From Mesorhizobium sp. WSM2240 (lineage in GTDB: Bacteria > Pseudomonadota > Alphaproteobacteria > Rhizobiales > Rhizobiaceae), in NCBI RefSeq assembly GCF_040438645.1, contig NZ_CP159253.1, positions 4,516,501 through 4,580,500 on the forward strand: a stretch of 64,000 bases of DNA, read 5' to 3'. The translations under genes and the position numbers were made by a program. The first letter of the stretch is position 1. Each line of letters begins with the position of its first letter. Below, in pieces: positions 1 through 64,000 of the stretch. Under the pieces are notes generated by a model. It was not told the DNA's origin. It ran no database searches and worked only from the letters and a program-made list of their open reading frames with translations.

Positions 1-594
1 GACGTTGCAGGTGACCGTATTGCCTTCCCAGCCGTCGATCGCCATGGTGCCGGTCGATTGGTAGCTGAGCGTCAGGTCGAAGCGCAATTCGCCGTCATAG
101 ATCTTGATCGTGCGCCCGCAGACTTCCGCCAGGCTGTCGGCGCGAACCAGCGTCGCCGAGAGCGGATCGGTGACCGTCCGCAAATGGGCGTTCGTGAGAG
201 GCACCCAGTCCTTGCCGCGCTTTTTCAGCGGCGGCACGTTGTCGGTCCTGGTGACGGAGCCGCCCTTGAAGCGGATCGAGGTCATCTGCGACTTCTTGCC
301 TTCAGTATAGTCGACGCGGAATGCCGTGGGCTGCGTCCTGTTGCCTGCGAAGCGGCCGGCAGCCGACACCGAGCCCTGCGTGTCATCGAAAAGCTGCGCC
401 AGCCCAGCGGCCGAAGCCGTGCCTTTCACCGAGAAGGAGTTGCCTTCGAAGGTGCTGTTGAAGGTCGAATACGCGACGGGGATGCCGAGGAATGTCACGG
501 AATACTCGCCGCTGAAGGATTGCAGCCCCTCTTTGCGCGGGGCGGGCACGGTCACCACCAGCGCGACCAGAAACGCCTGGAAAAGTCCCGCCAT
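1..594 (-). CDS. DUF3108 domain-containing exported protein (partial)
   Basis: The frame is open from the left edge of the window up to an ATG at 594; an in-frame GTG at 612 is an alternative start. The first residues, MAGLFQAFLVALVVTVPAP, look like a signal peptide, so the protein is probably periplasmic. The body (FSGEYSVTFLGIPVAYSTF, then a repeated beta-strand pattern) resembles DUF3108 proteins, whose role is not established. The C-terminus is missing because the window ends. It is divergent from rpmB, a common arrangement in Rhizobiales. Family assignment is from memory of the pattern. Confidence 0.75.
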   Translation of the reverse strand, partial: MAGLFQAFLVALVVTVPAPRKEGLQSFSGEYSVTFLGIPVAYSTFNSTFEGNSFSVKGTASAAGLAQLFDDTQGSVSAAGRFAGNRTQPTAFRVDYTEGKKSQMTSIRFKGGSVTRTDNVPPLKKRGKDWVPLTNAHLRTVTDPLSATLVRADSLAEVCGRTIKIYDGELRFDLTLSYQSTGTMAIDGWEGNTVTCNV

Positions 595-841
595 GGCGAT
601 GTCCTTGTTCACGCGGACGGCATGGCCGCCCGCAAATATCCCTGTCGCCTTGGTTCAAGCGAGAAATTCCGGCATTAGTGTGGATGCCGGCGGCCGCCGC
701 TCCCGCTCGGTTGCGGCTTGACGCCTGGCCGAAATGCCACTATGGAACGCCAACTTTTCCATGAGGCCGCTTGATGAGGCTGCGCGCCACCCGTCCTGGT
801 GCGCTACGATCAATGGCCGTTCGAGACCTGAAGGTACTGAA

Positions 842-1138
842 ATGTCCCGCGCTTGTGAACTGACCGGCAAGGCCGTTATGTCCGGCAACAATGTGAGCCA
901 CGCCAACAACAAGACGCGTCGCCGCTTCCTGCCCAATCTCCTCAACGTGACGCTGATCTCGGAGGCGCTGAACCAGAATGTGCGCCTGCGCATTTCGGCC
1001 AACGCACTGCGCACAGTCGAGCACCGCGGCGGCCTCGACGCTTTCCTGGCCAAGGCCGATGTCGCCGAGCTTTCACAGCGCGCGCGCCTGTTGAAGAAGC
1101 AGATCGCCAAGAAGGCCGCCGAACAGGCCGCCGCCTAA
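842..1138 (+). CDS. rpmB: 50S ribosomal protein L28
   Basis: The 98-residue product begins [20 protein letters not shown] and has the L28 core [11 protein letters not shown], followed by a basic, helical tail ending [15 protein letters not shown]28 is a structural protein of the large ribosomal subunit. Length fits alphaproteobacterial L28, which carries a longer C-terminus than the E. coli protein. An open frame extends upstream to 734, but homology starts at the ATG at 842. The gene is single, followed by a GC-rich hairpin at 1148-1168 and then the riboswitch-controlled transporter. Confidence 0.97.
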
Positions 1139-1147
1139 TTTCGCTTT

Positions 1148-1168
1148 CGGGCGGGGGACAACCGCCCG
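1148..1168 (+). terminator. GC-rich hairpin after rpmB, weak terminator
   Basis: CGGGCGG (1148-1154) and CCGCCCG (1162-1168) form a 7-bp stem with a 7-nt loop ten bases after the rpmB stop. There is no following T-run, so efficient intrinsic termination is doubtful. Confidence 0.3.
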
Positions 1169-1242
1169 GAGCTTGGTCCGTTCCGATAGCATCGAAATAG
1201 GCCAGGCTTCGCTTCACGGAGCGCCGTCTTTCAAGACCGCTC

Positions 1243-1272
1243 CCTGGTTCCATTACCCAGGCTAAAAAAATG
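1243..1272 (+). promoter_or_regulatory. preQ1 class I riboswitch overlapping the start codon
   Basis: Stem CCTGG (1243-1247) pairs with CCAGG (1257-1261) around the 9-nt loop TTCCATTAC. An A-rich tail CTAAAAAAATG follows. Loop bases CATT (1251-1254) can pair with AATG (1269-1272), giving the H-type pseudoknot typical of class I preQ1 aptamers. The tail pairing covers the ATG of the next gene, and AGG in the 3' stem strand is the only Shine-Dalgarno candidate, so ligand binding should block translation initiation. The downstream gene is a queuosine-precursor transporter, the expected target. Seen: stem, loop, tail and pairing; inferred: ligand identity. Confidence 0.82.
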
Positions 1273-1947
1273 AAATTCTCTTCCGCATATCTGCCTTTCG
1301 TGGCCGTCATGGCGCTTGTCGTCGTGGCATCGAACATCCTGGTACAGTTCCCCGTCGCGGGGCAGATCGGCGACCTGTCGCTCGCCGACCTTCTGACCTG
1401 GGGCGCCTTCGCCTATCCGTTCGCCTTCCTGGTCACCGATCTCGCCAACCGCCGCTACGGCCCCGAAATGGCGCGCCGCGTCGTGTTCGCCGGTTTCATG
1501 GTGGCGGTCGTCTGCTCGATTCTCATCCCGCCGCTGATGTTCCGCTACGGGCTGATCGGCTTCGATACCGCAGCCGACAGGCTGGCGCGCATCGCGATCG
1601 CGTCCGGTTCGGCCTTCCTGCTGGCCCAGCTTCTCGACATCACCGTCTTCAACCGGCTGCGCCGGCAAAGCTGGTGGCGCGCGCCGGTCATCGGCTCGCT
1701 GACCGGATCGGTGCTCGACACCGCAATGTTCTTCACAATCGCATTCGCCAGCGCCTTCGCCTTCGTCGGCCCCGACGATGCGTTCGCACTGGAGGCGGCG
1801 CCGCTGCTAGGCGTGCTGCCCGTCGAGGCGGCGCGCTGGATGTCATGGGCGCTGGGCGACCTTGCCGTGAAGCTTCTGATCGCCGTCTTCGCGCTGATCC
1901 CCTACCGGCTGATCGCGGCGCGCTGGAGTCAGCCCGCACTGGCTTAG
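1270..1947 (+). CDS. yhhQ: Queuosine precursor transporter (YhhQ/VUT family)
   Basis: The 225-residue integral membrane protein has about six hydrophobic segments and the family's look: early VVASNILVQFP, then FAYPFAFLVTDLANRRYG, and a C-terminal SLTGSVLDTAMFFTIAF followed by LGDLAVKLLIAVFALIPYR. Members of this COG1738 family import queuosine precursors (preQ0/preQ1) for tRNA modification. The ATG at 1270 lies inside the 3' tail of the preQ1 riboswitch, which supports both function and start. The next gene begins 12 nt after the stop and may be co-transcribed. Confidence 0.9.
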   Translation: MKFSSAYLPFVAVMALVVVASNILVQFPVAGQIGDLSLADLLTWGAFAYPFAFLVTDLANRRYGPEMARRVVFAGFMVAVVCSILIPPLMFRYGLIGFDTAADRLARIAIASGSAFLLAQLLDITVFNRLRRQSWWRAPVIGSLTGSVLDTAMFFTIAFASAFAFVGPDDAFALEAAPLLGVLPVEAARWMSWALGDLAVKLLIAVFALIPYRLIAARWSQPALA

Positions 1948-1958
1948 GACGGCAATTC

Positions 1959-2633
1959 GTGATTCCCTGGATCCAGCTCGATTCCGCGCAAATCCCCGAT
2001 GGAGGAGAACTCCGCCTCAAACGGCGCGGCGCCGAGTTTTCGATCATGCTCGGCACCAACGAATTGATGAACAGCCGGCTGAGCGGCTCCGAAGAGGCGC
2101 TCGCAAAACTCTCCTGCGACAGGATCCGCGGTCGCCGGGAACCGCACATTCTGATCGGCGGGCTGGGCATGGGATTTACCTTGCGCGCCGCTCTTGCCGA
2201 GATCGACGGCGACGCTCGCATCACCGTCGCTGAACTCGCGCCCGCGGTGGTGGCCTGGGCGCGCGGACCGATGGCCGAGATATTCGGCGGCTGCCTGGAC
2301 GATGCCCGCCTGACCATCCGCGAAACCGATGTGGGCGATCTGATACGATTGGCCGAGGGGCGTTACGACGCGGTCCTGCTCGACGTCGACAACGGCCCCG
2401 AAGGGCTTTCCCGCACCGCCAACGACGCCCTCTACGACCGGGCAGGTCTGAAAGCCGCTCGCGCGGCGTTGCGGCCGGGAGGCGTGCTGGCGGTCTGGTC
2501 GTCAGGACCGGATGCTGGTTTCACCCGGCGGCTGCGCGATGCGGGATTCTCCGTCGAGGAGGTCGGAATACGCGCCAACGGCAGGCGCGGCGCCAGGCAT
2601 GTGATCTGGATCGCGATCAACACCGGGCGCTAG
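1959..2633 (+). CDS. Spermidine-synthase-like methyltransferase-fold protein
   Basis: The 224-residue protein has a Rossmann-type core: ILIGGLGMGFTLRAAL (SAM/nucleotide-binding glycine loop), then ITVAELAPAVVAW, and DAVLLDVDNGPEG, as in SpeE/spermine-synthase-like proteins. I place the start at GTG 1959, preceded by AGGA at 1946-1949; an ATG at 2047 would cut the N-terminal beta region. Such proteins in Rhizobiales are annotated as spermidine synthase, but the substrate cannot be read here and a different small-molecule methyl- or aminopropyl-transferase is possible. It is 12 nt downstream of the transporter. Confidence 0.72.
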   Translation: MIPWIQLDSAQIPDGGELRLKRRGAEFSIMLGTNELMNSRLSGSEEALAKLSCDRIRGRREPHILIGGLGMGFTLRAALAEIDGDARITVAELAPAVVAWARGPMAEIFGGCLDDARLTIRETDVGDLIRLAEGRYDAVLLDVDNGPEGLSRTANDALYDRAGLKAARAALRPGGVLAVWSSGPDAGFTRRLRDAGFSVEEVGIRANGRRGARHVIWIAINTGR

Positions 2634-2795
2634 CTCGCGCGCCCAATCCTCGCGGCGAATGCCGGTTCACCAGCCAAACGAGAGGCATGCCGTGCCAACG
2701 GTCCTTTCCTGTGCTAAGGGCTGAACCCGTCAACTCGGCAACCTGCGGCTGTATCGCGGACCGCATGGAACAGCAATCGCGGACCAGGACCGTCG

Positions 2796-3788
2796 ATGAC
2801 CAAACGTTTGCTTCTCTGGCTCCTGGGCATAGTCGTCGTGCTCATCGTGGCGGTCGTGCTGGCCTTCCGGCTCAGCCCCTGGCCGTCGGTGGCGATCATC
2901 CAGGAGGCGTTCTCCCGTGGCGACCGGGCATCTGAAGCCGCGCTCGAGAAGCACGTCCCGGACAACATCCTCACGCGGCGGGATCTCGCCTATGGCGACG
3001 GACCGGACGAGATGTTCGACATCTATTATCCCGAGGGCGCCGACGGGCCGCTGCCGACAATCGTCTGGGTGCATGGCGGCGGATGGGTGGCCGGCAGCAA
3101 GGAAGGCGTCGCCAACTATCTGAAGATTCTGGCCGGCCGCGGCTACACGACCGTGGGTCTGGAATATTCACACGGCTTCGGCGTGACCTATCCCAAGCCG
3201 GTCGAGCAGGTGAACGCAGCACTCGGCCATCTCGTTCGCAATGCCGCCGGTCTCAATATCGACCCCGACACGATCATCTTAGCCGGCGATTCTGCCGGGG
3301 CGCAGATTGCAGCACAGGTCGCCATCATCACCACCGATCCGGCCTATGCCGGGCAGGTTGGCATTGCACCGCAGCTGAACCCCGATCGGCTTGCCGCCAT
3401 CCTGCTGCTCTCCGGCGCCTATGACATCGAATCGGTCGATTTGGAGGGCAATTACGGCTGGCTCGCCAGAACGGTGCTCTGGGCTTATTCGGGAACCAGG
3501 GACTTCATGAGGGATGAGCGGTTCAGGCTGGCTTCCGTGACGAACTACGTGACCAACGCTTTCCCGCCGGCCTTTATCTCAAGCGGCAACGGCGATCCCC
3601 TCGCACCACAGGCTGTAGCGTTGGTGCGAAGGCTTGAGGAATTGAACGTGGAGGTGGACAGCCTTTTCTTCCCGGCCAACTACAGCCCGCCGCTGCCGCA
3701 TGAATATCAGTTCAACCTCGATATCGCCGCGGGTCAGGAGGCGCTCGATCGCATGCTCGCCTTTATGGCGGCAAATGTTGAGCGGTAG
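2796..3788 (+). CDS. Membrane-anchored alpha/beta hydrolase (HSL-type esterase)
   Basis: The 330-residue protein starts with a single hydrophobic segment (residues 5-24), likely an N-terminal anchor. It carries the oxyanion motif HGGGW (93-97) and the nucleophile elbow GDSAG with Ser about 166. A late Asp in NGDPLAP and a His in PHEYQF complete a plausible catalytic triad of the hormone-sensitive-lipase (alpha/beta hydrolase 3) type. Substrate is unknown; short-chain esters are typical for the family. Its stop lies 5 nt from the stop of the convergent membrane-protein gene. Confidence 0.85.
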   Translation: MTKRLLLWLLGIVVVLIVAVVLAFRLSPWPSVAIIQEAFSRGDRASEAALEKHVPDNILTRRDLAYGDGPDEMFDIYYPEGADGPLPTIVWVHGGGWVAGSKEGVANYLKILAGRGYTTVGLEYSHGFGVTYPKPVEQVNAALGHLVRNAAGLNIDPDTIILAGDSAGAQIAAQVAIITTDPAYAGQVGIAPQLNPDRLAAILLLSGAYDIESVDLEGNYGWLARTVLWAYSGTRDFMRDERFRLASVTNYVTNAFPPAFISSGNGDPLAPQAVALVRRLEELNVEVDSLFFPANYSPPLPHEYQFNLDIAAGQEALDRMLAFMAANVER

Positions 3789-3793
3789 GATGG

Positions 3794-4219
3794 CTATGGC
3801 AGCGCTGGCCTTGTCCTGCGCCTGGCTTCGAATGCGAGCGCCGTCAGCGGACCGACGATGAGCCACTGCACGGCGGTGAATGCCGTCTCGATGACGAGAT
3901 AATCGGGAACGGAGGTCATCACGTTCTTGGCCCCGACGGCGATGGTCGTGAAGCTCCAGGAAAGCAAGGCGCCAAGCGCGGCATAACGCAGCCCGCGCGC
4001 AAACCAGCCATCGCCGCTTCCCGCGAACATCCTGTCGAAGATGTAGGCGAAGATCACAGCTTGGATCAGGATCGAGACGAGGCCAAACGGCACGATGATG
4101 TCATCGCGATAGATTTGCAGCGCCTTGTAGTAACCCTCGAAGAGGATGAGGTGCCAGACAAAGCCGAGCGCAAAGGTCGGCACGAGGTAGGCAAGCACCG
4201 GCAAAACGTAGCGTTTCAT
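3794..4219 (-). CDS. Small integral membrane protein
   Basis: The 141-residue product MKRYVLPVLAYLVPTFALGF has about four hydrophobic segments. I chose the ATG at 4219 because GGAGGGA lies about 9 nt upstream; a GTG eight codons earlier lacks such support. No catalytic motif is visible. It is transcribed divergently from an HxlR regulator, with the paired operator sites in between, so it is a likely target of that regulator. I do not recognise a named family beyond a resemblance to uncharacterised DUF1761/DUF2177-like membrane proteins. Confidence 0.7.
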   Translation of the reverse strand: MKRYVLPVLAYLVPTFALGFVWHLILFEGYYKALQIYRDDIIVPFGLVSILIQAVIFAYIFDRMFAGSGDGWFARGLRYAALGALLSWSFTTIAVGAKNVMTSVPDYLVIETAFTAVQWLIVGPLTALAFEARRRTRPALP

Positions 4220-4290
4220 CACTTTCGTCCCTCCGCGAACCACGACGGTTCCCGCCGGCTCCGCCGTCTAGAAATCCGCGGGCCATAGCG

Positions 4291-4351
4291 ACTTTCATTT
4301 TGCAAGTCACCGTATGGAACCATATATCGGTGCCACTTGCAACATGAAAGT
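4291..4351. promoter_or_regulatory. Twin operator of the HxlR regulator
   Basis: Two 17-bp sites, ACTTTCATTTTGCAAGT (4291-4307) and ACTTGCAACATGAAAGT (4335-4351), are each dyads (ACTTKCA-N3-TGMAAGT) and are inverted copies of each other, matching at 16 of 17 positions. Their centres are 44 bp apart. Inner inverted repeats CACCG/CGGTG and TATGG/CCATA sit between them. The sites lie between two divergent genes, as expected for an autoregulating HxlR protein. Confidence 0.7.
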
Positions 4352-4367
4352 CGAGAGGTGCGCTTTG

Positions 4368-4781
4368 GTGTATCCGCAGTTCCGTTCGCCCTGCCCCGTC
4401 GCATCAGCGCTCGATCTGGTGGGCGACAAATGGAGCCTGGTGGTGCTGCGGACGATCTTTGCAGGCCGCCATCGCTACAATGAACTCGCCGACATCACCG
4501 AGAAAATCTCGACCAATATCCTGGCCGACCGGCTCGCGCGGCTTGAGGCGTACGGGCTGATCACGAAACGTGCCTATCAGCATAATCCGGAGCGCTTCGA
4601 ATATCACCTGACGAGGCGGGGAGCGGATTTTCTTCCGATTCTGCAGCAGCTCGCCCTTTGGGCGCGGGAACATATTCCGGACCGCTGGTCGCTGCCGGAC
4701 TGGTTCGCCGAAGGAAAGGCCGCGCAGTTTTATCCTGATCTCGGGACAGAGGACACCGCGTTCAGTCCTCGTGCAGGATGA
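4368..4781 (+). CDS. HxlR-family winged-helix transcriptional regulator
   Basis: The product has the HxlR signature: CPVASALDLVGDKWSLVVLRTIFAG, then RYNELADITEKIS, ILADRLARLEAYGLI and the wing RFEYHLTRRGADF. I place the start at GTG 4368 (TTG 4365 is equally possible) because GAGAGG at 4353-4358 is a good Shine-Dalgarno. The ATG at 4344 lies inside operator site 2 and has no such site, and the ATG at 4314 lies between the two operators. The resulting protein is about 137 residues, normal for HxlR. It probably represses itself and the divergent membrane gene. A Cys near the N-terminus (SPCPVA) is conserved in redox- or quinone-sensing members. Confidence 0.85.
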   Translation: MYPQFRSPCPVASALDLVGDKWSLVVLRTIFAGRHRYNELADITEKISTNILADRLARLEAYGLITKRAYQHNPERFEYHLTRRGADFLPILQQLALWAREHIPDRWSLPDWFAEGKAAQFYPDLGTEDTAFSPRAG

Positions 4782-5850
4782 ATTCCAGATAGAGGTTTCG
4801 CTGCAGGATGGAGTGGTTGTCGTCGGAGATCAGCGATACGATTTGAGCGCCGTCGGCGCGCCGCCAGACGTCGAGCCCCTCCATATTGTCGATCTGGTAG
4901 CTCATGTCGGCTTCGAGCAGCACCGGCCCGTCGGCGACCACGCCTCTGGCGATAGACTCGCCGTAAATGCGTCGCAGCCGCATCTTCACGCCTTCCGCCA
5001 TGGTGTAGCTGCGCTCGAGCAGCAAGAGGTCGCCGTCGGGCAGGAAGGCGCCGTCGGTGATGTCGAAATTGCCGTTGCGCTTAACCGTGAACACGCCGCG
5101 GTTGGGGCCTTCGATGATTGCGGCGAAGATGTTGCCCTTCTTATCGAGGCTCTTTTCCGAAACGATTACCAGTCCGCCCTCGTGCTGCCCGTGCGGATGG
5201 GCATGGGTGACGGTCTCAAAGCCGCGATTTTGGCGCAACTCGTTTGCCGGCACCAGAAATTCCAGTTGGCCGAAGGCGGCCTTCATGCCGTCCGGCTCGA
5301 TCCTGAACTGCGCGATGCGATGGTTGCGTTCGAAGCCGACAGTGGCGACGCCATCCCTGACTGCGAGCCCCTCGGCGTCGACCAGCCATTTCCGGTCGAC
5401 GGATTGTCCGCTCTCGTCGACCATCTGGGTCATTCGGAAATTTTTCATGCCGACCGGGCGCTGCTCGGCGTCGCGGACGATAGTTCCAAAGAACCAGAAG
5501 CCGGTATCGGCGACGCCGATGAAATCGGCGCCGGGCGTGATGAAGCGAAAGGCCGAAAGCGCGCCGAGATCGCGGGAGGAGGAGGTGAGTTCCAGCCCGC
5601 CGACGAATTCCAGTGCCCCGAATCTCTTGTTCTCACGCCCGATGTGGAAATTCGCGATCGGGCGGGCGGAGATGTCGATTTGACCGACGGCGGATTGGGC
5701 GAAGGTGGGCGCTGGAGAGATAAAAAAGGCTGCAAGGGCCAGCGCAAAAGTTGCAGTTCGTACAGGCTGACGTCGGACGGCGCGGCGAAGGAATGTTGAA
5801 TCAAAAGATTTGATGCAGTGCCGCAGCGCTGAGAGTGTTTGTCTTGTCAC
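4762..5850 (-). CDS. Esterase-like activity of phytase family protein
   Basis: The 362-residue protein has a twin-basic N-terminus and a hydrophobic segment ending SPAPTFAQS, so it is probably exported. The body matches the esterase-like phytase domain pattern: [54 protein letters not shown], and the C-terminal [12 protein letters not shown] and LISDDNHS. Function in the family is poorly known; a beta-propeller fold is expected. The start overlaps the cobT stop by 4 nt, suggesting coupling to cobT, and the 3' end overlaps the convergent HxlR gene by 20 nt. Confidence 0.82.
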
Positions 5851-7745
5851 CCCGCCCGCCTCAACCCGCCGCGGCGGGTTTCCCGCACACTCTCCTCGCC
5901 GAACAATGAGGCGAGTTGCTCGGTCATCGCGCCGGCCAGTTCCTCGGCGTCGACGATAGTGACGGCGCGGCGATAGTAGCGCGTCACGTCATGGCCGATA
6001 CCGATGGCCAGAAGCTCGACCGGCGAGCGCGTCTCGATCAGTTCGATCACCGCGCGTAGGTGTCGCTCCAGGTAATTGCCCGGATTGACCGACAGCGTCG
6101 AATCGTCGACCGGCGCGCCGTCGGAGATCATCATCAGGATCTTGCGCTGCTCGGGACGTGCGATCAGGCGCTGATGCGCCCACAGAAGCGCCTCTCCGTC
6201 GATATTTTCCTTGAGCAGGCCCTCGCGCATCATCAGGCCGAGATTGCGCCGCGCCCGCCGCCACGGCGTGTCGGCCGATTTGTAGATGATGTGGCGCAAA
6301 TCGTTGAGGCGGCCGGGGGTCGGCGGTTTGCCGTCCTTCAGCCATTTCTCGCGCGCCTGCCCACCCTTCCAGGCGCGGGTGGTGAAACCCAGAATTTCGA
6401 CCGAAACGCCGCAGCGCTCCAGCGTGCGCGCGAGAATGTCGGCGCAGGTGGCGGCGACCGTGATCGGCCGGCCGCGCATGGAGCCCGAATTGTCGAGCAC
6501 CAGCGTCACCACCGTGTCGCGGAATTTGGTGTCGCGCTCCTGCTTGAAGGAGAGCGGCTGCATCGGATCGATGACCACGCGCACCAAGCGCGCCGGGTCG
6601 AGGTATCCTTCTTCCAGATCGAAATCCCAGGAACGGTTCTGCTGTGCCATCAGGCGGCGCTGCAACCGGTTGGCAAGACGGCCGACCACGCCCTGCAGAT
6701 TGGCGAGTTGCTTGTCGAGAAAGGCGCGCAGGCGGTCGAGTTCTTCCTCGTCGCACAGTTCCTCGGCGCCCACGGTTTCGTCGAAGGCGGTGGTGAATAC
6801 CTTATAGTCGACCTGGCGCGGCAGGTCAGCAAAGGGATTGTCCTTGCGCTTGGCTTCGCCCGGCGTCTCGGCGTCGGCGTCCTCGTCGTCGGAAACATCC
6901 TCGGCGGTGGCGTCGGAGGCTTCCATCTCACCCTGCTGCTCTTCCTCGGAAGCGGCTTCGGCATCTTCGGCCTGCGACTGCTCGGCGCCGGAATCGGCCT
7001 CGCCACCCTCCTCGCTGTTTTCCTCGCCCTGCGGCTGGTTTTCCTCGCTGTCTTCGGACTCTTCGCTCTCTTGGTCTTCGCCGAGTTCCTCGGCCATCTC
7101 CATGGAGGCGAGCATCTCACGCACGACGCGGGCGAAGGCCTGCTGGTCGTCCAGCTTGCCGGCCAGCCCGTCGAGATCGGCGCCGGCCTTTTCCTCCACC
7201 CATTTGCGCCAGAGATTGACCATGCGCTCGCCGCTCTTCGGCGCGGCGCGGCCGGTCAGCTTCTCGCGCACCATCAGCGCCAGTGCTTCCTCGATCGGCG
7301 CGTCGGCCTGATCGCGGACGTCGGCGAGATTGGCTTTGGCGTATTTGTCCTCGAGCATCGAGCCGATATTGTCGGCGACGCCGGCCATTGCGCGAGAACC
7401 GATCGCCTCGACGCGGGCCTGCTCGACGGCGTCGTAGACGGCGCGCGCCTGCTTGCCTTCCGGCGCGAATTTCGAGTGGATGCGGAGATCGTGGCAAGCT
7501 CGCTTCAGCGCCATGGAATCGCCCAGGCCCCGGGTCACCGAAATATCCGTCGCGGTCGGCTTCTTCGGTATTTCGGGCAGGCGGGCGCGGCTGCCGGCAA
7601 GCGCCGGCTTGTCCTTGGCGAAGCCGACTTCCAGTTCGTGGTCGCCGGAAATCGCTCGCATGCAGACCGTCACCGCACGCTTGAACACATCGGCGTCGCC
7701 GCCGGTCTTAGGCTTGTTGCGTATATTGTCGCCCGGACCCGCCAT
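5847..7745 (-). CDS. cobT: Cobaltochelatase subunit CobT
   Basis: The 632-residue protein has the CobT architecture: an N-terminal domain, a strongly acidic Glu/Asp-rich middle ([20 protein letters not shown] and neighbours), and a C-terminal von Willebrand A domain with a MIDAS motif [11 protein letters not shown]. CobT and the AAA+ CobS form the chaperone-like motor that, with CobN, inserts cobalt into hydrogenobyrinic acid a,c-diamide in the aerobic B12 pathway. It lies 12 nt downstream of cobS on the same strand. CobN is not in the window, which is normal in Rhizobiales. Confidence 0.96.
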
Positions 7746-7757
7746 CGCTCCCCGATC

Positions 7758-8744
7758 TTAGCCCAGCACCACGTTCGCCGCGCTCTCCGGCAGTTCCTCG
7801 CCGAAGGCGCGCTGGTAGAACTCGGCCACGATGGTGCGCTCGAGTTCATCGCATTTGTTGAGGAAGGTCAGCCGGAACGCCATGCCGACATCGCCGAATA
7901 TCTCGGCGTTCTCGGCCCAGGTTATGACCGTACGCGGGCTCATCACCGTCGAAAGGTCGCCATTCATGAAAGCCGAGCGGGTCATGTCGGCGACGCGAAC
8001 CATCTTGCCCACGATTTCACGGCCCTTGTCGTTGCGGTAGTGCTTGGCCTTTGCCAGCACGATCGCGGCCTCGTTGTCGTGCGGCAGGTAGTTGAGCGTA
8101 GTGACGATCGACCAGCGGTCCATCTGCGCCTGGTTGATCTGCTGCGTGCCGTGATAGAGGCCGGTGGTGTCGCCGAGGCCGACCGTGTTGGCGGTGGCGA
8201 ACAGGCGGAACGCCGGATGCGGGCGGATGACGCGGCTCTGGTCGAGCAGGGTCAGGCGGCCGGCAGATTCCAGCACGCGCTGGATGACGAACATCACGTC
8301 GGGGCGGCCGGCGTCGTATTCGTCGAACACCAGCGCGACATTGTGCTGATAAGCCCAGGGCAGGATGCCGTCGCGAAATTCCGTGACCTGCATGCCCTCC
8401 TTGACCACGATCGCGTCCTTACCGACGAGATCGATGCGGCTAACATGGCTGTCGAGATTGACGCGGACGCAGGGCCAGTTGAGACGAGCCGCAATCTGCT
8501 CGATATGGGTCGACTTGCCGGTGCCGTGATAGCCGGACACAATGACGCGGCGGTTGTAGGCGAAGCCGGCCAGGATGGCCATGGTCGTCTGGCGGTCGAA
8601 CAGATAGTCGGGGTCGATGTCCGGCACATGCGCGTCGGCGGCAGAATAGGCCGGCACCACCATCTTCGATTCGAAGCCGAATTTCTCTTTGACCGACACG
8701 GTGGTGTCTGGAAGGTTTGCGATGTCGCGATCGACTTTATTCAT
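7758..8744 (-). CDS. cobS: Cobaltochelatase subunit CobS (AAA+ ATPase)
   Basis: The 328-residue AAA+ protein contains Walker [10 protein letters not shown] (about residues 71-79), Walker [15 protein letters not shown] and sensor region [21 protein letters not shown]. Length and motifs match CobS. It powers cobalt insertion by CobN together with CobT, encoded immediately downstream. The upstream gene is a J-domain protein in the same direction, 86 nt away, an order found in many Rhizobiales. Confidence 0.97.
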
Positions 8745-8830
8745 CTAGACCATCAATCTCCACGCGCGAAAGCATCACCTTTCGCCGGCAATCTCTTTCT
8801 CTCGGGCGCGGTCTTTAACAGAACGGCGGT

Positions 8831-9451
8831 TTAACACAAACCCGCTTGTTTGAGCACGCGATATGCCTGCAGCACATCACGGAACCGGTCTTCCGAACCC
8901 CTGTCGCCGCCATTGGCGTCCGGATGGTGGCGCTTCACCAGTTCCTTATAGCGCGCCTTGATGTCCGCGCCAGTCGCCTTGACGGTTAGACCAAGCGTTT
9001 CCAGCGCCTTGGCCTCAAGCGGCTTGGCCTTGCGCTCGCGCGGCTCCGAGCGGTCACGCGGCCCGTCGAACAGGTTGAAGGGATCGCGGACGCGGTTGTA
9101 GTAGCCGGCGCGGCCGGAGCGCTTGGTGGCGAAATCCGGCGAGGAGCGCGCATTGCCGTTGGAGCCCATGGCCCAAGTCGGCCGATGGCCGGTCAGCGCC
9201 TCCTTCTGGAAGCGGGCGATCTCCGAATCCGGCACGCCGGAGAAATAGTTGAAGCCCTTATTGTACTCGCGCACATGCTCGAAGCAGAACTTGAAGTACT
9301 CGCCTTCCTTCATGCGGCCAACCGGCGCGCGATGCGTGCCGGCTTCGCTGCAGCCGTCCCATTGGCAGATCGGCGCGCGCGGCTCGGCCTCCGCCGCTTT
9401 GCGGTCGGGGCGCACGCGAATCTTTTCGAAATATTTCGAATACGTACTCAT
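8831..9451 (-). CDS. J-domain (DnaJ-like) molecular chaperone protein
   Basis: The 206-residue protein has a C-terminal J domain with the diagnostic HPD triad (LVKRHHPDANGGD) and the following helix RFRDVLQAYRVLK. The N-terminal part carries CQWDGCSEAGTHRAP and FCFEHVREYNKGFNYF, a Cys/His pattern that could bind zinc. It is the small rhizobial DnaJ-like protein encoded between bolA and cobS, not full-length DnaJ: it lacks the G/F region and CR domain. A J domain stimulates Hsp70 ATPase; the client is unknown. It is divergent from bolA. Confidence 0.9.
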   Translation of the reverse strand: MSTYSKYFEKIRVRPDRKAAEAEPRAPICQWDGCSEAGTHRAPVGRMKEGEYFKFCFEHVREYNKGFNYFSGVPDSEIARFQKEALTGHRPTWAMGSNGNARSSPDFATKRSGRAGYYNRVRDPFNLFDGPRDRSEPRERKAKPLEAKALETLGLTVKATGADIKARYKELVKRHHPDANGGDRGSEDRFRDVLQAYRVLKQAGLC

Positions 9452-9596
9452 CTCGACCCATTTATGGGGTGTTCGCGATACGAAACAAGAATTGACATTT
9501 TGGCGACGATCGCCCTAACCCGCTGAATCGCGGATTAATCCAAGAGTTCGGTGTTTTTTGTGGCGGCGCCGGCATATGTGGGCGAAGGAGACGGCA

Positions 9597-9899
9597 ATGT
9601 CCATAGCGGCGACGATGGAAGCGAAACTGAAAGAGGCGTTCGCGCCGGAGCGGCTGATGGTCATCAACGAGAGCCATCTGCACGCCGGGCATCACCACGT
9701 CGACGGCGACCACCACGCCGAATTCGACGGCAAGGGCGAGACGCATTTCCGCATCCGTATCGTGTCGCCGAAATTCGCCGGCATGAGCCGCATCGAGCGC
9801 CATCGCGCAGTGAACCAGGCGCTGGCAGGCGAATTCGACGCCGGGCTGCACGCTCTGGCGATCGAGCCCGCCGCGCCGGGCGAGCAGACGAGGTGGTGA
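9597..9899 (+). CDS. bolA: BolA family protein
   Basis: The 100-residue product starts at ATG 9597 after GAAGGAG. It shows the BolA fold signature: MEAKLKEAFAPERLMVINES, the His-rich loop HLHAGHHHVDGDHHAEF, HFRIRIVSPKFAGMSRIERHR and AVNQALAGEF. BolA proteins pair with monothiol glutaredoxins in iron-sulfur or iron regulation and affect morphology under stress. The His-rich loop is long for BolA. Next downstream, about 80 nt away, is a toxin-antitoxin pair with its own operator. Confidence 0.93.
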   Translation: MSIAATMEAKLKEAFAPERLMVINESHLHAGHHHVDGDHHAEFDGKGETHFRIRIVSPKFAGMSRIERHRAVNQALAGEFDAGLHALAIEPAAPGEQTRW

Positions 9900-9937
9900 G
9901 GGTTGATTGCGTCCGCTATTGCAGTACTGAGGTTAAT

Positions 9938-9979
9938 GCTGTAATTTACAGCAATTCCTAGATTGCCAGGAATGCTGTA
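9938..9979 (+). promoter_or_regulatory. Operator of the toxin-antitoxin operon
   Basis: GCTGTAA-T-TTACAGC (9938-9952) is a perfect 7-bp-arm palindrome. Its half AATGCTGTA recurs at 9971-9979, directly against the antitoxin GTG at 9980. This fits cooperative autorepression by a Phd/YefM-type antitoxin. Confidence 0.6.
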
Positions 9980-10243
9980 GTGTCCGTTGATCAAACCTAT
10001 TCGACAAGCGACCTCTCCCGGAAATCCGGCGATATCATCGCGGAAGCGTTGCGTCACCCTGTGACCATCACGCAGCGCAACAAGCCGCGCCTCGTTCTCC
10101 TAAATATTGAAGATTACCGGCGACTCAAGGCGCGCGCCGAGACCCGCCATTCAGGCACAATCGAAACCTTGCCCGCCACTTTGATCGAAGAGATCGAGGC
10201 AGCAATCGATTCCTATGCGGAGGATGACGAGGCGGCTGGGTGA
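9980..10243 (+). CDS. Phd/YefM-like type II antitoxin
   Basis: The 87-residue product begins at GTG 9980: VSVDQTYSTSDLSRKSGDII, then HPVTITQRNKPRLVLLNIEDYRRLKA. The pattern (N-terminal DNA-binding part, a strand with ITQRNKPRLVLL, and EDYRRL) is that of Phd/YefM antitoxins. The acidic C-terminal tail would wrap the toxin. Its stop overlaps the toxin start (GTG at 10240), as usual for these operons. The antitoxin frame is intact, whereas the toxin is broken. Confidence 0.82.
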   Translation: MSVDQTYSTSDLSRKSGDIIAEALRHPVTITQRNKPRLVLLNIEDYRRLKARAETRHSGTIETLPATLIEEIEAAIDSYAEDDEAAG

Positions 10244-10668
10244 CGAGTTTTGATTCCATCCAGACCGCTTGTGTGATCCGATATCCTTATCTTTGGGCGC
10301 GTGAAGCTGCACGTGGAGAAACCGAAGGCCGAAAATGCCCGCCCTGTTACAGTGGGGATCCGCCTGCCCCGCAATGATGGCGACTTACTCCTCTTGTTTC
10401 CGATCACCAGCAAGGAGCCAGAGGCCGGCCGGCTTGCTGTTGAAATTCCGGAGACGGAGAAGCGGCGCGCAGGCCTGGAAGCCGATCTCCGGCTCTGGAT
10501 CATATTCGACGAATACAACACCGACATTGTCGGAGAATCATTTTATTTGGAGCCAGAGGTGCCGATCGGGCGATTCAGAAAGGCGTTCTTCCTGCCCCTG
10601 ATGCGCACATTCATTGCCAGCAGCAAGAAAGCCGCCGCGATCAAGCCGCTGAAGATCTCTGAACGTAG
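10240..10668 (+). pseudogene. Frameshifted toxin partner (PemK/MazF-like growth inhibitor)
   Basis: From GTG 10240 the frame encodes VTSFDSIQTACVIRYPYLWA and continues to GRK at 10327-10335. There it shifts: the rest of the protein (RPVTVGIRLPRNDGDLLLLF, then LRLWIIFDEYNTD and GRFRKAFFLPLMRTF) is in the +1 frame, consistent with one extra base in 10336-10340. The first frame stops at a TGA soon after. The second frame has no stop near the expected end and runs on antisense to the next gene; a TGA at 10660 exists only in the first frame. As read, no full-length toxin can be made. A sequencing error at the C-run is the main alternative. Confidence 0.7.
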
Positions 10669-11550
10669 TCACCCCTCCACTGCCGGCCTGATCCTGAGCC
10701 GGGTGATGCGGTTCCTTTCGCGCTTCATCACCACGAAACGCTTGCCGTGGAAGGTGAAGGCCTGCTTTTCGTCAGGGATCGACTGCGTCTCGTGGATGAC
10801 GAGGCCGGCGATGGTAACCGCCTCGTCGTCGGGAAGTTTCCAGTCGAGCGCGCGGTTCAGGTCGCGGATCGGCACCGACCCGTCGACCACCACCGAACCG
10901 TCGGCCTCCTGCTTGACGCCCTGCATATCGATGTCGTGCTCGTCGGCGATCTCGCCGACGATCTCCTCGATGATGTCTTCTAGGGTGACGAGCCCTTCGA
11001 CTTCGCCATACTCGTCGACCACGATGGCAAAATGCGCCTTGCGGCGGAGGAAAGCCGCAAGTTGGTCCTGGAGCGTCGTCGTGTCGGGCACGAACCACGG
11101 CCTTGCAGCGATCTTCATCACGTCGATCTGCGAAAAATCGTTGCCGACGTCGTTGAGCGCGCGGAGCAGATCCTTGGCGTGCAGCACGCCGACAATATTG
11201 TCGGTCGAGCCGCGCCACAGCGGCATGCGGGTATGCGGGCTCTGCAGGATTTCGCGCACGACCGCTTCCGGCGGGTCGTCGGCGTTGACCGAACGCATGT
11301 GAAGACGGTGGACCATCACATCTGAGACTTCGAGTTCGTGCAGGTCGAACAGTGCTCCCAGGCGATCCAGCTTCATCGTGCCGCCTTCGCGCTCGGCCGG
11401 AACGCCGGCAGATCCCTCATGCGCCGCGGGCCGAGATTCGATGGAACGCAGTTCAAGGCCGAACGCCGCCAGCAGCCGCATGCGGAAGATGGTTGCCAGC
11501 ACGATCAAGACGAGCAGGACGCCGGCAATTATCCAGCCGGCGTTCAGCAT
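10669..11550 (-). CDS. CorC/HlyC-like CBS-domain protein lacking the CNNM membrane domain
   Basis: The 293-residue protein has tandem CBS domains (MVHRLHMRSVNADDPPEAVV ... RMPLWRGSTDNIVGVLHAKD; ARPWFVPDTTTLQDQLAAFL ... FAIVVDEYGEVEGLVTLEDI) and the C-terminal CorC_HlyC domain. Rhizobial homologues next to aroB are about 430 residues with a four-helix CNNM (DUF21) domain. Here only about 22 residues of the first membrane helix (AGWIIAGVLLVLIVLATIF) precede sequence that normally follows CNNM, as if about 150 residues had been deleted in frame. Transport activity is therefore doubtful. The gene is downstream of aroK-aroB. Confidence 0.8.
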   Translation of the reverse strand: MLNAGWIIAGVLLVLIVLATIFRMRLLAAFGLELRSIESRPAAHEGSAGVPAEREGGTMKLDRLGALFDLHELEVSDVMVHRLHMRSVNADDPPEAVVREILQSPHTRMPLWRGSTDNIVGVLHAKDLLRALNDVGNDFSQIDVMKIAARPWFVPDTTTLQDQLAAFLRRKAHFAIVVDEYGEVEGLVTLEDIIEEIVGEIADEHDIDMQGVKQEADGSVVVDGSVPIRDLNRALDWKLPDDEAVTIAGLVIHETQSIPDEKQAFTFHGKRFVVMKRERNRITRLRIRPAVEG

Positions 11551-11586
11551 CGCGAGAAACCCCGATGGAAAGGAGATTGCCCCTCA

Positions 11587-11690
11587 CCCTCTCCCCATGA
11601 AGAACGGGGAGAGGGGGACATCGGCGTTGCGGCCATCATCCTTCTCCCCGTGGTTACGGTGAGAATGTTCCGGCAGGGGGATGAGGGGTC
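11587..11690. repeat. Dispersed palindromic repeat between aroB and the CorC-like gene
   Basis: CCCTCTCCCC (11587-11596) and GGGGAGAGGG (11606-11615) form a 10-bp hairpin. A related pair of segments follows (CTTCTCCCCGTGG ... GGGGGATGAGGGG) to about 11690. This looks like the C/G-rich intergenic mosaic repeats common in rhizobial genomes. It lies beside the shortened CorC-like gene. Confidence 0.6.
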
Positions 11691-11700
11691 GAAGAAAGAA

Positions 11701-12825
11701 TCAGCGCTCATCCGGGTGATTCTCCCGGAGGAAGGAGAGCACTTCGGATGCAGGCACATCCCTGGCGATGAAGGACTGGCCGACGCCATGCGTCAGGATG
11801 AAGGTCAGCGCGCCGCGCGACACTTTCTTGTCCTGCGCGATATAGGCGAGGAGGCGCTCGGCGTCGGGCAGCGGGCCCGGAATATCGGCCATCCGCCAAG
11901 GCAGGCCGACTGCGGCGAGATGCGCCTCGACGCGCGCCGCATCGTCGTGGCTGGCGAGGTTGAGCCGGGCCGAAAAGCGATGCGCCAGCGCCATGCCGAT
12001 GGCCACGCCCTCGCCATGAACCAGACGGGAGCCGTCATAACCCGTCGCCGCCTCCAGCGCGTGTCCGAATGTGTGGCCGAGATTGAGCAGTGCCCGGTCG
12101 CCGGTCTCGAACTCGTCGCGGGCCACGACCTCCGCCTTGGCGCGGCACGATTGCGCAATCGCTTCGGTGCGCGCCGGTCCGCCGTCGAATACTTCCTTCC
12201 AATTCTTCTCCAGCCAGGCGAAGAAATCCGGGCGGTCGATCAAACCGTATTTGGCGACCTCGGCATAGCCGGCGCGGAACTCTCTGGGCGGCAGTGTGTC
12301 GAGCGCGCCGGTGTCGGCCAGCACAAGGCGCGGTTGATGGAAGACGCCGACGAGATTCTTTCCATGCGCAGTGTTGATGCCGGTTTTGCCGCCGACAGAG
12401 GAATCTACCTGTGCCAGCAGCGAGGTGGGCATCTGGACGAAATTCATGCCGCGCCGGACGATGCCGGCGGCGAAGCCGGCGAGGTCGCCGATCACACCGC
12501 CGCCGAGCGCGATAATCGCGTCGCCGCGCTCGAACCGCGACGCGAGCACTCCGTCGACGACCTGCTGCAGCGCGTCGAAGCTCTTTGTCTTCTCGCCGGC
12601 CGGAAGCACGATCGACGTCGATTCGATGCCGCTCCCGGAAAGGCTTTCCGACAATGCGCCGAGATGGCGGGCAGCGACGTTCTCGTCGCTGACGATGGCC
12701 GCGCGAATGCCCGGCAGGCGTTTGGCGATCTCCTCGCCGGCGCGACCGATCAGCCCCGGGCCGATCAAAATGTCGTAGGTGCGCTCGCCGAGCCCGACTT
12801 CCACCGTCACCGCGTCTGCGCTCAT
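11701..12825 (-). CDS. aroB: 3-dehydroquinate synthase
   Basis: The 374-residue protein has the AroB pattern: [66 protein letters not shown] and GHTFGHALE with metal-ligand His. It converts DAHP to 3-dehydroquinate, step two of the shikimate pathway, using NAD and a divalent metal. Its start overlaps the aroK stop by 4 nt, so the two are translationally coupled. Confidence 0.97.
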
Positions 12826-13442
12826 ATCCTGTCCTTCGGGGAATTGTTGGAGGCGGCCTGTCCGAAATGCCGGTGCAGCGCCTCGATAACCTCGGCGGCG
12901 ATCACTTCCTTGCGTTCGTCGCGCGTCGGCACCGTCAGCGCCGCCAGCGCATAAACCGGGTAGCGCTCAACCATCAGCTTTTCCAGCACTCCGCGCGGAT
13001 CGGGGTTCTTGAGCAGCGGCCGGTTCTGCTTCTTGGAAACGCGCTCCATCAGCGTGTCGAGATCGGCCTTCAGCCAGACCGAGACGCCGCTCGCCTCGAT
13101 CGCGGCCCGGGTCTGCCCGTTTATGAACGCCCCGCCTCCGGTGGACAGCACCTGCGGGCCGCTTTCTAACACGCGCAGAATGACCCGCTGCTCAAGTGCC
13201 CGGAACTCGGCCTCGCCGTAGCGCTCGAACAGTTCGGGCACTGTCATGCGCGACACGCTCTCGATCTCGTGGTCGCTGTCGGTGAAGGGCAGGCCTAGCG
13301 CCGCCGCAACCTTGCGGCCGATGGCGGTCTTGCCGGCGCCCATCAGCCCGACAAAGACGATGGAGCGCTGACCGAGATGCTTCAGCACCTCGGCATGGCT
13401 GCCCGCCGTCGGAATTAGCGCTTCTGTACCCATCCGGCTCAT
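12822..13442 (-). CDS. aroK: Shikimate kinase
   Basis: The 206-residue product has Walker [12 protein letters not shown] (from about residue 32), the shikimate-binding region [22 protein letters not shown] and the conserved [10 protein letters not shown]. It phosphorylates shikimate with ATP. The ATG at 13442 is used; an internal ATG three codons later (13433) is an alternative. The N-terminal extension before the P-loop is normal for alphaproteobacteria. It leads the aroK-aroB-CorC-like operon. Confidence 0.96.
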
Positions 13443-13570
13443 AAATTCCGATAAAATCGGACTCTCCGCTCTTGCCGGCGTTTCGACATGAAAAGGGGGT
13501 TTGCGTCAAGCACTGGCCCGCTAGCCCTTGAACTGACCTGCACCCCGTCCCATAACCGAAACGGGGACGC

Positions 13571-13747
13571 ATGTATTCGGACAGCTTATTAATGCCGACA
13601 TTATTCCGGTTTCTGGTGACCTTGGGCGTATTGGCGGGATTGATCTATGGCGCGATGTTCGCGCTGGTCATGTATGTCGAGCCGAAGAAGGGCGAGATCT
13701 CGGTGCGCGTACCGACCGACAAGCTCAACCCGAAGCCGCGGCAGTAA
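13571..13747 (+). CDS. Small single-span membrane protein upstream of xerD
   Basis: This 58-residue open frame, [20 protein letters not shown], has one strong hydrophobic segment followed by [20 protein letters not shown] and a Gln end. GGGGA lies just upstream of the ATG. The stop is 2 nt before the xerD start, so the two are probably co-transcribed. Position and pattern match a short conserved hypothetical between aroK and xerD in related genomes (recalled, not searched). Function unknown. Confidence 0.75.
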
Positions 13748-13749
13748 TC

Positions 13750-14676
13750 ATGCGCAGCGCAGCGCGCATCGAAGCCTTCCTCGAAATGATGAGCGCCGAG
13801 CGCGGCGCCGCCGAAAACACGCTTTCCTCCTATCGCCGCGACCTCGAAGACGCCGCCGAACAGCTCGGCGGACGCCTGGCGGAAGCCGATGCGAGCGCAA
13901 TCCGGGCCTATCTCGGCGACATCGCCTCGCGCGGATTCGCGCCGACCTCGCAGGCGCGCAAGCTCTCGGCCCTGCGCCAGTTCTACAAATTCCTCTATGC
14001 CGAGGGCCTGCGCGCCGACGACCCGACCGGCACACTGGACAGCCCCAGGAAAGACCGCCCGTTGCCAAAGACGATGAGCGTGACCGAGACCGGCCGGCTG
14101 CTCGACCGGGCGGCGCTGGAAGCAGCCGACAGCTCCACCGGCCACGGCTCGCTTCTCGCCGCCAGACGCATGCATGCGCTGGTCGAGGTGCTCTACGCGA
14201 CCGGCCTGCGCGTTTCCGAACTGGTCGGCCTGCCGGTGAATGTGGCGCTGCGCGACGAGCGCTACTTCATCGTTCGCGGCAAAGGCAACAAGGAGCGCAT
14301 GGTGCCGCTTTCGGCCAAGGCGCGTGCCGCCATGCGCGCCTGGATGGAGGTGCGCAACGGAACGCCTGTGCTGGCCGAGAGCCCGTATCTGTTTCCCGCG
14401 TCCTCGGAGAGCGGCCATCTGCCGCGCCAGGTGTTTGCGCGTGAGCTCAAGGCGCTCGCCGCCCGCGCCGGCATCGCCGCCGCGAAAATTTCCCCGCATG
14501 TGATCCGCCACGCCTTCGCCAGCCATCTCCTGCAGAACGGCGCGGATCTGCGCGCGGTGCAGCAACTGCTCGGCCACTCCGACATTTCGACGACGCAAAT
14601 CTACACCCATGTGCTCGAGGAAAGGCTGGTGCGACTGGTCAACGACCATCACCCGCTTGCCGACAAGTCGGGCTGA
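13750..14676 (+). CDS. xerD: Site-specific tyrosine recombinase XerD
   Basis: The 308-residue integrase has an N-terminal SAM-like DNA-binding domain ([20 protein letters not shown]) and a catalytic domain with Arg in [14 protein letters not shown], HxxR in [14 protein letters not shown], His in [16 protein letters not shown] and the Tyr nucleophile in the same motif. Chromosomal setting between aroK and accA identifies it as the housekeeping XerD that resolves chromosome dimers at dif, not a phage or island integrase. Confidence 0.94.
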
Positions 14677-14763
14677 CGCTATGTGAAGGCACGTTTCGCG
14701 GCCAATGCCGCTGGTCTAAATGACGGCCACATTTCTTTTTCAGGCAATTCGGTCCGCTTGCGC

Positions 14764-15714
14764 ATGTATAATTATCTCGACTTCGAAAAGCCCGTCGCCG
14801 AACTCGAGGCCAAGATCCACGAGCTGAAGAAGCTCGCGGAGAATGGCGAGGCGGTCGATGTCGGCGACGAGATCACCCGGCTGGAGAAGCGCTCGCGCGA
14901 CGCGCTGCGCGACATCTACAAGGCTCTGACGCCCTGGCAGAAGGTTCAGGTGGCGCGACATGCCGACCGGCCGCACTGCCTCGACTACATCGGCTCGCTG
15001 TTCACCGACTTCACACCGCTGGCCGGGGACCGCGCCTTCGGCGAGGACAACGCCATCGTCGGCGGCTTCGCGCGCTTTCGCGGCGATCCGATCGCGGTGA
15101 TGGGCCAGGAAAAGGGCTCCGACACCAAGAGCCGCCTCAAGCACAATTTCGGCTCGCCGCGGCCTGAAGGCTACCGCAAGGCGGTGCGCATCATGGAATT
15201 GGCCGATCGCTTCGGCATACCCATGGTGACGCTGGTCGACACCGCCGGCGCCTATCCCGGCGTCGGCGCCGAGGAGCGCGGCCAGGCCGAGGCAATCGCC
15301 CGCTCCACTTCGGCGTGCCTGGCCATGAAATCGCCGTCGGTTTCCGTGGTGATCGGCGAAGGCGGCTCGGGCGGCGCTATTGCCATCGCCACCGCCAACC
15401 GGGTCTACATGCTGGAGCACGCCATCTATTCGGTGATCTCGCCGGAAGGTGCAGCGTCGATCCTGTGGCGCGACACCACCCGCTCCAAGGATGCAGCAAC
15501 AAACATGAAGATCACCGCTCAGGATCTTCTCGAGATGAAGATCATTGACGCGATCATCCCGGAACCGCTGGGCGGTGCACACCGCGTCCCCGAAGCGGTG
15601 ATCAGCGCCACCGGCGATCAGATCGCCAGGAGCCTGCGTGAGTTTGGATCGCAAAACATGGATTTCCGCGAGCACCGCCGCGAAAAGTATCTGGCGATGG
15701 GCCGCAGCCTCTAA
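14764..15714 (+). CDS. accA: Acetyl-CoA carboxylase carboxyltransferase subunit alpha
   Basis: The 316-residue protein starts MYNYLDFEKPVAELEAKIHE, the standard AccA N-terminus, so I use ATG 14764 and not the upstream GTG at 14683. Crotonase-fold motifs IPMVTLVDTAGAYPGVGAEE and VVIGEGGSGGAIAIA are present. With AccD it transfers carboxyl from carboxybiotin to acetyl-CoA, the committed step of fatty-acid synthesis. The 230 nt before the next gene hold no recognisable gene. Confidence 0.97.
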   Translation: MYNYLDFEKPVAELEAKIHELKKLAENGEAVDVGDEITRLEKRSRDALRDIYKALTPWQKVQVARHADRPHCLDYIGSLFTDFTPLAGDRAFGEDNAIVGGFARFRGDPIAVMGQEKGSDTKSRLKHNFGSPRPEGYRKAVRIMELADRFGIPMVTLVDTAGAYPGVGAEERGQAEAIARSTSACLAMKSPSVSVVIGEGGSGGAIAIATANRVYMLEHAIYSVISPEGAASILWRDTTRSKDAATNMKITAQDLLEMKIIDAIIPEPLGGAHRVPEAVISATGDQIARSLREFGSQNMDFREHRREKYLAMGRSL

Positions 15715-15944
15715 GTTGGTTCCAAACGGGCTTCGCGGATCGTCCCAAACGAGGCGATGTTGCGGCAACGAACCGGTTTCGCCACAAAATTGCCGCCAGT
15801 TTTCTGTCAATGGGTGGTTGGAGGGTCTGCTCTTGCTGCTTGCGGTAATCAAATTTCAAGGTTAACGGGCTTACGGTCGCGACCATTGGACTGGACCGGC
15901 GGGGGACCGCGGGACGGTCAGTACGACGGAAACGAAGACTATTC

Positions 15945-17228
15945 ATGCCGATGACTGCCAAATTCGCGCGCGCCGGACTGCTGCTTGCCATGCTCGCCGT
16001 GGCGGGCTGCAACGGATCGACCACATTCGAGGACATCTCGCCCCAGGCCAAGAAGCCGCTGCCGGCCAAGGTCCTGGCGCAGATGAAGGCGAAGGGGATG
16101 CCCCGCAATTCGCCGGTTATGGCGCGCGTCTTCAAGGAAGAAGGCAAGGTCGAGATCTGGAAGCAGAAGACCAATGGCCGCTACGATCTGATCGCCGCCT
16201 ACGACATCTGCAAATGGTCGGGCAAGCTCGGCCCGAAATTCATCGAGGGCGACCGCCAGGCGCCCGAAGGGTTCTACTCGGTGAAGCCGCACCAGATGAA
16301 CCCAAGGTCGAACTACCACCTCGCCTTCAACATCGGCTACCCCAACGCCTATGACCGTGCCCACGGCCGCACTGGCTCCAATCTGATGGTGCACGGCGCC
16401 TGTTCTTCGTCCGGCTGCTATTCGATGACCGACGCGCAGATCGAGGAGATCTACGCCTTCGGGCGCGACGCCTTCCAGGGCGGCCAGACCGAATTCCAGA
16501 TCCAAGCGTTTCCCTTCCGCATGACAGCGGCCAACATGGCGCGCTACCGCAACGATCCGAACTATGAGTTCTGGACCATGCTGAAGGAAGGCTACGACCA
16601 TTTCGAGATCACCAAGGTGCCGCCGAAGGTCGACGTCTGCGAAAAGCGCTACGTCTTCAATCGCATTCCCGAAGGCGATGCCAAGTTCGGTTCGGCCAGC
16701 GACGCCTGCCCTCCCTTCACCCAGCCGGACTCGCTGAGGACCGCCTACCAATCCTACCGATCGACTTATGAGGCCGCGTTTTCGAACGCGGTCGGCACGA
16801 GCAGCGCAATCGCACCCAAGCCGACCATCGCCGGCCTCAAGGAAGCCAGCCTGGTTTCGGAATGGACCCGCAAGCGGGCGCGCGGCGAACGCGTTCCGGT
16901 CGAGCCGCCGTCGCTGTCGCATGACGGCACGGTGACCGCGACGTCCCGGATGGGCCGCATCGATTCGCCGGCCGGTCGCCAGATGGCCGAGCGCGAAGCC
17001 GCCGAGGCGGCAAAGCAGCAGGCTGCGGAGGCGAAGAAGAAAGCCGCCGAGGAAAAGGCCGCAGCCGCAGCGCTCGCCAAGGCCGCGGCGCAAGCGCCTG
17101 CGCAGGCCCCCGCCGAGACCGCTCTCGTGCCCGAACCCGCGCCAGTGGCGGTGCAGGCTCCGCCTGCCGAGAAGCCCGGCCTGCTCGGCAATATGACCAG
17201 GCGCATCACCAACATGTTCGGCAGCTGA
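15945..17228 (+). CDS. Murein L,D-transpeptidase lipoprotein (YafK-like)
   Basis: The 427-residue protein begins with a lipoprotein signal (LLLAMLAVAGC; lipobox AVAGC). The YkuD-type catalytic motif MVHGACSSSGCYSM supplies the conserved His and nucleophilic Cys. The C-terminal third is an Ala/Lys/Pro-rich tail (AKQQAAEAKKKAAEEKAAAA and PAQAPAETALVPEPAP) that probably forms a coiled coil and linker near peptidoglycan. L,D-transpeptidases make 3-3 crosslinks or attach proteins to murein, important in polar-growing Rhizobiales. Confidence 0.9.
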   Translation: MPMTAKFARAGLLLAMLAVAGCNGSTTFEDISPQAKKPLPAKVLAQMKAKGMPRNSPVMARVFKEEGKVEIWKQKTNGRYDLIAAYDICKWSGKLGPKFIEGDRQAPEGFYSVKPHQMNPRSNYHLAFNIGYPNAYDRAHGRTGSNLMVHGACSSSGCYSMTDAQIEEIYAFGRDAFQGGQTEFQIQAFPFRMTAANMARYRNDPNYEFWTMLKEGYDHFEITKVPPKVDVCEKRYVFNRIPEGDAKFGSASDACPPFTQPDSLRTAYQSYRSTYEAAFSNAVGTSSAIAPKPTIAGLKEASLVSEWTRKRARGERVPVEPPSLSHDGTVTATSRMGRIDSPAGRQMAEREAAEAAKQQAAEAKKKAAEEKAAAAALAKAAAQAPAQAPAETALVPEPAPVAVQAPPAEKPGLLGNMTRRITNMFGS

Positions 17229-17301
17229 GCAGCCGCTTGGGCTGAGGACGCTGTTTACGGCCTCCGACCCTCACAAGCGCACGTCCTCTTCCGCGAATGC
17301 G

Positions 17302-18036
17302 TCAGTCGTATTCCAGCTGTTCTTCCCAGTCGGAAGGCCTGCCCTCGCGCGTCAGGTCGAAAATATTCCAGGACGGCTCGATGGTGCCAGCGTGGCGAGG
17401 ATCCTGGCCAGGGTCGGCGGGTGCGTAAAGCATCTCAGAACTCCAGAAGTGCCGGATTTCAGAGCCATCGCGATGGAAGATCGTCACCATCGGCATCTGG
17501 AATCCTTCGGGTGTCTCGGCAAGATAGTCGCGCTTGAAACTGTTCCCGGCCGACGACAGCAGGCGCAGGTTTCGCCACCCACGCTCCTTGGCGAATGTGG
17601 TCAAGCGGTCAAGTGGCGCTTTGGCGATCACCACGAAATTGAACCCTGCTCCTTCCACATGCTTCACCGCGCCGTCCAACGCATCGAGAAAGGCGACACA
17701 TGACGGGCACGGTCCTTCTTCCAGTTTCAGTCGCGCCGTCGCGCCCTCGGCCGGACCGGGTCGATCGTCCTTAGGATAGCGGGGAAACATGAAGTTATAG
17801 ACGACCAGCGAGTCCTTGCCCGGAGCAAACAGCTCCGAGAGTTTCAACCTGGCCGGAATGCCGTCCGGGCCGAGGCCGTCGAAAACATAGTCTTCGGGAA
17901 TGAGCCCGCCCGGCGGCAGTTCGCGCCGGAGGACCGAAACCGCCTCCATGGCGCGGCGCAATTCGATCTCCTTCGCCAGCAAGCGGTCACGGGAAGCTCT
18001 ATATTCGGCGGACTCGCCGGGAAAAGCGATGTTCAT
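17302..18036 (-). CDS. DUF899 family thioredoxin-like protein
   Basis: The 244-residue protein shows the DUF899 pattern: YRASRDRLLAKEIELRRAME, then YVFDG, LVVYNFMFPRYPKDDRPGP and CPSCVAFLDALDGAVKHVEG (a CxxC-like site), followed by FNFVVIAKAPLDRL and the C-terminal MLYAP and ARPSD-like region. DUF899 proteins have a thioredoxin-like fold; the reaction is not established. It is a single gene downstream of and convergent with the L,D-transpeptidase. Confidence 0.88.
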   Translation of the reverse strand: MNIAFPGESAEYRASRDRLLAKEIELRRAMEAVSVLRRELPPGGLIPEDYVFDGLGPDGIPARLKLSELFAPGKDSLVVYNFMFPRYPKDDRPGPAEGATARLKLEEGPCPSCVAFLDALDGAVKHVEGAGFNFVVIAKAPLDRLTTFAKERGWRNLRLLSSAGNSFKRDYLAETPEGFQMPMVTIFHRDGSEIRHFWSSEMLYAPADPGQDPRHAGTIEPSWNIFDLTREGRPSDWEEQLEYD

Positions 18037-18113
18037 CGTCTCGCATCCTTTCTACGCGAGACGAATCTAGCCCCCCGATTGGATGCGGCAAGGCAAACCA
18101 GGTGTGGTTCAAC

Positions 18114-19214
18114 TCAGCGGCCGGCAATCGCCAGCGGGTTGTTTTCCATCGCGGCCCGGTCGGCCGTGTCGACCTGCGGCTGGTTGGTGAACGCGGCGAA
18201 CAGGCGGCGGACATAATCCTCCGGCATATCCAGCGTGATCAGCACCAGTCTCGTTCCACGCACCTCGTCCGGCCATGCCGGCAGGCGGGCCGGCGGATGC
18301 AGAAGCGTCTGCACGCCGTGTACGACCAGCGGTCGTTCCGGGCTCTCGGCAAGCTCGATGATGCCTTTCATCCGCAGCAGCTTTTCACCGTGCGCCGAGC
18401 GCAACAGGTCGAGGAACATCTCGATCGTCGCATAGGGCACCGGCCGGTCATGGACCAGCGTGAATGACCGGACACGACGGTCATGCCGGTGCTCGTGGTC
18501 GTGGTCGTGGTCGTGATCGTGCCCGGCATGGTGATGCGCCGCATGCTCTGCTTCGGCGCCCAGCCATTTGCGAACGTCGGCGGTCTTGGTCGCCGGATCG
18601 TAGAGCCCGCAATCGAGCAGGCCCGCCACGCCGGCAGCGGAAGCATCGAGCAGCGGCGCGCCCGGATTGATCTTCCGCAGCCTGGCGCGAAGCCGTTCCA
18701 GCGCTTCAGGCTCGTTAACGAGGTCGGTCTTGGCGATGACGATGCGGTCAGCGACGGCTACCTGCTTGACCGCCTCGACATAAGCGTCGAGCGTGGCCTC
18801 GCCATTGACCGCGTCGACCATGGCGACGACGCCGTCGAGCCGGAATGCATGCACCAGGGCGGGATGGCCCATGATGGACTGCAGCACCGGCGCCGGATCG
18901 GCGAGCCCTGTCGTTTCGATGACCACCCGCTTCAACCGGGCGATCCGGCCCGTCTGCAGGCGGTCCACCAGATCGGCCAGCGTGTCGACCAGTTCGCCGC
19001 GCACAGTGCAGCACAGGCAGCCATCGGAAAGCTGGATGACCCCGTCCGACGACTGCTCGACAAGCAGGTGGTCGATGGCGACATCGCCGAATTCGTTGAT
19101 GATGACGGCGGTGTCGGTCAGCGCCGGATCCTTGAGCAGCCGGTTGAGCAGCGTCGTCTTGCCGGCGCCAAGAAAGCCGGTCAGCACCGATACGGGGATA
19201 GGGAAATCAGCCAC
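18114..19214 (-). CDS. CobW/COG0523-family GTP-binding metallochaperone
   Basis: The 366-residue protein has Walker A GFLGAGKTT, the metal-binding CxCC motif GCLCCTVRGELVDTL, the IETTGLADP switch region and NKxD-like IAKTDL. A His/Asp-rich loop (HAAHHHAGHDHDHDHDHEHR) precedes the CobW C-terminal domain. COG0523 GTPases deliver metals, usually zinc or cobalt, to client enzymes. The real start is GTG 19214, overlapping the upstream carboxypeptidase gene by 8 nt; the long open frame beyond it is antisense noise. No Zur box was recognised. Confidence 0.92.
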   Translation of the reverse strand: MADFPIPVSVLTGFLGAGKTTLLNRLLKDPALTDTAVIINEFGDVAIDHLLVEQSSDGVIQLSDGCLCCTVRGELVDTLADLVDRLQTGRIARLKRVVIETTGLADPAPVLQSIMGHPALVHAFRLDGVVAMVDAVNGEATLDAYVEAVKQVAVADRIVIAKTDLVNEPEALERLRARLRKINPGAPLLDASAAGVAGLLDCGLYDPATKTADVRKWLGAEAEHAAHHHAGHDHDHDHDHEHRHDRRVRSFTLVHDRPVPYATIEMFLDLLRSAHGEKLLRMKGIIELAESPERPLVVHGVQTLLHPPARLPAWPDEVRGTRLVLITLDMPEDYVRRLFAAFTNQPQVDTADRAAMENNPLAIAGR

Positions 19215-20376
19215 TCGGCTTGCCCGATTGGTCGCCCTGCTGGGAGGCGGCGATTCCCGGCACGGGCTTGTCGGGACGCCAGGTCGGGATCGGCACGTCG
19301 GCATAGACCCGGTTGGCGGCGATAGTGGCGGCGGCAGCCGTCGACAGCGGCCCGGTCGCTCCGCCGAGTTCAACCTTGACCAGCACGCGTTCGCGGGTCA
19401 TTTCGCCGAGATAGATCGTTTCCGGAGCCTTCTTGCCATCCTTCTCTGCCTTGGCGCGTTCCTTCTCTTCCTTGGCGCGCGCGGCCCGCCCCTGTTTGGT
19501 GCACAGTTCCTTTTGCATGTTGACCGGCTTGTCGGGCTCGCTGCCGGTAGGCTTGAGCTCGACGAGCGACGGCCCTCCGGACGTCGAGACGGTGAAGCCC
19601 CGCGCCAGCATGGCGGCGGCCTTCTCGTCGCGCGACTTCACGGTTTTGGATCCGACAACGACCGCGAGCAACGTGCGGCCGTTGCGCGTCGCCGAGGCGA
19701 TGAGATTATAGCCGGACGGGCAGGTGTAGCCGGTCTTCATGCCGTCGGCGCCTTCGAAACGGCCTATGAGATTGTTGTGGCTGGGCAGAACCTTGTCGCC
19801 CGCTGCCAGCCCTTCGATCGAGAAATAGCCGGTATGTTGCGGGAATTCCTTGCGCAACGCGGTGGCAAGGATAACGAGGTCGCGCGCCGTCGTGTACTGG
19901 TTGTCGTCATGCAGGCCGTGCTGGTTGACCCAGTTGGAATCGGTCATGCCGAGCCGGCGCGATTCGGCGTTCATCCGCTCTGCGAAGGCTGATTGCGACC
20001 CCGCAATGCTTTCGCCGATTGCGGCCGCGACATCGTTGGCCGACTTGACCATGATGATCTTCAGCGCATTGTCGAGCGTCAGTTCCGAGCCGACCGGATA
20101 GCCCATCTTGCTCGGCGGCTGGGCCGCCGCCTTCTTGGAGATGACGACCGGGGAATTCAGCGACACCTCGCCCGCCTGCACCGCCCGAAACGCCACATAG
20201 GTCGTCATCAACTTGGTGAGCGATGCCGGATACCAGCGCTGGAACGGATTGTCGCTCTCGATCACCTGGTTGGTCCTGGTGTCGATCAGAAGCGAGGGAT
20301 TGGCGCCTGCCGGACCGCCCGCCGACAGAGCGAGAACGCCCGAAAGAACCGCCGTGAGAATGAATCTGCGCCGCAT
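19207..20376 (-). CDS. D-alanyl-D-alanine carboxypeptidase (PBP5/6 family)
   Basis: I start the protein at ATG 20376 (MRRRFILTAVLSGVLALSAG), which gives a clean signal peptide and 389 residues. Penicillin-binding motifs are in order: SxxK in YPASLTKLMTTY, SxN in KSANDVAAAIGE and KTG in DGMKTGYTCPSGY. The C-terminal part is Lys/Glu-rich with a proline tail rather than a SPOR domain. It trims the terminal D-Ala of murein pentapeptides in the periplasm. It is upstream of and overlaps the CobW gene, and is divergent from the M20 hydrolase gene. Confidence 0.93.
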   Translation of the reverse strand: MRRRFILTAVLSGVLALSAGGPAGANPSLLIDTRTNQVIESDNPFQRWYPASLTKLMTTYVAFRAVQAGEVSLNSPVVISKKAAAQPPSKMGYPVGSELTLDNALKIIMVKSANDVAAAIGESIAGSQSAFAERMNAESRRLGMTDSNWVNQHGLHDDNQYTTARDLVILATALRKEFPQHTGYFSIEGLAAGDKVLPSHNNLIGRFEGADGMKTGYTCPSGYNLIASATRNGRTLLAVVVGSKTVKSRDEKAAAMLARGFTVSTSGGPSLVELKPTGSEPDKPVNMQKELCTKQGRAARAKEEKERAKAEKDGKKAPETIYLGEMTRERVLVKVELGGATGPLSTAAAATIAANRVYADVPIPTWRPDKPVPGIAASQQGDQSGKPSG

Positions 20377-20588
20377 GATGCCCGAATCGCCTCTTGTCGT
20401 GTTTGTTCCCTGGTCCTTAGATTTTCCGGACCGGGGCATATCGCCAAGCGGGGCAATCTGGCCCTCACTGCCCGCGCCCGGGATTTTTCCGGTGCTATTT
20501 AGCCTATGTGACGCCAAGATGGCAAAGCTGTAGGATGATTTTTCAATTTGCGGGACCGCGATTCCCGCGCCAACGGAGAGCGCCCATC

Positions 20589-21752
20589 ATGCCCATCCTG
20601 AACCGAGCCGCCGAAATGCACGATGAAGTGACGGGCTGGCGACGCCATCTGCACCAGACGCCGGAACTGAACTACGACGTGTTCAAGACGGCGGAGTTCG
20701 TGACGCAGCGTCTGCGCGAATTCGGTTGCGACGAGGTCGTGACGGGCATCGGCCGCACCGGCGTGGTCGGCATCATCCGCGGCAGCCTGGGACCGGGCCG
20801 CACCATCGGGCTGCGCGCCGACATGGACGCGCTGCCGATCAACGAGGCGAGCGGCAAGCCCTACGCCTCGCAAAGTCCCGGCAAGATGCACGCCTGCGGC
20901 CATGACGGTCACACCGCCATGTTGCTCGGCGCAGCCAAGTACCTGGCCGAGACCCGCCACTTCGCAGGGTCGGTTGCGGTGATCTTCCAGCCGGCCGAGG
21001 AAGGCGGCGCCGGCGGCCTGGCCATGGTCAAGGACGGAATGATGGAGCGGTTCGGCATCGAGCGCGTGTTCGGGATGCACAACATGCCCGGTCTTCCTCT
21101 CGGCCAGTTCGCGATCCGGCCCGGCCCGATCATGGCCGCGACAGCCGAATTCACCATCACGGTGAAGGGCAAGGGCGGCCATGCCGCCATGCCGCACCGC
21201 GCCATCGACCCGATCGTGGTGGCGAGCCAGGTGGTGACCGCCTTCCAGACCATCGCCTCGCGCACCACCGACCCGGTCGAATCGGTAGTCGTCACGGTGA
21301 CCAAATTTCATGGTGGTGACGCTTACAACGTCATCCCCGAAAAGGTCGAGCTCGCCGGCACTGTCCGTACGCTCAAGAAGGAAGTGGCCGCACTCGCGCG
21401 CGAGCGCATCCACGCCATCTGCGACGGCATCGCCGCAACCTATGGCGCGACAATCCATGTCGATTACGATTCCAACTATCCCGTGACGTTCAACCACCCG
21501 GACGAGGCGGTGTTCGCCGGCGACGTGGCGGCCGCCCTCGCCGGCGACGGCCAGATCCAGCGCGCCATGCAGCCTGTGATGGGCGGCGAGGATTTTTCCT
21601 ACATGCTGGAAGCTCGGCCCGGCGCCTTCATCTTCATCGGTAATGGCGACAGCGCCAACCTCCACCACGAGGCCTATGATTTCAACGACGAGGTCATCCC
21701 GCACGGCATGAGCTATTGGGTGCGGCTTGCCGAGTCCGCGCTGGCTGCTTAG
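20589..21752 (+). CDS. M20 family amidohydrolase (hippurate-hydrolase-like)
   Basis: The 387-residue protein starts at ATG 20589 after GGAGAG. It has the M20/AmhX metal-ligand pattern: HACGHDGHTAMLLGAAKYLA, then QPAEEGGAGGLAMVKDG and a C-terminal MGGEDFSYM with HHEAYDFND. These zinc or manganese enzymes cleave N-acyl amino acids; the exact substrate is unknown. It ends 44 nt before tRNA-Arg. Confidence 0.92.
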   Translation: MPILNRAAEMHDEVTGWRRHLHQTPELNYDVFKTAEFVTQRLREFGCDEVVTGIGRTGVVGIIRGSLGPGRTIGLRADMDALPINEASGKPYASQSPGKMHACGHDGHTAMLLGAAKYLAETRHFAGSVAVIFQPAEEGGAGGLAMVKDGMMERFGIERVFGMHNMPGLPLGQFAIRPGPIMAATAEFTITVKGKGGHAAMPHRAIDPIVVASQVVTAFQTIASRTTDPVESVVVTVTKFHGGDAYNVIPEKVELAGTVRTLKKEVAALARERIHAICDGIAATYGATIHVDYDSNYPVTFNHPDEAVFAGDVAAALAGDGQIQRAMQPVMGGEDFSYMLEARPGAFIFIGNGDSANLHHEAYDFNDEVIPHGMSYWVRLAESALAA

Positions 21753-21796
21753 ACGCTTGGCGAAAGCGCCCGAAGCGATTATGTGTCGTGGCGGTC

Positions 21797-21873
21797 GGTC
21801 CCGTAGCTCAGTAGGATAGAGCGACAGATTCCTAATCTGTAGGCCGCTGGTTCGAATCCAGCCGGGATCACCA
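21797..21873 (+). tRNA. tRNA-Arg (anticodon CCT), CCA encoded
   Basis: The acceptor strands GGTCCCG and CGGGATC pair (one G-U). The D arm TAGCTCAGTAGGATAGAGC, an anticodon stem-loop ACAGA-TTCCTAA-TCTGT with anticodon CCT, and a T arm GCTGG-TTCGAAT-CCAGC follow. The 3' CCA is encoded. It is the likely integration site of the decayed segment downstream. Confidence 0.96.
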
Positions 21874-22527
21874 CTCAGCCGCTTGTTTTCGCGCTCTCTT
21901 TTTGGCCTCGGAAATGTACCGTCATTTCCGGAGATTACCAGCTGTCTTACCGTGGCTGTTGGAGAGACTGCCGCCATTCCTGCCACGTTTTGTCGGTTTT
22001 GCACCGCCCGTCTCTGTCGGACGTTTTGCCAGTCCAACAGTTTTTGAAGCGATGCACGATGACGCTGCGACTGCGGGAGAAAGGGTCCGGAAATTGGTGG
22101 CCGGCCTGCTTTTCAGATGCCTAAAGCTTCCGACTGATGCGTCCAGAGGATTGGAAGATCGTCTGCCCGCAGAAGCTGGTGTCGAGTGAAAACATGTCCA
22201 TACGCCCACGGCCGAAGTTGCAGAGAGGGCCAAAACGAGCGCCGCGCCGAATCAAGTGCGGGTTGATTCGGGGTCCCAGCAGAAAGATTCCGGCCGTCGC
22301 TGAAAGCCCCCTGGCGGTCGTAGACCAAGCAAGAAGCGCGGGTCCGGACCGTTGATTGATCTTGTCGCTCAAACCTGTGCGCGGGCCTCGCGAGACAACC
22401 TGCAACTAGTACCGCGGCCGACGGCGGAACCGCCGATAGCTCCGCTTCTGGCGTGGAGGATGTGCATAAAACCGCCTCCGGGCGTCTAATTCTGCAAGCA
22501 CCCGTTCCCGTCTCGACCGGTCGGCAA

Positions 22528-23218
22528 TCATTCCACTATCGCTCGGCTGGGGATAATGTGCGTCTGTTGACGAGCCGCATGAATAAACCCTCGTCGCGAA
22601 ATTGCCGCAACCACAGCCTGTCCCTCGGCGCGCCCTGGCAATAAGCACCACAGCCGACCGTCCTTCTCCCCGGAGATGTCGGTTTGTTGCCGCCACACCG
22701 TCGAAATCGAAGAACACGGGCATCGCGCAGTTAAGCCACAAAAACGGAAAGCACTCCTCCGGACGGGGCGTGACGACAACACCCTTGAGCCATGTGGGCC
22801 GGCAATGAGGCTCCTTTAAGAAACCGTGAATGGTCCCTTTTAGCCGCGTTCCGTCCACCACCCAGACCATATTGCGGTGGAAGGTCTCGCGTGCAGCCCT
22901 TTCAACTGGCGGAAGATGCGAGTACTGGAACTCGATAACCAAGCCACTGTCGGTTCTCACATCCGCGATATGCTTCTCACCTTTTTCGTCGAGGCCGAAG
23001 ACTTCCTGCCACTCAGAGGGGAACTGGTCCTTCCAGGCGCGATGCCACCGGGTTTCCGGCTCCCACCAAGGATCGCAACTTCTCTTGCCTTTGTGCGCCC
23101 AGTGCCAGACTCATTGAGTTCCGCATTTTGCGATCATGGGCTGCAAGCATCCTGGACAGGAAGAAAGCAATCCAGGCGAGGCTTCACATCGAAGATTATT
23201 CATCACTCCAAAGCGCAT
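22528..23218 (-). pseudogene. CoiA-like competence/nuclease-family pseudogene
   Basis: Reading from ATG 23218 (MRFGVMNNLRCEASPGL) gives a zinc-binding CPGC followed by MIAKCGTQ, then an in-frame TGA at 23113-23111 (CGA to TGA would restore Arg), then VWHWAHKGKRSCDPWWEPET, EKHIADVRTDSGLVIEFQYS and MVWVVDGTR, a strong CoiA-like pattern. Near 22690-22660 the similarity moves to another frame (GRLWCLLPGRAEGQAVVAAI) that ends at 22528. So there is one nonsense mutation and one frameshift. CoiA-like proteins are predicted nucleases linked to DNA uptake. A shorter product from ATG 22960 is possible but would lack the zinc region. Confidence 0.75.
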
Positions 23219-23964
23219 GATCCTCTCCATGTACGTCGGAGACCGCACGCCATCGCAGGCCACGGTCCGATTTTTATTGGGAAAGTATGTGGGCAGCGCG
23301 GCCAGCCAAGACTGGTGCTGTTTCTTCTTATCTTAGACGTGCGAGCGTCGTCGGTTTGCACGACTAGTGAAAATGCCCGGCGCCGCTTGTTCTCAAGGCA
23401 CGCCGAAAAGGTAAACGATCATCGAGGCGAGTCAAGGCTTTCACCGCTTCGTAAATTGCCTGTAGGGTGCCGGTGATCGAAGCCTGGTGCCGTAGCGAGC
23501 GCGTGCCATATCCTTGGCACGCAGACCAATCGCTCCACGCTTCTGCGACGGACAATCTCGCCGAGGTCGCAACGCCCATTTCAGGATGTCGAAGATGGCT
23601 GGCAGCTCTCTTCGACTGCCCTTTCAGGAGAAGTGACTGAATTTGCTGCCCCCAAGTCGGATAGCTGGAGACCACCTTTTGGCCGCCGCCACCTATAGTC
23701 AAACGGACCGGCAGCTTTCAGGGTTTTGAGAGCAGCCCACGATGGCCGGGAAGGCGCAAAGCAGTCATGCACGGCTCACCTTTGAGAGACCAATGAGCTT
23801 GAGTCTGAGCGAACGAGCGACTGCCGCAATGCGGTCGTGAGCCGCATTGGTGATTTAGCAATCCTGTCCCACCGTTGTGCACGCCGGTCCCGGATTAGCG
23901 CACTGCAATCTTGGCTGGCGTCAGCGCCAAACTAGGCTGGAGCACGCGCCATCCGCCAAACAGT

Positions 23965-24049
23965 AATTCATTCCCGGATAACGGCAATCCTATCCCACAT
24001 AACGACAATCCGTTCCCGCGGAACGACAAGCATTTTCCCTGTTAAGGGC
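23965..24049. repeat. Degenerate 21-bp tandem repeats
   Basis: Units start at 23965, 23986, 24007 and 24028 (the last 22 bp). They share the pattern AAT-CN-N-TTCCC followed four bases later by AACGRC. The array passes into a stretch where AAATCCCTGTT or AATTCCCTGTTT recurs (24064-24125) and then a TCTCTGTTTTTAGCGG variant (24190-24205). Purpose unknown; it could be a recombination or replication-related iteron array, or decayed mobile-element end sequence. Confidence 0.6.
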
Positions 24050-24475
24050 GAATTAGGTGGACCAAATCCCTGTTGCGCGCGAAAAATTCCCTGTTTTTCT
24101 GCGCAGGGAATTAGCGTTAAACTGCTGTTATCTTAAGGTAAATTGCTGGGTAGCAAACCCTCCGATCCGAGAACCGAGCGCCGAATTTCTCTGTTTTTAG
24201 CGGAATTAGCACGGAATCTGTAAGAGAGACTGGTTATCCAAAGACCACTCGGTTCACCATCTTTCATGTTGGCAAGCATTGACCAATGCTTCCTGCTGCC
24301 TAGTGCAGGACGTCACGCGCGCTCACGGCAATATGTCAATCAACCGGAACAAGGCGGTACAGCGGCTCGTTAGGGCGACGCCCATGCTGGAAATGCGGCA
24401 TGGTCTGCAACCGGCGCTGCCGGGCCTGTTGACCTGCTCGCGCCCATGCCGGCTGAATGCGAAGACGAGGCGACC

Positions 24476-25285
24476 ATGCCAGGCACCATCGAGGACCTCG
24501 CCGAAGCCGTCCGGGAGCGGAAGGCGATCCTCTTCGTCGGCGCCGGCGTCTCGCGAAGCGTCGGGCTTCCGTCCTGGGAGACATTGATCGACCACCTCGC
24601 CTCGGAACTCGGGCTGAACGAGCAGCGCGCGGAGAATGGCGTCAATTATCTCACGCTCGCCGAATATTACCGGTTGAAGAAAGGCAGTCTTGGCGCGCTG
24701 CGCAGTTGGATGGACCGCAATTGGAGCGTATCCCGCAGCGACGTGGAAAAGTCCGTTCTGCACCGACTGATCGTATCGCTCGATTTCCCCATCATCTACA
24801 CCACCAACTACGACCGCAACCTCGAAGTCGCGTTCGAGATTCACGGCAAGGAATTCGTGAAGGTCGCAAATGCACGCGACGTGGCGCGGACACGCGAGGG
24901 CGTGGCTCAGATCGTCAAGTTCCACGGCGATTTCGATGACGATGATTCACTGGTTCTGACGGAGACGGATTATTACGACCGGCTCTCCTTCGATTCACCG
25001 CTCGATATCAAGTTCAGGGCCGACGCGCTTGGTCGTACAATCCTGTTTATCGGGTACAGCCTCTCGGACCTGAATATCAGGCTCCTCCTGCACCGTCTCT
25101 GGCAGACCTGGGAGCGATCCGGCTATGCGAAGGACCGGCCGCAATCCTTTGTCTTCATGGCGCGTCGGGACCCGATAGAGGAGGCTGTGCTGGCGAATTG
25201 GGGAATTACCGCCCTCAGTGGCGAATCTGACGATGCGCAGCAGGCGTTGACAGCATTTCTTGAGCGCCTGAATCAGATGCGCTAG
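24476..25285 (+). CDS. SIR2-domain protein, probable NAD-cleaving defence effector
   Basis: The 269-residue product consists almost entirely of a SIR2-like domain: NAD-binding LFVGAGVSRSVGLPSW, TTNYDRNLE, catalytic-region His in VKFHGDFDDDDSLVLTE and the late FIGYSLSDLNIRLLL. I use ATG 24476 because GACGAGG lies about 5 nt upstream; ATG 24446 has no ribosome site. SIR2-like proteins act as NADase effectors in several anti-phage systems (Thoeris, SIR2-HerA, DSR families). No HerA, TIR or Argonaute partner is adjacent, so this is a stand-alone SIR2. Its place at the end of a tRNA-linked decayed region suggests horizontal origin. Confidence 0.85.
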   Translation: MPGTIEDLAEAVRERKAILFVGAGVSRSVGLPSWETLIDHLASELGLNEQRAENGVNYLTLAEYYRLKKGSLGALRSWMDRNWSVSRSDVEKSVLHRLIVSLDFPIIYTTNYDRNLEVAFEIHGKEFVKVANARDVARTREGVAQIVKFHGDFDDDDSLVLTETDYYDRLSFDSPLDIKFRADALGRTILFIGYSLSDLNIRLLLHRLWQTWERSGYAKDRPQSFVFMARRDPIEEAVLANWGITALSGESDDAQQALTAFLERLNQMR

Positions 25286-25512
25286 CCAAGGATCTGCGCC
25301 CGCCAGCGCCTCACCGTCATGCGGCGCCCGACAGAGCGCGTTCGTAGTAACTGCTCCTCCGCCGTCTCTCCAGATCTGATTGCTTCCGCCCCCTTACCCA
25401 ATGGTCAGGTTGGCTTGCGCAATCTCCTAAAAAGCGCCAGTCGGCGCAAAGATGCGGTTAACCGTCGTCGGCTACGCTCGCGCCTTGAATGGGCCGGGCA
25501 CCGCAAACGAAG

Positions 25513-26304
25513 ATGGTCAAGCAACTTATGGACTTTTCCGCCGTTGGCCGGGGGCGGGTCATTGTGCTGAGCGCACTCGGCACGCTTTGCTGCATCGCCG
25601 TGGCCTTCGGCATCGACAGCTATTCCTTCGGGACCGGGACATGGCGCTGGGGCTCGCAACCGCTCAACAATCTTATCATTCCCCTGCTGCTTGCCCCGCC
25701 ATTCTTCGGCTATCTGCTCAGCAAGCAGCGTGAACTCGCCATAGCGCATCGCGAACTCATGGTCGTCGCCTCGACCGACCCGCTCACCTCATGCCTGAAC
25801 CGCCGGGCGTTCACGGCCATGGTGGACCGCTACCTTGACCGCATCGCCGCCCGGAAGGACGGGCATTCCGGTGCGCTGCTGGTCATCGACGTCGATCACT
25901 TCAAGACGATCAACGACCGGTTCGGGCACGTTTGCGGCGACGAGGCGCTCAAGGCCATCGCCCAGGCGATCAGGCATGCGCTGCGCGAATTCGACATTTT
26001 CGGGCGCATCGGAGGCGAGGAATTCAGCGTCTTCCTGCCGGGCGTCAGCCCCGACCGCGCAGGCATTGTCGCCGACCGCATCCGCACGGAAGTGCTGGCC
26101 ACCGAACTCAATCTCGGCGAGGAAAGCTGCAGGCTCTCGGTGAGCGTCGGCGGCGTCACCTTCGACCGCGAAACCTCCTTCAGCGAACTCTACCGCCATG
26201 CCGACCAGCGGCTGTATGAGGCCAAGCGGAACGGCCGTAACCGCGTGGAGATCGTCCATCACGGTTCGTCCGCGTCACCGAACGCGCAGGTCAGCGTGCA
26301 CTAG
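25513..26304 (+). CDS. Membrane-bound diguanylate cyclase (GGDEF)
   Basis: The 263-residue protein has two hydrophobic segments (VIVLSALGTLCCIAVAFG; NNLIIPLLLAPPFFGYLL) and a GGDEF domain with active site IGGEEF. RxxD in REFD five residues before GGEEF is an intact inhibitory I-site for c-di-GMP feedback. The N-terminal part of the domain (STDPLTSCLNRRAF, VIDVDHFKTINDRFGH) is canonical. Start is ATG 25513; ATG 25528 is possible. It would make c-di-GMP at the inner membrane. No sensor domain beyond the short membrane region is visible. Confidence 0.93.
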   Translation: MVKQLMDFSAVGRGRVIVLSALGTLCCIAVAFGIDSYSFGTGTWRWGSQPLNNLIIPLLLAPPFFGYLLSKQRELAIAHRELMVVASTDPLTSCLNRRAFTAMVDRYLDRIAARKDGHSGALLVIDVDHFKTINDRFGHVCGDEALKAIAQAIRHALREFDIFGRIGGEEFSVFLPGVSPDRAGIVADRIRTEVLATELNLGEESCRLSVSVGGVTFDRETSFSELYRHADQRLYEAKRNGRNRVEIVHHGSSASPNAQVSVH

Positions 26305-26450
26305 CTCCCTGCTGCAGAGTATCCCGGGCCATCGGCTTTCGTCTGCTGACCCACCATCCGCAAAACATTGCGGCAATTGCGGCCCCCATGGTGTAATGAT
26401 TGCCAAAACAGCGTGAATTGCGCAGCGCGCGACGAGATATGGAGTTTGGC

Positions 26451-26693
26451 ATGGCCCGCAAAGAGGAAAGTCAGAACATGGCCGTGCCTCCGCATCTCAG
26501 GCTCCGCTCGGGCGAACTGAAAGCCGCAGCCACCGACGCGGTGGCCCGCAGCATCAACGAGGACCGGGTCGAGGCGCGCGAGAAGAAGACCGCAAGGCTG
26601 AAGGCGCTACGCGAGGCGAAGGAGGCGAAGGAGCGCGCGGAAGCTGCAGCCACCCCGCCGCCCGCCAAGGCGAAAAAGAAGCGGAGCCGCTAG
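26451..26693 (+). CDS. Lys/Ala/Glu-rich small protein, unknown function
   Basis: The 80-residue frame starts at ATG 26451 with GGAG 6 nt upstream: MARKEESQNMAVPPHLRLRS. The C-terminal half is a charged helix (EAREKKTARLKALREAKEAK) ending in a proline/lysine tail. No known domain is recognised; composition suggests a nucleic-acid-binding or adaptor peptide. It precedes an orphan BrnA-like gene by about 50 nt. Confidence 0.6.
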   Translation: MARKEESQNMAVPPHLRLRSGELKAAATDAVARSINEDRVEAREKKTARLKALREAKEAKERAEAAATPPPAKAKKKRSR

Positions 26694-26745
26694 TATCCCG
26701 CACAGCCGCATGGCGGCCGGGTACAGATTCATCGGGACCAGAACA

Positions 26746-27030
26746 ATGCCAAAGACACCGCGCCGACCCACTGATCCGATGGCTGCCGCCGAAGCCGCGT
26801 TCAAGCCGGCGAGAAAGCCCGAGCCAGCCGCGCCCGTCGCCCGGGCAGTGCCCGCGCCACGCGAACTCGTTTCGATTCGTATCGACCGCGACGTGCTCGA
26901 CTATTTCCAGGAAGGCGGGCCGGGCTGGCAGGAGCGCATCAACGCAGCGCTGCGCGAGGCGGCCGGCATGACGGGGCGTGCCGACGAAGGCAAACGGCCC
27001 GAAGAGCTGAACGCCACCAACGACGACTGA
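26746..27030 (+). CDS. BrnA-like antitoxin family protein (orphan)
   Basis: The 94-residue product starts at ATG 26746 (MPKTPRRPTDPMAAAEAAFK). Its second half, ELVSIRIDRDVLDYFQEGGP followed by GWQERINAALREA, is the ribbon-helix-helix pattern of BrnA antitoxins. No BrnT-like toxin is adjacent: the upstream small protein does not resemble one. It may be a free-standing regulator. An in-frame ATG at 26710 has no better ribosome site. Confidence 0.7.
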   Translation: MPKTPRRPTDPMAAAEAAFKPARKPEPAAPVARAVPAPRELVSIRIDRDVLDYFQEGGPGWQERINAALREAAGMTGRADEGKRPEELNATNDD

Positions 27031-27040
27031 CGTCTGCCTT

Positions 27041-27090
27041 GAAAAACCGGAAGCGGTTTCGGAAAAGATGATGCGCAGATTCAAAGCCTT
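27041..27090. repeat. Dispersed intergenic repeat with AAACCG/CGGTTT hairpin
   Basis: AAACCG (27044-27049) and CGGTTT (27054-27059) flank GAAG, followed by CGGAAAAGATGATGCG. This resembles a repeat frequent in Mesorhizobium intergenic regions (recalled). The rest of 27031-27240 has no gene. Confidence 0.5.
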
Positions 27091-27240
27091 GGAGCGCCTT
27101 CGCGCGTCCACGAGGACACGCGGCGCTCTCAGCTTGGCAAGGCTGGTAGTTATGCGCCCATCGTCTGATCCAGACCGCACAAATCCGTTGCGAAGGCAGG
27201 GTCGTCGTGATGAGTTGCGGTCAAAGCAGGTAAGGGGGCG

Positions 27241-28632
27241 ATGACCGGCACAGGGTCCTCGGACATAGACAGCGAGCGCAGGCTGGCGATCGCCACAAGG
27301 GCGGCGGCGCTGGGGATCTGGGATTGGAACCTGATCACCAACGAGATGATTTATTCCGACCGGGCGAAGGAAATCTGCGGGTTTCCGCTGGACGAGCCGG
27401 TCAACGTCGAGATGGTCCGCTCGATCACCCATCCCGACGACCTGCCGCAAGCCTCGGCGCAGGCCCGCCGCGCGATCGATCCGCAGATCAGATCCCGCGA
27501 CATCTACCGCTACCGCATCCGCCATTTCGCGACCGGCGAGGTTCGCTGGGTCGTCGCGCATGGCGAGGCGATCTTCGAGGAGGTGGATCGCGTCGAGAAA
27601 GCGGTGCGCTATGTCGGCACGCTGCAGGACGTTACCGAACAAGCCAAGGCGGAAGAGGCTGCGCTGGAAAGCGAGGCGCGGCTGCGGCTGGCGATGGAAG
27701 CCGCCGACATTGCCGTGTGGGAGGTCGACTTGGCCAACGATACGATCACCCATTCGCCGGAGTTGAACCGGCTGTGCGGCTTTCCCGAGGACGCCCGGCC
27801 GACCATCGAGGAATTTCGTTCGCGCTACGCTCCCGGCGAACGCGAACGGTTGAAAAAGGAGGGCGCGGAAGCGCTCGCCCGCGGTGAGACGAGACTACAG
27901 TCGGAATTCCGTCAGCTCTGGCCCGACGGCACGCAGAAATGGATGCTTTTGCGCGCCCAGTTCGTGCCCGGCGGCCAGGGAGCCGGGCAGCGGGTCATCG
28001 GCGTGTTGCTCGACATCACCGAGCGCAAGCGGGCGGAGGAGCGGCTGAAGATCATCGCGCGCGAACTCCAGCACCGGGTGAAAAACTCACTTGCCATCAT
28101 TCAGACCATCGCCAACCAGTCCTTCCGCGGCAAGACCGACATGGAAGAGGCGTTCGGCTCGTTCTCGGCCCGGCTGCGCGCGCTGGCCGCGGCCAACGAC
28201 GCGATCACGCTGGGCGATTTTTCCAGTGCGCAATTGGTCGACGTGGTGAACAAGGCGACGACGCCCTATCGCGACCCGAAAGGCGACCCCTTCGTGTTCT
28301 CGGGCGAGGATACCGCCGTCTCCAGCAAGAAGGCGGTTGCGATCACCATGGCGCTGCACGAGCTGTCGACCAACGCCGCCAAATATGGCGCGCTGAGCCG
28401 GCCGTCGGGGCGCGTCTCGATCTCATGGTCGGTCTCGCCGGATGGCGCTCTTAGCCTGCAATGGCGGGAGATCGGCGGGCCGCCGGTGAAGCAGCCGCGC
28501 AAGAAGGGATTTGGAACGCGGCTCCTCGAACGCGGTCTGTTTGCGCGCGGCGAAGGTTCGGTCACACTGCTCTTCGATGAGTGCGGACTGAAATGCGAGA
28601 TAAGCATCGGCAAGCCGCAGGAAGCCGTTTGA
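27241..28632 (+). CDS. PAS-domain HWE-family sensor histidine kinase
   Basis: The 463-residue soluble protein has two PAS domains (about 15-125, with WDWNLITNEMIYSD; about 140-260, with WEVDLANDTITHS) and a C-terminal HWE kinase core. The phosphoacceptor box is LQHRVKNSLAIIQTIANQ, the ATPase N-box is ALHELSTNAAKYGAL and the WxE motif is LQWREIGG. HWE kinases are an alphaproteobacterial family often linked to light or general stress sensing. No cognate response regulator is adjacent. A strong terminator follows. Confidence 0.93.
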   Translation: MTGTGSSDIDSERRLAIATRAAALGIWDWNLITNEMIYSDRAKEICGFPLDEPVNVEMVRSITHPDDLPQASAQARRAIDPQIRSRDIYRYRIRHFATGEVRWVVAHGEAIFEEVDRVEKAVRYVGTLQDVTEQAKAEEAALESEARLRLAMEAADIAVWEVDLANDTITHSPELNRLCGFPEDARPTIEEFRSRYAPGERERLKKEGAEALARGETRLQSEFRQLWPDGTQKWMLLRAQFVPGGQGAGQRVIGVLLDITERKRAEERLKIIARELQHRVKNSLAIIQTIANQSFRGKTDMEEAFGSFSARLRALAAANDAITLGDFSSAQLVDVVNKATTPYRDPKGDPFVFSGEDTAVSSKKAVAITMALHELSTNAAKYGALSRPSGRVSISWSVSPDGALSLQWREIGGPPVKQPRKKGFGTRLLERGLFARGEGSVTLLFDECGLKCEISIGKPQEAV

Positions 28633-28659
28633 TCCGCTGGCGAGAGGCGGCTCGAAACA

Positions 28660-28690
28660 AAAAGCCCGCCGGACGCACCGGCGGGCTTTT
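28660..28690 (+). terminator. Rho-independent terminator after the HWE kinase
   Basis: AAAAGCCCGCCGG (28660-28672) and CCGGCGGGCTTTT (28678-28690) form a 13-bp hairpin with a 5-nt loop and a T-run, 28 nt after the kinase stop. The A-run on the other side could also serve the convergent DUF1127 gene. Confidence 0.9.
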
Positions 28691-28771
28691 CCATGGGGTG
28701 GCCAGCATCCAGGGGAGGGAAAGACGCTGGCCGGTGTCGGCAGGGAGGGAGGAGAGCCCCGCCGAATAGTG

Positions 28772-28912
28772 TTACAGGGATTTGTTGGCGACTACGGTGA
28801 TGTCGGCGCGGTTGATGCCGAGATCGTTTAGTTCGCGGTTCGACAGGCGGCTCAGCTCGTTCACGGTCTCGCGATAGCGGCGCCAGTTACGGTAATTGCG
28901 GATCAGGTTCAT
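28772..28912 (-). CDS. DUF1127 small protein
   Basis: The 46-residue protein MNLIRNYRNWRRYRETVNEL ... LSNRELNDLGINRADI is a typical DUF1127 domain. ATG 28912 has GAGGG 5 nt upstream; an ATG five codons earlier (28927) is less likely. Short DUF1127 proteins in alphaproteobacteria are RNA-binding regulators implicated in phosphate and carbon metabolism and small-RNA turnover. Confidence 0.9.
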   Translation of the reverse strand: MNLIRNYRNWRRYRETVNELSRLSNRELNDLGINRADITVVANKSL

Positions 28913-29001
28913 GATACCCTCGTTCATTCCGGTATTTCGTTTGCCGGCATGAGATAGGTGCGGTCGGTTCAAGTTTGAACGACTGCTCTTGCATAGCCGC
29001 A

Positions 29002-29016
29002 ATGCAAATTTTGCAT
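29002..29016. promoter_or_regulatory. Palindrome upstream of the DUF1127 gene
   Basis: ATGCAAA-T-TTTGCAT is a perfect 7-bp-arm palindrome 90 nt upstream of the DUF1127 start. A second dyad, GTTCAA-GT-TTGAAC, lies at about 28967-28980. Either could be an operator; no regulator is assigned. Confidence 0.35.
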
Positions 29017-29047
29017 TTCACAAAGGCGTGACCGCAAATTCGGACGT

Positions 29048-29686
29048 TCAACCCTTGCGGGCGACCACGCCGTCGCAGAACGCCTCGACGATGAAGGTGA
29101 TCTGGGCGGCTATCTCGGCCGGCGGCACGGCCATGAAGCGCCGCTGCTGGCCGAGGCTGACGATACCGTGCACCGCCGAAAACAGCGATTTTGCAAGCAG
29201 CGACAGCCGCTCCTCGCTTTCCTCCGGCAAAAGCAGCCGCAGCGGCTTGACGATGTGGCCGAGCAGATGGATGTGCTCGGCGACCTGCCATTCCGGCACA
29301 TCCTTCGAGGCGCGGAGGCCGAGCTCGAAAATCGCCGACCACAGCCGGGGGTTGGCCAACACGAACTCGAAATAGGTCTGGCCGAGCAGCGTCAGCGCGC
29401 GCTTTGGCAGTGCGCTCGAAGGATCGCGCGCGAAGGCCTCGGCGACCGCCGCCTCGAGACGCGCCACCGTGCGCGAATTGACCGCCGCCACCAGCGCGTC
29501 CATGTCCGGAAAGATGTTGTAGATGGCGCCGACCGCGCAGCCGGCCTCACCTGCCACGTCGCGCGCCGTCAGCGCCGGATAACCGTTCTCGGCGATCCTG
29601 CGCTCGGCGATCTCGATCAGCGACCGCCTGAGCTGCTCGCGCCGTTCTTGCGTCTTCTTCGCCAATGATCCATCCTTGGCCGCCAT
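29048..29686 (-). CDS. TetR-family repressor of the divergent lipid operon
   Basis: The 212-residue protein has an N-terminal helix-turn-helix, IAERRIAENGYPALTARDVA and GEAGCAVGAIYNIFPDMDAL, followed by a TetR_C-like ligand domain. I start it at ATG 29686 (MAAKDGSLAKK); the ATG at 29710 would place operator sites inside the gene. There is no clear ribosome site, so the transcript may be leaderless. Two identical dyads lie directly upstream, between this gene and the phospholipid operon, so it most likely represses itself and that operon. Confidence 0.88.
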   Translation of the reverse strand: MAAKDGSLAKKTQERREQLRRSLIEIAERRIAENGYPALTARDVAGEAGCAVGAIYNIFPDMDALVAAVNSRTVARLEAAVAEAFARDPSSALPKRALTLLGQTYFEFVLANPRLWSAIFELGLRASKDVPEWQVAEHIHLLGHIVKPLRLLLPEESEERLSLLAKSLFSAVHGIVSLGQQRRFMAVPPAEIAAQITFIVEAFCDGVVARKG

Positions 29687-29690
29687 GATT

Positions 29691-29725
29691 TGAACACTGT
29701 TCACAAACATCTTGAACAGTGTTCA
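29691..29725. promoter_or_regulatory. Paired TetR operators
   Basis: TGAACACTGTTCA (29691-29703) and TGAACAGTGTTCA (29713-29725) are 13-bp dyads with 6-bp arms and are exact reverse complements of each other. They are 22 bp apart, two helical turns, which favours cooperative binding of two dimers over the divergent promoters. Confidence 0.85.
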
Positions 29726-29792
29726 TAATTATGGCAATAGAGACGTGAACGTGGTTCAAGTCAAGGTTTGCGGACTCGGGGGAGCCGTTCTG

Positions 29793-30401
29793 ATGCCGAC
29801 ACTTTACGCGCTGAAACCTGCATTCCAGTCATCGCTCCGGCCGCTGGTCGACATGCTCGCCGCCAATGGCGCGACCGCCAACCAGGTGACGCTCGCCGCG
29901 GCAGTACTGTCGATCGCGGCCGGCGCCGCGATGGCGGCGTTTCCAACTGTCGGCTGGGTGTTTCTGCTGCTGCCGGCCGTTCTGTTCATCCGCATGGCGC
30001 TGAACGCGATAGACGGCATGCTGGCGCGAGAGCATGGCCAGGCCTCACGGCTCGGAATGTATCTGAACGAACTCTGCGATGTCGTCTCCGATCTTGCCCT
30101 CATTCTTCCCTTCGCGCTGGTCGCGACCTTCCCCGCCTGGGGCGTGGCCGCCTTCGCCATCGCGGCAGTGTTCGCCGAGTTTGCCGGCGTGCTCGGCGTG
30201 GCCGCCGGCTCCGGCCGCAACTATGCCGGCCCCTTCGGAAAGAGCGACCGCGCGCTGGCTCTCGGCGCGATTGCGGTGGCGGTCGCAACGGGCTTCGCCA
30301 TTCCGGTGATCGCCTCGTGGATTTTCCCGGCGATGGCGCTCCTGTCGCTCGTCACTGTCATCAACCGCGTCCGCAGCGGCCTCGCCGTCGGCGCGGCCTG
30401 A
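29793..30401 (+). CDS. CDP-alcohol phosphatidyltransferase family protein
   Basis: The 202-residue protein has about six membrane segments. ATG 29793 follows GGGGGAG. The CDP-OH-P signature is present but altered: NAIDGMLAREHGQASRLGMY then LNELCDVVSD, where the family pattern is DxxDGxxAR...GxxxDxxxD. The first and third Asp are Asn here. Enzymes of this family transfer a phosphatidyl group from CDP-diacylglycerol to an alcohol such as inositol phosphate or glycerol phosphate. The substitutions appear typical of this operon-linked subfamily (recalled), so altered substrate or chemistry is more likely than inactivation. First gene of the operon. Confidence 0.88.
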   Translation: MPTLYALKPAFQSSLRPLVDMLAANGATANQVTLAAAVLSIAAGAAMAAFPTVGWVFLLLPAVLFIRMALNAIDGMLAREHGQASRLGMYLNELCDVVSDLALILPFALVATFPAWGVAAFAIAAVFAEFAGVLGVAAGSGRNYAGPFGKSDRALALGAIAVAVATGFAIPVIASWIFPAMALLSLVTVINRVRSGLAVGAA

Positions 30402-30424
30402 TTTGCGTCCTGAGGAACCCGCAA

Positions 30425-32209
30425 ATGCCGCACGAGACCCTGTCTGCCGCGCCGCCTGCCGCCGGGCGACCCGCCGTCGAGCGCACCTTCCTCACTCATG
30501 ACGGCGCCGAAATATTTTACCGCTGCTGGCCGGCAGCAAGCGCTGCCCCAAAGGGAGCAATTGTGCTGTTCCACCGCGGCCACGAGCATGGCGGGCGCGT
30601 CGCCCATCTGGTCGACGAACTCGCAATGCCGGACTACGCCTTCTACGCCTGGGACGCGCGCGGCCATGGCAGGTCGCCGGGCCAACGCGGCTATTCCCCG
30701 TCCTTCGCCGCATCGGTGCGCGACGTCGATTGCTTCATGCACGAAATCGAGGCGCGAGACGGCTTCAAGCCCGGCGACATGGCGGTCGTCGCCCAATCCG
30801 TCGGCGCCGTGCTTGCCGTAACCTGGGTCCACGACTACGCACCCGACATCCGCGCCCTGGTGCTGGCCTCGCCCGCCTTCTCCGTAAAACTCTACGTACC
30901 CTTCGCTAGGGAAAGCATCGCGCTGTGGCAGAAGCTGCGCGGCGTGTTCTTCGTCAATTCCTATGTGAAGGCCAAATTCCTGACCCACGACCCAGAGCGC
31001 ATAGCCTCTTTCGAGGCCGACCCGCTGATCACAAGGCCGATCGCCTCGAACATACTCGTCGAGCTTTACCGGCACGCCGCCCGCGTGGTGGGCGATGCCC
31101 GCGCCATCACCGTGCCGACGCAATTGCTGATCTCTGGCAGCGACTGGGTGGTCAGGCATGCGCCGCAGCACGAATTCTTCGTCAATCTTGGCAGTTCCAT
31201 CAAAGAGCGCCACGTGCTGAAGGGCTTTTTCCACGACACGCTGGGCGAGCGCGACCGTGCGCCGGCGGTCGCGGAGGTACGGCGCTTCATCTCGGAGCAA
31301 TTCGCCAAGCCGGTCGCCCGCGCAGACCTGACCCAGGCGCATCGGTCGGGCTTCACCCGCGACGAGGCCGACCGGCTCGCTTCGCCGCTCGATCCCATGT
31401 CTCCGAAGGGCCTCTATTGGGCGCTGAACCGCGCTTTCATAAAACTCGGCGCATGGTTCTCCAACGGCCTCAAGACCGGCGTTCAAACCGGCTTCGATTC
31501 CGGCTCCACCCTCGACTATGTCTATGAGAACGAAGCGCGCGGCGGCGGGCCTATTGGCCGCGCCGTCGACCGTATCTTCCTCGATGCAATCGGCTGGCGC
31601 GGCATTCGCCAGCGAAAGATCCACCTGGAAGATATGATCCCGGCCGCCATCGCGCGCCTGAAGCTGGCGGGCCGGCCGGCAAACGTGCTCGACATCGCCG
31701 CGGGCCACGGCCGCTACGTGCTCGACGCGATCGCCAAATGCCCCGAACAGCCCGCCGCCGTTCGCCTGCAGGACTATTCCGACATCAATGTCGCGGCTGG
31801 CCAGAAGCTGATCGCAGCGCGCGATCTGCCGCCGAGCTTTTCGTTCCACCGCGCCGACGCCTTCGACGGCGATACGCTCGCCGCGCAGGACCCCGCGCCC
31901 GATCTCGCCATCGTCTCCGGCCTCTACGAACTCTTTCCGGACAATGCGCTGATCGCGCGGTCTCTCGGCGGGCTCGCGCGCTCCATGACGCCCGGCGCGC
32001 TGCTGATCTACACCAACCAGCCGTGGCACCCGCAGCTCGAGATGATCGCGCGCAGCCTGACCTCGCATCGCGGCAACGAGGCCTGGGTGATGCGCCGGCG
32101 CACGCAAGGCGAGATGGACCAGCTCGTCGAGGCCGCCGGCTTTCGCAAGCTCGACCAGCGCATCGACCAGTGGGGCATCTTCACCGTGTCGCTGGCCGAG
32201 CGCATCTGA
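30425..32209 (+). CDS. Alpha/beta hydrolase - SAM methyltransferase fusion
   Basis: The 594-residue protein combines an N-terminal alpha/beta hydrolase of the monoacylglycerol-lipase type (about 1-300: AIVLFHRGHEHGGR, YAWDARGHGRSPG, VVAQSVGAVLAVTW with Ser in SVG) and a C-terminal methyltransferase (about 400-594: VLDIAAGHGRYVLDAI, RLQDYSDINVAAGQKLIA). The linker holds GRAVDRIFLDAIGWRGIRQR. ATG 30425 is 24 nt after the upstream stop. The hydrolase could deacylate or hydrolyse a lipid and the other domain methylate its product. Fusions of this kind are annotated in other proteobacteria, but their substrates are not established as far as I know. Confidence 0.9.
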   Translation: MPHETLSAAPPAAGRPAVERTFLTHDGAEIFYRCWPAASAAPKGAIVLFHRGHEHGGRVAHLVDELAMPDYAFYAWDARGHGRSPGQRGYSPSFAASVRDVDCFMHEIEARDGFKPGDMAVVAQSVGAVLAVTWVHDYAPDIRALVLASPAFSVKLYVPFARESIALWQKLRGVFFVNSYVKAKFLTHDPERIASFEADPLITRPIASNILVELYRHAARVVGDARAITVPTQLLISGSDWVVRHAPQHEFFVNLGSSIKERHVLKGFFHDTLGERDRAPAVAEVRRFISEQFAKPVARADLTQAHRSGFTRDEADRLASPLDPMSPKGLYWALNRAFIKLGAWFSNGLKTGVQTGFDSGSTLDYVYENEARGGGPIGRAVDRIFLDAIGWRGIRQRKIHLEDMIPAAIARLKLAGRPANVLDIAAGHGRYVLDAIAKCPEQPAAVRLQDYSDINVAAGQKLIAARDLPPSFSFHRADAFDGDTLAAQDPAPDLAIVSGLYELFPDNALIARSLGGLARSMTPGALLIYTNQPWHPQLEMIARSLTSHRGNEAWVMRRRTQGEMDQLVEAAGFRKLDQRIDQWGIFTVSLAERI

Positions 32210-32223
32210 GGTTTTTGTCCGAA

Positions 32224-33549
32224 ATGCATGCGCAGGAAACGGTGGCAGAACCCTACGGGCCGGTGGCGAAACGCGCGGCCTTGTGGCTGCTGTTCCTGGC
32301 GCCGTTCTTCTATCTGACCTATGGCGGCGCCAACTGGCTCGCCTCGCGGCGCGAGGATGTCGGCAGCATCGTCTTCGAGTGGGAGCGCGCTATTCCGTTC
32401 ATCGCCTGGACCATTGTGCCCTACTGGTCGATCAATCTGTTTTATGCGCTGTCGCTGTTCGTCAACGATACGAAGGGTGGCCTCGACCGCCTTGCCGGAC
32501 GCTATCTGACGGCGCAGGTCGTCGCCGTCTCCTGCTTCCTCGCCTTTCCGCTGGCCGCGACTTTCGTGCGGCCCGAAACCACCGGCCTGCCGGGCTTTAT
32601 GTTCGCCGTGCTCGGCGGCTTCGACAAGCCGTTCAACCAGGCGCCCTCGCTGCACATAGCGCTGCTCGTCATCATCTGGGATCATCTGCGCCACCGGCTT
32701 CCCGAGCCGGCAAAGATTGTCTGGCACGGCTGGTGCCTGCTCATCGGCGCGTCGGTGCTGACCACATGGCAGCACCATTTCATTGACATCCCGACCGGCG
32801 CATTGCTTGGCCTGTCCGCGTTGTGGCTGTTTCCCCGCGCCGGCGCCCTGCCCTTTGCCGGCTTCGCGCTGACCGGCGATCCTTGGGCAAGACGGCTCGG
32901 CGCATGTTATGCGGCCGGCGCCATGCTGCTCCTCGCAGCGTCAGTCATCGGCGCATTCGCTTCAGCGATCTGGCTGGTGCTGCTGTGGCCGGCGCTGGCG
33001 CTTGCTATCGTCGCCTTCGGCTATTTCGGCGCGGGCGCAAAAATCTTCCAGAAAGAAGCTGACGGCACGGTTTCTCTGGCCAGCCGTCTTCTGCTCGCGC
33101 CATATCGGCTCGGTGCGAAGGTCAACGCCTGGGCCTGGACGCGGCGCCTGCCGGCGCGAGTCGAGATCGCAGACGGCGTGTTTCTCGGCCGCTTTCCACG
33201 ATCAAGTGAATCGAGCGGCTACGGCTCGGTAATCGATCTCGCCTCCGAATTCGCAAGACCATTTGGGCCGACGCCGGCATGGGCGAGCATCGCCGCCATG
33301 GACCTCGTGCAGCCCACCGCGACCGACCTCGAACGGGCTGCGCAGGCGATCGAGGCGGCGCGGGCGCATGGAACCGTGCTGGTCTGTTGCGCGCTGGGCT
33401 TCCAGCGCAGCGCCGGCGCCGTCGCCCATTGGCTGATTTCGACCGGAAGGGCAAAGGACCTGGCCGCAGCGGAGGCGATGCTGCGCAAGGCCGGACGGCC
33501 GGTCCATCTTGCGCCGCCGCTTGTTGCAGCCGGGGAAACCGCGCAATGA
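32224..33549 (+). CDS. PAP2-type phosphatase / dual-specificity phosphatase fusion
   Basis: The 441-residue protein has an N-terminal multi-span PAP2 domain with NQAPSLHIALLV (PSLH in place of PSGH, as in the Aur1-like PAP2_3 group) and TTWQHHFIDIPTG (Hx3D). The C-terminal cytosolic part is a dual-specificity phosphatase with the CX5R loop CALGFQRSAG; the residue before the catalytic Cys is Cys (CC) where HC is usual. PTPMT1, a related DSP, dephosphorylates phosphatidylglycerol phosphate, so a lipid-phosphate substrate is plausible. It begins 14 nt after the upstream gene and overlaps the next by 4 nt. Confidence 0.88.
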   Translation: MHAQETVAEPYGPVAKRAALWLLFLAPFFYLTYGGANWLASRREDVGSIVFEWERAIPFIAWTIVPYWSINLFYALSLFVNDTKGGLDRLAGRYLTAQVVAVSCFLAFPLAATFVRPETTGLPGFMFAVLGGFDKPFNQAPSLHIALLVIIWDHLRHRLPEPAKIVWHGWCLLIGASVLTTWQHHFIDIPTGALLGLSALWLFPRAGALPFAGFALTGDPWARRLGACYAAGAMLLLAASVIGAFASAIWLVLLWPALALAIVAFGYFGAGAKIFQKEADGTVSLASRLLLAPYRLGAKVNAWAWTRRLPARVEIADGVFLGRFPRSSESSGYGSVIDLASEFARPFGPTPAWASIAAMDLVQPTATDLERAAQAIEAARAHGTVLVCCALGFQRSAGAVAHWLISTGRAKDLAAAEAMLRKAGRPVHLAPPLVAAGETAQ

Positions 33550-33986
33550 CGCCGGTGCTGGAAACCTGCAACGGCTTTGCCGGCTGGCTGGCGCGTCAGG
33601 CGCTGTGGCCGACTGTTGTCGTGGCGGCGGTGCTGGCCGCCGCGCCTCTGGCCGCGCTCGCCGGCGGGGTCGCGCCGAATAGTTGGCCGGCGGCGGCGAT
33701 CGCGATCGTCGCCACGGTGAGCGGGCTCGCCGTTCTCGCTCTTTCGGCGCTCATCCGCTTCGACGCAGCGCTCTTCCACCTGATGGCGAGTTACGAAGGA
33801 GAAACGGCCGGCGGTGCAGCGGTCGACGATGCGCTGGCGCGCATGCGGCTGAAGCCGCAACCGGAACAGACACGAAGCCTCGCCGAGCGCATGGCCGGCG
33901 CGCGGCGGCTGGTTTTCCGGCAGCGCCTCGCCTTGGGCGTCTTCGCCATTGCGGTCACGGCCGCACCGCTGGCGTTCCAACCATGA
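33546..33986 (+). CDS. Small membrane protein of the lipid operon
   Basis: The 146-residue protein has two N-terminal hydrophobic segments (LWPTVVVAAVLAAAPLAALA; AAAIAIVATVSGLAVLAL), a polar middle (MRLKPQPEQTRSLAERMAGA) and a C-terminal hydrophobic end. No catalytic motif is visible and I do not recognise the family. Its ATG overlaps the preceding stop (ATGA), and its own stop overlaps the next ATG, so it is translated with the pathway enzymes and may be a scaffold or partner of the phosphatase or acyltransferase. Confidence 0.8.
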   Translation: MTPVLETCNGFAGWLARQALWPTVVVAAVLAAAPLAALAGGVAPNSWPAAAIAIVATVSGLAVLALSALIRFDAALFHLMASYEGETAGGAAVDDALARMRLKPQPEQTRSLAERMAGARRLVFRQRLALGVFAIAVTAAPLAFQP

Positions 33987-34690
33987 GCGACGCGATGGCT
34001 GTTCGAGATAAGCTCGAAACCCCAAGCAGTACGAGGCCCGCCGGCCGCCGCCTGCTCGGCGCGATCGCCTCGGCTGCACTTGCCATGCTGGCGCGCGCCG
34101 TCACCGGCGTACGGCCGATCTGGAGCGGTTCGGCGCCGTCGCAGCGCCAGCGCATCTACTTCGCCAATCACGCCAGCCATGGCGATTTCATTCTGCTGTC
34201 GGCCAGCCTGCCGGCGAGCGAACGCGCCCGTACCCGCGCCGTCGCCGCCGCCGACTATTGGGGCAAGACCAGGCTGCGCCGCTTCATTGCCGAGGACCTG
34301 CTTGGTTCCGTGCTGGTCCATCGCGCCTGGACGGAGCCCGCCCAGAACCCGATCACGATCATGCTGGACGTGCTGGGTAGGGGCGATTCCCTCATCATCT
34401 TCCCGGAGGGAACGCGCAACATGACCGACGAGCCGCTGCTGCGCTTCCGCTCGGGCCTTTACAATCTGTCGATCGCCCGGCCCGATGTCGAACTCGTCCC
34501 CTGCTGGATCGAGAACATGTCGCGCGTGCTGCCCAAGGGCCAGTTCCTGCCGGTGCCGCTTTTGTGCCGCGTCATCTTCGGCGCGCCCATAGCGGTGGCC
34601 GAAAACGAGGACCGCCGCGATTTCCTGAACCGCGCCCATGCCGCACTTCTGGCGCTCGACCCGTCCTTGAGCCGGAGATCTTCCCGATGA
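33983..34690 (+). CDS. 1-acyl-sn-glycerol-3-phosphate acyltransferase (PlsC-like)
   Basis: The 235-residue protein carries the acyltransferase blocks NHASHGDFILL (HxxxxD) and IIFPEGTRN, plus VPCWIENMSRVLPKG. PlsC-type enzymes acylate lysophosphatidate to phosphatidate, the precursor of CDP-diacylglycerol made by the next gene. A lysolipid other than lysophosphatidate is possible. ATGA overlaps join it to both neighbours. The open frame extends far upstream, but that part is out of frame with the real upstream gene. Confidence 0.9.
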   Translation: MSDAMAVRDKLETPSSTRPAGRRLLGAIASAALAMLARAVTGVRPIWSGSAPSQRQRIYFANHASHGDFILLSASLPASERARTRAVAAADYWGKTRLRRFIAEDLLGSVLVHRAWTEPAQNPITIMLDVLGRGDSLIIFPEGTRNMTDEPLLRFRSGLYNLSIARPDVELVPCWIENMSRVLPKGQFLPVPLLCRVIFGAPIAVAENEDRRDFLNRAHAALLALDPSLSRRSSR

Positions 34691-35619
34691 TGCGCGAAAC
34701 GACGCTTCTGGTCCTTGGCCTTGCCGGCGTTCTTACAATCGCCAGCGTTGTGGCCGGAATATTGACCTGGCGCGCGGCCGAACCAAGTCCGACGCTGATC
34801 AATCTCAACCAGCGCATCAAGGCGTGGTGGGTGATGGTGGCGCTGATCGCCATCGCCTTCCTGTTCGGCAAGGACGGCATGATCGTGCTGTTCGCGCTGA
34901 TCTCGTTTGCGGCGCTGCGCGAATTCGTGACGCTGACCCATTCGCGGCGCAGCGACCATTGGGTGCTGCTCGGCATGTTCGGCATCATCATTCCAATGCA
35001 GTACTGGCTGGTGTGGACCGAATGGTACGGCCTCTTTACCATCTTCATTCCGGTCTATTGTTTCCTGATCATGCCGGCGATCACCGCGCTGCATGGCGAC
35101 ACCGAACGTTTCCTTGAGCGCATCGCCGCGCAGCAATGGGCGGTGATGATGGCGGTCTATTGCGTCAGCCACGTGCCGGCGCTGATGACCCTGCCGATCC
35201 CCGGCTATGAAAATCGCGGCCTGCTGCTGATCGCCTTCCTGATCGTCACCGTCCAGGGCAGCGATGTCTTGCAGTATATTTTCGGCAAGCTGTTCGGAAA
35301 GCATCGGTTTTCGCCGACCGTATCGCCATCCAAGACCTGGGAAGGGCTGATCGGCGGTCTGTTGAGCGCCAGCGCGCTCGGCGCGCTTTTGTCCGGGCTG
35401 ACGCCGTTTTCGCCGCTGGAAGCGGCAGGCGTCGCCTTCCTTGCCTGCCTGATGGGCTTTCTTGGCGGCCTTGTCGCCTCGGCCATCAAGCGCGACCAGG
35501 GCGTCAAGGACTGGGGTCATCTGATCGAGGGCCATGGCGGCATGATGGACCGCGCCGACAGCCTTGTCTTCGCGGCCCCGGTCTTCTTCCACATCGTCCG
35601 CTACTTCTGGACGGTGTGA
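34687..35619 (+). CDS. Phosphatidate cytidylyltransferase (CdsA family)
   Basis: The 310-residue protein has about eight membrane segments and the CdsA signature: SDVLQYIFGKLFGKHRFSPT, SPSKTWEGLIGG and the C-terminal KRDQGVKDWGHLIEGHGGMM then DRADSLVFAAP. It makes CDP-diacylglycerol from phosphatidate and CTP, the donor used by the first gene of the operon. As a housekeeping cdsA is expected elsewhere (next to frr/uppS), this is probably a dedicated second copy. ATG 34687 overlaps the acyltransferase stop. Confidence 0.92.
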   Translation: MMRETTLLVLGLAGVLTIASVVAGILTWRAAEPSPTLINLNQRIKAWWVMVALIAIAFLFGKDGMIVLFALISFAALREFVTLTHSRRSDHWVLLGMFGIIIPMQYWLVWTEWYGLFTIFIPVYCFLIMPAITALHGDTERFLERIAAQQWAVMMAVYCVSHVPALMTLPIPGYENRGLLLIAFLIVTVQGSDVLQYIFGKLFGKHRFSPTVSPSKTWEGLIGGLLSASALGALLSGLTPFSPLEAAGVAFLACLMGFLGGLVASAIKRDQGVKDWGHLIEGHGGMMDRADSLVFAAPVFFHIVRYFWTV

Positions 35620-35769
35620 GAGATCGTTTGAGAATTCGCTCCGGCGAGGCAGATGGCGTGGTTTTCGAGAACCGGAGCGCAGCGGACATTTGGGTCCGTG
35701 AGCACCGGAAGCGGAGAAAACAGCGTCAGGCGCCCGCCGGAGAATTATCAAACGGTCTCTGAGAGCCCG

Positions 35770-36234
35770 TCACTTCACGATGACAATGCTGGTGTTGCTC
35801 GGGCCGAAGGTCTGGACGAGTTGGTAGAGATCCGCGGCATGATCCGGGTGCAGCCGGATGCAGCCATGCGAGGCGGGCCGGCCGAGCCGCTTGATGTGCG
35901 GCGTGGCGTGAACTGCGTAGCCGCCATGGAAGAAGATCGAATGCGGCATCGGCGCATTGTCGTATTTGCGCGAATACCACATTTTGTGCATGCGCGTCGG
36001 CTTGAACGAACCGGTCGGCGTCCTGTAGCCCTTGCCGGCGGTCGAGACTTTCCAGGCGAAAGTCGGGCGGCCGTCGATCAGCACATCCATCCTCTGTTGG
36101 GAGATGGAGATGCGGGCGACGATCTGGCTGCCGGAGGCATGCGCGCTGCTGGATCCGGCCTCGAGAAAGAGCGCGATGCCGGCAAGAGCGGCTGCGATGA
36201 CGTTGATGAGTTTCGTGGAAAGCGTGGCGTTCAT
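35770..36234 (-). CDS. YkuD-type L,D-transpeptidase
   Basis: The 154-residue exported protein has a signal peptide (LINVIAAALAGIALFLEAGS) and a compact L,D-transpeptidase catalytic domain: RISISQQRMDVLIDGRPTFA, TPTGSFKPTRM, then HGGYAVHATPHIKRLGRPAS followed by HGCIRLHPDHA with catalytic His and Cys. It forms 3-3 peptidoglycan crosslinks. ATG 36234 gives the signal peptide; the longer open frame upstream is not coding. It is convergent with the lipid operon. Confidence 0.93.
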   Translation of the reverse strand: MNATLSTKLINVIAAALAGIALFLEAGSSSAHASGSQIVARISISQQRMDVLIDGRPTFAWKVSTAGKGYRTPTGSFKPTRMHKMWYSRKYDNAPMPHSIFFHGGYAVHATPHIKRLGRPASHGCIRLHPDHAADLYQLVQTFGPSNTSIVIVK

Positions 36235-36525
36235 GGATGTCTCCCCCAAATGGCCCCTCGGGCCGTCTTCGATGGAGTGCCTTATCGTTCCTGAGTGTTT
36301 CGATTTGATTTCGCCGGTTATAGTTTTGGTTTCGTAATTGTTTCCGGTTTTGCCCGATTTTGCCCACAACGATGCCCGATTATGGAGCGGACGGTCACAA
36401 AGCAGGTAAAAGCAGCATCCAACAACACAGTATTTGCAACAGAACCGCGCTCTGCGCGGCATCGTCCGGATACATTTCAGGCTTAGCTCACAGCCAACGC
36501 AACGAAACGCGCATGGAAAACGAAG

Positions 36526-36825
36526 ATGATACGGATTGGAGCAACCTGGCTGGTGCGGGTGGGGATCGCTACTGCGGCGCTCGCCGGCGTCGGCGTGATG
36601 GCGGATCCCGCCCGCAAAGTAGCCTCGGGAGCAGTTGCCGGTGCAAGCGACGCGACCCTTCTGCACGCAATGGCGCTGTTTGCGATCGTCTGGCTGATCG
36701 CCAGCCTGCGCATTCGCCGCGAAGCAGGCCGCTGGCGGCTGGGTTTCGACCCGCTTCCGGTCAGGCGCGCTTCCGCAGCCCAGACGGCCAATGCGGGCGA
36801 TCCCCGCCGCACCGACAGTTTTTAG
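36526..36825 (+). CDS. Small two-span membrane protein, hypothetical
   Basis: The 99-residue frame MIRIGATWLVRVGIATAALA has two hydrophobic segments (5-25 and about 45-60) and a basic middle, SLRIRREAGRWRL. AACGAAG precedes the ATG as a weak ribosome site. No family is recognised. It is followed 30 nt later by another small frame, so the two may form a short operon. The 290 nt upstream, to the divergent L,D-transpeptidase, hold no gene. Confidence 0.5.
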   Translation: MIRIGATWLVRVGIATAALAGVGVMADPARKVASGAVAGASDATLLHAMALFAIVWLIASLRIRREAGRWRLGFDPLPVRRASAAQTANAGDPRRTDSF

Positions 36826-36855
36826 CACTGCCCAGGCATTCCGAAGGACGCCGCC

Positions 36856-37017
36856 ATGAAATCGAAATTCGCCGCCGGCGCGCTCAGCGCGCTAATCTAC
36901 TTCCAGGGACTGCTCGGCTTTGCCGGCGTGGCGACCGTGTTGCTAAAGGAGCGCGCGCATGCCGCCGACACCGCCTATCATGACAGTCTGCCGCAGATAG
37001 GAATCGTGGCGCTTTAA
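36856..37017 (+). CDS. Small hydrophobic protein, hypothetical
   Basis: The 53-residue frame MKSKFAAGALSALIYFQGLL has a single hydrophobic N-terminal half and a polar tail, KERAHAADTAYHDSLPQIGI. GAAGGA lies 9 nt before the ATG, a better ribosome site than most in this region. No family is recognised. Confidence 0.5.
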   Translation: MKSKFAAGALSALIYFQGLLGFAGVATVLLKERAHAADTAYHDSLPQIGIVAL

Positions 37018-37036
37018 AAGCGTGCGTGGGCGCCTG

Positions 37037-37723
37037 TCATTCACGAAAATCCGCTGGCGGGTCGAACCTGTAGCCGGCGCCGCGAATCGTGACGATGCTT
37101 TCGGTATCGAGCTTGCGCCGCAGGCGCACAATGCGCGAATCGATCGACCGGTCGAAGGCGTCGGCGCTTTCGGCCGGCGCGGCGGCGATGATGTCGTCGC
37201 GAGTCAGCACCTTGCGCGGACTCGCCAGAAACAGCCGCAAAAGCGCGATCTGGCCGGGCGAAAGCTGCTCTTCCCCGCCGGACCGGTGCATGACCAGCGC
37301 CGCTTTCAGGTCGACGGTCGCATTCTCGAAAATGGCGAGTTCCGGGGCCGCCTTACCCAGGCGCGCCAGCAGGCCGCCGATGCGGGCGGCCAGTTCCCTC
37401 GGATTGACCGGGCTTTCGACGACATCGGCCGCCCCGAGTTCCAGCGCCAGCACCCGCTCGACCAGGTCGCCGGGCCGGCAGATCATGATGAATGCCGGTC
37501 CGCTTTCGCCGCCGAACCGCTTCAGGAGGTCGCGCGCGGATGCCGCCGGCAAGCCCCCGGCAACAACAACAACATCAAGGCCGGGCGCGGAAAGCAGCGA
37601 CGCCGCGGCCCATTCTTCTGCAGCTTCGCGGACCTCGAAGCCGCGCCGCTCCAGATGATCTCGAAGGTCACGGCCAGTTTCGCGCGACGCGCAGACAAGC
37701 CCAATGACAGGTCTTCTTGCCAT
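37037..37723 (-). CDS. OmpR-type regulator with degenerate receiver
   Basis: The 228-residue protein has a receiver-like N-terminal half and a C-terminal winged helix (LSPGQIALLRLFLASPRKVL ... DSRIVRLRRKLDTESIVTIRGA). The receiver lacks the phosphoryl site: where VLLDLxLPG is expected it reads VVVVAGGLPA, and the conserved KPF is SPV (ESPVNPREL). It should therefore not be controlled by Asp phosphorylation. It is divergent from an intact OmpR-type regulator, with only 46 nt between the two genes, so it may control that locus or act by dimerising with it. Confidence 0.88.
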   Translation of the reverse strand: MARRPVIGLVCASRETGRDLRDHLERRGFEVREAAEEWAAASLLSAPGLDVVVVAGGLPAASARDLLKRFGGESGPAFIMICRPGDLVERVLALELGAADVVESPVNPRELAARIGGLLARLGKAAPELAIFENATVDLKAALVMHRSGGEEQLSPGQIALLRLFLASPRKVLTRDDIIAAAPAESADAFDRSIDSRIVRLRRKLDTESIVTIRGAGYRFDPPADFRE

Positions 37724-37769
37724 CTATTTTTCCCCACCGCCCAGCAATTTCGGATGATCACTGGACAAC

Positions 37770-38549
37770 ATGTTTATACCCAATCTACTTTCCGCTGATA
37801 GCGGAGGCGAGACCATACTGCGCGCGCGGATCGTCATTGTTGAGGATGAGCCCGATTTGCGGGATGCTGTCGCCGAATATCTCGGCGCGAACGGCTATGA
37901 CGTGACCGCGGTGGGCGATGCGCAGGCGATGCGCGATCTGGCCGCCACCGAGAGCTTTCATCTGGCAATTCTCGACATCGCCATGCCCGGCGAAGACGGC
38001 TTGTCGCTCGGCCGCTGGCTGCGCTCGAAAATGCCGATAGGCATCATCTATGCCACGGCGGCCGGCGCCTCGATCGACCGCATTGTCGGCCTGGAACTCG
38101 GCGCCGACGACTACATGGTCAAACCCTATGAATTGCGCGAATTGCTGGCGCGCGTCCGCAGCGTGCTCCGGCGCGTGCCGCCGCCGGAAGAAATCCAGCC
38201 TAAAAAAATCGCGGCCGAAGCGCGTCCGCGCCGCATCGTGTCCTTCGGCGGCTTCAGCGCCGATCTCGACGGCCGCATGATAACCGGCCCCGGCGGTGTG
38301 CTGGTCGACATGGCCAAGAGCGAGTTCGACGTGCTCGAAGTGTTCCTGACCCGGGCCAACCGGCTGCTCAGCCGCGCCGCATTGTCCGAGGCCATCGGCT
38401 TTGCCGATGAGCCGGAAGTTTCGCGCGCCGTCGACATCCGTATCATGCGGCTGCGCAAGAAGATCGAGGACGATCCGGCCAACCCGAAATTCCTGCGTAC
38501 GGTGCGCGGCGAAGGTTATATCTTCTCACTTCCAGAGGACGGTCATTGA
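37770..38549 (+). CDS. OmpR-family response regulator
   Basis: The 259-residue regulator has an intact receiver: acidic pair VEDEPDL, phosphoacceptor Asp in LAILDIAMPGEDGLSLG, and Lys in MVKPYELREL. A winged-helix output follows (MAKSEFDVLEVFLTRANRLL, DIRIMRLRKKIEDDP, VRGEGYIF). A charged insert, PPEEIQPKKIAAEARPRR, links the domains. Start is ATG 37770; no closer alternative fits. It overlaps or abuts the hybrid kinase gene and is presumably its partner. Confidence 0.93.
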   Translation: MFIPNLLSADSGGETILRARIVIVEDEPDLRDAVAEYLGANGYDVTAVGDAQAMRDLAATESFHLAILDIAMPGEDGLSLGRWLRSKMPIGIIYATAAGASIDRIVGLELGADDYMVKPYELRELLARVRSVLRRVPPPEEIQPKKIAAEARPRRIVSFGGFSADLDGRMITGPGGVLVDMAKSEFDVLEVFLTRANRLLSRAALSEAIGFADEPEVSRAVDIRIMRLRKKIEDDPANPKFLRTVRGEGYIFSLPEDGH

Positions 38550-38577
38550 CGATGTCCGCCCTTTGCTCGGGTATCGC

Positions 38578-40662
38578 ATGATCGGCACCACGCCTCCCAG
38601 CGTCGACCTTGAGATCGCCGATCCGGGCGTGACAGTGGCGGCCATGCGCATTGCGCGCAGGTTAAGGCATGCCGATGACTGGCAGCCGGAGATCGGCGGT
38701 ATTCTGGAACTGCTCGGGCGGTCGCTGCACGTCCATCGTACTATCCTGTTCCGCCTGCGAGAGGATCCCGAACAGGGCCTCGTCCAGTCGATCTCCGGAT
38801 ACTGGCTGGACGAGACCCTGGAAGGCATTTCAGCGCCACCAACGATCATATTGCAGTCGCATATCCACTCCGACCCGCTCCTTGGCAGGCTGGCAGTAGA
38901 GGGCCGGCAGGGCAAGATATTTGCCGGCCTGACCAGCGAGATAGATGGTTTCCTTCGGCATGATTTCGAAAGGCAGAAGATCAAGACCTTCATGTCCGTA
39001 ACGGTGTTCGCCCACGGCCACGCCTGGGGCACGGTGGCAATCAACGACTGCGTCCGGGAACGCACCTGGACCGACGAGGAGAAGGCCGCGCTTGAAATCG
39101 TGGCCCTGGCTATGGGCGACGCCATCGAGCGCTCGCTTTCCGAGCGGCATGTCGGAGAGATCATCCACGCGGCCATGCTGCAGGCCTCGCTCGATGCCAT
39201 CATCGTCATCGACGAAAGTGGTAAGATTCTCGAGTTCAATCCCGCCGCCGAAAAGATGTTTGGCTACGGGCGCGCCGAAATTATCGGCAAGGATGTCCTC
39301 GACACCATCATTCCCGAATTTTACCGCGAGGGGCACGCCAACGGCGGCGAGTACATGCGGCGCCGTGGCGCGCCGATGATCGGCCGCCGGCTTGAAACTA
39401 TTTCACAGGATGCATCCGGGCAGATCTTCCCGATCGAACTGACGGCGACCGAAGTCAAGGTCGCCGACCGGTGCCTCTTCATCGGTTCGATCCGCGATCT
39501 GCGCGAGCGGCGGCAAGCCGAGGAGGAGATCGACCGCCAGCGGGAAAAACTGCACCAGAACGAAAAAATGGCCGCCATGGGCTCCCTGCTTGCCGGCGTG
39601 TCGCACGAACTCAACAATCCGCTGGCCGTCGTCGTGGCGCAATCGACGCTGCTGCACGAATTCGCACCCGATCCTCCGACGAAACTGCGCGCCGAAAAGG
39701 TGCGCGCCGCGGCCGAGCGCTGCGGCCGCATCGTCAAGAGCTTTCTCGGCATGGTGCGGCTGCACCAGACCGCGCAGACGGAAATGGATCTCAATTCCGT
39801 TCTCCGCGCCGCACTCGAGATCACCGCCTATGGTGCACGAAGCAGCGGCATCGGCATCGACACCGAATTCGCCGAGGGACCTCTCACCATTCTCGGCGAT
39901 GCCGACCACCTGACCCAGGTGGCAGCAAATTTCCTGGTCAACAGCCAGCACGCGCTGGCGGCGTGGAATGGCGAGCGCCGCATCAAGGTGCGCAGCTTCC
40001 GCACCGAAGACGGGAATTGCGGCTTTTCGGTCGCTGACACCGGCCCAGGCATACCCGAAACCATCCGCCACCGCATCTTCGAATCCTATTTCACCACCAA
40101 GCCGGTCGGCGTGGGCACCGGCATCGGTCTGTCGATCTCGAAATCGATCGTCGAGCGGCACAATGGCAGGTTGCGCTTCGAGGCGATGGAGCCCACCGGC
40201 GCACGCTTCGTTGTCGAACTGCCGGCCGCCAGCGGGACCATGGTCACGCCGGGCGCGAGCGCCCATTCCGGTGGGCTCCGGCATGCGCTGATCATCGACG
40301 ACGAGCCTGACGTCGCCGGCTCCCTTTCGGATCTTCTGGAACTGATGGGCATCAAATCACATATCGTCCCGGCCTGGACCTCGGCGGCCGACATTTTCGA
40401 CGGATACGAGGCCGATATAATCTTCAGCGATCTGCGCATGCCTGGCTACAGCGGCATCACGGTCTATCGGCAGTTGATGGCTGAACGGCCGGACCTCGCC
40501 CGGCGCTTCGTGCTGGTCACCGGCGACATGATCGGTGCGAAGGTCGAAATCGATGCGCTCCCGGCACATCTCAGGCCGCAGATACTGGAAAAGCCGTTCG
40601 CCACTCTCGACGTGCGCGGCGTGCTTGCGGTCATCAACGACCAGGTCGATTTCGCCCGGTAG
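38578..40662 (+). CDS. Hybrid sensor histidine kinase (GAF-PAS-HisKA-HATPase-REC)
   Basis: The 694-residue protein has no clear membrane segment. Order: GAF-like region (about 25-190), PAS (about 205-315: LQASLDAIIVIDESGKILEF), a coiled linker, HisKA (GVSHELNNPLAVVVAQ), HATPase_c (NFLVNSQHAL, DTGPGIP, GVGTGIGLSIS) and a C-terminal receiver (ALIIDDEPDVAG, phospho-Asp in IIFSDLRMPGYSG, Lys in LEKPFA). The receiver suggests phosphorelay or feedback. ATG 38578 is 28 nt after the response regulator stop; TTG 38563 is an alternative. A hairpin follows. Confidence 0.92.
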   Translation: MIGTTPPSVDLEIADPGVTVAAMRIARRLRHADDWQPEIGGILELLGRSLHVHRTILFRLREDPEQGLVQSISGYWLDETLEGISAPPTIILQSHIHSDPLLGRLAVEGRQGKIFAGLTSEIDGFLRHDFERQKIKTFMSVTVFAHGHAWGTVAINDCVRERTWTDEEKAALEIVALAMGDAIERSLSERHVGEIIHAAMLQASLDAIIVIDESGKILEFNPAAEKMFGYGRAEIIGKDVLDTIIPEFYREGHANGGEYMRRRGAPMIGRRLETISQDASGQIFPIELTATEVKVADRCLFIGSIRDLRERRQAEEEIDRQREKLHQNEKMAAMGSLLAGVSHELNNPLAVVVAQSTLLHEFAPDPPTKLRAEKVRAAAERCGRIVKSFLGMVRLHQTAQTEMDLNSVLRAALEITAYGARSSGIGIDTEFAEGPLTILGDADHLTQVAANFLVNSQHALAAWNGERRIKVRSFRTEDGNCGFSVADTGPGIPETIRHRIFESYFTTKPVGVGTGIGLSISKSIVERHNGRLRFEAMEPTGARFVVELPAASGTMVTPGASAHSGGLRHALIIDDEPDVAGSLSDLLELMGIKSHIVPAWTSAADIFDGYEADIIFSDLRMPGYSGITVYRQLMAERPDLARRFVLVTGDMIGAKVEIDALPAHLRPQILEKPFATLDVRGVLAVINDQVDFAR

Positions 40663-40676
40663 AGGGACAAAAAAGA

Positions 40677-40704
40677 CCCTTCATCGAGGGGCGTCGATGA
40701 AGGG
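40677..40704 (-). terminator. Intrinsic terminator between convergent genes
   Basis: CCCTTCATCGA (40677-40687) and TCGATGAAGGG (40694-40704) form a perfect 11-bp stem with a 6-nt loop. On the minus strand it is followed by TCTTTTTTG, so it terminates the hypothetical gene at 40739-41149; it could also stop the kinase transcript. Confidence 0.85.
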
Positions 40705-40738
40705 CGAATTTACGCCGGAGGTTTGGGCCCGACGGCGA

Positions 40739-41149
40739 TCAGAATATATTCGGGGTATGTGTCAGCGGTTTTGCGCTGGCGACCATGCGAATCTTGCGCG
40801 GCTTGCCCATACCGGACTCCTTGACGATGACGCCGAGGCAATCGGCGCTCTCGGCGCCCCAGGCCTGCCCCCGGCAAGCGCGGTCGGTTTCCGACATGGG
40901 CAGCCTGTAGGTCTTAGCGGTCGTAGCGGCGTCTTCGGTCAGCTTGAGCGGCCCTCCGAACGAGGCCCAGGCCGGCCCGGAGGTCGGGATCAGCGCCATC
41001 GAAAGAAAGGCGGTGGCGACGATGACGGAAAACATCACCATCGGATGATCGTTGGACCGCTGGCGTAGCGCCAGCCGCGGAAAGCGCGCCGGCCGTTCGC
41101 GCGGCTGCCATTGCCGGTCTGACTGTGGGACTGTTGCGATCACGGGCAT
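40739..41149 (-). CDS. Hypothetical membrane-anchored or exported protein
   Basis: The 136-residue frame has a basic N-terminus, one hydrophobic segment (MVMFSVIVATAFLSMALIPT) and a C-terminal part with two Cys: LPMSETDRACRGQAWGAESA and DCLGVIVKESG, perhaps a disulfide in the periplasm. Its stop is followed by the terminator at 40677-40704, supporting expression. Function unknown; similar proteins occur in Mesorhizobium (recalled). Confidence 0.7.
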   Translation of the reverse strand: MPVIATVPQSDRQWQPRERPARFPRLALRQRSNDHPMVMFSVIVATAFLSMALIPTSGPAWASFGGPLKLTEDAATTAKTYRLPMSETDRACRGQAWGAESADCLGVIVKESGMGKPRKIRMVASAKPLTHTPNIF

Positions 41150-41552
41150 CTGAGTTGTCTTCGTCTACCTTCGATTCTTGATATTAGCGAAGGTAAACGC
41201 GGATTGTATCTGACTGATGCTGCGTCGATGCATTTTTGTAACGGGCAGGAAACAACACAATCGGGCAACTGCGCGGTCGGGTTCGGCGCGCCGTTCTGCT
41301 CCTTCCTTAGAACATTGCCCCCAACGGCCTGCGCCACCACGACCAACTGCGCGCAATGCTGCCGGTGCCCGAGCTTTCCGAGACGCCGGGCGACCGCGAA
41401 ATGTGGAACGTGAACGAGGCGATGCAGTCGCGCAGGTAACGCGCCCCGCCGGGCCGGATAATTTTGCTTTCCTCTGTCCAAACCGGCAGGTTTGGCGCGT
41501 CATTGCGCCGGTGGGGCATGGACCCGACCGTCAATGAGAGAGGAAAACAGTC
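41150..41552. other. Intergenic region with no supported gene
   Basis: Short open frames here have no recognisable protein pattern. The stretch before 41439, ending MWNVNEAMQSRR and a stop, reads like coding DNA but lacks a start and a ribosome site and may be a remnant. A candidate ECF-type promoter lies at 41475-41501. Confidence 0.5.
41475..41501 (+). promoter_or_regulatory. Candidate ECF sigma promoter for the yciI-like gene
   Basis: TGTCCA (41475-41480), a 17-nt spacer and CGTC (41498-41501) lie about 50 nt before the YciI-like gene. The shape resembles the TGTCGA ... CGTC promoters reported for ECF42 sigma factors that occur with such proteins. One mismatch in the -35 box keeps this tentative. 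Confidence 0.4.
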
Positions 41553-41900
41553 ATGCAATATCTTCTGATGCTCTATGTGAACGAGGCTGGCTGGCCGAAG
41601 CTGACCCCGGCCCAGCAGGAACAGGGCACCGCCGCCTATGTCGCCTATACCGAGGCGCTGCGGAAAGCCGGCGCGCTAGTCGCCACCAACCGCCTCCGGC
41701 CGAGCGCTTCAGCCGCCACGATACGCATCGCCGGCGACAAGCCGCAAGTGCTGGACGGCCCCTATGCCGAATCCCGGGAGCAGATCGGCGGCTATTATCT
41801 CATCGAAGCGCCCGATCACGATGCAGCCATGGCATGGGCGGCGCGCTGCCCAACCGTCGACCATGGCGTGGTCGAGGTTCGCGAGATCTGGCCGGTGTAA
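41553..41900 (+). CDS. YciI/DGPF-domain protein
   Basis: The 115-residue protein MQYLLMLYVNEAGWPKLTPA has the ferredoxin-like YciI fold and its DGPF motif as VLDGPYAESREQIGGYYLIE. ATG 41553 follows GAGAGG. These proteins are the standard genomic neighbours of ECF42-type sigma factors and may act as their partners or outputs. The sigma gene starts 39 nt downstream, so they are probably one transcript. Confidence 0.9.
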   Translation: MQYLLMLYVNEAGWPKLTPAQQEQGTAAYVAYTEALRKAGALVATNRLRPSASAATIRIAGDKPQVLDGPYAESREQIGGYYLIEAPDHDAAMAWAARCPTVDHGVVEVREIWPV

Positions 41901-41939
41901 GCCGGACCCCGAAACAAGCATCGCAATCGGAGCAGCGGC

Positions 41940-43223
41940 ATGCCGAAACTGGTCGAGCCATGTGAAGCGACGCGCATGACCGCCGGCGACGGGTCGATGG
42001 CGCGCGCCCAGGCCGAGGGCGTCGCGCGACGCAGCTACGGCAAGCTCGTGGCTTACCTCGCCGCGCGCTCCGGCGATGTCGCGGCTGCCGAGGACGCGCT
42101 GTCGGAAGCCTTCGCGGCCGCCCTTGCCGACTGGACGGCGAAAGGCTGCCCAAACAATCCCGAGGCGTGGCTGCTGACGGTCGCGCGCCGCAAGCTGATC
42201 GACGCCGGCCGGCGGCGGCGCACCGGCGACCTGGCCAGCGGGCAATTGCGGATCGCTGCGGAGGAGATCGAGGCCGCAGCCGAGGACGGGGGCATTCCCG
42301 ACAGACGCCTGGCGCTGATGTTTGCCTGCGCCGACCCGAGGATCGAACCCGGCATTCGCGCGCCGCTGATGTTGCAGGCAGTGCTTGGCCTCGACGCGGC
42401 GGCGATCGCCTCGGTGTTCCTGGTCTCGCCGGCGGCCATGGGCAAGCGCCTGGTCCGAGCCAAGGTCGCGATCAGGGAGGCCGGCATTCCCTTTGCCCCG
42501 CCCGGCCGCGACGAGTTGCACGACCGGCTGGAGGCCGTGCTCGACGCCGTCTACGCCGCCTTCGCGGAAGGCTGGACGCAGCCGCTCGGAACTGACGCAC
42601 CGCGAGGCGATCTTGCCGGCGAGGCGATTTTTCTGGCCCGCCTGGTCGCAGCCCTGCTGCCTGACGAGCCTGAAGCGCTCGGCCTGCTCGCGCTGATGCT
42701 CCACATCGAGGCGCGGCGACCGGCGAGGCGCAATGCGGATGGCGACTACGTGCCCCTGGCCGAACAGGACGCCACGCAATGGGACGCCCACATGATCGAT
42801 GAGGCCGAAACAGCGCTGCGGCGCGCCTCCGCGCGGGGCGCGATCGGCCGCTACCAGCTCGAGGGTGCGTTGCAATCGGCTCATGTCCATCGCTGCCGGA
42901 CTGGGCAGGACAATTGGCGCGACGTGCTGCAGCTTTACGATGCCATTTTTGCGCTGACCAACTCCCCCGTGGCGGCAGTCAACCGCGCACTGGCGATCGC
43001 CGAACTGCAGGGCGCCGATGCCGGGCTCGAAGCCATGCCGGAGGCGTCGCCGGAAAACCGGCTGAATGAATACCAGCCTTACTGGGCGGCGCTGGCCGAG
43101 CTTCTTGCCCGCAACGGCGCAATGGAAGAGGCGAGCAAAGCCTACGATATCGCCACGGGCCTTTCGTCCGATCCGGCGATCCGCCGGTTTCTGCTCAAGC
43201 GCCGCGAGGCGTTGCGGGGTTGA
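41940..43223 (+). CDS. ECF42-type RNA polymerase sigma factor with C-terminal extension
   Basis: The 427-residue protein has sigma region 2 (YLAARSGDVAAAEDALSEAF ... PEAWLLTVARRKLIDAGRRR), region 4 (LMLQAVLGLDAAAIASVFLV, KRLVRAKVAIREA) and a long helical C-terminal domain of about 200 residues with TPR-like repeats (DUF6596-type). That layout defines ECF41/42-like sigma factors that lack a separate anti-sigma factor. Together with the YciI-like gene it should form a self-contained regulatory module. Confidence 0.9.
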   Translation: MPKLVEPCEATRMTAGDGSMARAQAEGVARRSYGKLVAYLAARSGDVAAAEDALSEAFAAALADWTAKGCPNNPEAWLLTVARRKLIDAGRRRRTGDLASGQLRIAAEEIEAAAEDGGIPDRRLALMFACADPRIEPGIRAPLMLQAVLGLDAAAIASVFLVSPAAMGKRLVRAKVAIREAGIPFAPPGRDELHDRLEAVLDAVYAAFAEGWTQPLGTDAPRGDLAGEAIFLARLVAALLPDEPEALGLLALMLHIEARRPARRNADGDYVPLAEQDATQWDAHMIDEAETALRRASARGAIGRYQLEGALQSAHVHRCRTGQDNWRDVLQLYDAIFALTNSPVAAVNRALAIAELQGADAGLEAMPEASPENRLNEYQPYWAALAELLARNGAMEEASKAYDIATGLSSDPAIRRFLLKRREALRG

Positions 43224-43309
43224 GAGCCGGCGCACTGCGAACCGATGGTCTCCCGATCCGCAAGATCGGATCAGCAAAAGCGGCGGCGCAAGCCGGCGTG
43301 AAAGCACGG

Positions 43310-44197
43310 CTATCCGCGCCTGAGTTCGTCGACGGCGTGACGGAGGCTTCCTTTGTGCCGCTGCAGCACCTTTGCGGCTTCCTCCAGTTCAAGCCCGAAG
43401 CCCAGCAGGACCGCCGTCTTGACGTCGCCTTTCGCCTGCTCGACCAAGCGCGCCGCATCCTTAGCCTCGCAGCCGACGATTTGGCTGACCATGCCTTCGG
43501 CCCGCTGCCGCAGTTTCGCGTTGCTGGCGCGCATATGCACCATCAAGCCGAGATAGACGCGACCGAGCCGAACCATGACCGCCGACGAAAAGAGGTTCAG
43601 CACGATCTTCTGCGCTGTGCCCGCCTTCATGCGCGTAGAGCCAGCGATCACCTCCGTTCCGGTCTCCACCAGGATGCGGTGGCGGGCCACCTCGAACAAA
43701 GGCGCGCCGGCATTGTTGGCCAGCGCGATCGTTACCGCTCCGGCCGCGCTTGCGGCTCGCAATGCGCCGATCGTGAAGGGGGTGGCGCCGCTGGCCGCGA
43801 TTGCGATCACGACATCGTCGGGGCCGACGCCGGCGTCCGCCATGGCCGCGGATCCTGCCTCTTTGTCGTCCTCGGCGCCTTCGACGCTCTCGACCAGGGC
43901 GCCGAGACCGCCAGCCATCGCGTATACGATCCGGTCGGCGGGCCAGCCAAAGGTCGGCGGCAGTTCCGTTCCGTCCTGCACGGCGATACGGCCCGAGGTG
44001 CCCGCGCCGGCATAGACGATCCGGCCGCCCCGCTCAAGCGCAGGCACGGCGTCATCCACCGCGGCCGCTATGTCGTTCAGCGCGCCGCGCACCGCCGCGG
44101 CAGCCGAAAGCTGGCCTTCGTACATGGCGGCCACGATTTCGTCCGTGGACCACGAGTCCAGATTTAGATAGCGCGGACTGATCTGCTCGGTGGCCAT
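43310..44197 (-). CDS. murQ: N-acetylmuramic acid 6-phosphate etherase
   Basis: The 295-residue SIS-domain protein matches MurQ: TEQISPRYLNLDSWSTDEIV, GRIVYAGAGTSGRIAVQDGT with substrate loop, IAIAASGATPFTIGAL and AGSTRMKAGTAQKIVLNLFS. It cleaves the lactyl ether of MurNAc-6-phosphate to GlcNAc-6-phosphate during cell-wall recycling. The usual neighbours (anmK, MurNAc transporter) are absent. Confidence 0.95.
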   Translation of the reverse strand: MATEQISPRYLNLDSWSTDEIVAAMYEGQLSAAAAVRGALNDIAAAVDDAVPALERGGRIVYAGAGTSGRIAVQDGTELPPTFGWPADRIVYAMAGGLGALVESVEGAEDDKEAGSAAMADAGVGPDDVVIAIAASGATPFTIGALRAASAAGAVTIALANNAGAPLFEVARHRILVETGTEVIAGSTRMKAGTAQKIVLNLFSSAVMVRLGRVYLGLMVHMRASNAKLRQRAEGMVSQIVGCEAKDAARLVEQAKGDVKTAVLLGFGLELEEAAKVLQRHKGSLRHAVDELRRG

Positions 44198-44873
44198 TCA
44201 GGTCCTCGGCATTGCTGCCTTGGAGAAATCCGGCGCCACCCCTTTCGGTTCCGTAACCTTCGGCGCGGTTCGCACAGAGCGCTCCGCCGGTTTGCCGCAG
44301 GGGACAGTTTACTTTTTCCGCCCGCACGAACCGATCGACTGCCCTCGCCTTTCGCGCAAAGAAAGTAAGCTGTCCCCGGCACGCACCTCTCCGTCGCCAC
44401 GCCCGCTCTCGCGTCTGGCCATTGTGGGGAGCGGCGCATGGCAACGACGCCTATCAATTTAGTTAGTTGACGCGCTGCCATGCGCCGCCGGCGTTTTCTC
44501 CCCTGATCGCTGTCCGGCCCATCGCTCCTGTCCCGTATGCTGGGACGGAGCGCGGGCGCACAGGCGCGACCCGGGGCCGGAGCGATCCGCGCGACCCAGC
44601 GGGTATCGTCTCCGGCGCCACACTTGCCTGGATGCCGGTCGTGTACACCCGTCCCCACCAGCAAGCTGCCGGGACTGAGTATGAGGGAGCGGCCGGATGT
44701 GTGGACAAATCGGAGGGGAAAGATTCCTGAAGAATCTTGCAAGCCATTGTTCCTCCTGCAACATTTCTTCATCTCGGCGGACTGCGGTCGGGATGGCGGT
44801 CGGTTTTATCCACAAAACGTTCGATGGCAGAAATTCCCGGGCCCGATCATGCCTGCGAAAATCGGCGCCGCAT
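44198..44873. other. Intergenic region between murQ and a substrate-binding protein gene
   Basis: About 680 nt with no recognised gene. It holds the inverted repeat at 44300-44377. Open frames on both strands have skewed compositions (Arg/Pro-rich), as expected of non-coding GC-rich DNA. Confidence 0.55.
44300..44377. repeat. REP-like inverted repeat (RAYT-type)
   Basis: GGGGACAGTTTACTTT (44300-44315) and AAAGTAAGCTGTCCCC (44362-44377) are inverted copies with one mismatch, 46 nt apart. The GGGGACAGTTTACTTT string is familiar from sequences flanking REP-associated tyrosine transposase genes. No transposase is present, so this would be a non-autonomous copy. Confidence 0.6.
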
Positions 44874-46043
44874 TCATTGCGAAGCCATCGGACATTCCGC
44901 CGCCTTCCTGTCGGCATGGTCCTCGAAGATCTTTTCCCGGATCGTGGTCGCATAGGAACCGTCAGGACGCGGAGCCGCCTGGACCAGATAGAAATCCTGG
45001 ATGGGGAAGTGGTTCGAGTTGTAGCGGAAATTCCCTCGTGTTGAGGTGAAATCGGCAGCGCGCAGTGCCTGCCGGAGTGCATCCTTGTCGTCGAGGTCGC
45101 CTTCGACCGCGGCCACGGCGGAATCGATCAGCAGTGCCGCGTCATAGGCCTGCGAAGCGAAGGCCGACGGCGTGTAGCCATATGCGGCCTCGAAAGCGCT
45201 CACGAATTTCCGGTTGGCGTCCACGTCGAGATCGGGAGCCCACTGAGACGCGCTGTAGAGGCCTTTTGCCGCTTCCTGTGTAGCCGGCAGCGTGGTTTCA
45301 TCGACCGTCCAGACCGACAGGAACGGGAGGCTTTCGGCCATGCCAGACTGGTTGAACTGCCGCACTAGCGTGATGCCCATGCCGCCCGGCATGAAGACGA
45401 GCAGGGCGTCAGGCTGGAGAGCCCGAACCTGGGACAGTTCGGCCGCAAAATCGAGCTGGTTGAGCGGCACGTAGATCTCCTCCAGCACCTCGCCTCGATA
45501 GTGTAGCCGGAAGCCTTCGATGGCGTCGCGGCCGGCCTGGTAGTTGGGAACCATCATGACGATGCGCCGGTAACCCGCGTCCTGCACGTGCTTGCCCATG
45601 GCCTCGGGCACCTGATTGTTCTCCGAAGACGTGGAGAAGAAGAATGGATTGCACTGGCTTCCGGCATAGATGGAGGTTCCCGCGTTGACGCCTATCATGA
45701 AGGTCTCGCTCTCGGCGATCGGCTGGAAGACGGCCTGCAGAATGTTGGAAGCGATCATCCCGACCACGAAATCGACCTGGTCGCCCTCGATGAATTTTTG
45801 CGCATGGCCGACCGCCAACTCTGGCTTCAGCGAATCGTCCTGAACGATCACCTGCGCCTCGATTCCGCCCAGCCTGTCGCCGCGCTGTTCGACGGCAAGG
45901 AGAAAGCCGTCGCGAGCGTGCTTCCCGATCGGCGCCATCGGCCCGGAAAGCGTGGTGAGAAAACCGATCTTCAATGTTTCGGCAGAGGCGGTCTCGGCAA
46001 GCGCCAGCGTGATCGCCACGCCGGCAAGCAGCGCTTTCATCAT
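44874..46043 (-). CDS. ABC transporter substrate-binding protein (branched-chain amino-acid type)
   Basis: The 389-residue periplasmic protein has a signal peptide (ALLAGVAITLALAETASAE) and the Peripla_BP_6 pattern: LKIGFLTTLSGPMAPIGKHA, VDFVVGMIASNILQAVF, VMMVPNYQAGRDAIEGF and ASQAYDAALLIDSAVAAV. LivJ-like proteins of this type bind amino acids or aromatic acids. No permease or ATPase gene is nearby. It overlaps the upstream flavin monooxygenase gene by 4 nt, which suggests its ligand is related to that enzyme's substrate. Confidence 0.92.
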   Translation of the reverse strand: MMKALLAGVAITLALAETASAETLKIGFLTTLSGPMAPIGKHARDGFLLAVEQRGDRLGGIEAQVIVQDDSLKPELAVGHAQKFIEGDQVDFVVGMIASNILQAVFQPIAESETFMIGVNAGTSIYAGSQCNPFFFSTSSENNQVPEAMGKHVQDAGYRRIVMMVPNYQAGRDAIEGFRLHYRGEVLEEIYVPLNQLDFAAELSQVRALQPDALLVFMPGGMGITLVRQFNQSGMAESLPFLSVWTVDETTLPATQEAAKGLYSASQWAPDLDVDANRKFVSAFEAAYGYTPSAFASQAYDAALLIDSAVAAVEGDLDDKDALRQALRAADFTSTRGNFRYNSNHFPIQDFYLVQAAPRPDGSYATTIREKIFEDHADRKAAECPMASQ

Positions 46044-47350
46044 GGTGTCGTCCTTTTCTCGTGCGTGCCGCCCTCCCGCCCCGGAAGCGTGCGGTCGTCG
46101 AGGCCGGTTGCCCTGTTGACCTGCGATCTGGAATATCCTGCGAGCGTTGCGTAGCCGCGCACGATGGCCTGTCTCTCCTCGTATCCGGCGATCGCCTCGA
46201 TATCGTCGAAGCCGTGCGGCGCGCGCGCCTCGACCGTGTCGATGACGCGCTCGGGGCCTCCCTTGCGGTTGGCGATCACGATCTCGGCCGTCGCAGGCCG
46301 CCGCTCGGCGTCATAGGCGGAAAGTGCGGCCTCGACCCCGGCATGAGTGTCGAGATGGCCGGCCAGGCTTTTGGCGTCGAGAATCGCCTGGCTGGCGCCG
46401 TTCGAGCCCACCGGATACATGGGATGCGCGGCGTCGCCGAGTAGCGTCACGCGGCCGAAGGACCAGCGCGCCACGGGGTCGCGGTCGCAGTTCGGGTACT
46501 CGTAGAAGGTCGCGGTCGATTCGACCAACGCAACTGGATCGAGGAAATCCAGCCGGAATCGGTCGCGCACGAAGGGCAAAACGTCATCCAGAACTCCTGG
46601 CCGGTTCCAGTCCTCGCGGCGCGGGGGAGCCGCCGCATGTTCGGCTATGCGGGCCATGATTGCCCAGTTGGTCAGTCGGCGCTCCGGTGCGCTGGGGGTC
46701 GAGGCGATCGGATAAAAGACGAACTTGGCTGCGTTGCCGCCAGCGATCAGCATGGTGCGGCCGTCGCGCCAGACCGGCCATTCGGTCATGCCGCGCCACA
46801 GCATGATCCCGCTCCACACCGGAGGGCCTTCGTGCGGGTAGAGGATCGCCCGGACCCTGGAATGAATCCCGTCTGCGCCGACGAGGAGATCGCCCTCTGC
46901 TTCGTGAAGCGCGCCCGAGCGGTCCTTGAAGCGCGCGACCACCCGGTCGCCGCGCTGCTCGAACCCGGTCAGCCTGCGGTCGGTGCGGAGAGCGTCCCGG
47001 CCGAGACGCACCTTGGCCGTGCGATGGAGAAGACCGAGCAGCCGGCCGCGATGGATGCTGAACTGCGGGAAGGTATAGCCCGCCGCCACGCCACGCGGTT
47101 CCTGCCAGATAGTCTGTCCGAAGCGATTGGCGTAGATCAGTTCTCCGGTACGGATTCCGGTCTGGTCGAGCTCTTCGAGAAGGCCCAGCGCGGCCAACTC
47201 CCGAGCGGCGTGAGGCAGCATGTTGATGCCCACGCCGAGTTCGCGGACGGCCTCGGTCTGCTCGAATATCTCGACTTCGATACCTACACGATGAAGAAAA
47301 AGCGCGCTCGTCAGCCCCCCGATGCCGGCGCCCACGATCAATGCTTTCAT
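46040..47350 (-). CDS. FAD-dependent monooxygenase (salicylate-hydroxylase-like)
   Basis: The 436-residue protein has the FAD-binding GxGxxG in LIVGAGIGGLTSALFLHRVG, the DG motif LLVGADGIHSRVR, and GDAAHPMYPVGSNGASQAIL near the C-terminus. These flavoproteins hydroxylate aromatic or related compounds with NAD(P)H and O2. The specific substrate is unknown. It is co-transcribed with the binding-protein gene, and an AraC-type regulator lies upstream on the same strand. Confidence 0.92.
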   Translation of the reverse strand: MKALIVGAGIGGLTSALFLHRVGIEVEIFEQTEAVRELGVGINMLPHAARELAALGLLEELDQTGIRTGELIYANRFGQTIWQEPRGVAAGYTFPQFSIHRGRLLGLLHRTAKVRLGRDALRTDRRLTGFEQRGDRVVARFKDRSGALHEAEGDLLVGADGIHSRVRAILYPHEGPPVWSGIMLWRGMTEWPVWRDGRTMLIAGGNAAKFVFYPIASTPSAPERRLTNWAIMARIAEHAAAPPRREDWNRPGVLDDVLPFVRDRFRLDFLDPVALVESTATFYEYPNCDRDPVARWSFGRVTLLGDAAHPMYPVGSNGASQAILDAKSLAGHLDTHAGVEAALSAYDAERRPATAEIVIANRKGGPERVIDTVEARAPHGFDDIEAIAGYEERQAIVRGYATLAGYSRSQVNRATGLDDRTLPGREGGTHEKRTTP

Positions 47351-47464
47351 GAATCAAGTCCGCATGGCGGTCCCGTTGCCCTGTCAGTGTTCGATAGCCG
47401 CTGGCGGCGGCCAGGTCCGAGTGTGACAGAGGAGGAGAATGGCGCAGGCTCGATTCTTGCTCTT

Positions 47465-48409
47465 TCAGGGTCGGCGCGCGCTGATCCGGGCCGATCGCCA
47501 TGCTACCTCCCGCAACGCCCCGGGCTGTGTGCCGAACTGCGCCTGGAACTGCCGGCGGAAGTGGTGCAGATTCTCAAAGCCGAGCGAGGTGGCAATCTGT
47601 TCCACGCTACGGCCGGTCGTCATCAACTGCTGCTTGGCGCGCTCGATCCTGCGCGCAAGGACATATCTGTGCGGCGCCAGGCCGGTGGACCGCTTGAACG
47701 AGCGGGCGAAATGGAAGGCGCTTAGGCAAGCCTCGCCAGCAAGATCGTCCAGGGTCAGTGGATGGTCGATCTCATCTTCGATCCGTTCCAGAACGCGCTT
47801 CATGGATGCCGAGGCCAGCCTGCCGCTGCCGCGCTTCGGATTGGCGCCGACGACATGGATAGCCAGAAGGTGCTCCAGCGTGCTCACCTCGATTGGCGAC
47901 AGTGTCCGCAGCCCCAAGCAGGCCTGCCGCAGCACATGCGCGAGCGACAGCATCGCGCCGTCGGCCGCGATGCGGGGAGCCGGGCTCCGGCCGAGTGTCG
48001 GACGCAGGGCGAAGCCGGATTGCCCGGCCTCCTCGGCAGCGGCCTCCAGAAGGGCCGCATCAGGATAGATTTCGAGCGTGTCGCTGAATGCCGGCACCTT
48101 GAGGAGCGTCGTGGGCTCTTCCCCGACCACATAGAAGCCGCCGGCTTCCACGTCGACGTCCAGGGTTTTGCCCGCCAGTTCAATGGCTACTTTCGGGTGG
48201 CGCGAGAACACGACCTCCAGCCTGTTGGGGATCGTTTTCGACGCTCCTTCGAAGGGCGGCAGCCACGCATAGGTGACACTGAGGCGGCGCAGCGCGATGC
48301 GATGACGCCGTTCGCCTCCGTACAGGGCTTCGGCCAACTTAACCGAGCCCTGTTTCCACCCGATCCGCCGCCGTGCCGCAAATGTTGGCTCCGCGCGCAT
48401 GCGCTCCAT
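47465..48409 (-). CDS. AraC-family transcriptional regulator
   Basis: The 314-residue protein ends in an AraC double helix-turn-helix: HPLTLDDLAGEACLSAFHFA, RSFKRSTGLAPHRYVLARRI, then TGRSVEQIATSLGFENLHHF. The N-terminal half resembles no specific sensor domain. ATG 48409 has GGGAG 7 nt upstream; the open frame continues to 48520 without support. It lies 114 nt upstream of the monooxygenase gene in the same direction and probably controls it. Confidence 0.9.
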   Translation of the reverse strand: MERMRAEPTFAARRRIGWKQGSVKLAEALYGGERRHRIALRRLSVTYAWLPPFEGASKTIPNRLEVVFSRHPKVAIELAGKTLDVDVEAGGFYVVGEEPTTLLKVPAFSDTLEIYPDAALLEAAAEEAGQSGFALRPTLGRSPAPRIAADGAMLSLAHVLRQACLGLRTLSPIEVSTLEHLLAIHVVGANPKRGSGRLASASMKRVLERIEDEIDHPLTLDDLAGEACLSAFHFARSFKRSTGLAPHRYVLARRIERAKQQLMTTGRSVEQIATSLGFENLHHFRRQFQAQFGTQPGALREVAWRSARISARRP

Positions 48410-48574
48410 GACAGTCTCCCGCCACCTCCGTTCCTTTTCCCGCAGGCGCCCGCGGCGCTGCAGCACTGTCGGAGGGATCGAAGACGACCAGGTCAGTCTG
48501 ATCCGACACCAGGTCCGCAACGGCTGTGGTAACGGGCAGGTTCCCTGTTTACAAGCAGACGTTGTGCTGCGGCG

Positions 48575-48724
48575 TCAGTTTTGCCTGCGAGCTGGTTGCG
48601 TCCATTCTGACGAGGTGAAGCCGGACCGCCGCAGACCGTCCATCGTGCGCGAGATGCCCTCGCGTAGGATCGCCGCCATCTCGTCGATCTGCTCTTTCGT
48701 GATGAGCGGGCTCATCAACCATAG
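48575..48724 (-). pseudogene. C-terminal remnant of a class III aminotransferase
   Basis: The last 49 codons read MSPLITKEQIDEMAAILREG, ISRTMDGLRRSGF and a short tail before the stop at 48575. This is the characteristic C-terminus of PLP-dependent class III aminotransferases. There is no upstream aminotransferase sequence: at 48725 it meets a dispersed repeat. The rest of the gene has been lost, perhaps by recombination at that repeat. Confidence 0.7.
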
Positions 48725-48769
48725 CCCTCATCCTGACGTGCGAGCAAAGCGAGCCTCGAAGGGCGCACC
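48725..48769. repeat. Dispersed rhizobial repeat (CCTCATCCTGA... type)
   Basis: CCCTCATCCTGACGTGCGAG followed by CAAAGCGAGCCTCGAAGGGC resembles a well-known Mesorhizobium intergenic element (recalled). It lies exactly at the break of the aminotransferase remnant and 11 nt from the stop of a GNAT gene. Confidence 0.6.
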
Positions 48770-48779
48770 CCGTATACCG

Positions 48780-49076
48780 CTACTTCAGCAAATCGGCCCA
48801 ATCCTTGTGGCGGCGGAATTCGACAGCCACAAACCGGCAGAGCGGCGTGATCTTCGTGCCTGAAGCGCGCGCGTCCTCGACCGCTCGCACCACCAGGCGT
48901 TCCGCCACACCCCGCCCCCTGTATGCAGGCGGCACCCAGGTGTGATCGATGATGATGTGGTCTGGCCCGCTCTCGACATAAGTGAGTTCGGCCGGATCGC
49001 CCTCAGGCATTTCGAGCACGTAGCGGCCCCGGTGGCCGCGCTTTTCCAGCCTTATGCCCAAATTCCTCGTCTGCAT
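48780..49076 (-). CDS. YjdJ-type GNAT N-acetyltransferase, copy 1
   Basis: The 98-residue protein MQTRNLGIRLEKRGHRGRYV has the short GNAT pattern of the YjdJ type: ELTYVESGPDHIIIDHTWVP, then PAYRGRGVAERLVVRAVEDA (acetyl-CoA loop RGRGVA) and ITPLCRFVAVEFRRHKDWAD. It is a paralogue of the next gene upstream (both end in R/QFRKH-like and WADLLK/WADVLK). Last gene of the mhq-like cluster. Confidence 0.85.
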   Translation of the reverse strand: MQTRNLGIRLEKRGHRGRYVLEMPEGDPAELTYVESGPDHIIIDHTWVPPAYRGRGVAERLVVRAVEDARASGTKITPLCRFVAVEFRRHKDWADLLK

Positions 49077-49171
49077 CGCCGCCTCGATCTCACTCGGACT
49101 CTCCAGACAAAATGGCTGCAAGAGCCGATTGGTTCCTGCCCGGGATCGGACAAATTCGGACGACTGCGCGG

Positions 49172-49471
49172 TCAGCCTTTCAGCACGTCCGCCCATTCGG
49201 CATGCTTGCGGAACTGGGCGTTGGCGAAGGGGCAGAGCGGGATGATCTTCTTGCCGGCCGCGCGCATGTCTTCGACAGCGCGGGCGACGAGCCTCAGCCC
49301 CGCGCCCTGCCCGCGAAATGCTTCCGGAACCTCGGTGTGGTCGATGATGATCAAATGCTCGCCGGCCTTGCTGAAGGTCATCTCGGCTTCGTCGCCGGCA
49401 GCCGAGCGGATAAAATATCGTCCTTTCGAGCCGGTGTCTTCCAGCCGGATTTCGGGCAGCGTGTCGGTCAT
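49172..49471 (-). CDS. YjdJ-type GNAT N-acetyltransferase, copy 2
   Basis: The 99-residue protein has the same short GNAT layout: AEMTFSKAGEHLIIIDHTEV, then FRGQGAGLRLVARAVEDMRA (RGQGAG loop) and IIPLCPFANAQFRKHAEWAD. Its start overlaps the esterase stop by 4 nt, showing translational coupling. The acceptor substrate is unknown; in context it may acylate or detoxify quinone-derived or other reactive compounds. Confidence 0.87.
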   Translation of the reverse strand: MTDTLPEIRLEDTGSKGRYFIRSAAGDEAEMTFSKAGEHLIIIDHTEVPEAFRGQGAGLRLVARAVEDMRAAGKKIIPLCPFANAQFRKHAEWADVLKG

Positions 49472-50088
49472 GATTGCTCCTGTATGTGCGCAAGAAAATG
49501 CCTGGCGGATGCGATTTCATCCGGCCGGATCTCGTGTCCGCCCTCGTGCCAGTGGAGTGTGACATCGGCCCCGGCCGACCGCAAATGCGCATCGAGCCGG
49601 GATGTGAGGTTGGGCGGGCAGATCGGGTCGCGGCGGCCGGCGGTGATCAGGATGCGCTTTCCCGCCAGACTGCCCTTCACCTGCGGCTCGAACGGGATCA
49701 GCGGATGCATGAGCACGACGGCATCGAACAGATGCGGCTGGAGAAAGACCGTCGAGGCAAGAATGTTCGCGCCGTTGGAATAGCCGAGGCCGAGCACGGC
49801 TGATGGCGCTTGAGCCTCGATATGCGCCCGGACGAATTCCGCCATCCTGCTGGTGCGCAGCGCGAGGTCTTCCATGTCGTAGACGCCCTCGCCGGTGCGC
49901 CGGAAGAATCGCGCCGCGCCATATTCCGAGACGTCGCCGCGCGGCGAGATAATCGACGCGCCGCGCAGCGTCTCCTGTCCGAGAGAGACGAGTTGGTTCT
50001 CGTCTCCACCGGTGCCATGAAAGAGGAACAGCAGTGGCGCGCCAGGCGCGCCGGCTATGGCCCTATAGATGTAGGTGTCTGCGGACAT
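49468..50088 (-). CDS. Alpha/beta hydrolase (MhqD-like carboxylesterase)
   Basis: The 206-residue phospholipase/carboxylesterase-family protein has FLFHGTGGDENQLVSLGQ, nucleophile Ser in LGLGYSNGANILAS, Asp in AGRRDPICPP and His in HEGGHEI. It resembles MhqD of Bacillus, encoded with the ring-cleaving dioxygenase MhqO and induced by quinones. Six nt separate it from the dioxygenase gene upstream. Confidence 0.88.
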   Translation of the reverse strand: MSADTYIYRAIAGAPGAPLLFLFHGTGGDENQLVSLGQETLRGASIISPRGDVSEYGAARFFRRTGEGVYDMEDLALRTSRMAEFVRAHIEAQAPSAVLGLGYSNGANILASTVFLQPHLFDAVVLMHPLIPFEPQVKGSLAGKRILITAGRRDPICPPNLTSRLDAHLRSAGADVTLHWHEGGHEIRPDEIASARHFLAHIQEQS

Positions 50089-50094
50089 GGCTGA

Positions 50095-51027
50095 TCAGCC
50101 CTCCAGCGGCTGCAGGTGTTTTTCGAGATAGTCGCGCAGATGCGCATGCTGCTTCGGCAGTTTGAGCGCCTCGCCGAGATGGGCCGTGTCCTCGTCGCGG
50201 TCAAAGCCCGGCTCGTTGGTCGCGACCTCGAACAGGACGCCGCCCGGCGTGCGGAAATAGATCGACCAGAAATAGTCGCGGTCGATCACCGGCGTCACCT
50301 GATAACCGGTGTCCATCAGCGCCTTGCGGACCTCGAGCTGCTTTGCCCGGTTTTCGACCGCGAAGGCGATGTGGTGAACGGAACCGGCGCCGAGATCGGC
50401 GAAGGGCGCACCCGGCAGAGTTTCGATGTCGATCACATCGGCCCCGTTGCCGTCGTTGATAGCGAGCCGCTTGATGTTGCCGGAGGCGTCGACTTTCTCG
50501 TAGCCCATGAATTTCAGCAGCTCTTCGGTCGCGCCGCCGTCCCGCAGCCTGAGCGATGCGGAGTGGAAGCCGCGTATGGCGTCGTCGGCCGGAATGCCGG
50601 CTTCGGTCCAGGGCTTGCGCGGATCGTCCTTCGTCTCGACGAGCGCGAAGGAATCGCCGTCCGGCCCGGAAAAAGCCAGCCGGTTCTCGCCGAAGCGCGT
50701 CTCGCGCTTCACGTCTTTGACGCCCTCGTCGGCGAACCGCTTTTCCCAATAACCGAGCGTGCCCTGCGGAACCGCAAAAACGGTGGTTCCGACCTCGCCC
50801 ACGCCGTGCCTGCCCTTGCCGATATTCGGGAAGGGGAAGTAGGTCATGACCGAGCCTGGCGTGCCGACCTCGTCGGCATAGTAGAGATGATAGACGTCCG
50901 GCGCGTCGAAATTGACGGTCTTCTTGACCCGGCGCAGGCCGAGCTTGCCGGTGAAGAATTCGTTGTTGCGGCGTGCATCCTTGGCCATCGACGTGACGTG
51001 ATGCAGGCCCTTGATCTGGTCGAGCAT
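50095..51027 (-). CDS. Ring-cleaving dioxygenase (MhqO-like, VOC superfamily)
   Basis: The 310-residue protein has two vicinal-oxygen-chelate halves: IKGLHHVTSMAKDARRNNEF with the first metal His, HHIAFAVENRAKQLEVRKAL, and the C-terminal IYFRTPGGVLFEVATNEPGF with the metal Glu. ATG 51027 follows AAAGGAG. Such enzymes cleave hydroquinone- or catechol-like rings. First gene of a four-gene operon with the esterase and two acetyltransferases. Confidence 0.9.
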   Translation of the reverse strand: MLDQIKGLHHVTSMAKDARRNNEFFTGKLGLRRVKKTVNFDAPDVYHLYYADEVGTPGSVMTYFPFPNIGKGRHGVGEVGTTVFAVPQGTLGYWEKRFADEGVKDVKRETRFGENRLAFSGPDGDSFALVETKDDPRKPWTEAGIPADDAIRGFHSASLRLRDGGATEELLKFMGYEKVDASGNIKRLAINDGNGADVIDIETLPGAPFADLGAGSVHHIAFAVENRAKQLEVRKALMDTGYQVTPVIDRDYFWSIYFRTPGGVLFEVATNEPGFDRDEDTAHLGEALKLPKQHAHLRDYLEKHLQPLEG

Positions 51028-51136
51028 GTCCGTGCTCCTTTCTCGCTATGCGGCCTCGCCGCCTCTTCACGCCCATATGTCGGTCGAACGAGCCGTCGGG
51101 GTAGAGGCCGAAGTCAGAATGCACTGTTGCCGATTT

Positions 51137-51163
51137 GTGAACGAACCGCGGTTGTTTGTTCAC
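51137..51163. promoter_or_regulatory. Candidate operator upstream of the mhqO-like operon
   Basis: GTGAAC (51137-51142) and GTTCAC (51158-51163) flank the perfect 10-bp palindrome AACCGCGGTT (51144-51153), 110-136 nt upstream of the dioxygenase start. The rest of 51028-51361 has no supported gene, and no regulator gene is adjacent. Confidence 0.4.
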
Positions 51164-51361
51164 TGCATGCGCCTGTCGCAGGGCGGGCAATGAAGGAAAT
51201 CAGCTTGGCACGAAAATCGAAACGCCCCAATGTCCTGCTAACTACTTGTGACCGATGCCTGCTTCGCAGGCGGGCATGAGCATCTCGACCAGATGCTGGC
51301 GTTCGTCAAACTGACCGGGAATGGTGTTGTGAGACATAACCGGGAGTGCCGAGGACAAAGA

Positions 51362-51389
51362 AAACCCGCGCCGGCGACGGCGCGGGTTT
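51362..51389 (-). terminator. Intrinsic terminator of the PRC-barrel gene
   Basis: AAACCCGCGCCG (51362-51373) and CGGCGCGGGTTT (51378-51389) form a 12-bp stem with a 4-nt loop. On the minus strand it is followed by TTTTCTTTG, 22 nt after the gene's stop. Confidence 0.9.
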
Positions 51390-51411
51390 CGTCACGATAT
51401 TGCAGGGATGA

Positions 51412-52506
51412 CTACTCGGTCATCCTCAGGCGCTGTTCATCGCGGTTCTGGGCATATGTGGATTCGTCATATGCCGGTTGCGCTTCGAGCTGCTCCTGGG
51501 TGAAGTTTGTGTAGAGATACCTGTTGCCATCCGCATCGGTCATGAATGCGAGGTTGTCCATAGCAACGGCGACTTCCTTTTCGCCAACGCCAAGGAACCC
51601 GCCGACATCGACGATGATCGTATCGACCTTCTCACCTTCGAGAATGACGTCGCCGATCTCGCCGACCATCTGGTCATTTTCGCCGTAGACCGTCGTGCCG
51701 ATCAGATTTTCCGCGCTCAGGTCATTGGCCGGCATTTCCGTCAGCGTCGACCTGTCGACCGCTGCGGTCGTGGTCTGGTCGGTGGGAGCGGCCGGATCAG
51801 CCGGAGCTGCCGCGGTTTGGTCGTCCGCAGGAGCAGGTTCAGCCGGGGCTGCTGCAGTCTGGTCGTCGGCCGGAGCAGGCTCAGTCGGAGCCGCCGCGGT
51901 CTGGTCGTCCGCCGGAGCAGGCTCAGCCGGGGCTGCCGCGGTCTGGTCATCCGCCGGGGCAGGCTCAGTCGGAGCCGCTGCAGTCTGGTCATCCGCCGGG
52001 GCAGGTTCAGCCGGAGCCGTCGCTGTCTGGTCCGTTGCCGGAGCCGGTTCTGTGCCGGCGGTCATTGCCGGAGCAGGATCATAGGCGCGGCGGTCGAAAT
52101 CGGCCTGCGCTTCGAGCTGCTCCTTGGTGGCGGCTACGACGAGCCAGCGGTCGCCGTCGCGTTCGGCCCAGTCTACCTCGGCGTAGTTCACGGCGACGTT
52201 CTTCTGGCCGATGCCGAGGAAGCCGCCGACGCCGATGACGACGGATTCGACCTCGCCGTTCGGGCCGATGACGATGTCGTTGACTTCGCCGATGTTCTCG
52301 GCGTCGTCGCCGGTGCCGTTGTAGACGGTTTCACCGATCAAATTGGTGGCCAGATGGCCGTCGGCACGCGCGATGGGCGCTTCAGCCGGAGCGGCGTCCT
52401 GGGTCGCAGGAGCCGCGGGAGCCGGCGCCGTCGTGTCCTGCGCGTAGGCGGCGGTCGACAACAACAGTGTCGCGATCGCCGTGGTAGCCAGCAGATTGCG
52501 GATCAT
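51412..52506 (-). CDS. Exported two-domain PRC-barrel protein with Pro/Ala/Asp repeats
   Basis: The 364-residue protein starts at ATG 52506 after AAGGAG, with a signal peptide (LLATTAIATLLLSTAAYA). Two PRC-barrel domains (LIGETVYNGTGDDAENIGEV ... and LIGTTVYGENDQMVGEIGDV ...) are separated by a linker of 14-residue repeats (PTEPAPADDQTAAA / PAEPAPADDQTAAA). Each barrel half ends with a matching VVVGVGGFLGIGQKNVAV-like strand. Such proteins are abundant periplasmic stress proteins in Rhizobiales. An EcfG-type promoter lies upstream. Confidence 0.9.
   Translation of the reverse strand: MIRNLLATTAIATLLLSTAAYAQDTTAPAPAAPATQDAAPAEAPIARADGHLATNLIGETVYNGTGDDAENIGEVNDIVIGPNGEVESVVIGVGGFLGIGQKNVAVNYAEVDWAERDGDRWLVVAATKEQLEAQADFDRRAYDPAPAMTAGTEPAPATDQTATAPAEPAPADDQTAAAPTEPAPADDQTAAAPAEPAPADDQTAAAPTEPAPADDQTAAAPAEPAPADDQTAAAPADPAAPTDQTTTAAVDRSTLTEMPANDLSAENLIGTTVYGENDQMVGEIGDVILEGEKVDTIIVDVGGFLGVGEKEVAVAMDNLAFMTDADGNRYLYTNFTQEQLEAQPAYDESTYAQNRDEQRLRMTE
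51770..52040 (-). repeat. 42-bp in-frame tandem repeats in the PRC-barrel gene
   Basis: About six 42-bp units encode PAPADDQTAAAP followed by alternating TE or AE. The alternation implies an 84-bp higher-order unit that was duplicated. Codon choice varies between copies, so the array is not brand-new. Confidence 0.85.
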
Positions 52507-52597
52507 GATATGTTCTCCTTGTGCGTGAACTTTCAATGCACTGCCGCGCCTCGGCTGTACCGTCGCAGGGAAGCCAGGCGCGGTTTCACATCGTCAC

Positions 52598-52622
52598 AAC
52601 GTCGTTACTCCATTCTAGTTCC
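52598..52622 (-). promoter_or_regulatory. EcfG-type promoter of the PRC-barrel gene
   Basis: On the minus strand GGAAC (52622-52618), a 16-nt spacer and CGTT (52601-52598). The leader to ATG 52506 is about 90 nt. Confidence 0.8.
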
Positions 52623-52668
52623 GAATTTCGCCGGACCCGCCGTCCCGTGAGCCCTGCCGTCCAAGACT

Positions 52669-52693
52669 GGAACTTCGGCGCGGCGCTCACGTT
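52669..52693 (+). promoter_or_regulatory. EcfG-type promoter of the diacylglycerol-kinase-like gene
   Basis: GGAAC (52669-52673), 16 nt, CGTT (52690-52693), 64 nt before the ATG at 52757. It is divergent from the PRC-barrel promoter. Confidence 0.8.
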
Positions 52694-52756
52694 GAGAAAA
52701 CCGGCTTCCTCTCCACGAGACGGCGGCTTCGGCGACAGGCGATCGGAGGCCTAGGC

Positions 52757-53689
52757 ATGCGCTTCCTTGCGGTGCTCAACCGGGACGGCGGCGCACTGCG
52801 CGGCATGGATCTCAAAGCCTTCTCCGCAAAGATTAAGGAAACCTTGGAGGCCGCCGGTCACTTGGCCGAAACGCGCATCGTCGCGGGCGACGAGATAGTC
52901 GACGCGCTCGCCGAGGCGGCACAGCAACGCCCGGTGGACGTGGTGCTGGCCGGCGGCGGCGACGGAACGATATCGGCGGCGGCCGCGGCGCTTAAGGACA
53001 GGAATAAGGCGCTGGCCATTCTTCCCGCAGGAACCATGAACCTCTTCGCGCGCAGCTTGGGCGTACCGCAGTCGCTGGACGAGGCGCTCGCGTCATTCGC
53101 GAACGGCGAGATCAAGCCGGTGGATGTGGCCAGTGCCAATGGCCGCGTTTTCGTCCACCAGTTCTCGATCGGCATGCACGCGAAGATGGTGCGGTTGCGC
53201 GACAAGATGGAATTCCGCTCGCGCCTCGGCAAGATAGGCGCATCCGTCAAGGCTGCCTATACGACCGTAATGAACCCGCCGACCATGACCGTCAGCCTGG
53301 AGATCGGCGATGCGGAGATCGTCACCCGAACGACCGGCATCGGAGTGACCAACAATCTGTTCGGCGAAGGTCATTTGCCCTATGCCGACCATCCCGATGG
53401 CGGCGTGCTCGGCGTCTACGTCACCGTTGCCCGGCAACGCGGGGAGTTGTTGCGGTTCATGCTCAGTGTGGCGCGCGGAAAATGGCGCGACAACCAGCAG
53501 GTCGAAATCCATGAGGCCGAGCGCGTGGTGCTCAAGATCCGCGCGGCCAAAGCCGGCTTAAGATGCGTGATAGACGGCGAGTTGTCGGAACTGGAACGGG
53601 AGACGGTGCTGGAAATACACCCCAAGTCGCTTCGGGTGCTCGTGCCGAAGAGTTCCGGCCAAACCGCCTGGGCGAACTCAACCGGCTAG
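52757..53689 (+). CDS. Diacylglycerol/sphingosine-kinase-family lipid kinase
   Basis: The 310-residue protein has the DAGK catalytic loop DVVLAGGGDGTISAAAAALK and the substrate region ILPAGTMNLFARSLGVPQSL. Later conserved parts include VFVHQFSIGMHAKMVRLRDK, and a C-terminal IDGELSELE. YegS-like kinases phosphorylate a membrane lipid with ATP. ATG 52757 is used. Promoter content suggests induction in the general stress response. Confidence 0.9.
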   Translation: MRFLAVLNRDGGALRGMDLKAFSAKIKETLEAAGHLAETRIVAGDEIVDALAEAAQQRPVDVVLAGGGDGTISAAAAALKDRNKALAILPAGTMNLFARSLGVPQSLDEALASFANGEIKPVDVASANGRVFVHQFSIGMHAKMVRLRDKMEFRSRLGKIGASVKAAYTTVMNPPTMTVSLEIGDAEIVTRTTGIGVTNNLFGEGHLPYADHPDGGVLGVYVTVARQRGELLRFMLSVARGKWRDNQQVEIHEAERVVLKIRAAKAGLRCVIDGELSELERETVLEIHPKSLRVLVPKSSGQTAWANSTG

Positions 53690-53934
53690 TTTATCGGAGC
53701 TTGTTCGTTCCCCTCCACTGTAACGCCGCCGGGCCGTTCGTTGCTCGGCGCGTCGATCGCCTCGCCCCATATCTCCAGAGCGCCCCATACAGCCATCGCC
53801 AGCGCCAGCCCGGCCACGAGGACGATGAGGACGGGAAGGCCGCGGCTTCCTTGTCGCGATTTGCCGGGCGGTACTGTCTTGGGCACGATCGTCTCCACTG
53901 CATTTTGGCCTATGCCGATCAATGCCCGCGCCAT
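53686..53934 (-). CDS. Small single-span membrane protein (YqjK-position)
   Basis: The 82-residue protein MARALIGIGQNAVETIVPKT has a basic cytosolic part, one hydrophobic segment (GLPVLIVLVAGLALAMAVWG) and an acidic periplasmic tail. Its stop shares bases with the convergent kinase stop. It is 41 nt downstream of the YqjE-like gene and probably the last gene of that operon. Unknown function. Confidence 0.7.
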   Translation of the reverse strand: MARALIGIGQNAVETIVPKTVPPGKSRQGSRGLPVLIVLVAGLALAMAVWGALEIWGEAIDAPSNERPGGVTVEGNEQAPIN

Positions 53935-53975
53935 GGCTTGGTTCCAGTCGCATCGCCGGCTGCGGCGGCGAAAAG

Positions 53976-54422
53976 TCAGAGATCGGGCTTCTTCGGAGTC
54001 TTGGCGCGGTTCTCGCGGTAAATGGCATAGGCGGCGAGCGCGACAACCGGCGCTATTACCGTTCCAAGCCCGGCTTTGCCGCGCAAAAGCGTAGGCAAAA
54101 TCGCAAGCGTGGAAGCGACCGCGACCGCAGTCATGTCGCTTGCGCGCCGCTCCTTGGCCCGCCGCGCCTGAACCCGCGCAGTGGTGGTGTGGACGATGAG
54201 GATGACGCCGCTCAAGAGCAGGAAGATTACGCCGATGCCGAGCGCCGCTTCGATAGCGCCATAGCGCCCCGACGCCCAGATATAGATGGCTCCTATAAGG
54301 AAGCCGATGCCGCAAAGTGCGGCCACGCCCGCAAGCAGATAGGCGATCGCCGCTCGCTTGGCGCGGCGAAGGGCGAGCGCAGTTTCGCCCGATGCGAAAC
54401 TTGCGATCAGCGATGCCAGCAT
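53976..54422 (-). CDS. YqjE-like phage-holin-family membrane protein
   Basis: The 148-residue protein MLASLIASFASGETALALRR has two central hydrophobic segments (YLLAGVAALCGIGFLIGAIY; LGIGVIFLLLSGVILIVHTT) and a C-terminal one. This layout and the adjacent DUF883 gene match YqjE in the E. coli yqjCDEK operon. Role unknown; not a phage holin here. Confidence 0.8.
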   Translation of the reverse strand: MLASLIASFASGETALALRRAKRAAIAYLLAGVAALCGIGFLIGAIYIWASGRYGAIEAALGIGVIFLLLSGVILIVHTTTARVQARRAKERRASDMTAVAVASTLAILPTLLRGKAGLGTVIAPVVALAAYAIYRENRAKTPKKPDL

Positions 54423-54472
54423 GTGGACGCCCCTAGACGATGATCAGGCTAAGTTGGATGATTATGCCGGCG

Positions 54473-54814
54473 CTAGCGGCGTGACAGGAGCGCAAACAGG
54501 AAGCCGACGCCGGCGGCGATTGCAAGCGATGTGACCGGCTTTTCACGGACGGTCGCGATCACCTGCTCTTCAATGTCCTTGGCGTTGGCGCGAAGACCTT
54601 CAATGGCGGCCTCGCCCTGGGTGCGCAACTGCTCGACCCCTTCGGCCGCCGCACGGCGCGCTGTGCTGTAGGAATGGTCTTTGGTGGTTGCCAACTGCTC
54701 GGCGAGCTTCGCTATGTCGGCCCGCAACTGGCGGATGTCTGCTTCGAGGTCGGGACTGGGACCGGGGCCCGTATCGCCCGCGGATTTCGAAGATCTGCCT
54801 GCTGCTGCCGCCAT
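54473..54814 (-). CDS. DUF883 (ElaB/YqjD) membrane-anchored protein
   Basis: The 113-residue protein has a long polar helix (LEADIRQLRADIAKLAEQLA) and a C-terminal membrane anchor (KPVTSLAIAAGVGFLFALLS RR), typical of ElaB/YqjD. ATG 54814 follows AAGGAG. YqjD and ElaB bind ribosomes at the membrane in stationary phase. It leads a three-gene operon from the EcfG promoter at 54846. Confidence 0.88.
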   Translation of the reverse strand: MAAAAGRSSKSAGDTGPGPSPDLEADIRQLRADIAKLAEQLATTKDHSYSTARRAAAEGVEQLRTQGEAAIEGLRANAKDIEEQVIATVREKPVTSLAIAAGVGFLFALLSRR

Positions 54815-54845
54815 TGCCACACTCCTTAGCATTGTCTGCCGACAG

Positions 54846-54870
54846 AACGCCCCATGCGAAGCGAGGTTCC
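54846..54870 (-). promoter_or_regulatory. EcfG-type promoter of the DUF883 operon
   Basis: On the minus strand GGAAC (54870-54866), 16 nt, CGTT (54849-54846), 32 nt before the ATG at 54814. Confidence 0.82.
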
Positions 54871-54875
54871 GTCAA

Positions 54876-54901
54876 GGAACGAAAGGCCATGAAAGTGCGT
54901 T
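54876..54901 (+). promoter_or_regulatory. EcfG-type promoter of the AI-2E transporter gene
   Basis: GGAAC (54876-54880), 17 nt, CGTT (54898-54901), 31 nt before the ATG at 54932. Back to back with the DUF883 promoter, 5 bp apart. Confidence 0.75.
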
Positions 54902-54931
54902 TCCCGCTGCAAGTCCAGCCGGAAATCTTGA

Positions 54932-56026
54932 ATGGCCAACCGCACTGCCAAGAAGGCGCCGATCGTACGATTGCCGCCCAAGTCGAATGTCGAAATATTT
55001 CTGGCGCAGGCGGCGCAGGTTTCGGTCATCGTTGTGGGCATTATATCGCTGATATTCGCGTTGGCGGCGGGCGAATACATTCTGGCGCCGATTTCGCTTG
55101 GCGTCGTCATCGGACTGATGCTCGGGCCGATCGCGGCGCGACTTGAGCGGCACGGATTTCCGCCCGGCCTGTCGGCGACGGCGGTCGTGCTGATCTTCAT
55201 ATTCGCTGCCTGCCTGTTCGCTCTCGCACTGGCGGCGCCGCTGAGCTTCTGGATCGGCCGCCTGCCGCAGATCTGGAGCGACCTTCAGGGGCAGCTCGCG
55301 CAGTTGAGGCAGCCGCTCCAGGCGCTGAACGGCATCCGCGAGCAATTGCGCAACCTGACCGGCGACGATGGCGTGTCGGTCTCAGTCGATGAAGGCATGG
55401 GATTCGAGAGTCTGGCGACGCTGGCGCCTGCCGTTCTCGCCCAGATACTCATTTTCTTCGCCAGCCTCTATTTCTTCGTCGCGACGAGGCATCAGACACG
55501 CGTTGCGATCCTGAGCCTGTGCTTCAAGCGGCGCCTGCGCTGGCGGGTCGCCCATATCTTCCGCGATGTCGAAAGCCTGGTGTCGCGCTATCTGATATCG
55601 ATCAGCATCATCAACATCGCCGAAGGCCTTGCCGTTAGCATTGGACTGTTTCTGATCGGCATTCCCTCCGCACCGCTCTGGGGTGCGCTGGCGGCGCTGG
55701 CCAATTTCGTGCCGTTCATCGGGCCGGCCGTGATGGTTGTCATCCTGTTCGCAATCGGGCTAACCGAATTCGACACATTTGGCGGCAGCTTGCTGCCGGT
55801 GTTTGTCTTTCTCGCAATCAACACGGTCGAGGGGCAGTTCGTGACGCCCATGGTGATCGGCAGGACGATGACGCTGAATCCGCTGGTCGTGCTGCTCGCC
55901 CTTGTGTTCTGGATCTGGTTGTGGGGGCCGCTCGGCGGCTTCATAGCCATCCCGGCTCTGCTGGTCGCCTATGCAGTCGTCAGGAATGTCGTTCCCGGCC
56001 TGAATTGGGGCGACGATGCCGGCTAA
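54932..56026 (+). CDS. AI-2E family transporter (PerM-like)
   Basis: The 364-residue protein has about eight membrane segments and the family's long central soluble region, ending in the pattern LISISIINIAEGLAVSIGLF, PSAPLWGALAALANFVPFIG and NTVEGQFVTPMVIGR. PerM/TqsA-like proteins are permeases of uncertain substrate; autoinducer-2 export is established only for TqsA. The EcfG promoter suggests a stress role. Confidence 0.92.
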   Translation: MANRTAKKAPIVRLPPKSNVEIFLAQAAQVSVIVVGIISLIFALAAGEYILAPISLGVVIGLMLGPIAARLERHGFPPGLSATAVVLIFIFAACLFALALAAPLSFWIGRLPQIWSDLQGQLAQLRQPLQALNGIREQLRNLTGDDGVSVSVDEGMGFESLATLAPAVLAQILIFFASLYFFVATRHQTRVAILSLCFKRRLRWRVAHIFRDVESLVSRYLISISIINIAEGLAVSIGLFLIGIPSAPLWGALAALANFVPFIGPAVMVVILFAIGLTEFDTFGGSLLPVFVFLAINTVEGQFVTPMVIGRTMTLNPLVVLLALVFWIWLWGPLGGFIAIPALLVAYAVVRNVVPGLNWGDDAG

Positions 56027-56039
56027 GCACGTCGACGAC

Positions 56040-56804
56040 CTAAACCAGCGGGCGCAGCTCCTCGCCGAGGCCTTCCCAGCGCGCGAGCGATCTCAGCCCT
56101 TCCAGGTCGAGGATCTCGCAGCCGCCGTCGCGCCACAAAATGAGCTTGCGATCCATCAGCTTGCGGATCGTCTTGTTGGTGTGGACCAGCGACAGGCCGA
56201 GCGTATCGGCGATGTGCTGCTGTGTAACCGGTACCTCGATGATCGCGCCGCCGTTGAGCCCCACCGTCTTGGCGCGGCTGCCTATGAACGCGATCAGATA
56301 AGCGGCACGTTCCTGGGCCGTGCGCCGCCCGACACTGAGCAGGTTCTCGTCCAGCATTTGCTCCTCGCGCGATGCGATCCAGGTGATGTCGTAGGCGAGC
56401 CCTGGGTGGTTCCTATAGAGTTCGTGCAGGTCCTCTCGCTCAAACACGCACAGGAGCATCGGCGACAGCGCCTCGACGGAATGCTGCATTTCGCCCATCA
56501 GGCTGCCCTGCAGGCCGACGAGATCGCCCGGCATGGCGTAGTTGAGGATCTGCCGGCGCCCGTCGGGCATCAGCTTGTAGCGGAATCCCCACCCGGAAAG
56601 CACCGTGTAGAGGTGTGGGCTGTGGTTGCCTTCGACGAGCAGGGTAGCTCCCTTGTCGACCGCCAGTTCGCCCTTCTTGAACCGGCTAACGAAAGCCAGT
56701 TCCTGCTTTTCGAATTCACGAAATACCCTCAGCGGCCGCAGCGGACACTTCCGGCAGGGATATTGCTGTGTCTGGAAAAGCCGTATGGTCTGCCCTGACC
56801 CCAT
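56040..56804 (-). CDS. Crp/Fnr-family transcriptional regulator
   Basis: The 254-residue protein has a cyclic-nucleotide-binding-like domain (YTVLSGWGFRYKLMPDGRRQ, MPGDLVGLQGSLMGEMQHSV) and a Crp-type winged helix (VPVTQQHIADTLGLSLVHTN then KTIRKLMDRKLI). N-terminal CRKCPLRPL has two Cys but not the four-Cys pattern of Fnr, so oxygen sensing by a cluster is unlikely. No EcfG promoter was found upstream. Confidence 0.92.
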   Translation of the reverse strand: MGSGQTIRLFQTQQYPCRKCPLRPLRVFREFEKQELAFVSRFKKGELAVDKGATLLVEGNHSPHLYTVLSGWGFRYKLMPDGRRQILNYAMPGDLVGLQGSLMGEMQHSVEALSPMLLCVFEREDLHELYRNHPGLAYDITWIASREEQMLDENLLSVGRRTAQERAAYLIAFIGSRAKTVGLNGGAIIEVPVTQQHIADTLGLSLVHTNKTIRKLMDRKLILWRDGGCEILDLEGLRSLARWEGLGEELRPLV

Positions 56805-56950
56805 GTTTGCCCCCTATAAGGTGCCTCTTTTGTTGCTATACGGGAGGCAATACGCAAGGCTGCCTTCCGTCCGGATTCGGACATGTCTTTTTTAAATGAC
56901 AAGGCGCCAATTTGCGTTCATGAGTCACCTTTCTCAAGGAGATATTGCGA

Positions 56951-57328
56951 TTGTCCGATTTGCTGTCCGGCATGAGAATTCTGGTTCTGGAAGACGAGGT
57001 TCTCATTGCTATGGATGTAGAGCAGCTTTGCCGCGATAACGGCGCCGCTGATGTAGTGGTGGCGAGGAACCTTGCCGAGATAGACGCCGACAGGGCGGCA
57101 GTGGAGTTTCACGCCGCCATCGTGGACGTCATGCTCGACGGGACGTCGACGCTCGATTTCGCCCGGCATATCCATGAACGCAACGTGCCGTTTGTCTTCG
57201 CTTCAGGCTATACCGATCTCGACGAAATCTTCGCGGCCTTTCCCGACGTGGCCGTCATCGGCAAGCCCTATTCAGGCTCCGATCTGGTCGAGGCGGTGGC
57301 GGCCGCCGCCGGCCGCCGCCTCACTTGA
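56951..57328 (+). CDS. FATGUY-type single-domain response regulator
   Basis: The 125-residue receiver-only protein has acidic pair LEDEVLIAMD, phospho-Asp in AAIVDVMLDG, Lys in VIGKPYSG and the PFVFASGYTD motif that marks the FATGUY group, which includes SdrG of the Sphingomonas general stress pathway. I use TTG 56951 because AAGGAG (56936-56941) is 9 nt upstream; ATG 56972 would remove the first residues. It is next to ecfG, so it likely acts on the PhyR phosphorelay. Confidence 0.88.
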   Translation: MSDLLSGMRILVLEDEVLIAMDVEQLCRDNGAADVVVARNLAEIDADRAAVEFHAAIVDVMLDGTSTLDFARHIHERNVPFVFASGYTDLDEIFAAFPDVAVIGKPYSGSDLVEAVAAAAGRRLT

Positions 57329-57340
57329 AGCCTTCCCGCC

Positions 57341-57889
57341 TCAGGCCGCGTTTGAACCCATCACCTGCGCCGAAATAGAATCGGGACCGTAGTCGGCCTC
57401 GCCGGAGATTTTCAGGATCTCCTGCAGGCGGTTGCGCGCGCGGCTGACTCTGCTCTTGATTGTACCGACGGCGCAATTGCAGATCTCTGCCGCTTCCTCA
57501 TAGGAGAAGCCGGAAGCGCCGATCAAAATGATCGCCTCGCGCTGATCCTCCGGAAGCTGCTCGAGCGCGGCGCGGAAGTCCTCCAGGTCGAGCATTCCGT
57601 GCTGGCTAGGATGAACGGCGAGACGTTCGGTCATGATGCCGTCGCTGTCCTGGATCTCGCGCCCGCGCTTGCGCATCTGCGAATAGAACTCGTTTCGCAA
57701 GATCGTGAACAGCCACGCTTTCAGATTGGTGCCCATCTGGAAGCTTTCGTGCTTGTCCCACGCCTTGACCAGCGTCTCCTGGACTAGGTCGTCGGCCTTG
57801 TCCGAATTCTGCGTCAGCGACACGGCAAACGCGCGCAGGCTCGGTATGGTGCCGAGCAGGTCGTTCTTGAACTGCGGGGTGACCACCAT
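57341..57889 (-). CDS. ecfG: General stress ECF sigma factor EcfG
   Basis: The 182-residue protein is an EcfG-type (ECF15) sigma: region 2 SLTQNSDKADDLVQETLVKA and NLKAWLFTILRNEFYSQMRK, region 4 LPEDQREAIILIGASGFSYE then EAAEICNCAVGTIKSRVSRA. EcfG directs RNA polymerase to GGAAC...CGTT promoters in the alphaproteobacterial general stress response. It follows nepR by 5 nt on the same strand, and NepR holds it inactive until phosphorylated PhyR titrates NepR away. Confidence 0.95.
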   Translation of the reverse strand: MVVTPQFKNDLLGTIPSLRAFAVSLTQNSDKADDLVQETLVKAWDKHESFQMGTNLKAWLFTILRNEFYSQMRKRGREIQDSDGIMTERLAVHPSQHGMLDLEDFRAALEQLPEDQREAIILIGASGFSYEEAAEICNCAVGTIKSRVSRARNRLQEILKISGEADYGPDSISAQVMGSNAA

Positions 57890-57894
57890 TCCGG

Positions 57895-58113
57895 TCAGGC
57901 CTTTTTCCTTGCGGGCTCAGCTCTTTCTTTCCTTGCGGGCTCAGCTTTTTCAAGCTGGCTGAGCAGTTCGGCGAAACGGTCGGGCACCTCGTCCGAAACG
58001 AGCTCGTCGTAATATTGCTTGAGTTTGCGGCCGATTTCGGAATTCGCGCCGAGCGGATCGTTTCCGTTCCGGCGGGGTTTCGCACCGACTGCACCGGTGG
58101 CTTGTTTTGTCAT
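57895..58113 (-). CDS. nepR: Anti-sigma factor NepR
   Basis: The 72-residue protein (ATG 58113; upstream ATGs at 58140 and 58158 are possible) contains the NepR core: NSEIGRKLKQYYDELVSDEV then PDRFAELLSQLEKAE. It binds EcfG in unstressed cells. The C-terminal tail has a duplicated AEPARK segment (AEPARKERAEPARKKA), caused by a 24-bp tandem repeat at about 57900-57947, which lengthens the tail past the usual end of NepR. Confidence 0.9.
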   Translation of the reverse strand: MTKQATGAVGAKPRRNGNDPLGANSEIGRKLKQYYDELVSDEVPDRFAELLSQLEKAEPARKERAEPARKKA

Positions 58114-58212
58114 ATGTGATATTTCGCCCTGTCTTGCCATGGACCCCGTTCCACCCATTTTTTGAACCGGAGGCGGACGGCGAGGCCATCTGGCTGCCCA
58201 AATTCCGGCTAT

Positions 58213-58237
58213 AACGGGTCCAGCTTAAATAAGTTCC
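58213..58237 (-). promoter_or_regulatory. EcfG-type promoter of nepR-ecfG
   Basis: On the minus strand GGAAC (58237-58233), 16 nt, CGTT (58216-58213). Autoregulation of nepR-ecfG by EcfG is well established in the family. Confidence 0.9.
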
Positions 58238-58245
58238 GCCACGTC

Positions 58246-58270
58246 GGAACTTTTTCGGGATTTCGGCGTT
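58246..58270 (+). promoter_or_regulatory. EcfG-type promoter of phyR
   Basis: GGAAC (58246-58250), 16 nt, CGTT (58267-58270), 53 nt before the ATG at 58323. Divergent from the nepR promoter. Confidence 0.9.
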
Positions 58271-58322
58271 AATGGGGTTCGGTAACAATCCGCTAGCGGA
58301 TGATGTGAGGGAACCGCGCATT

Positions 58323-59117
58323 ATGAGTTTATCTGCAACTATTGCTCCCCATTTGCCTTTTCTACGTCGTTTTTCCAGGGCCGTTTCAGGTTCACAGCAA
58401 AGTGGTGATGCATTGGTAGCGGCGATGCTGGAGGCGTTGATCGCAGATGTAGGAATTTTTCCGGAAGCGTCCAACGAGCGCATCGCACTTTACAAGACCT
58501 TCGCCAAGCTCTTCACCTCGGTCGCGATCCGCGTGCCGCAGGAAACCCCGCACTCGGCGTGGGAACAGCGCGCCGCCGCCAATCTGACGGCGATCTCACC
58601 CCGTCCGCGCCAAGCCTTCCTGCTGGTGGCCGTCGAAGGCTTCACGGATGAGGAGGCAGCCGAGATCCTGGACGTGTCGGAAAGCGAGTTCAGCGCTCTT
58701 CTGTCGCAAGCCAGCAACGAGATCTCACGGCAGGTCGCCACCGACATCCTCATTATCGAGGACGAGCCGCTGATCGCCATGGATATCGAGGAGATGGTCG
58801 AGAGCCTGGGCCACAGGGTAGTGGGAATCGCCCGCACACATGCCGAAGCGACGGCCATGTTCAACAAGACCAGGCCCAAAATGGTGCTGGCCGACATTCA
58901 GCTGGCCGACGGCAGTTCGGGCATCGAGGCCGTCAACGAGATCCTGGCGTCCGCCGCGGTGCCGGTCATCTTCATCACCGCTTTCCCCGAGCGGCTGCTG
59001 ACCGGAGAACGCCCGGAACCGGCTTTCCTTGTAACCAAGCCTTTCAACCCCGACATGGTGAAGGCCCTGATCAGCCAGGCGCTGTTTTTCGACCGGCAGG
59101 CCAAGGCGGCCGCTTGA
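58323..59117 (+). CDS. phyR: General stress response regulator PhyR
   Basis: The 264-residue protein has the PhyR layout: an N-terminal sigma-like domain that mimics EcfG (HLPFLRRFSRAVSGSQQSGD, SPRPRQAFLLVAVEGFTDEE) and a C-terminal receiver (IIEDEPLIAMDIEEM, phospho-Asp in MVLADIQLADGSSG, Lys in LVTKPFNP). Once phosphorylated, the sigma-like domain binds NepR and frees EcfG. ATG 58323 gives the standard PhyR length. A strong terminator follows. Confidence 0.96.
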   Translation: MSLSATIAPHLPFLRRFSRAVSGSQQSGDALVAAMLEALIADVGIFPEASNERIALYKTFAKLFTSVAIRVPQETPHSAWEQRAAANLTAISPRPRQAFLLVAVEGFTDEEAAEILDVSESEFSALLSQASNEISRQVATDILIIEDEPLIAMDIEEMVESLGHRVVGIARTHAEATAMFNKTRPKMVLADIQLADGSSGIEAVNEILASAAVPVIFITAFPERLLTGERPEPAFLVTKPFNPDMVKALISQALFFDRQAKAAA

Positions 59118-59138
59118 CCTCACTGCACGAGATGGAGC

Positions 59139-59166
59139 AAGGCCGCCATTGGCGGCCTTTCTTTTT
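59139..59166 (+). terminator. Rho-independent terminator after phyR
   Basis: AAGGCCGCC (59139-59147) and GGCGGCCTT (59151-59159) with a 3-nt loop, then a T-rich run to 59166, 22 nt after the phyR stop. Confidence 0.9.
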
Positions 59167-59168
59167 CA

Positions 59169-59193
59169 GGAACCAACAACCGCCGCAGGCGTT
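59169..59193 (+). promoter_or_regulatory. EcfG-type promoter of the DUF1328 gene
   Basis: GGAAC (59169-59173), 16 nt, CGTT (59190-59193), 31 nt before the ATG at 59224, starting right after the phyR terminator. Confidence 0.85.
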
Positions 59194-59223
59194 TTTTTAC
59201 GAACAATCCGAAGGAGATGACCC

Positions 59224-59388
59224 ATGCTTTATTGGGCGCTTGTTTTTCTCGTCGTCGCCATCATTGCCGGGGCGCTGGGCTTTGGCGGCATAGCCGGAAC
59301 ATCCGCCGGCATTGCGCAGATCCTGTTCTTCGTCTTCCTGGCGTTTCTGGTGATCTCCTTGCTGGCTGGGCTGTTCAGGCGCGCCTAG
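59224..59388 (+). CDS. DUF1328 small membrane protein (YtjA-like)
   Basis: The 54-residue protein [20 protein letters not shown] has two hydrophobic segments separated by [11 protein letters not shown] and ends LLAGLFRRA, the DUF1328 pattern. GAAGGAG is 7 nt before the ATG. Small stress-induced membrane proteins of this family are common EcfG targets (recalled). Function unknown. Confidence 0.93.
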
Positions 59389-59473
59389 CCAAAGCCGTAT
59401 GCTGGATGCCGTCCCCCTCAAACGGTTTCCAGATACCCGCCGGGCAACGTCTCCGAAAGGGACGCGGCCCGGC

Positions 59474-59514
59474 GGAACCTCTTGAAAATGGAACCCGTTC
59501 CGGCCTGAGCCGTT
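59474..59514 (+). promoter_or_regulatory. Overlapping EcfG-type promoters of the PhyK-like kinase
   Basis: Two matches overlap: GGAAC 59474-59478 with CGTT 59496-59499 (17-nt spacer), and GGAAC 59490-59494 with CGTT 59511-59514 (16-nt spacer). The second is 25 nt before ATG 59539. Confidence 0.8.
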
Positions 59515-59538
59515 CATCCGCGACGGGGTGAGTGGCGC

Positions 59539-60561
59539 ATGAGTTTATCGCGAAAGAAAGCTACCGAGGAAACCGCGATGAACTGGCCGTTGGCTGAGAG
59601 CAATCCGGAAATCGGACGAAGCCTTCTCCACGCTTTGCGCAATACCGGGATTTCTGTACTCTACCAGGATCGCGGGCTTCGCGTCCTGTGGGCGCAGAAC
59701 GTGCCTCCCGCATGGTCGCGGAGCGATATTTCCGGCCGCACCGACCACGATTTTCTCCCTTCGTCCCAGGCGGAACGGCTGGCTGCGGCAAAGCGGAGGG
59801 TCATTGCAACGGCGCAACCCGAGAACCTGGAAATCAGCTTCCCGGATCGGGATGGCACGCGCTGGTTTGCAGTCTGGCTCGACGCCGACAAATCTCCGGA
59901 CGGCGCGGTGCAGGCCGTCGTCACCACGGGGGTCGACATCACCGAGCAGAAGCGGCGCGAGCAGACGCTGAAGAGCCTGTTGCGAGAGGTCGCGCACCGC
60001 TCCAAGAACCTGCTGGCCATCATCCAGAGCATCGCCTCGCAGACGGGGCGTTATTCCGATACGATCGAGGTTTTCCTGGCCCGCTTCAGAGGGCGCCTGC
60101 AATCGCTGGCTTCCTCCCAGGATCTGGTAACCTCGTCCAACTGGCGTGGCGCCGATCTTCGCGACCTTGTGCTTGGGCAGGTCGGCCGCTATAGCCCCAA
60201 GCCGAGCGAGACGGTTCGCTTCGAAGGTGAAAATCCTTATCTCAACCCCAATGCGGCATTGCACATCGGATTGGCGATGCATGAGCTTGCGGTGAATTCC
60301 GTGAGCTACGGCGCGCTTGCCCGTCCCGACGGATTCGTGACCGTCGCTGCGCATCTGACAGCCCCGCCCGAAAACAGGGATCTCGATTTGTCCTGGTCGG
60401 AGAGGATCGATGAAATGGGCAATGGGAAAAAGCGGTTCGGCAGCGTCGCGCTGGAGCGGGTGGTGCCCGCGTCGCTGAACGGCACCGCAACGCTGGACAT
60501 ATCCGACAGTCAGCTGAACTACCATCTGCTGGTGCCGCAGGGCAGTTTCGAGATCGAATAA
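59539..60561 (+). CDS. PhyK-like HWE/HisKA_2 sensor histidine kinase
   Basis: The 340-residue protein has an N-terminal PAS domain (NTGISVLYQDRGLRVLWAQN ... WFAVWLDADKSPDG) and a HisKA_2/HWE kinase core: REVAHRSKNLLAIIQSIASQ, MHELAVNSVSYGAL, LDLSWSER (WxE). HisKA_2 kinases PhyK and LovK phosphorylate PhyR. Adjacency to phyR and EcfG promoter matches make it a strong PhyR-kinase candidate. Start ATG 59539 fits the promoter; ATG 59578 (GAGG 8 nt upstream) is an alternative. No membrane segment, so it senses a cytosolic signal. Confidence 0.9.
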   Translation: MSLSRKKATEETAMNWPLAESNPEIGRSLLHALRNTGISVLYQDRGLRVLWAQNVPPAWSRSDISGRTDHDFLPSSQAERLAAAKRRVIATAQPENLEISFPDRDGTRWFAVWLDADKSPDGAVQAVVTTGVDITEQKRREQTLKSLLREVAHRSKNLLAIIQSIASQTGRYSDTIEVFLARFRGRLQSLASSQDLVTSSNWRGADLRDLVLGQVGRYSPKPSETVRFEGENPYLNPNAALHIGLAMHELAVNSVSYGALARPDGFVTVAAHLTAPPENRDLDLSWSERIDEMGNGKKRFGSVALERVVPASLNGTATLDISDSQLNYHLLVPQGSFEIE

Positions 60562-60626
60562 AACTGCCCGCAGACATGATTAACCCGGCGTTTACCATAA
60601 AATCTCGCGCTAGTGCAGTATCCGAT

Positions 60627-60651
60627 GGAACCCGGCACGCATTTCGACGTT
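60627..60651 (+). promoter_or_regulatory. EcfG-type promoter of a small membrane protein gene
   Basis: GGAAC (60627-60631), 16 nt, CGTT (60648-60651), 32 nt before the ATG at 60683. Confidence 0.82.
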
Positions 60652-60682
60652 TCGGTGCATCGATATACGCTGGAGCGTCCGA

Positions 60683-60856
60683 ATGGTTGCGGAGATTCAC
60701 AGGCTGGAAAACGCCGCCCGGATAGCCATGGGCGACATCCAGGACCCGGACCAGACGACACCTGAGACACACCCGCTTTCCCCCACTTCAACCTCGGTGA
60801 TCGTCGCCGTACTGGCCGTTATCGGGGTAGGCTTCTTTGCATTCGCGCTGATCTGA
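60683..60856 (+). CDS. Small tail-anchored protein in the stress cluster
   Basis: The 57-residue frame MVAEIHRLENAARIAMGDIQ has a polar N-terminal half and a C-terminal hydrophobic anchor (SVIVAVLAVIGVGFFAFALI). The ribosome site is weak, but an EcfG promoter match 32 nt upstream supports it as a real gene. No family recognised. Confidence 0.7.
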   Translation: MVAEIHRLENAARIAMGDIQDPDQTTPETHPLSPTSTSVIVAVLAVIGVGFFAFALI

Positions 60857-60957
60857 CCCTATCCGCCACGCCGTATTTGCCTGCCGCCGTGGGTTGAGCT
60901 GTGGGCGAAGCCTTGCCATCGAGCAAACCCTCGCCGCTGAAAGGCAATCGATATTTT

Positions 60958-60983
60958 GGAACCATGACGTCCGGCATTTCGTT
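60958..60983 (+). promoter_or_regulatory. EcfG-type promoter of the 61007 gene
   Basis: GGAAC (60958-60962), 17 nt, CGTT (60980-60983), 24 nt before the ATG at 61007. Confidence 0.75.
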
Positions 60984-61006
60984 TCTGGCGCGAGAGGTAT
61001 CCCCCC

Positions 61007-61333
61007 ATGGAACACATTGCCGCCCTTCTGCTGGTTATCGGATGCTCGCAAGACCTGCAGCAATGCCAGGAACTTCCCGCGCCGGTTCCGCTCTATGAAA
61101 CGGTCGAGGAATGCGAGACTGAAGTTGCTCCCACCTTGAGCGTCCTCACCGGCCAACGCCCGAAGATCTTCGCCAAGTGCGTGACCGTCGACCCGGCGCT
61201 CGCGGAGGAAGACGTCGTGCTGGAATGGGACGTGCTTCCAGACGGTACGCTGTACGCCTCCCTTGACGCGCCCAACCTTATGGTTGCATCTACTAGGGAC
61301 CGCCGCGAAAAAGACGCTCTTACCCAAGAATGA
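61007..61333 (+). CDS. Hypothetical Cys-containing protein of the stress cluster
   Basis: The 108-residue frame MEHIAALLLVIGCSQDLQQC has a short hydrophobic N-terminus and four Cys (CSQDLQQC, EECETE, FAKC), then an acidic region LAEEDVVLEWDVLPDGTLYA. It may be periplasmic with disulfides. No family is recognised. The EcfG promoter match upstream suggests stress induction. Confidence 0.7.
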   Translation: MEHIAALLLVIGCSQDLQQCQELPAPVPLYETVEECETEVAPTLSVLTGQRPKIFAKCVTVDPALAEEDVVLEWDVLPDGTLYASLDAPNLMVASTRDRREKDALTQE

Positions 61334-61405
61334 TTTCGGACGGTAAACCGGTTTTTGATCGTGCAAGTCACCGATTGCGTGACGAAAAGTGAGGAGTGAC
61401 CATAG

Positions 61406-61657
61406 ATGAAGAATGTCATTTTTGCTGTCGCCGCGATGATTGCGGTGACCGGTTGCACCACTGCGGAGCAGGACGCGACGGTGGGCGGTCTCGGCGGCGC
61501 GGCGATCGGCGCGCTGGCGACAGGCGATGCAGGCGGCGCGATTGTCGGCGGCGTGGTGGGCGCTGCTTCGGGCGTGCTGATCGGCAAGGCAACCCGCACG
61601 GGCTGGTGCCGCTACCGCGACCGCTACGGGCGCATCTACGAGGCCCGCTGCCGCTGA
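61406..61657 (+). CDS. Glycine-zipper lipoprotein
   Basis: The 83-residue protein has a lipoprotein signal (FAVAAMIAVTGC; lipobox VTGC) and a glycine zipper (GGLGGAAIGALATGDAGGAI followed by VGGVVGAASGVLIG). The C-terminal WCRYRDRYGRIYEARC has two Cys. Glycine-zipper outer-membrane lipoproteins are common in Rhizobiales (17 kDa antigen-like). ATG follows GAGGAG. No EcfG box seen upstream. Confidence 0.85.
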   Translation: MKNVIFAVAAMIAVTGCTTAEQDATVGGLGGAAIGALATGDAGGAIVGGVVGAASGVLIGKATRTGWCRYRDRYGRIYEARCR

Positions 61658-61716
61658 TTTTTGGTTTTTCGAATATCGAGCCGCTGGCCATCCGATGGTC
61701 GGCGGCTTTTTTCTTT

Positions 61717-62505
61717 TCAGGCGGCGATCGCCATCGCGCCCGGGCCGGGGATCGCTCCCGGCGGGCACTTGCCGAGGATGATCATGCCCAGCACTTCGTC
61801 CTTGGTCACATCCCCGGTGCGGGCCGTGCCGACCACCTGACCGTTCTTCATCACGCAGACGCGGTCGGCGAGGTCGAACACGTCGTGAATGTCGTGGCTG
61901 ATCAGGAAGATGCCGATGCCATCGGCCTTTAGCTGCTTCACCAGTTCGCCGACCTGGGCGGTCTCCTGCGGTCCGAGCGCGGCGGTCGGCTCATCCATAA
62001 TCAAGATGCGGGCGTTGAACAGGATCGCACGGGCGATCGCCACCGACTGGCGCTGGCCGCCCGACAGTTTGCTGACCGGATCCTTGAAACGCTGGAAGCG
62101 CGGATTGAGCCTGCCCATCACCTTGCGCGCCTCGGATTCCATCGCCGCATCGTCGAGCGTTCCCCATGGCGTGCGCAACTCGCGGCCGAGGAACAGGTTG
62201 GCGGCGGCGTCGACATTGTCGGCCAGCGCCAGCGTCTGGTAAATCGTCTCGATGCCGTACTTCTTGGCGTCGCGCGGGTTGGTGATCGTGGCCTCCTCGC
62301 CATTGACATAGATTACGCCTGCGTCGCGCTTGTAGGCGCCGGACAGGATCTTGATCAGCGTCGACTTGCCGGCGCCATTGTGGCCGAGAAGCGCCATCAC
62401 CTCACCCGGGTAGAGATCGACCGAGGCGTCGTCGACGGCGCGGATGCCGCCGAAGGCGATCGACATGTTCTTCATCTCGACGAGCGGCTTGCCTGCGGGT
62501 TCCAT
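61717..62505 (-). CDS. Sugar ABC transporter ATP-binding protein (XylG/FrcA-type)
   Basis: The 262-residue protein has one nucleotide-binding domain: Walker [12 protein letters not shown], signature [15 protein letters not shown], Walker [13 protein letters not shown] and the switch His in [12 protein letters not shown] single domain differs from the duplicated RbsA and fits FrcA-like partners. It follows the permease gene by 68 nt on the same strand, with a palindromic repeat between. The sugar is uncertain (xylose or fructose type). Confidence 0.93.
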
Positions 62506-62533
62506 AACCGATCCCTCCTTTAAGCTTGATCCC

Positions 62534-62552
62534 GAAAAGTTGCAGACTTTTC
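62534..62552. repeat. Dispersed palindromic repeat in the sugar ABC operon
   Basis: GAAAAGT (62534-62540) and ACTTTTC (62546-62552) flank TGCAG; surrounding GATCCCGAAAAGTTGCAGAC resembles a repeat common in Mesorhizobium intergenic DNA (recalled). Confidence 0.6.
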
Positions 62553-62573
62553 AGACAAGATCATGCGCTGAAC

Positions 62574-63893
62574 TCAAATGATGCGCTTGCGGTAGAGCGT
62601 GTCGAGCCAGACGGCCACGACCAGCACAACGCCGACGACGATGTTCTGCAGCGGCGTGTCGACGCCGAGCAGCACCATGCCCGATTGCAGCGACTGCATC
62701 AAAAGCGCGCCGAGCATGGCGCCGGCGATCGTGCCGACGCCGCCGGCCAGCGAGGTGCCGCCGATGACGGCCGCGGCGATCACCAGAAGCTCGTCGAGCG
62801 TGCCCAGCGAATTGGTCGCGGCGTTGAGGCGCGCGGTCGAGATGCTGGCGCCGATGGCGGCGAGCAGGCCCATCAGCATGAATATTTTCATGACCACCCA
62901 GCGCGTGTTGATGCCAGCCAGTTCGGCTGCTTCCGGATTGCCGCCGATGGCGAATACGTAGCGGCCGAAGCGCGTGCGGGTCGCGATGAAGCTCATAACG
63001 ATCCCGACGGTGACGGCGATCAGCACAGGTATTGCGATGCCGTGGGCGATGAACAGGCCGCCTTCGGGAAGCTCGAGGTTGTTCGCCTCGGCATAGCGCC
63101 TGACGATGCCGATCGGCCAGGGATAGGAGTTGGCGATCCAGACCGCGCCGAGTATCGCCGCGCAGGCGATTGTGCCGATGAAGCCTTCGGCCCAGACCGG
63201 ACGCAGCGGAAAGCGGAAGCGCTTGCGCCGCGAACGGGCGACGAGGAGCAGGAGCACGAAAGCGATGCAGGCAACAATGCCGACCGCCCAACTCGCGGTA
63301 GCGCCGATCGATCCCTGCGGCCCGCCGCCGATCAGCCTGAACGTCGCGTCCATCGGCGCTACCGTGCGGCCGCTGGTGACCCACCAGGCCGCGCCGCGCC
63401 ACACGAGAAGCCCGCCCAGCGTGACGATGAAGGCGGGAATGCCAAGATAGGCGATCAGGAAGCCCTGGAACCCGCCAATGGCGAGGCCGACCAGCAGGCC
63501 CGAGATGAGCGCCAGGATCCAGATGGACGGGCTGCCAAGCGGAATTCCCATGACCTGCGGCAGGAGTTCGGCCTGGACCACGCCCATGATCATGCCGATC
63601 AGCCCCAGCGCCGAGCCGATCGACAGGTCGATGTTGCGGGTGACGATCACCAGCACCATGCCGGTGGCCATGACCGCGATGGACGAGGACTGGACCGACA
63701 GGTTCCACAGATTGCGCGGCGTCAGGAACAGACCGCCCGAGAGGAAATGGAAGCCGACCCAGATGATCAGCAACGCGCCGATCATGCCGAGCATGCGCGT
63801 GTCGAGTTCGGTCGCCCTGAGGAAGCGGGCAACAGGCCCAATCTCGGACGCGCGGGCGCGGTCCGCCTGCGCAGTCGAGGTCACCTCGGTCAT
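62574..63893 (-). CDS. Sugar ABC transporter permease (XylH-type)
   Basis: The 439-residue protein has about ten membrane segments and the BPD_transp_2 pattern, with VTRNIDLSIGSALGLIGMIM and GGNPEAAELAGINTRWVVMK. Its length and the central loop (about 200-290) fit the XylH group better than the shorter FrcC/RbsC. ATG 63893 follows GGGAGGA. The periplasmic binding protein should be encoded just past the right edge. Confidence 0.92.
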   Translation of the reverse strand: MTEVTSTAQADRARASEIGPVARFLRATELDTRMLGMIGALLIIWVGFHFLSGGLFLTPRNLWNLSVQSSSIAVMATGMVLVIVTRNIDLSIGSALGLIGMIMGVVQAELLPQVMGIPLGSPSIWILALISGLLVGLAIGGFQGFLIAYLGIPAFIVTLGGLLVWRGAAWWVTSGRTVAPMDATFRLIGGGPQGSIGATASWAVGIVACIAFVLLLLVARSRRKRFRFPLRPVWAEGFIGTIACAAILGAVWIANSYPWPIGIVRRYAEANNLELPEGGLFIAHGIAIPVLIAVTVGIVMSFIATRTRFGRYVFAIGGNPEAAELAGINTRWVVMKIFMLMGLLAAIGASISTARLNAATNSLGTLDELLVIAAAVIGGTSLAGGVGTIAGAMLGALLMQSLQSGMVLLGVDTPLQNIVVGVVLVVAVWLDTLYRKRII

Positions 63894-63955
63894 GACATTC
63901 CTCCCGCCGGCATGCCGTCTCGCGCGGATCACCGGACAATTTTCAGCTTAACGAA

Positions 63956-63984
63956 ACGCCGCGGTTTTCGTCAAACCGCGGCGT
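63956..63984. terminator. Perfect hairpin between the permease and the gene beyond the edge
   Basis: ACGCCGCGGTTT (63956-63967) and AAACCGCGGCGT (63973-63984) form a 12-bp stem with a 5-nt loop. T-runs are weak. In sugar ABC operons such hairpins often lie after the binding-protein gene and attenuate downstream expression. Confidence 0.55.
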
Positions 63985-64000
63985 CGACTTGTTTCTCGAA

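Follow-up and report, generated by a model that had tools for sequence, protein, structure and literature searches.

A ynbABCD-type operon with a divergent TetR gene in Mesorhizobium sp. WSM2240 and its predicted role in phospholipid synthesis

A divergent TetR-family gene and six close-packed open reading frames of Mesorhizobium sp. WSM2240 raise the question whether these genes form a dedicated phospholipid pathway, and whether their combination is known from other bacteria. An earlier note on the window (the whole stretch of 64,000 nucleotides analysed) had proposed such a pathway and knew of no counterpart for the gene set.

Gene content and relatives of the operon

The TetR gene (29048..29710, reverse strand; Pfam TetR_N 38.3 bits, TetR_C_33 39.0 bits) and the six genes beside it, in the order A-C-D-S-P-B on the forward strand, were all found in the window, and the domain assignments of the earlier note proved correct for the operon products. 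Gene A (29793..30401) encodes a YnbA-type CDP-alcohol phosphatidyltransferase (CAPT) in which N-D-N-D replaces the D-D-D-D signature. An alternative upstream TTG start at 29712 appears in the list of open reading frames, but it is less likely than 29793, which is favoured because the E. coli protein begins MTLYQIKP. After 23 bp follows C (30425..32209), a YnbC-type alpha/beta hydrolase (PF12146, 228.5 bits) fused to a Methyltransf_20 methyltransferase (PF12147, 471 bits), and after another 14 bp D (32224..33549), a YnbD-type protein with a membrane PAP2-like domain and a C-terminal dual-specificity phosphatase (DSP) domain. As had been claimed, the last four genes are joined by ATGA overlaps, the three junctions lying at 33546, 33983 and 34687. 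They connect D to S (33546..33986), a small hydrophobic and probably membrane protein of 146 aa, S to P (33983..34690), a PlsC/AGPAT-type lysophospholipid acyltransferase with HX4D and FPEGTR motifs (PF01553, 57.6 bits), and P to B (34687..35619), a YnbB-type paralogue of the CDP-diacylglycerol synthase CdsA (PF01148, 227.8 bits).

Genes A, B, C and D are orthologues of the adjacent genes ynbABCD of E. coli K-12 (NC_000913.3 1477621-1482201), with identities of 47% (A-YnbA), 39% (B-YnbB), 56% (C-YnbC) and 38% (D-YnbD) over most of each protein, and such a neighbourhood of YnbA, YnbB, YnbC and YnbD orthologues marks a ynbABCD-type operon. The E. coli operon differs from that of the window in its gene order (A-B-C-D), has no P or S gene and has no TetR gene annotated beside it; the part of PMC12871917 that was consulted describes BglJ-RcsB as an activator of ynbA. 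Plasmid-borne sets of Citrobacter sp. TSA-1 (L122), Burkholderia ambifaria (L121) and Shinella zoogloeoides (L128) share A, B, C, D and P with the window, in the orders A-B-P-C-D-S, divergent (B-P)' A-C-D-S and A' C-D-S-P-B, respectively, and have no annotated TetR gene. Here a small gene after D takes the place of S. Its similarity to S is clear in Shinella (E 2e-10) and only weak in Citrobacter (E 0.0025); for Burkholderia, a profile test with two sequences gave a moderate match (E 3e-8). In general S and the small gene of other classes are weakly alike. An S homologue was present in 75 of 80 Rhizobiales loci; S itself had no match in Pfam or NCBIfam.

In the co-occurrence survey that the earlier note had suggested, all six families were found together in 60 of the 80 Rhizobiales loci, and the combination of A, B, C, D and P is widespread in Pseudomonadota. 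With four of its parts known from E. coli, the gene set is thus no novelty, but the other half of the claim stands: a partial search of the literature on ynbA-D/ynbB and the gene families found a known locus and no lipid product described for ynbABCD or for the operon as a whole. The E. coli genes still carry their y-names. What is reported here as new is the A-B-P core, the Asn/Asn metal site of A and the recurring pairing of TetR with its predicted operators; the gene set itself was already known.

The A-B-P triad and the metal site of A

Among sampled genomes with A and without C, A, B and P lie side by side in 8 of 10, and for this reason the A-B-P triad is regarded, on gene neighbourhood, as the core of the operon. 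Genomes with A-B-P only have no C, D or S. In Pseudanabaena (L126) and in L143 and L144, D and S are absent and C lacks its hydrolase half; Fusobacterium L124 and locus L142 are without D and S, P being undetected in L124. Therefore C, D and S are not essential steps everywhere. One Rhizobium group lacks B and P at the locus, and both genomes of this kind that were checked have a second CTP_transf_1 gene elsewhere, which in one lies inside a triad of a second A-type branch; at L141 A and C alone were found. The two branches together were present in 57 of 398 sampled Pseudomonadota genomes, about one in seven, including one (G168) with a broken A copy and one (G344) with a divergent A. Sampling of the two N-D-N-D branches comprised Pseudomonadota genomes, a few plasmid records and a single record each from cyanobacteria and fusobacteria.

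Other neighbours were rejected as partners of the triad. YdbH and YdbL adjoin A-B-P in one genome (L186). A search of 28 out of the 37 genomes with A gave YdbH matches in 11, 10 of them above the cut-off, with no match in the genome of the window. Since the other ten copies are far away or on another contig, YdbH is treated as a neighbour only. The patatin, SDR and fatty-acid genes next to the Moraxella and Kosakonia plasmid sets did not recur in other annotated records, and tblastn found the Moraxella patatin and SDR in none of the other loci of the wider survey.

The first and third metal-binding aspartates (D1 and D3) of A are replaced by asparagine in all 108 aligned rows, and likewise in 21/21 of the second branch, which mostly travels with B and P; one divergent relative (G344) reads A-D-N-D, with Ala at the first and Asn at the third position. 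The other CAPTs of eight genomes have Asp at both positions, with D-D-D-D in 24/24 loci, a comparison for which loci were obtained for 30 of 33 places. A has the CAPT fold and departs from the canonical signature D1xxD2G..AR..G...D3xxxD4, whose eight residues have been described, in the part of the literature consulted, as absolutely conserved; the Asn residues call this absolute conservation into question. With two of these eight residues missing, the reaction of A may differ from the standard CAPT one. The acceptor-phosphate arginine pair of MtPgsA1 (R155, R195) is retained as R153 (108/108 rows) and R192 (106/108); R195 pairs with R192, and R155 falls one column off R153 where the alignment is weak. 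Compared with RsPIPS of Renibacterium and PgsA1 of M. tuberculosis (17-19% identity), A differs in the Asn at D1 and D3, in an Arg one turn before D1, and in the loss of R94 in its branch. The resulting signature, R-x3-N-x2-D-G-x2-A...G-x3-N-[E/D]-x2-D, provides in its N-D-N-D a simple sequence test by which annotation can tell A-type proteins from PgsA and PIP synthases. We tentatively suggest that these proteins might be a separate CAPT superfamily of two branches with a rebuilt metal site, the upstream Arg possibly replacing a metal ion. Together with a CdsA and an acyltransferase of their own, they would make a new class of phospholipid, also in E. coli, and in the ynb branch the hydrolase-methyltransferase would tailor it.

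The catalytic CTP_transf_1 motifs are present in B, where K268, R269, D275, D288 and D291 are invariant in 89 aligned rows, and a B-type gene occurred in addition to a second CdsA-family gene in 8/8 genomes checked. All 84 aligned rows of P share H63, D68 and P141-R145, another 2 of the 86 rows having been too short to include, and the catalytic residues of C are kept in 103/104 (S125), 104/104 (D240) and 103/104 (H270) rows, 5 of 109 having been left out as short. The methyltransferase half of C had no PDB match at E 1e-4; weak PF12147 matches in G029 (34 bits), G443:C12 (29.5) and G262:C1:1792197 (19.8) were not counted as operons. In D, the CX5R loop (C389-R395) and the DSP fold are both present. 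The fold comparison, made with residues 304-441, i.e. the phosphatase domain without the PAP2 half, ranked PTPMT1 at the top, tied with many protein DUSPs, and in fold and sequence the matches to lipid phosphatases were tied with, or weaker than, those to protein DUSPs. This failure to separate lipid from protein phosphatases is counted against the scheme proposed below. PTPMT1 is a phosphatidylglycerophosphate (PGP) phosphatase of mitochondria, and D differs from it in the fusion to a membrane PAP2-like domain.

Proposed pathway and alternatives

The pathway reading of the earlier note is retained as the best explanation, though for a gene set that is no unseen combination. We estimate at roughly 0.58 the probability that the operon, which belongs to the ynbABCD family in an enlarged form, is devoted to making a minor phospholipid under TetR repression, by way of phosphatidyl-X-phosphate that is then dephosphorylated and tailored. 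P would acylate lysophosphatidate to phosphatidate, and B would convert this to CDP-diacylglycerol apart from the housekeeping CdsA pool. A would transfer the phosphatidyl group to a small phosphate-bearing alcohol X, and the DSP domain of D would remove the phosphate from phosphatidyl-X-phosphate on the cytoplasmic side. Tailoring, deacylation, methylation or movement of the product would fall to C, and probably also to the PAP2 domain of D together with S. The A-B-P core probably makes an extra membrane phospholipid with an enzyme of unusual active site. Gene content, orthology, active-site residues, operators and co-occurrence are read from the sequence; the substrates, step order, repression and sidedness we infer. 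Naming a likely unit, an acyltransferase and a CdsA paralogue of its own plus a transferase that departs from the CAPT signature, makes the lipid question testable in E. coli K-12.

Two alternatives give X a familiar identity. The operon product could be an inositol phospholipid, with A as a PIP synthase using inositol-1-phosphate and D as a PIP phosphatase. Among named families, A scores best with archaetidylinositol phosphate synthase (74.8 bits), followed by PIP synthase (44.2 bits); its best fold matches are PIP synthases, and the genome of the window has an inositol-1-phosphate synthase gene. However, the curated thresholds for these two families, 180 and 170 bits, are far higher. V97 of the window protein occupies the position of MtPgsA1 R94, an arginine that inositol-phosphate users conserve according to the part of PMC6506517 consulted. 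Inositol-1-phosphate synthase (PF01658) was found in 5 of 37 genomes carrying an A-type gene, which does not support an inositol headgroup as the general solution; inositol is disfavoured as X and this reading is unlikely. A back-up anionic route, in which A would share the acceptor glycerol-3-phosphate with PgsA and extra phosphatidylglycerol would arise through the DSP domain as a PTPMT1-like PGP phosphatase, is rather unlikely too. The wide host range suits an acceptor as general in metabolism as glycerol-3-phosphate, the tied top rank of PTPMT1 agrees with this route, and E. coli YnbA matches the pgsA model at 31 bits (E 3e-7, cut-off 109). Against this, A matches PGP synthase less well than PIP synthase in both fold and sequence, a separate methyltransferase and hydrolase would be superfluous, and each of the eight genomes checked has PgsA-like D-D-D-D CAPTs.

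The other two alternatives change the purpose of the locus. In a lipid turnover or remodelling module, C would deacylate, P reacylate and D dephosphorylate, with A and B returning the products to CDP-DAG metabolism. Such a role is suggested by the hydrolase half of C, with a monoacylglycerol lipase as best PDB match, and by P, closest to lysophospholipid acyltransferases, but is quite improbable given that the core persisting alone, A-B-P, is synthetic and not degradative. Synthesis of the glycolipid MPIase (GlcNAc-PP-DAG), as proposed for E. coli YnbB, is very unlikely to be the function of the locus. In the consulted parts of PMC6362211 and PMC7018664, overproduction of YnbB raised the MPIase level and YnbB was unable to replace CdsA for bulk phospholipid; on the other hand, that level showed no significant change when only ynbB was lost (PMC6362211, likewise in part), and MPIase synthesis offers no role for A, C, D and P, all of which travel with B. 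The same two papers, in the parts consulted, ascribe to YnbB the synthesis of CDP-DAG and of GlcNAc-PP-DAG, the MPIase precursor. The latter activity is left unexplained by the dedicated phospholipid route.

Predicted regulation by TetR

Two exact operators had been described for the operon. Both are present, operator 1 (TGAACACTGTTCA, 29691..29703) and, 22 bp from it, operator 2 (TGAACAGTGTTCA, 29713..29725), each of the form TGAAC-N3-GTTCA, but a third, less alike copy had been missed, 33 bp from operator 2 (TGAACGTGGTTCA, 29746..29758). The pattern TGAAC-N3-GTTCA occurs at four places in the whole 6.70 Mb genome, three of which are these predicted operators, and the reversed pattern, used as a control, at two. 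An in-frame ATG at 29687 inside the TetR open reading frame clears operator 1 and is the probable true start of the regulator.

The operon was also said to have its own repressor; TetR control, predicted for this locus, is no general trait. Homologous TetR genes adjoin the same operon in 3 of the 80 Rhizobiales loci (L014, L015, L036) and in two more distant cases (L143, L144). The operator pattern, with a varying centre, was found in 5/5 of these TetR-bearing loci and in 0/77 Rhizobiales loci without that TetR. The predicted pairing of TetR and operator thus recurs across TetR-bearing loci, with palindromic predicted operators that separate regulator from target and are confined to loci carrying the regulator, as in a TetR-autoregulated operon. 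With its own putative repressor, the Mesorhizobium operon offers a second test system for the lipid question. Promoter-like hexamers, TTCACA-18-CATAAT (29700..29729, forward strand), overlap operators 1 and 2; this is a consensus match only (10/12), and sites of such quality were found twice in 29600-35900, against 0.7 expected.

Gene content and relation to the E. coli ynb cluster

ORF and domain analysis of the window bore out the six genes of the operon in the order A-C-D-S-P-B (29793-35619, forward strand), the divergent TetR gene (29048-29710, reverse strand) and the domain reading of the individual genes proposed in the earlier note. By Pfam, A was assigned to the CDP-alcohol transferases (PF01066), C to an alpha/beta hydrolase (PF12146) fused to Methyltransf_20 (PF12147), P to AGPAT-type acyltransferases (PF01553) and B to CTP_transf_1 proteins (PF01148). 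For D, a PAP2/dual-specificity phosphatase (DSP), the DSP domain of the window protein scored under the Pfam cut-off; of 13 relatives, all 13 gave a DSPc match and 10 a PAP2_3 match, with E-values up to 1. No family match was obtained for the small protein S in Pfam and NCBIfam, and NCBIfam model cut-offs were reached by none of the seven window proteins or E. coli YnbA-D. Four genes are indeed joined by ATGA overlaps, at the three junctions D-S (33546), S-P (33983) and P-B (34687).

The combination of genes has a known relative. In E. coli K-12, ynbA, ynbB, ynbC and ynbD lie adjacent as one cluster, and A, B, C and D share 47, 39, 56 and 38% identity with the respective products. They are orthologues of YnbA-D, so the operon amounts to the ynb genes with two additions, one for an acyltransferase and one for a small protein. 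E. coli YnbB is described as a CdsA paralogue which makes CDP-DAG and the MPIase precursor and is no substitute for CdsA (PMC6362211, PMC7018664, PMC10881803), and activation of ynbA by BglJ-RcsB has been stated (PMC12871917). No named product of the ynb operon was found in the titles and abstract openings of the literature on ynbA-D or ynbB, of which coverage was partial. The operon is real and its gene set is not new, while the pathway it would encode has a new, checkable feature in its central enzyme.

Distribution and the A-B-P core

A scan of named genomes gave at least 568 confirmed relatives. The best 80 loci, from Rhizobiales, all carried A and C; D was present in 79 of them, S in 75, B in 64 and P in 63, and all six genes occurred together in 60; two of the 80 (L015 and L045) are clipped by contig ends. 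In Rhizobium sp. RCAM05350 (L127:9792-13108), A and C are intact and D, P and B lie in pieces across different frames.

Of 20 regions chosen from further genomes by PF12147 match, 14 carry A, B, C, D and P together; the other six are partial (L141, L142, L143, L144, L147) or spurious (L146). Eleven of the 14 include a small gene matching the window or Burkholderia S at E 1e-3. Since the window's own S reaches this value in only three of these 11 (L131, L138, L148), the assignment of S outside the Rhizobiales rests on chained similarity and position. The order is A-B-P-C-D plus a small gene on a Citrobacter plasmid, A-B-P with the methyltransferase domain alone on a cyanobacterial plasmid, and C-A-B in Fusobacterium. 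Burkholderia and Shinella plasmids also bear the set; the Burkholderia ambifaria copy (L121:12513-16052) adjoins bcsB and bcsZ, two genes of cellulose synthesis. A gene for a WG-repeat protein of 717 aa is inserted between C and D in a single genome of 2.1 Mb (L139:10208-12361).

Among 398 Pseudomonadota genomes, C (PF12147) was found in 27 and A in 37, beneath which A profile scores drop from 171 to 76 bits. All 27 C genomes contain A; the chance of this overlap is 6e-34 with genomes taken as independent, a figure that is a guide only because the genomes are related. In eight of the ten genomes with A and without C, A, B and P are kept together (the others hold broken remnants, L187, and a lone divergent A, L188), and from this gene content A-B-P is the core, with C, D and S as additions. 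Two CTP_transf_1 genes were present in 8/8 genomes checked, one of each pair inside the cluster (G262 gives three rows, two being pieces of one gene), which makes B additional to the housekeeping CdsA. The A-B-P genes of one genome are immediately preceded by genes for YdbL and YdbH (L186:8838-12703); in another locus the triad is followed by a gene for a weak VTT/DedA-like membrane protein (L183:858-1397; 29 bits, cut-off 33.9).

Active site of A

The CDP-alcohol phosphatidyltransferase (CAPT) signature, D1xxD2G1xxAR...G2xxxD3xxxD4, has eight residues termed absolutely conserved; D1-D3 bind metal, and D4 probably acts as the base (PMC4634129). In A, the four aspartate positions read N71, D74, N92 and D96 in all 108 aligned rows (105 distinct), including E. 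coli YnbA, and N-D-N-D was also found in the eight A-B-P-only genomes. The sole exception met was the lone divergent A of L188 (L188:9240-9908), which reads A-D-N-D and lacks B, P and C in its vicinity. With a motif pattern that restricted D2 and D4 to D or N and left D1 and D3 free, 30 of the 33 CAPT places in eight genomes were counted: the six of the A family are N-D-N-D, with an Arg four residues ahead of the first N, and the 24 others D-D-D-D. This N-D-N-D motif is the new, checkable feature of the operon's central enzyme.

Thirteen CAPTs scoring 54-76 bits in the A profile search form a second branch. R, N, D, N, [E/D], D was conserved in 21/21 members examined (at least 170 bits with a profile of this branch; the count excludes a 22nd, split copy in G310), and second-branch CAPTs (L237-L244; L245-L265) carry an extra Arg after D4. 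Within the fetched 1.5 kb flanks, B was present in 19 of the 21 loci and both P and B in 16. At E 1e-10 the second-branch profile matches members of the two branches and nothing else, and 57 of the 398 Pseudomonadota genomes have such a match. In the genome of L237, a second-branch A-P-B triad and an A-C locus (L003, L162) lie on different contigs; the triad supplies the P and B missing from the A-C locus, which explains that gap.

TetR gene, putative operators and surroundings

The two exact operators reported earlier are both present, and a third TGAAC-N3-GTTCA site raises the count. These consensus matches, at 29691, 29713 and 29746 (spacing 22 and 33 bp), are putative operators; one further place only carries the motif in the 6.70 Mb genome. 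A promoter-like pair matching the consensus (29700-29729) underlies the first two. A homologous TetR was found in three of the best 80 Rhizobiales loci. Two more distant genomes (L143, L144) also have a TetR, 28-30% identical, next to a reduced set of A-B-P-C. The intergenic stretch of all five TetR-bearing loci contains the motif (three, three, three, two and one sites, with varying centre triplets), and the motif is absent from all 77 Rhizobiales loci that lack this TetR, which supports a local, dedicated switch, probably acting by repression. On a Moraxella osloensis plasmid, a TetR/AcrR gene without a match to the window TetR at E 1e-3 lies just upstream of A (L123:6395-6940).

The operon's surroundings in the window (25489-40662) are signalling genes. 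On one side these encode a GGDEF protein (25489-26304) and a PAS HWE histidine kinase (27241-28632), and on the other a response regulator (37770-38549) together with a PAS/GAF histidine kinase (ORF 38401-40662).
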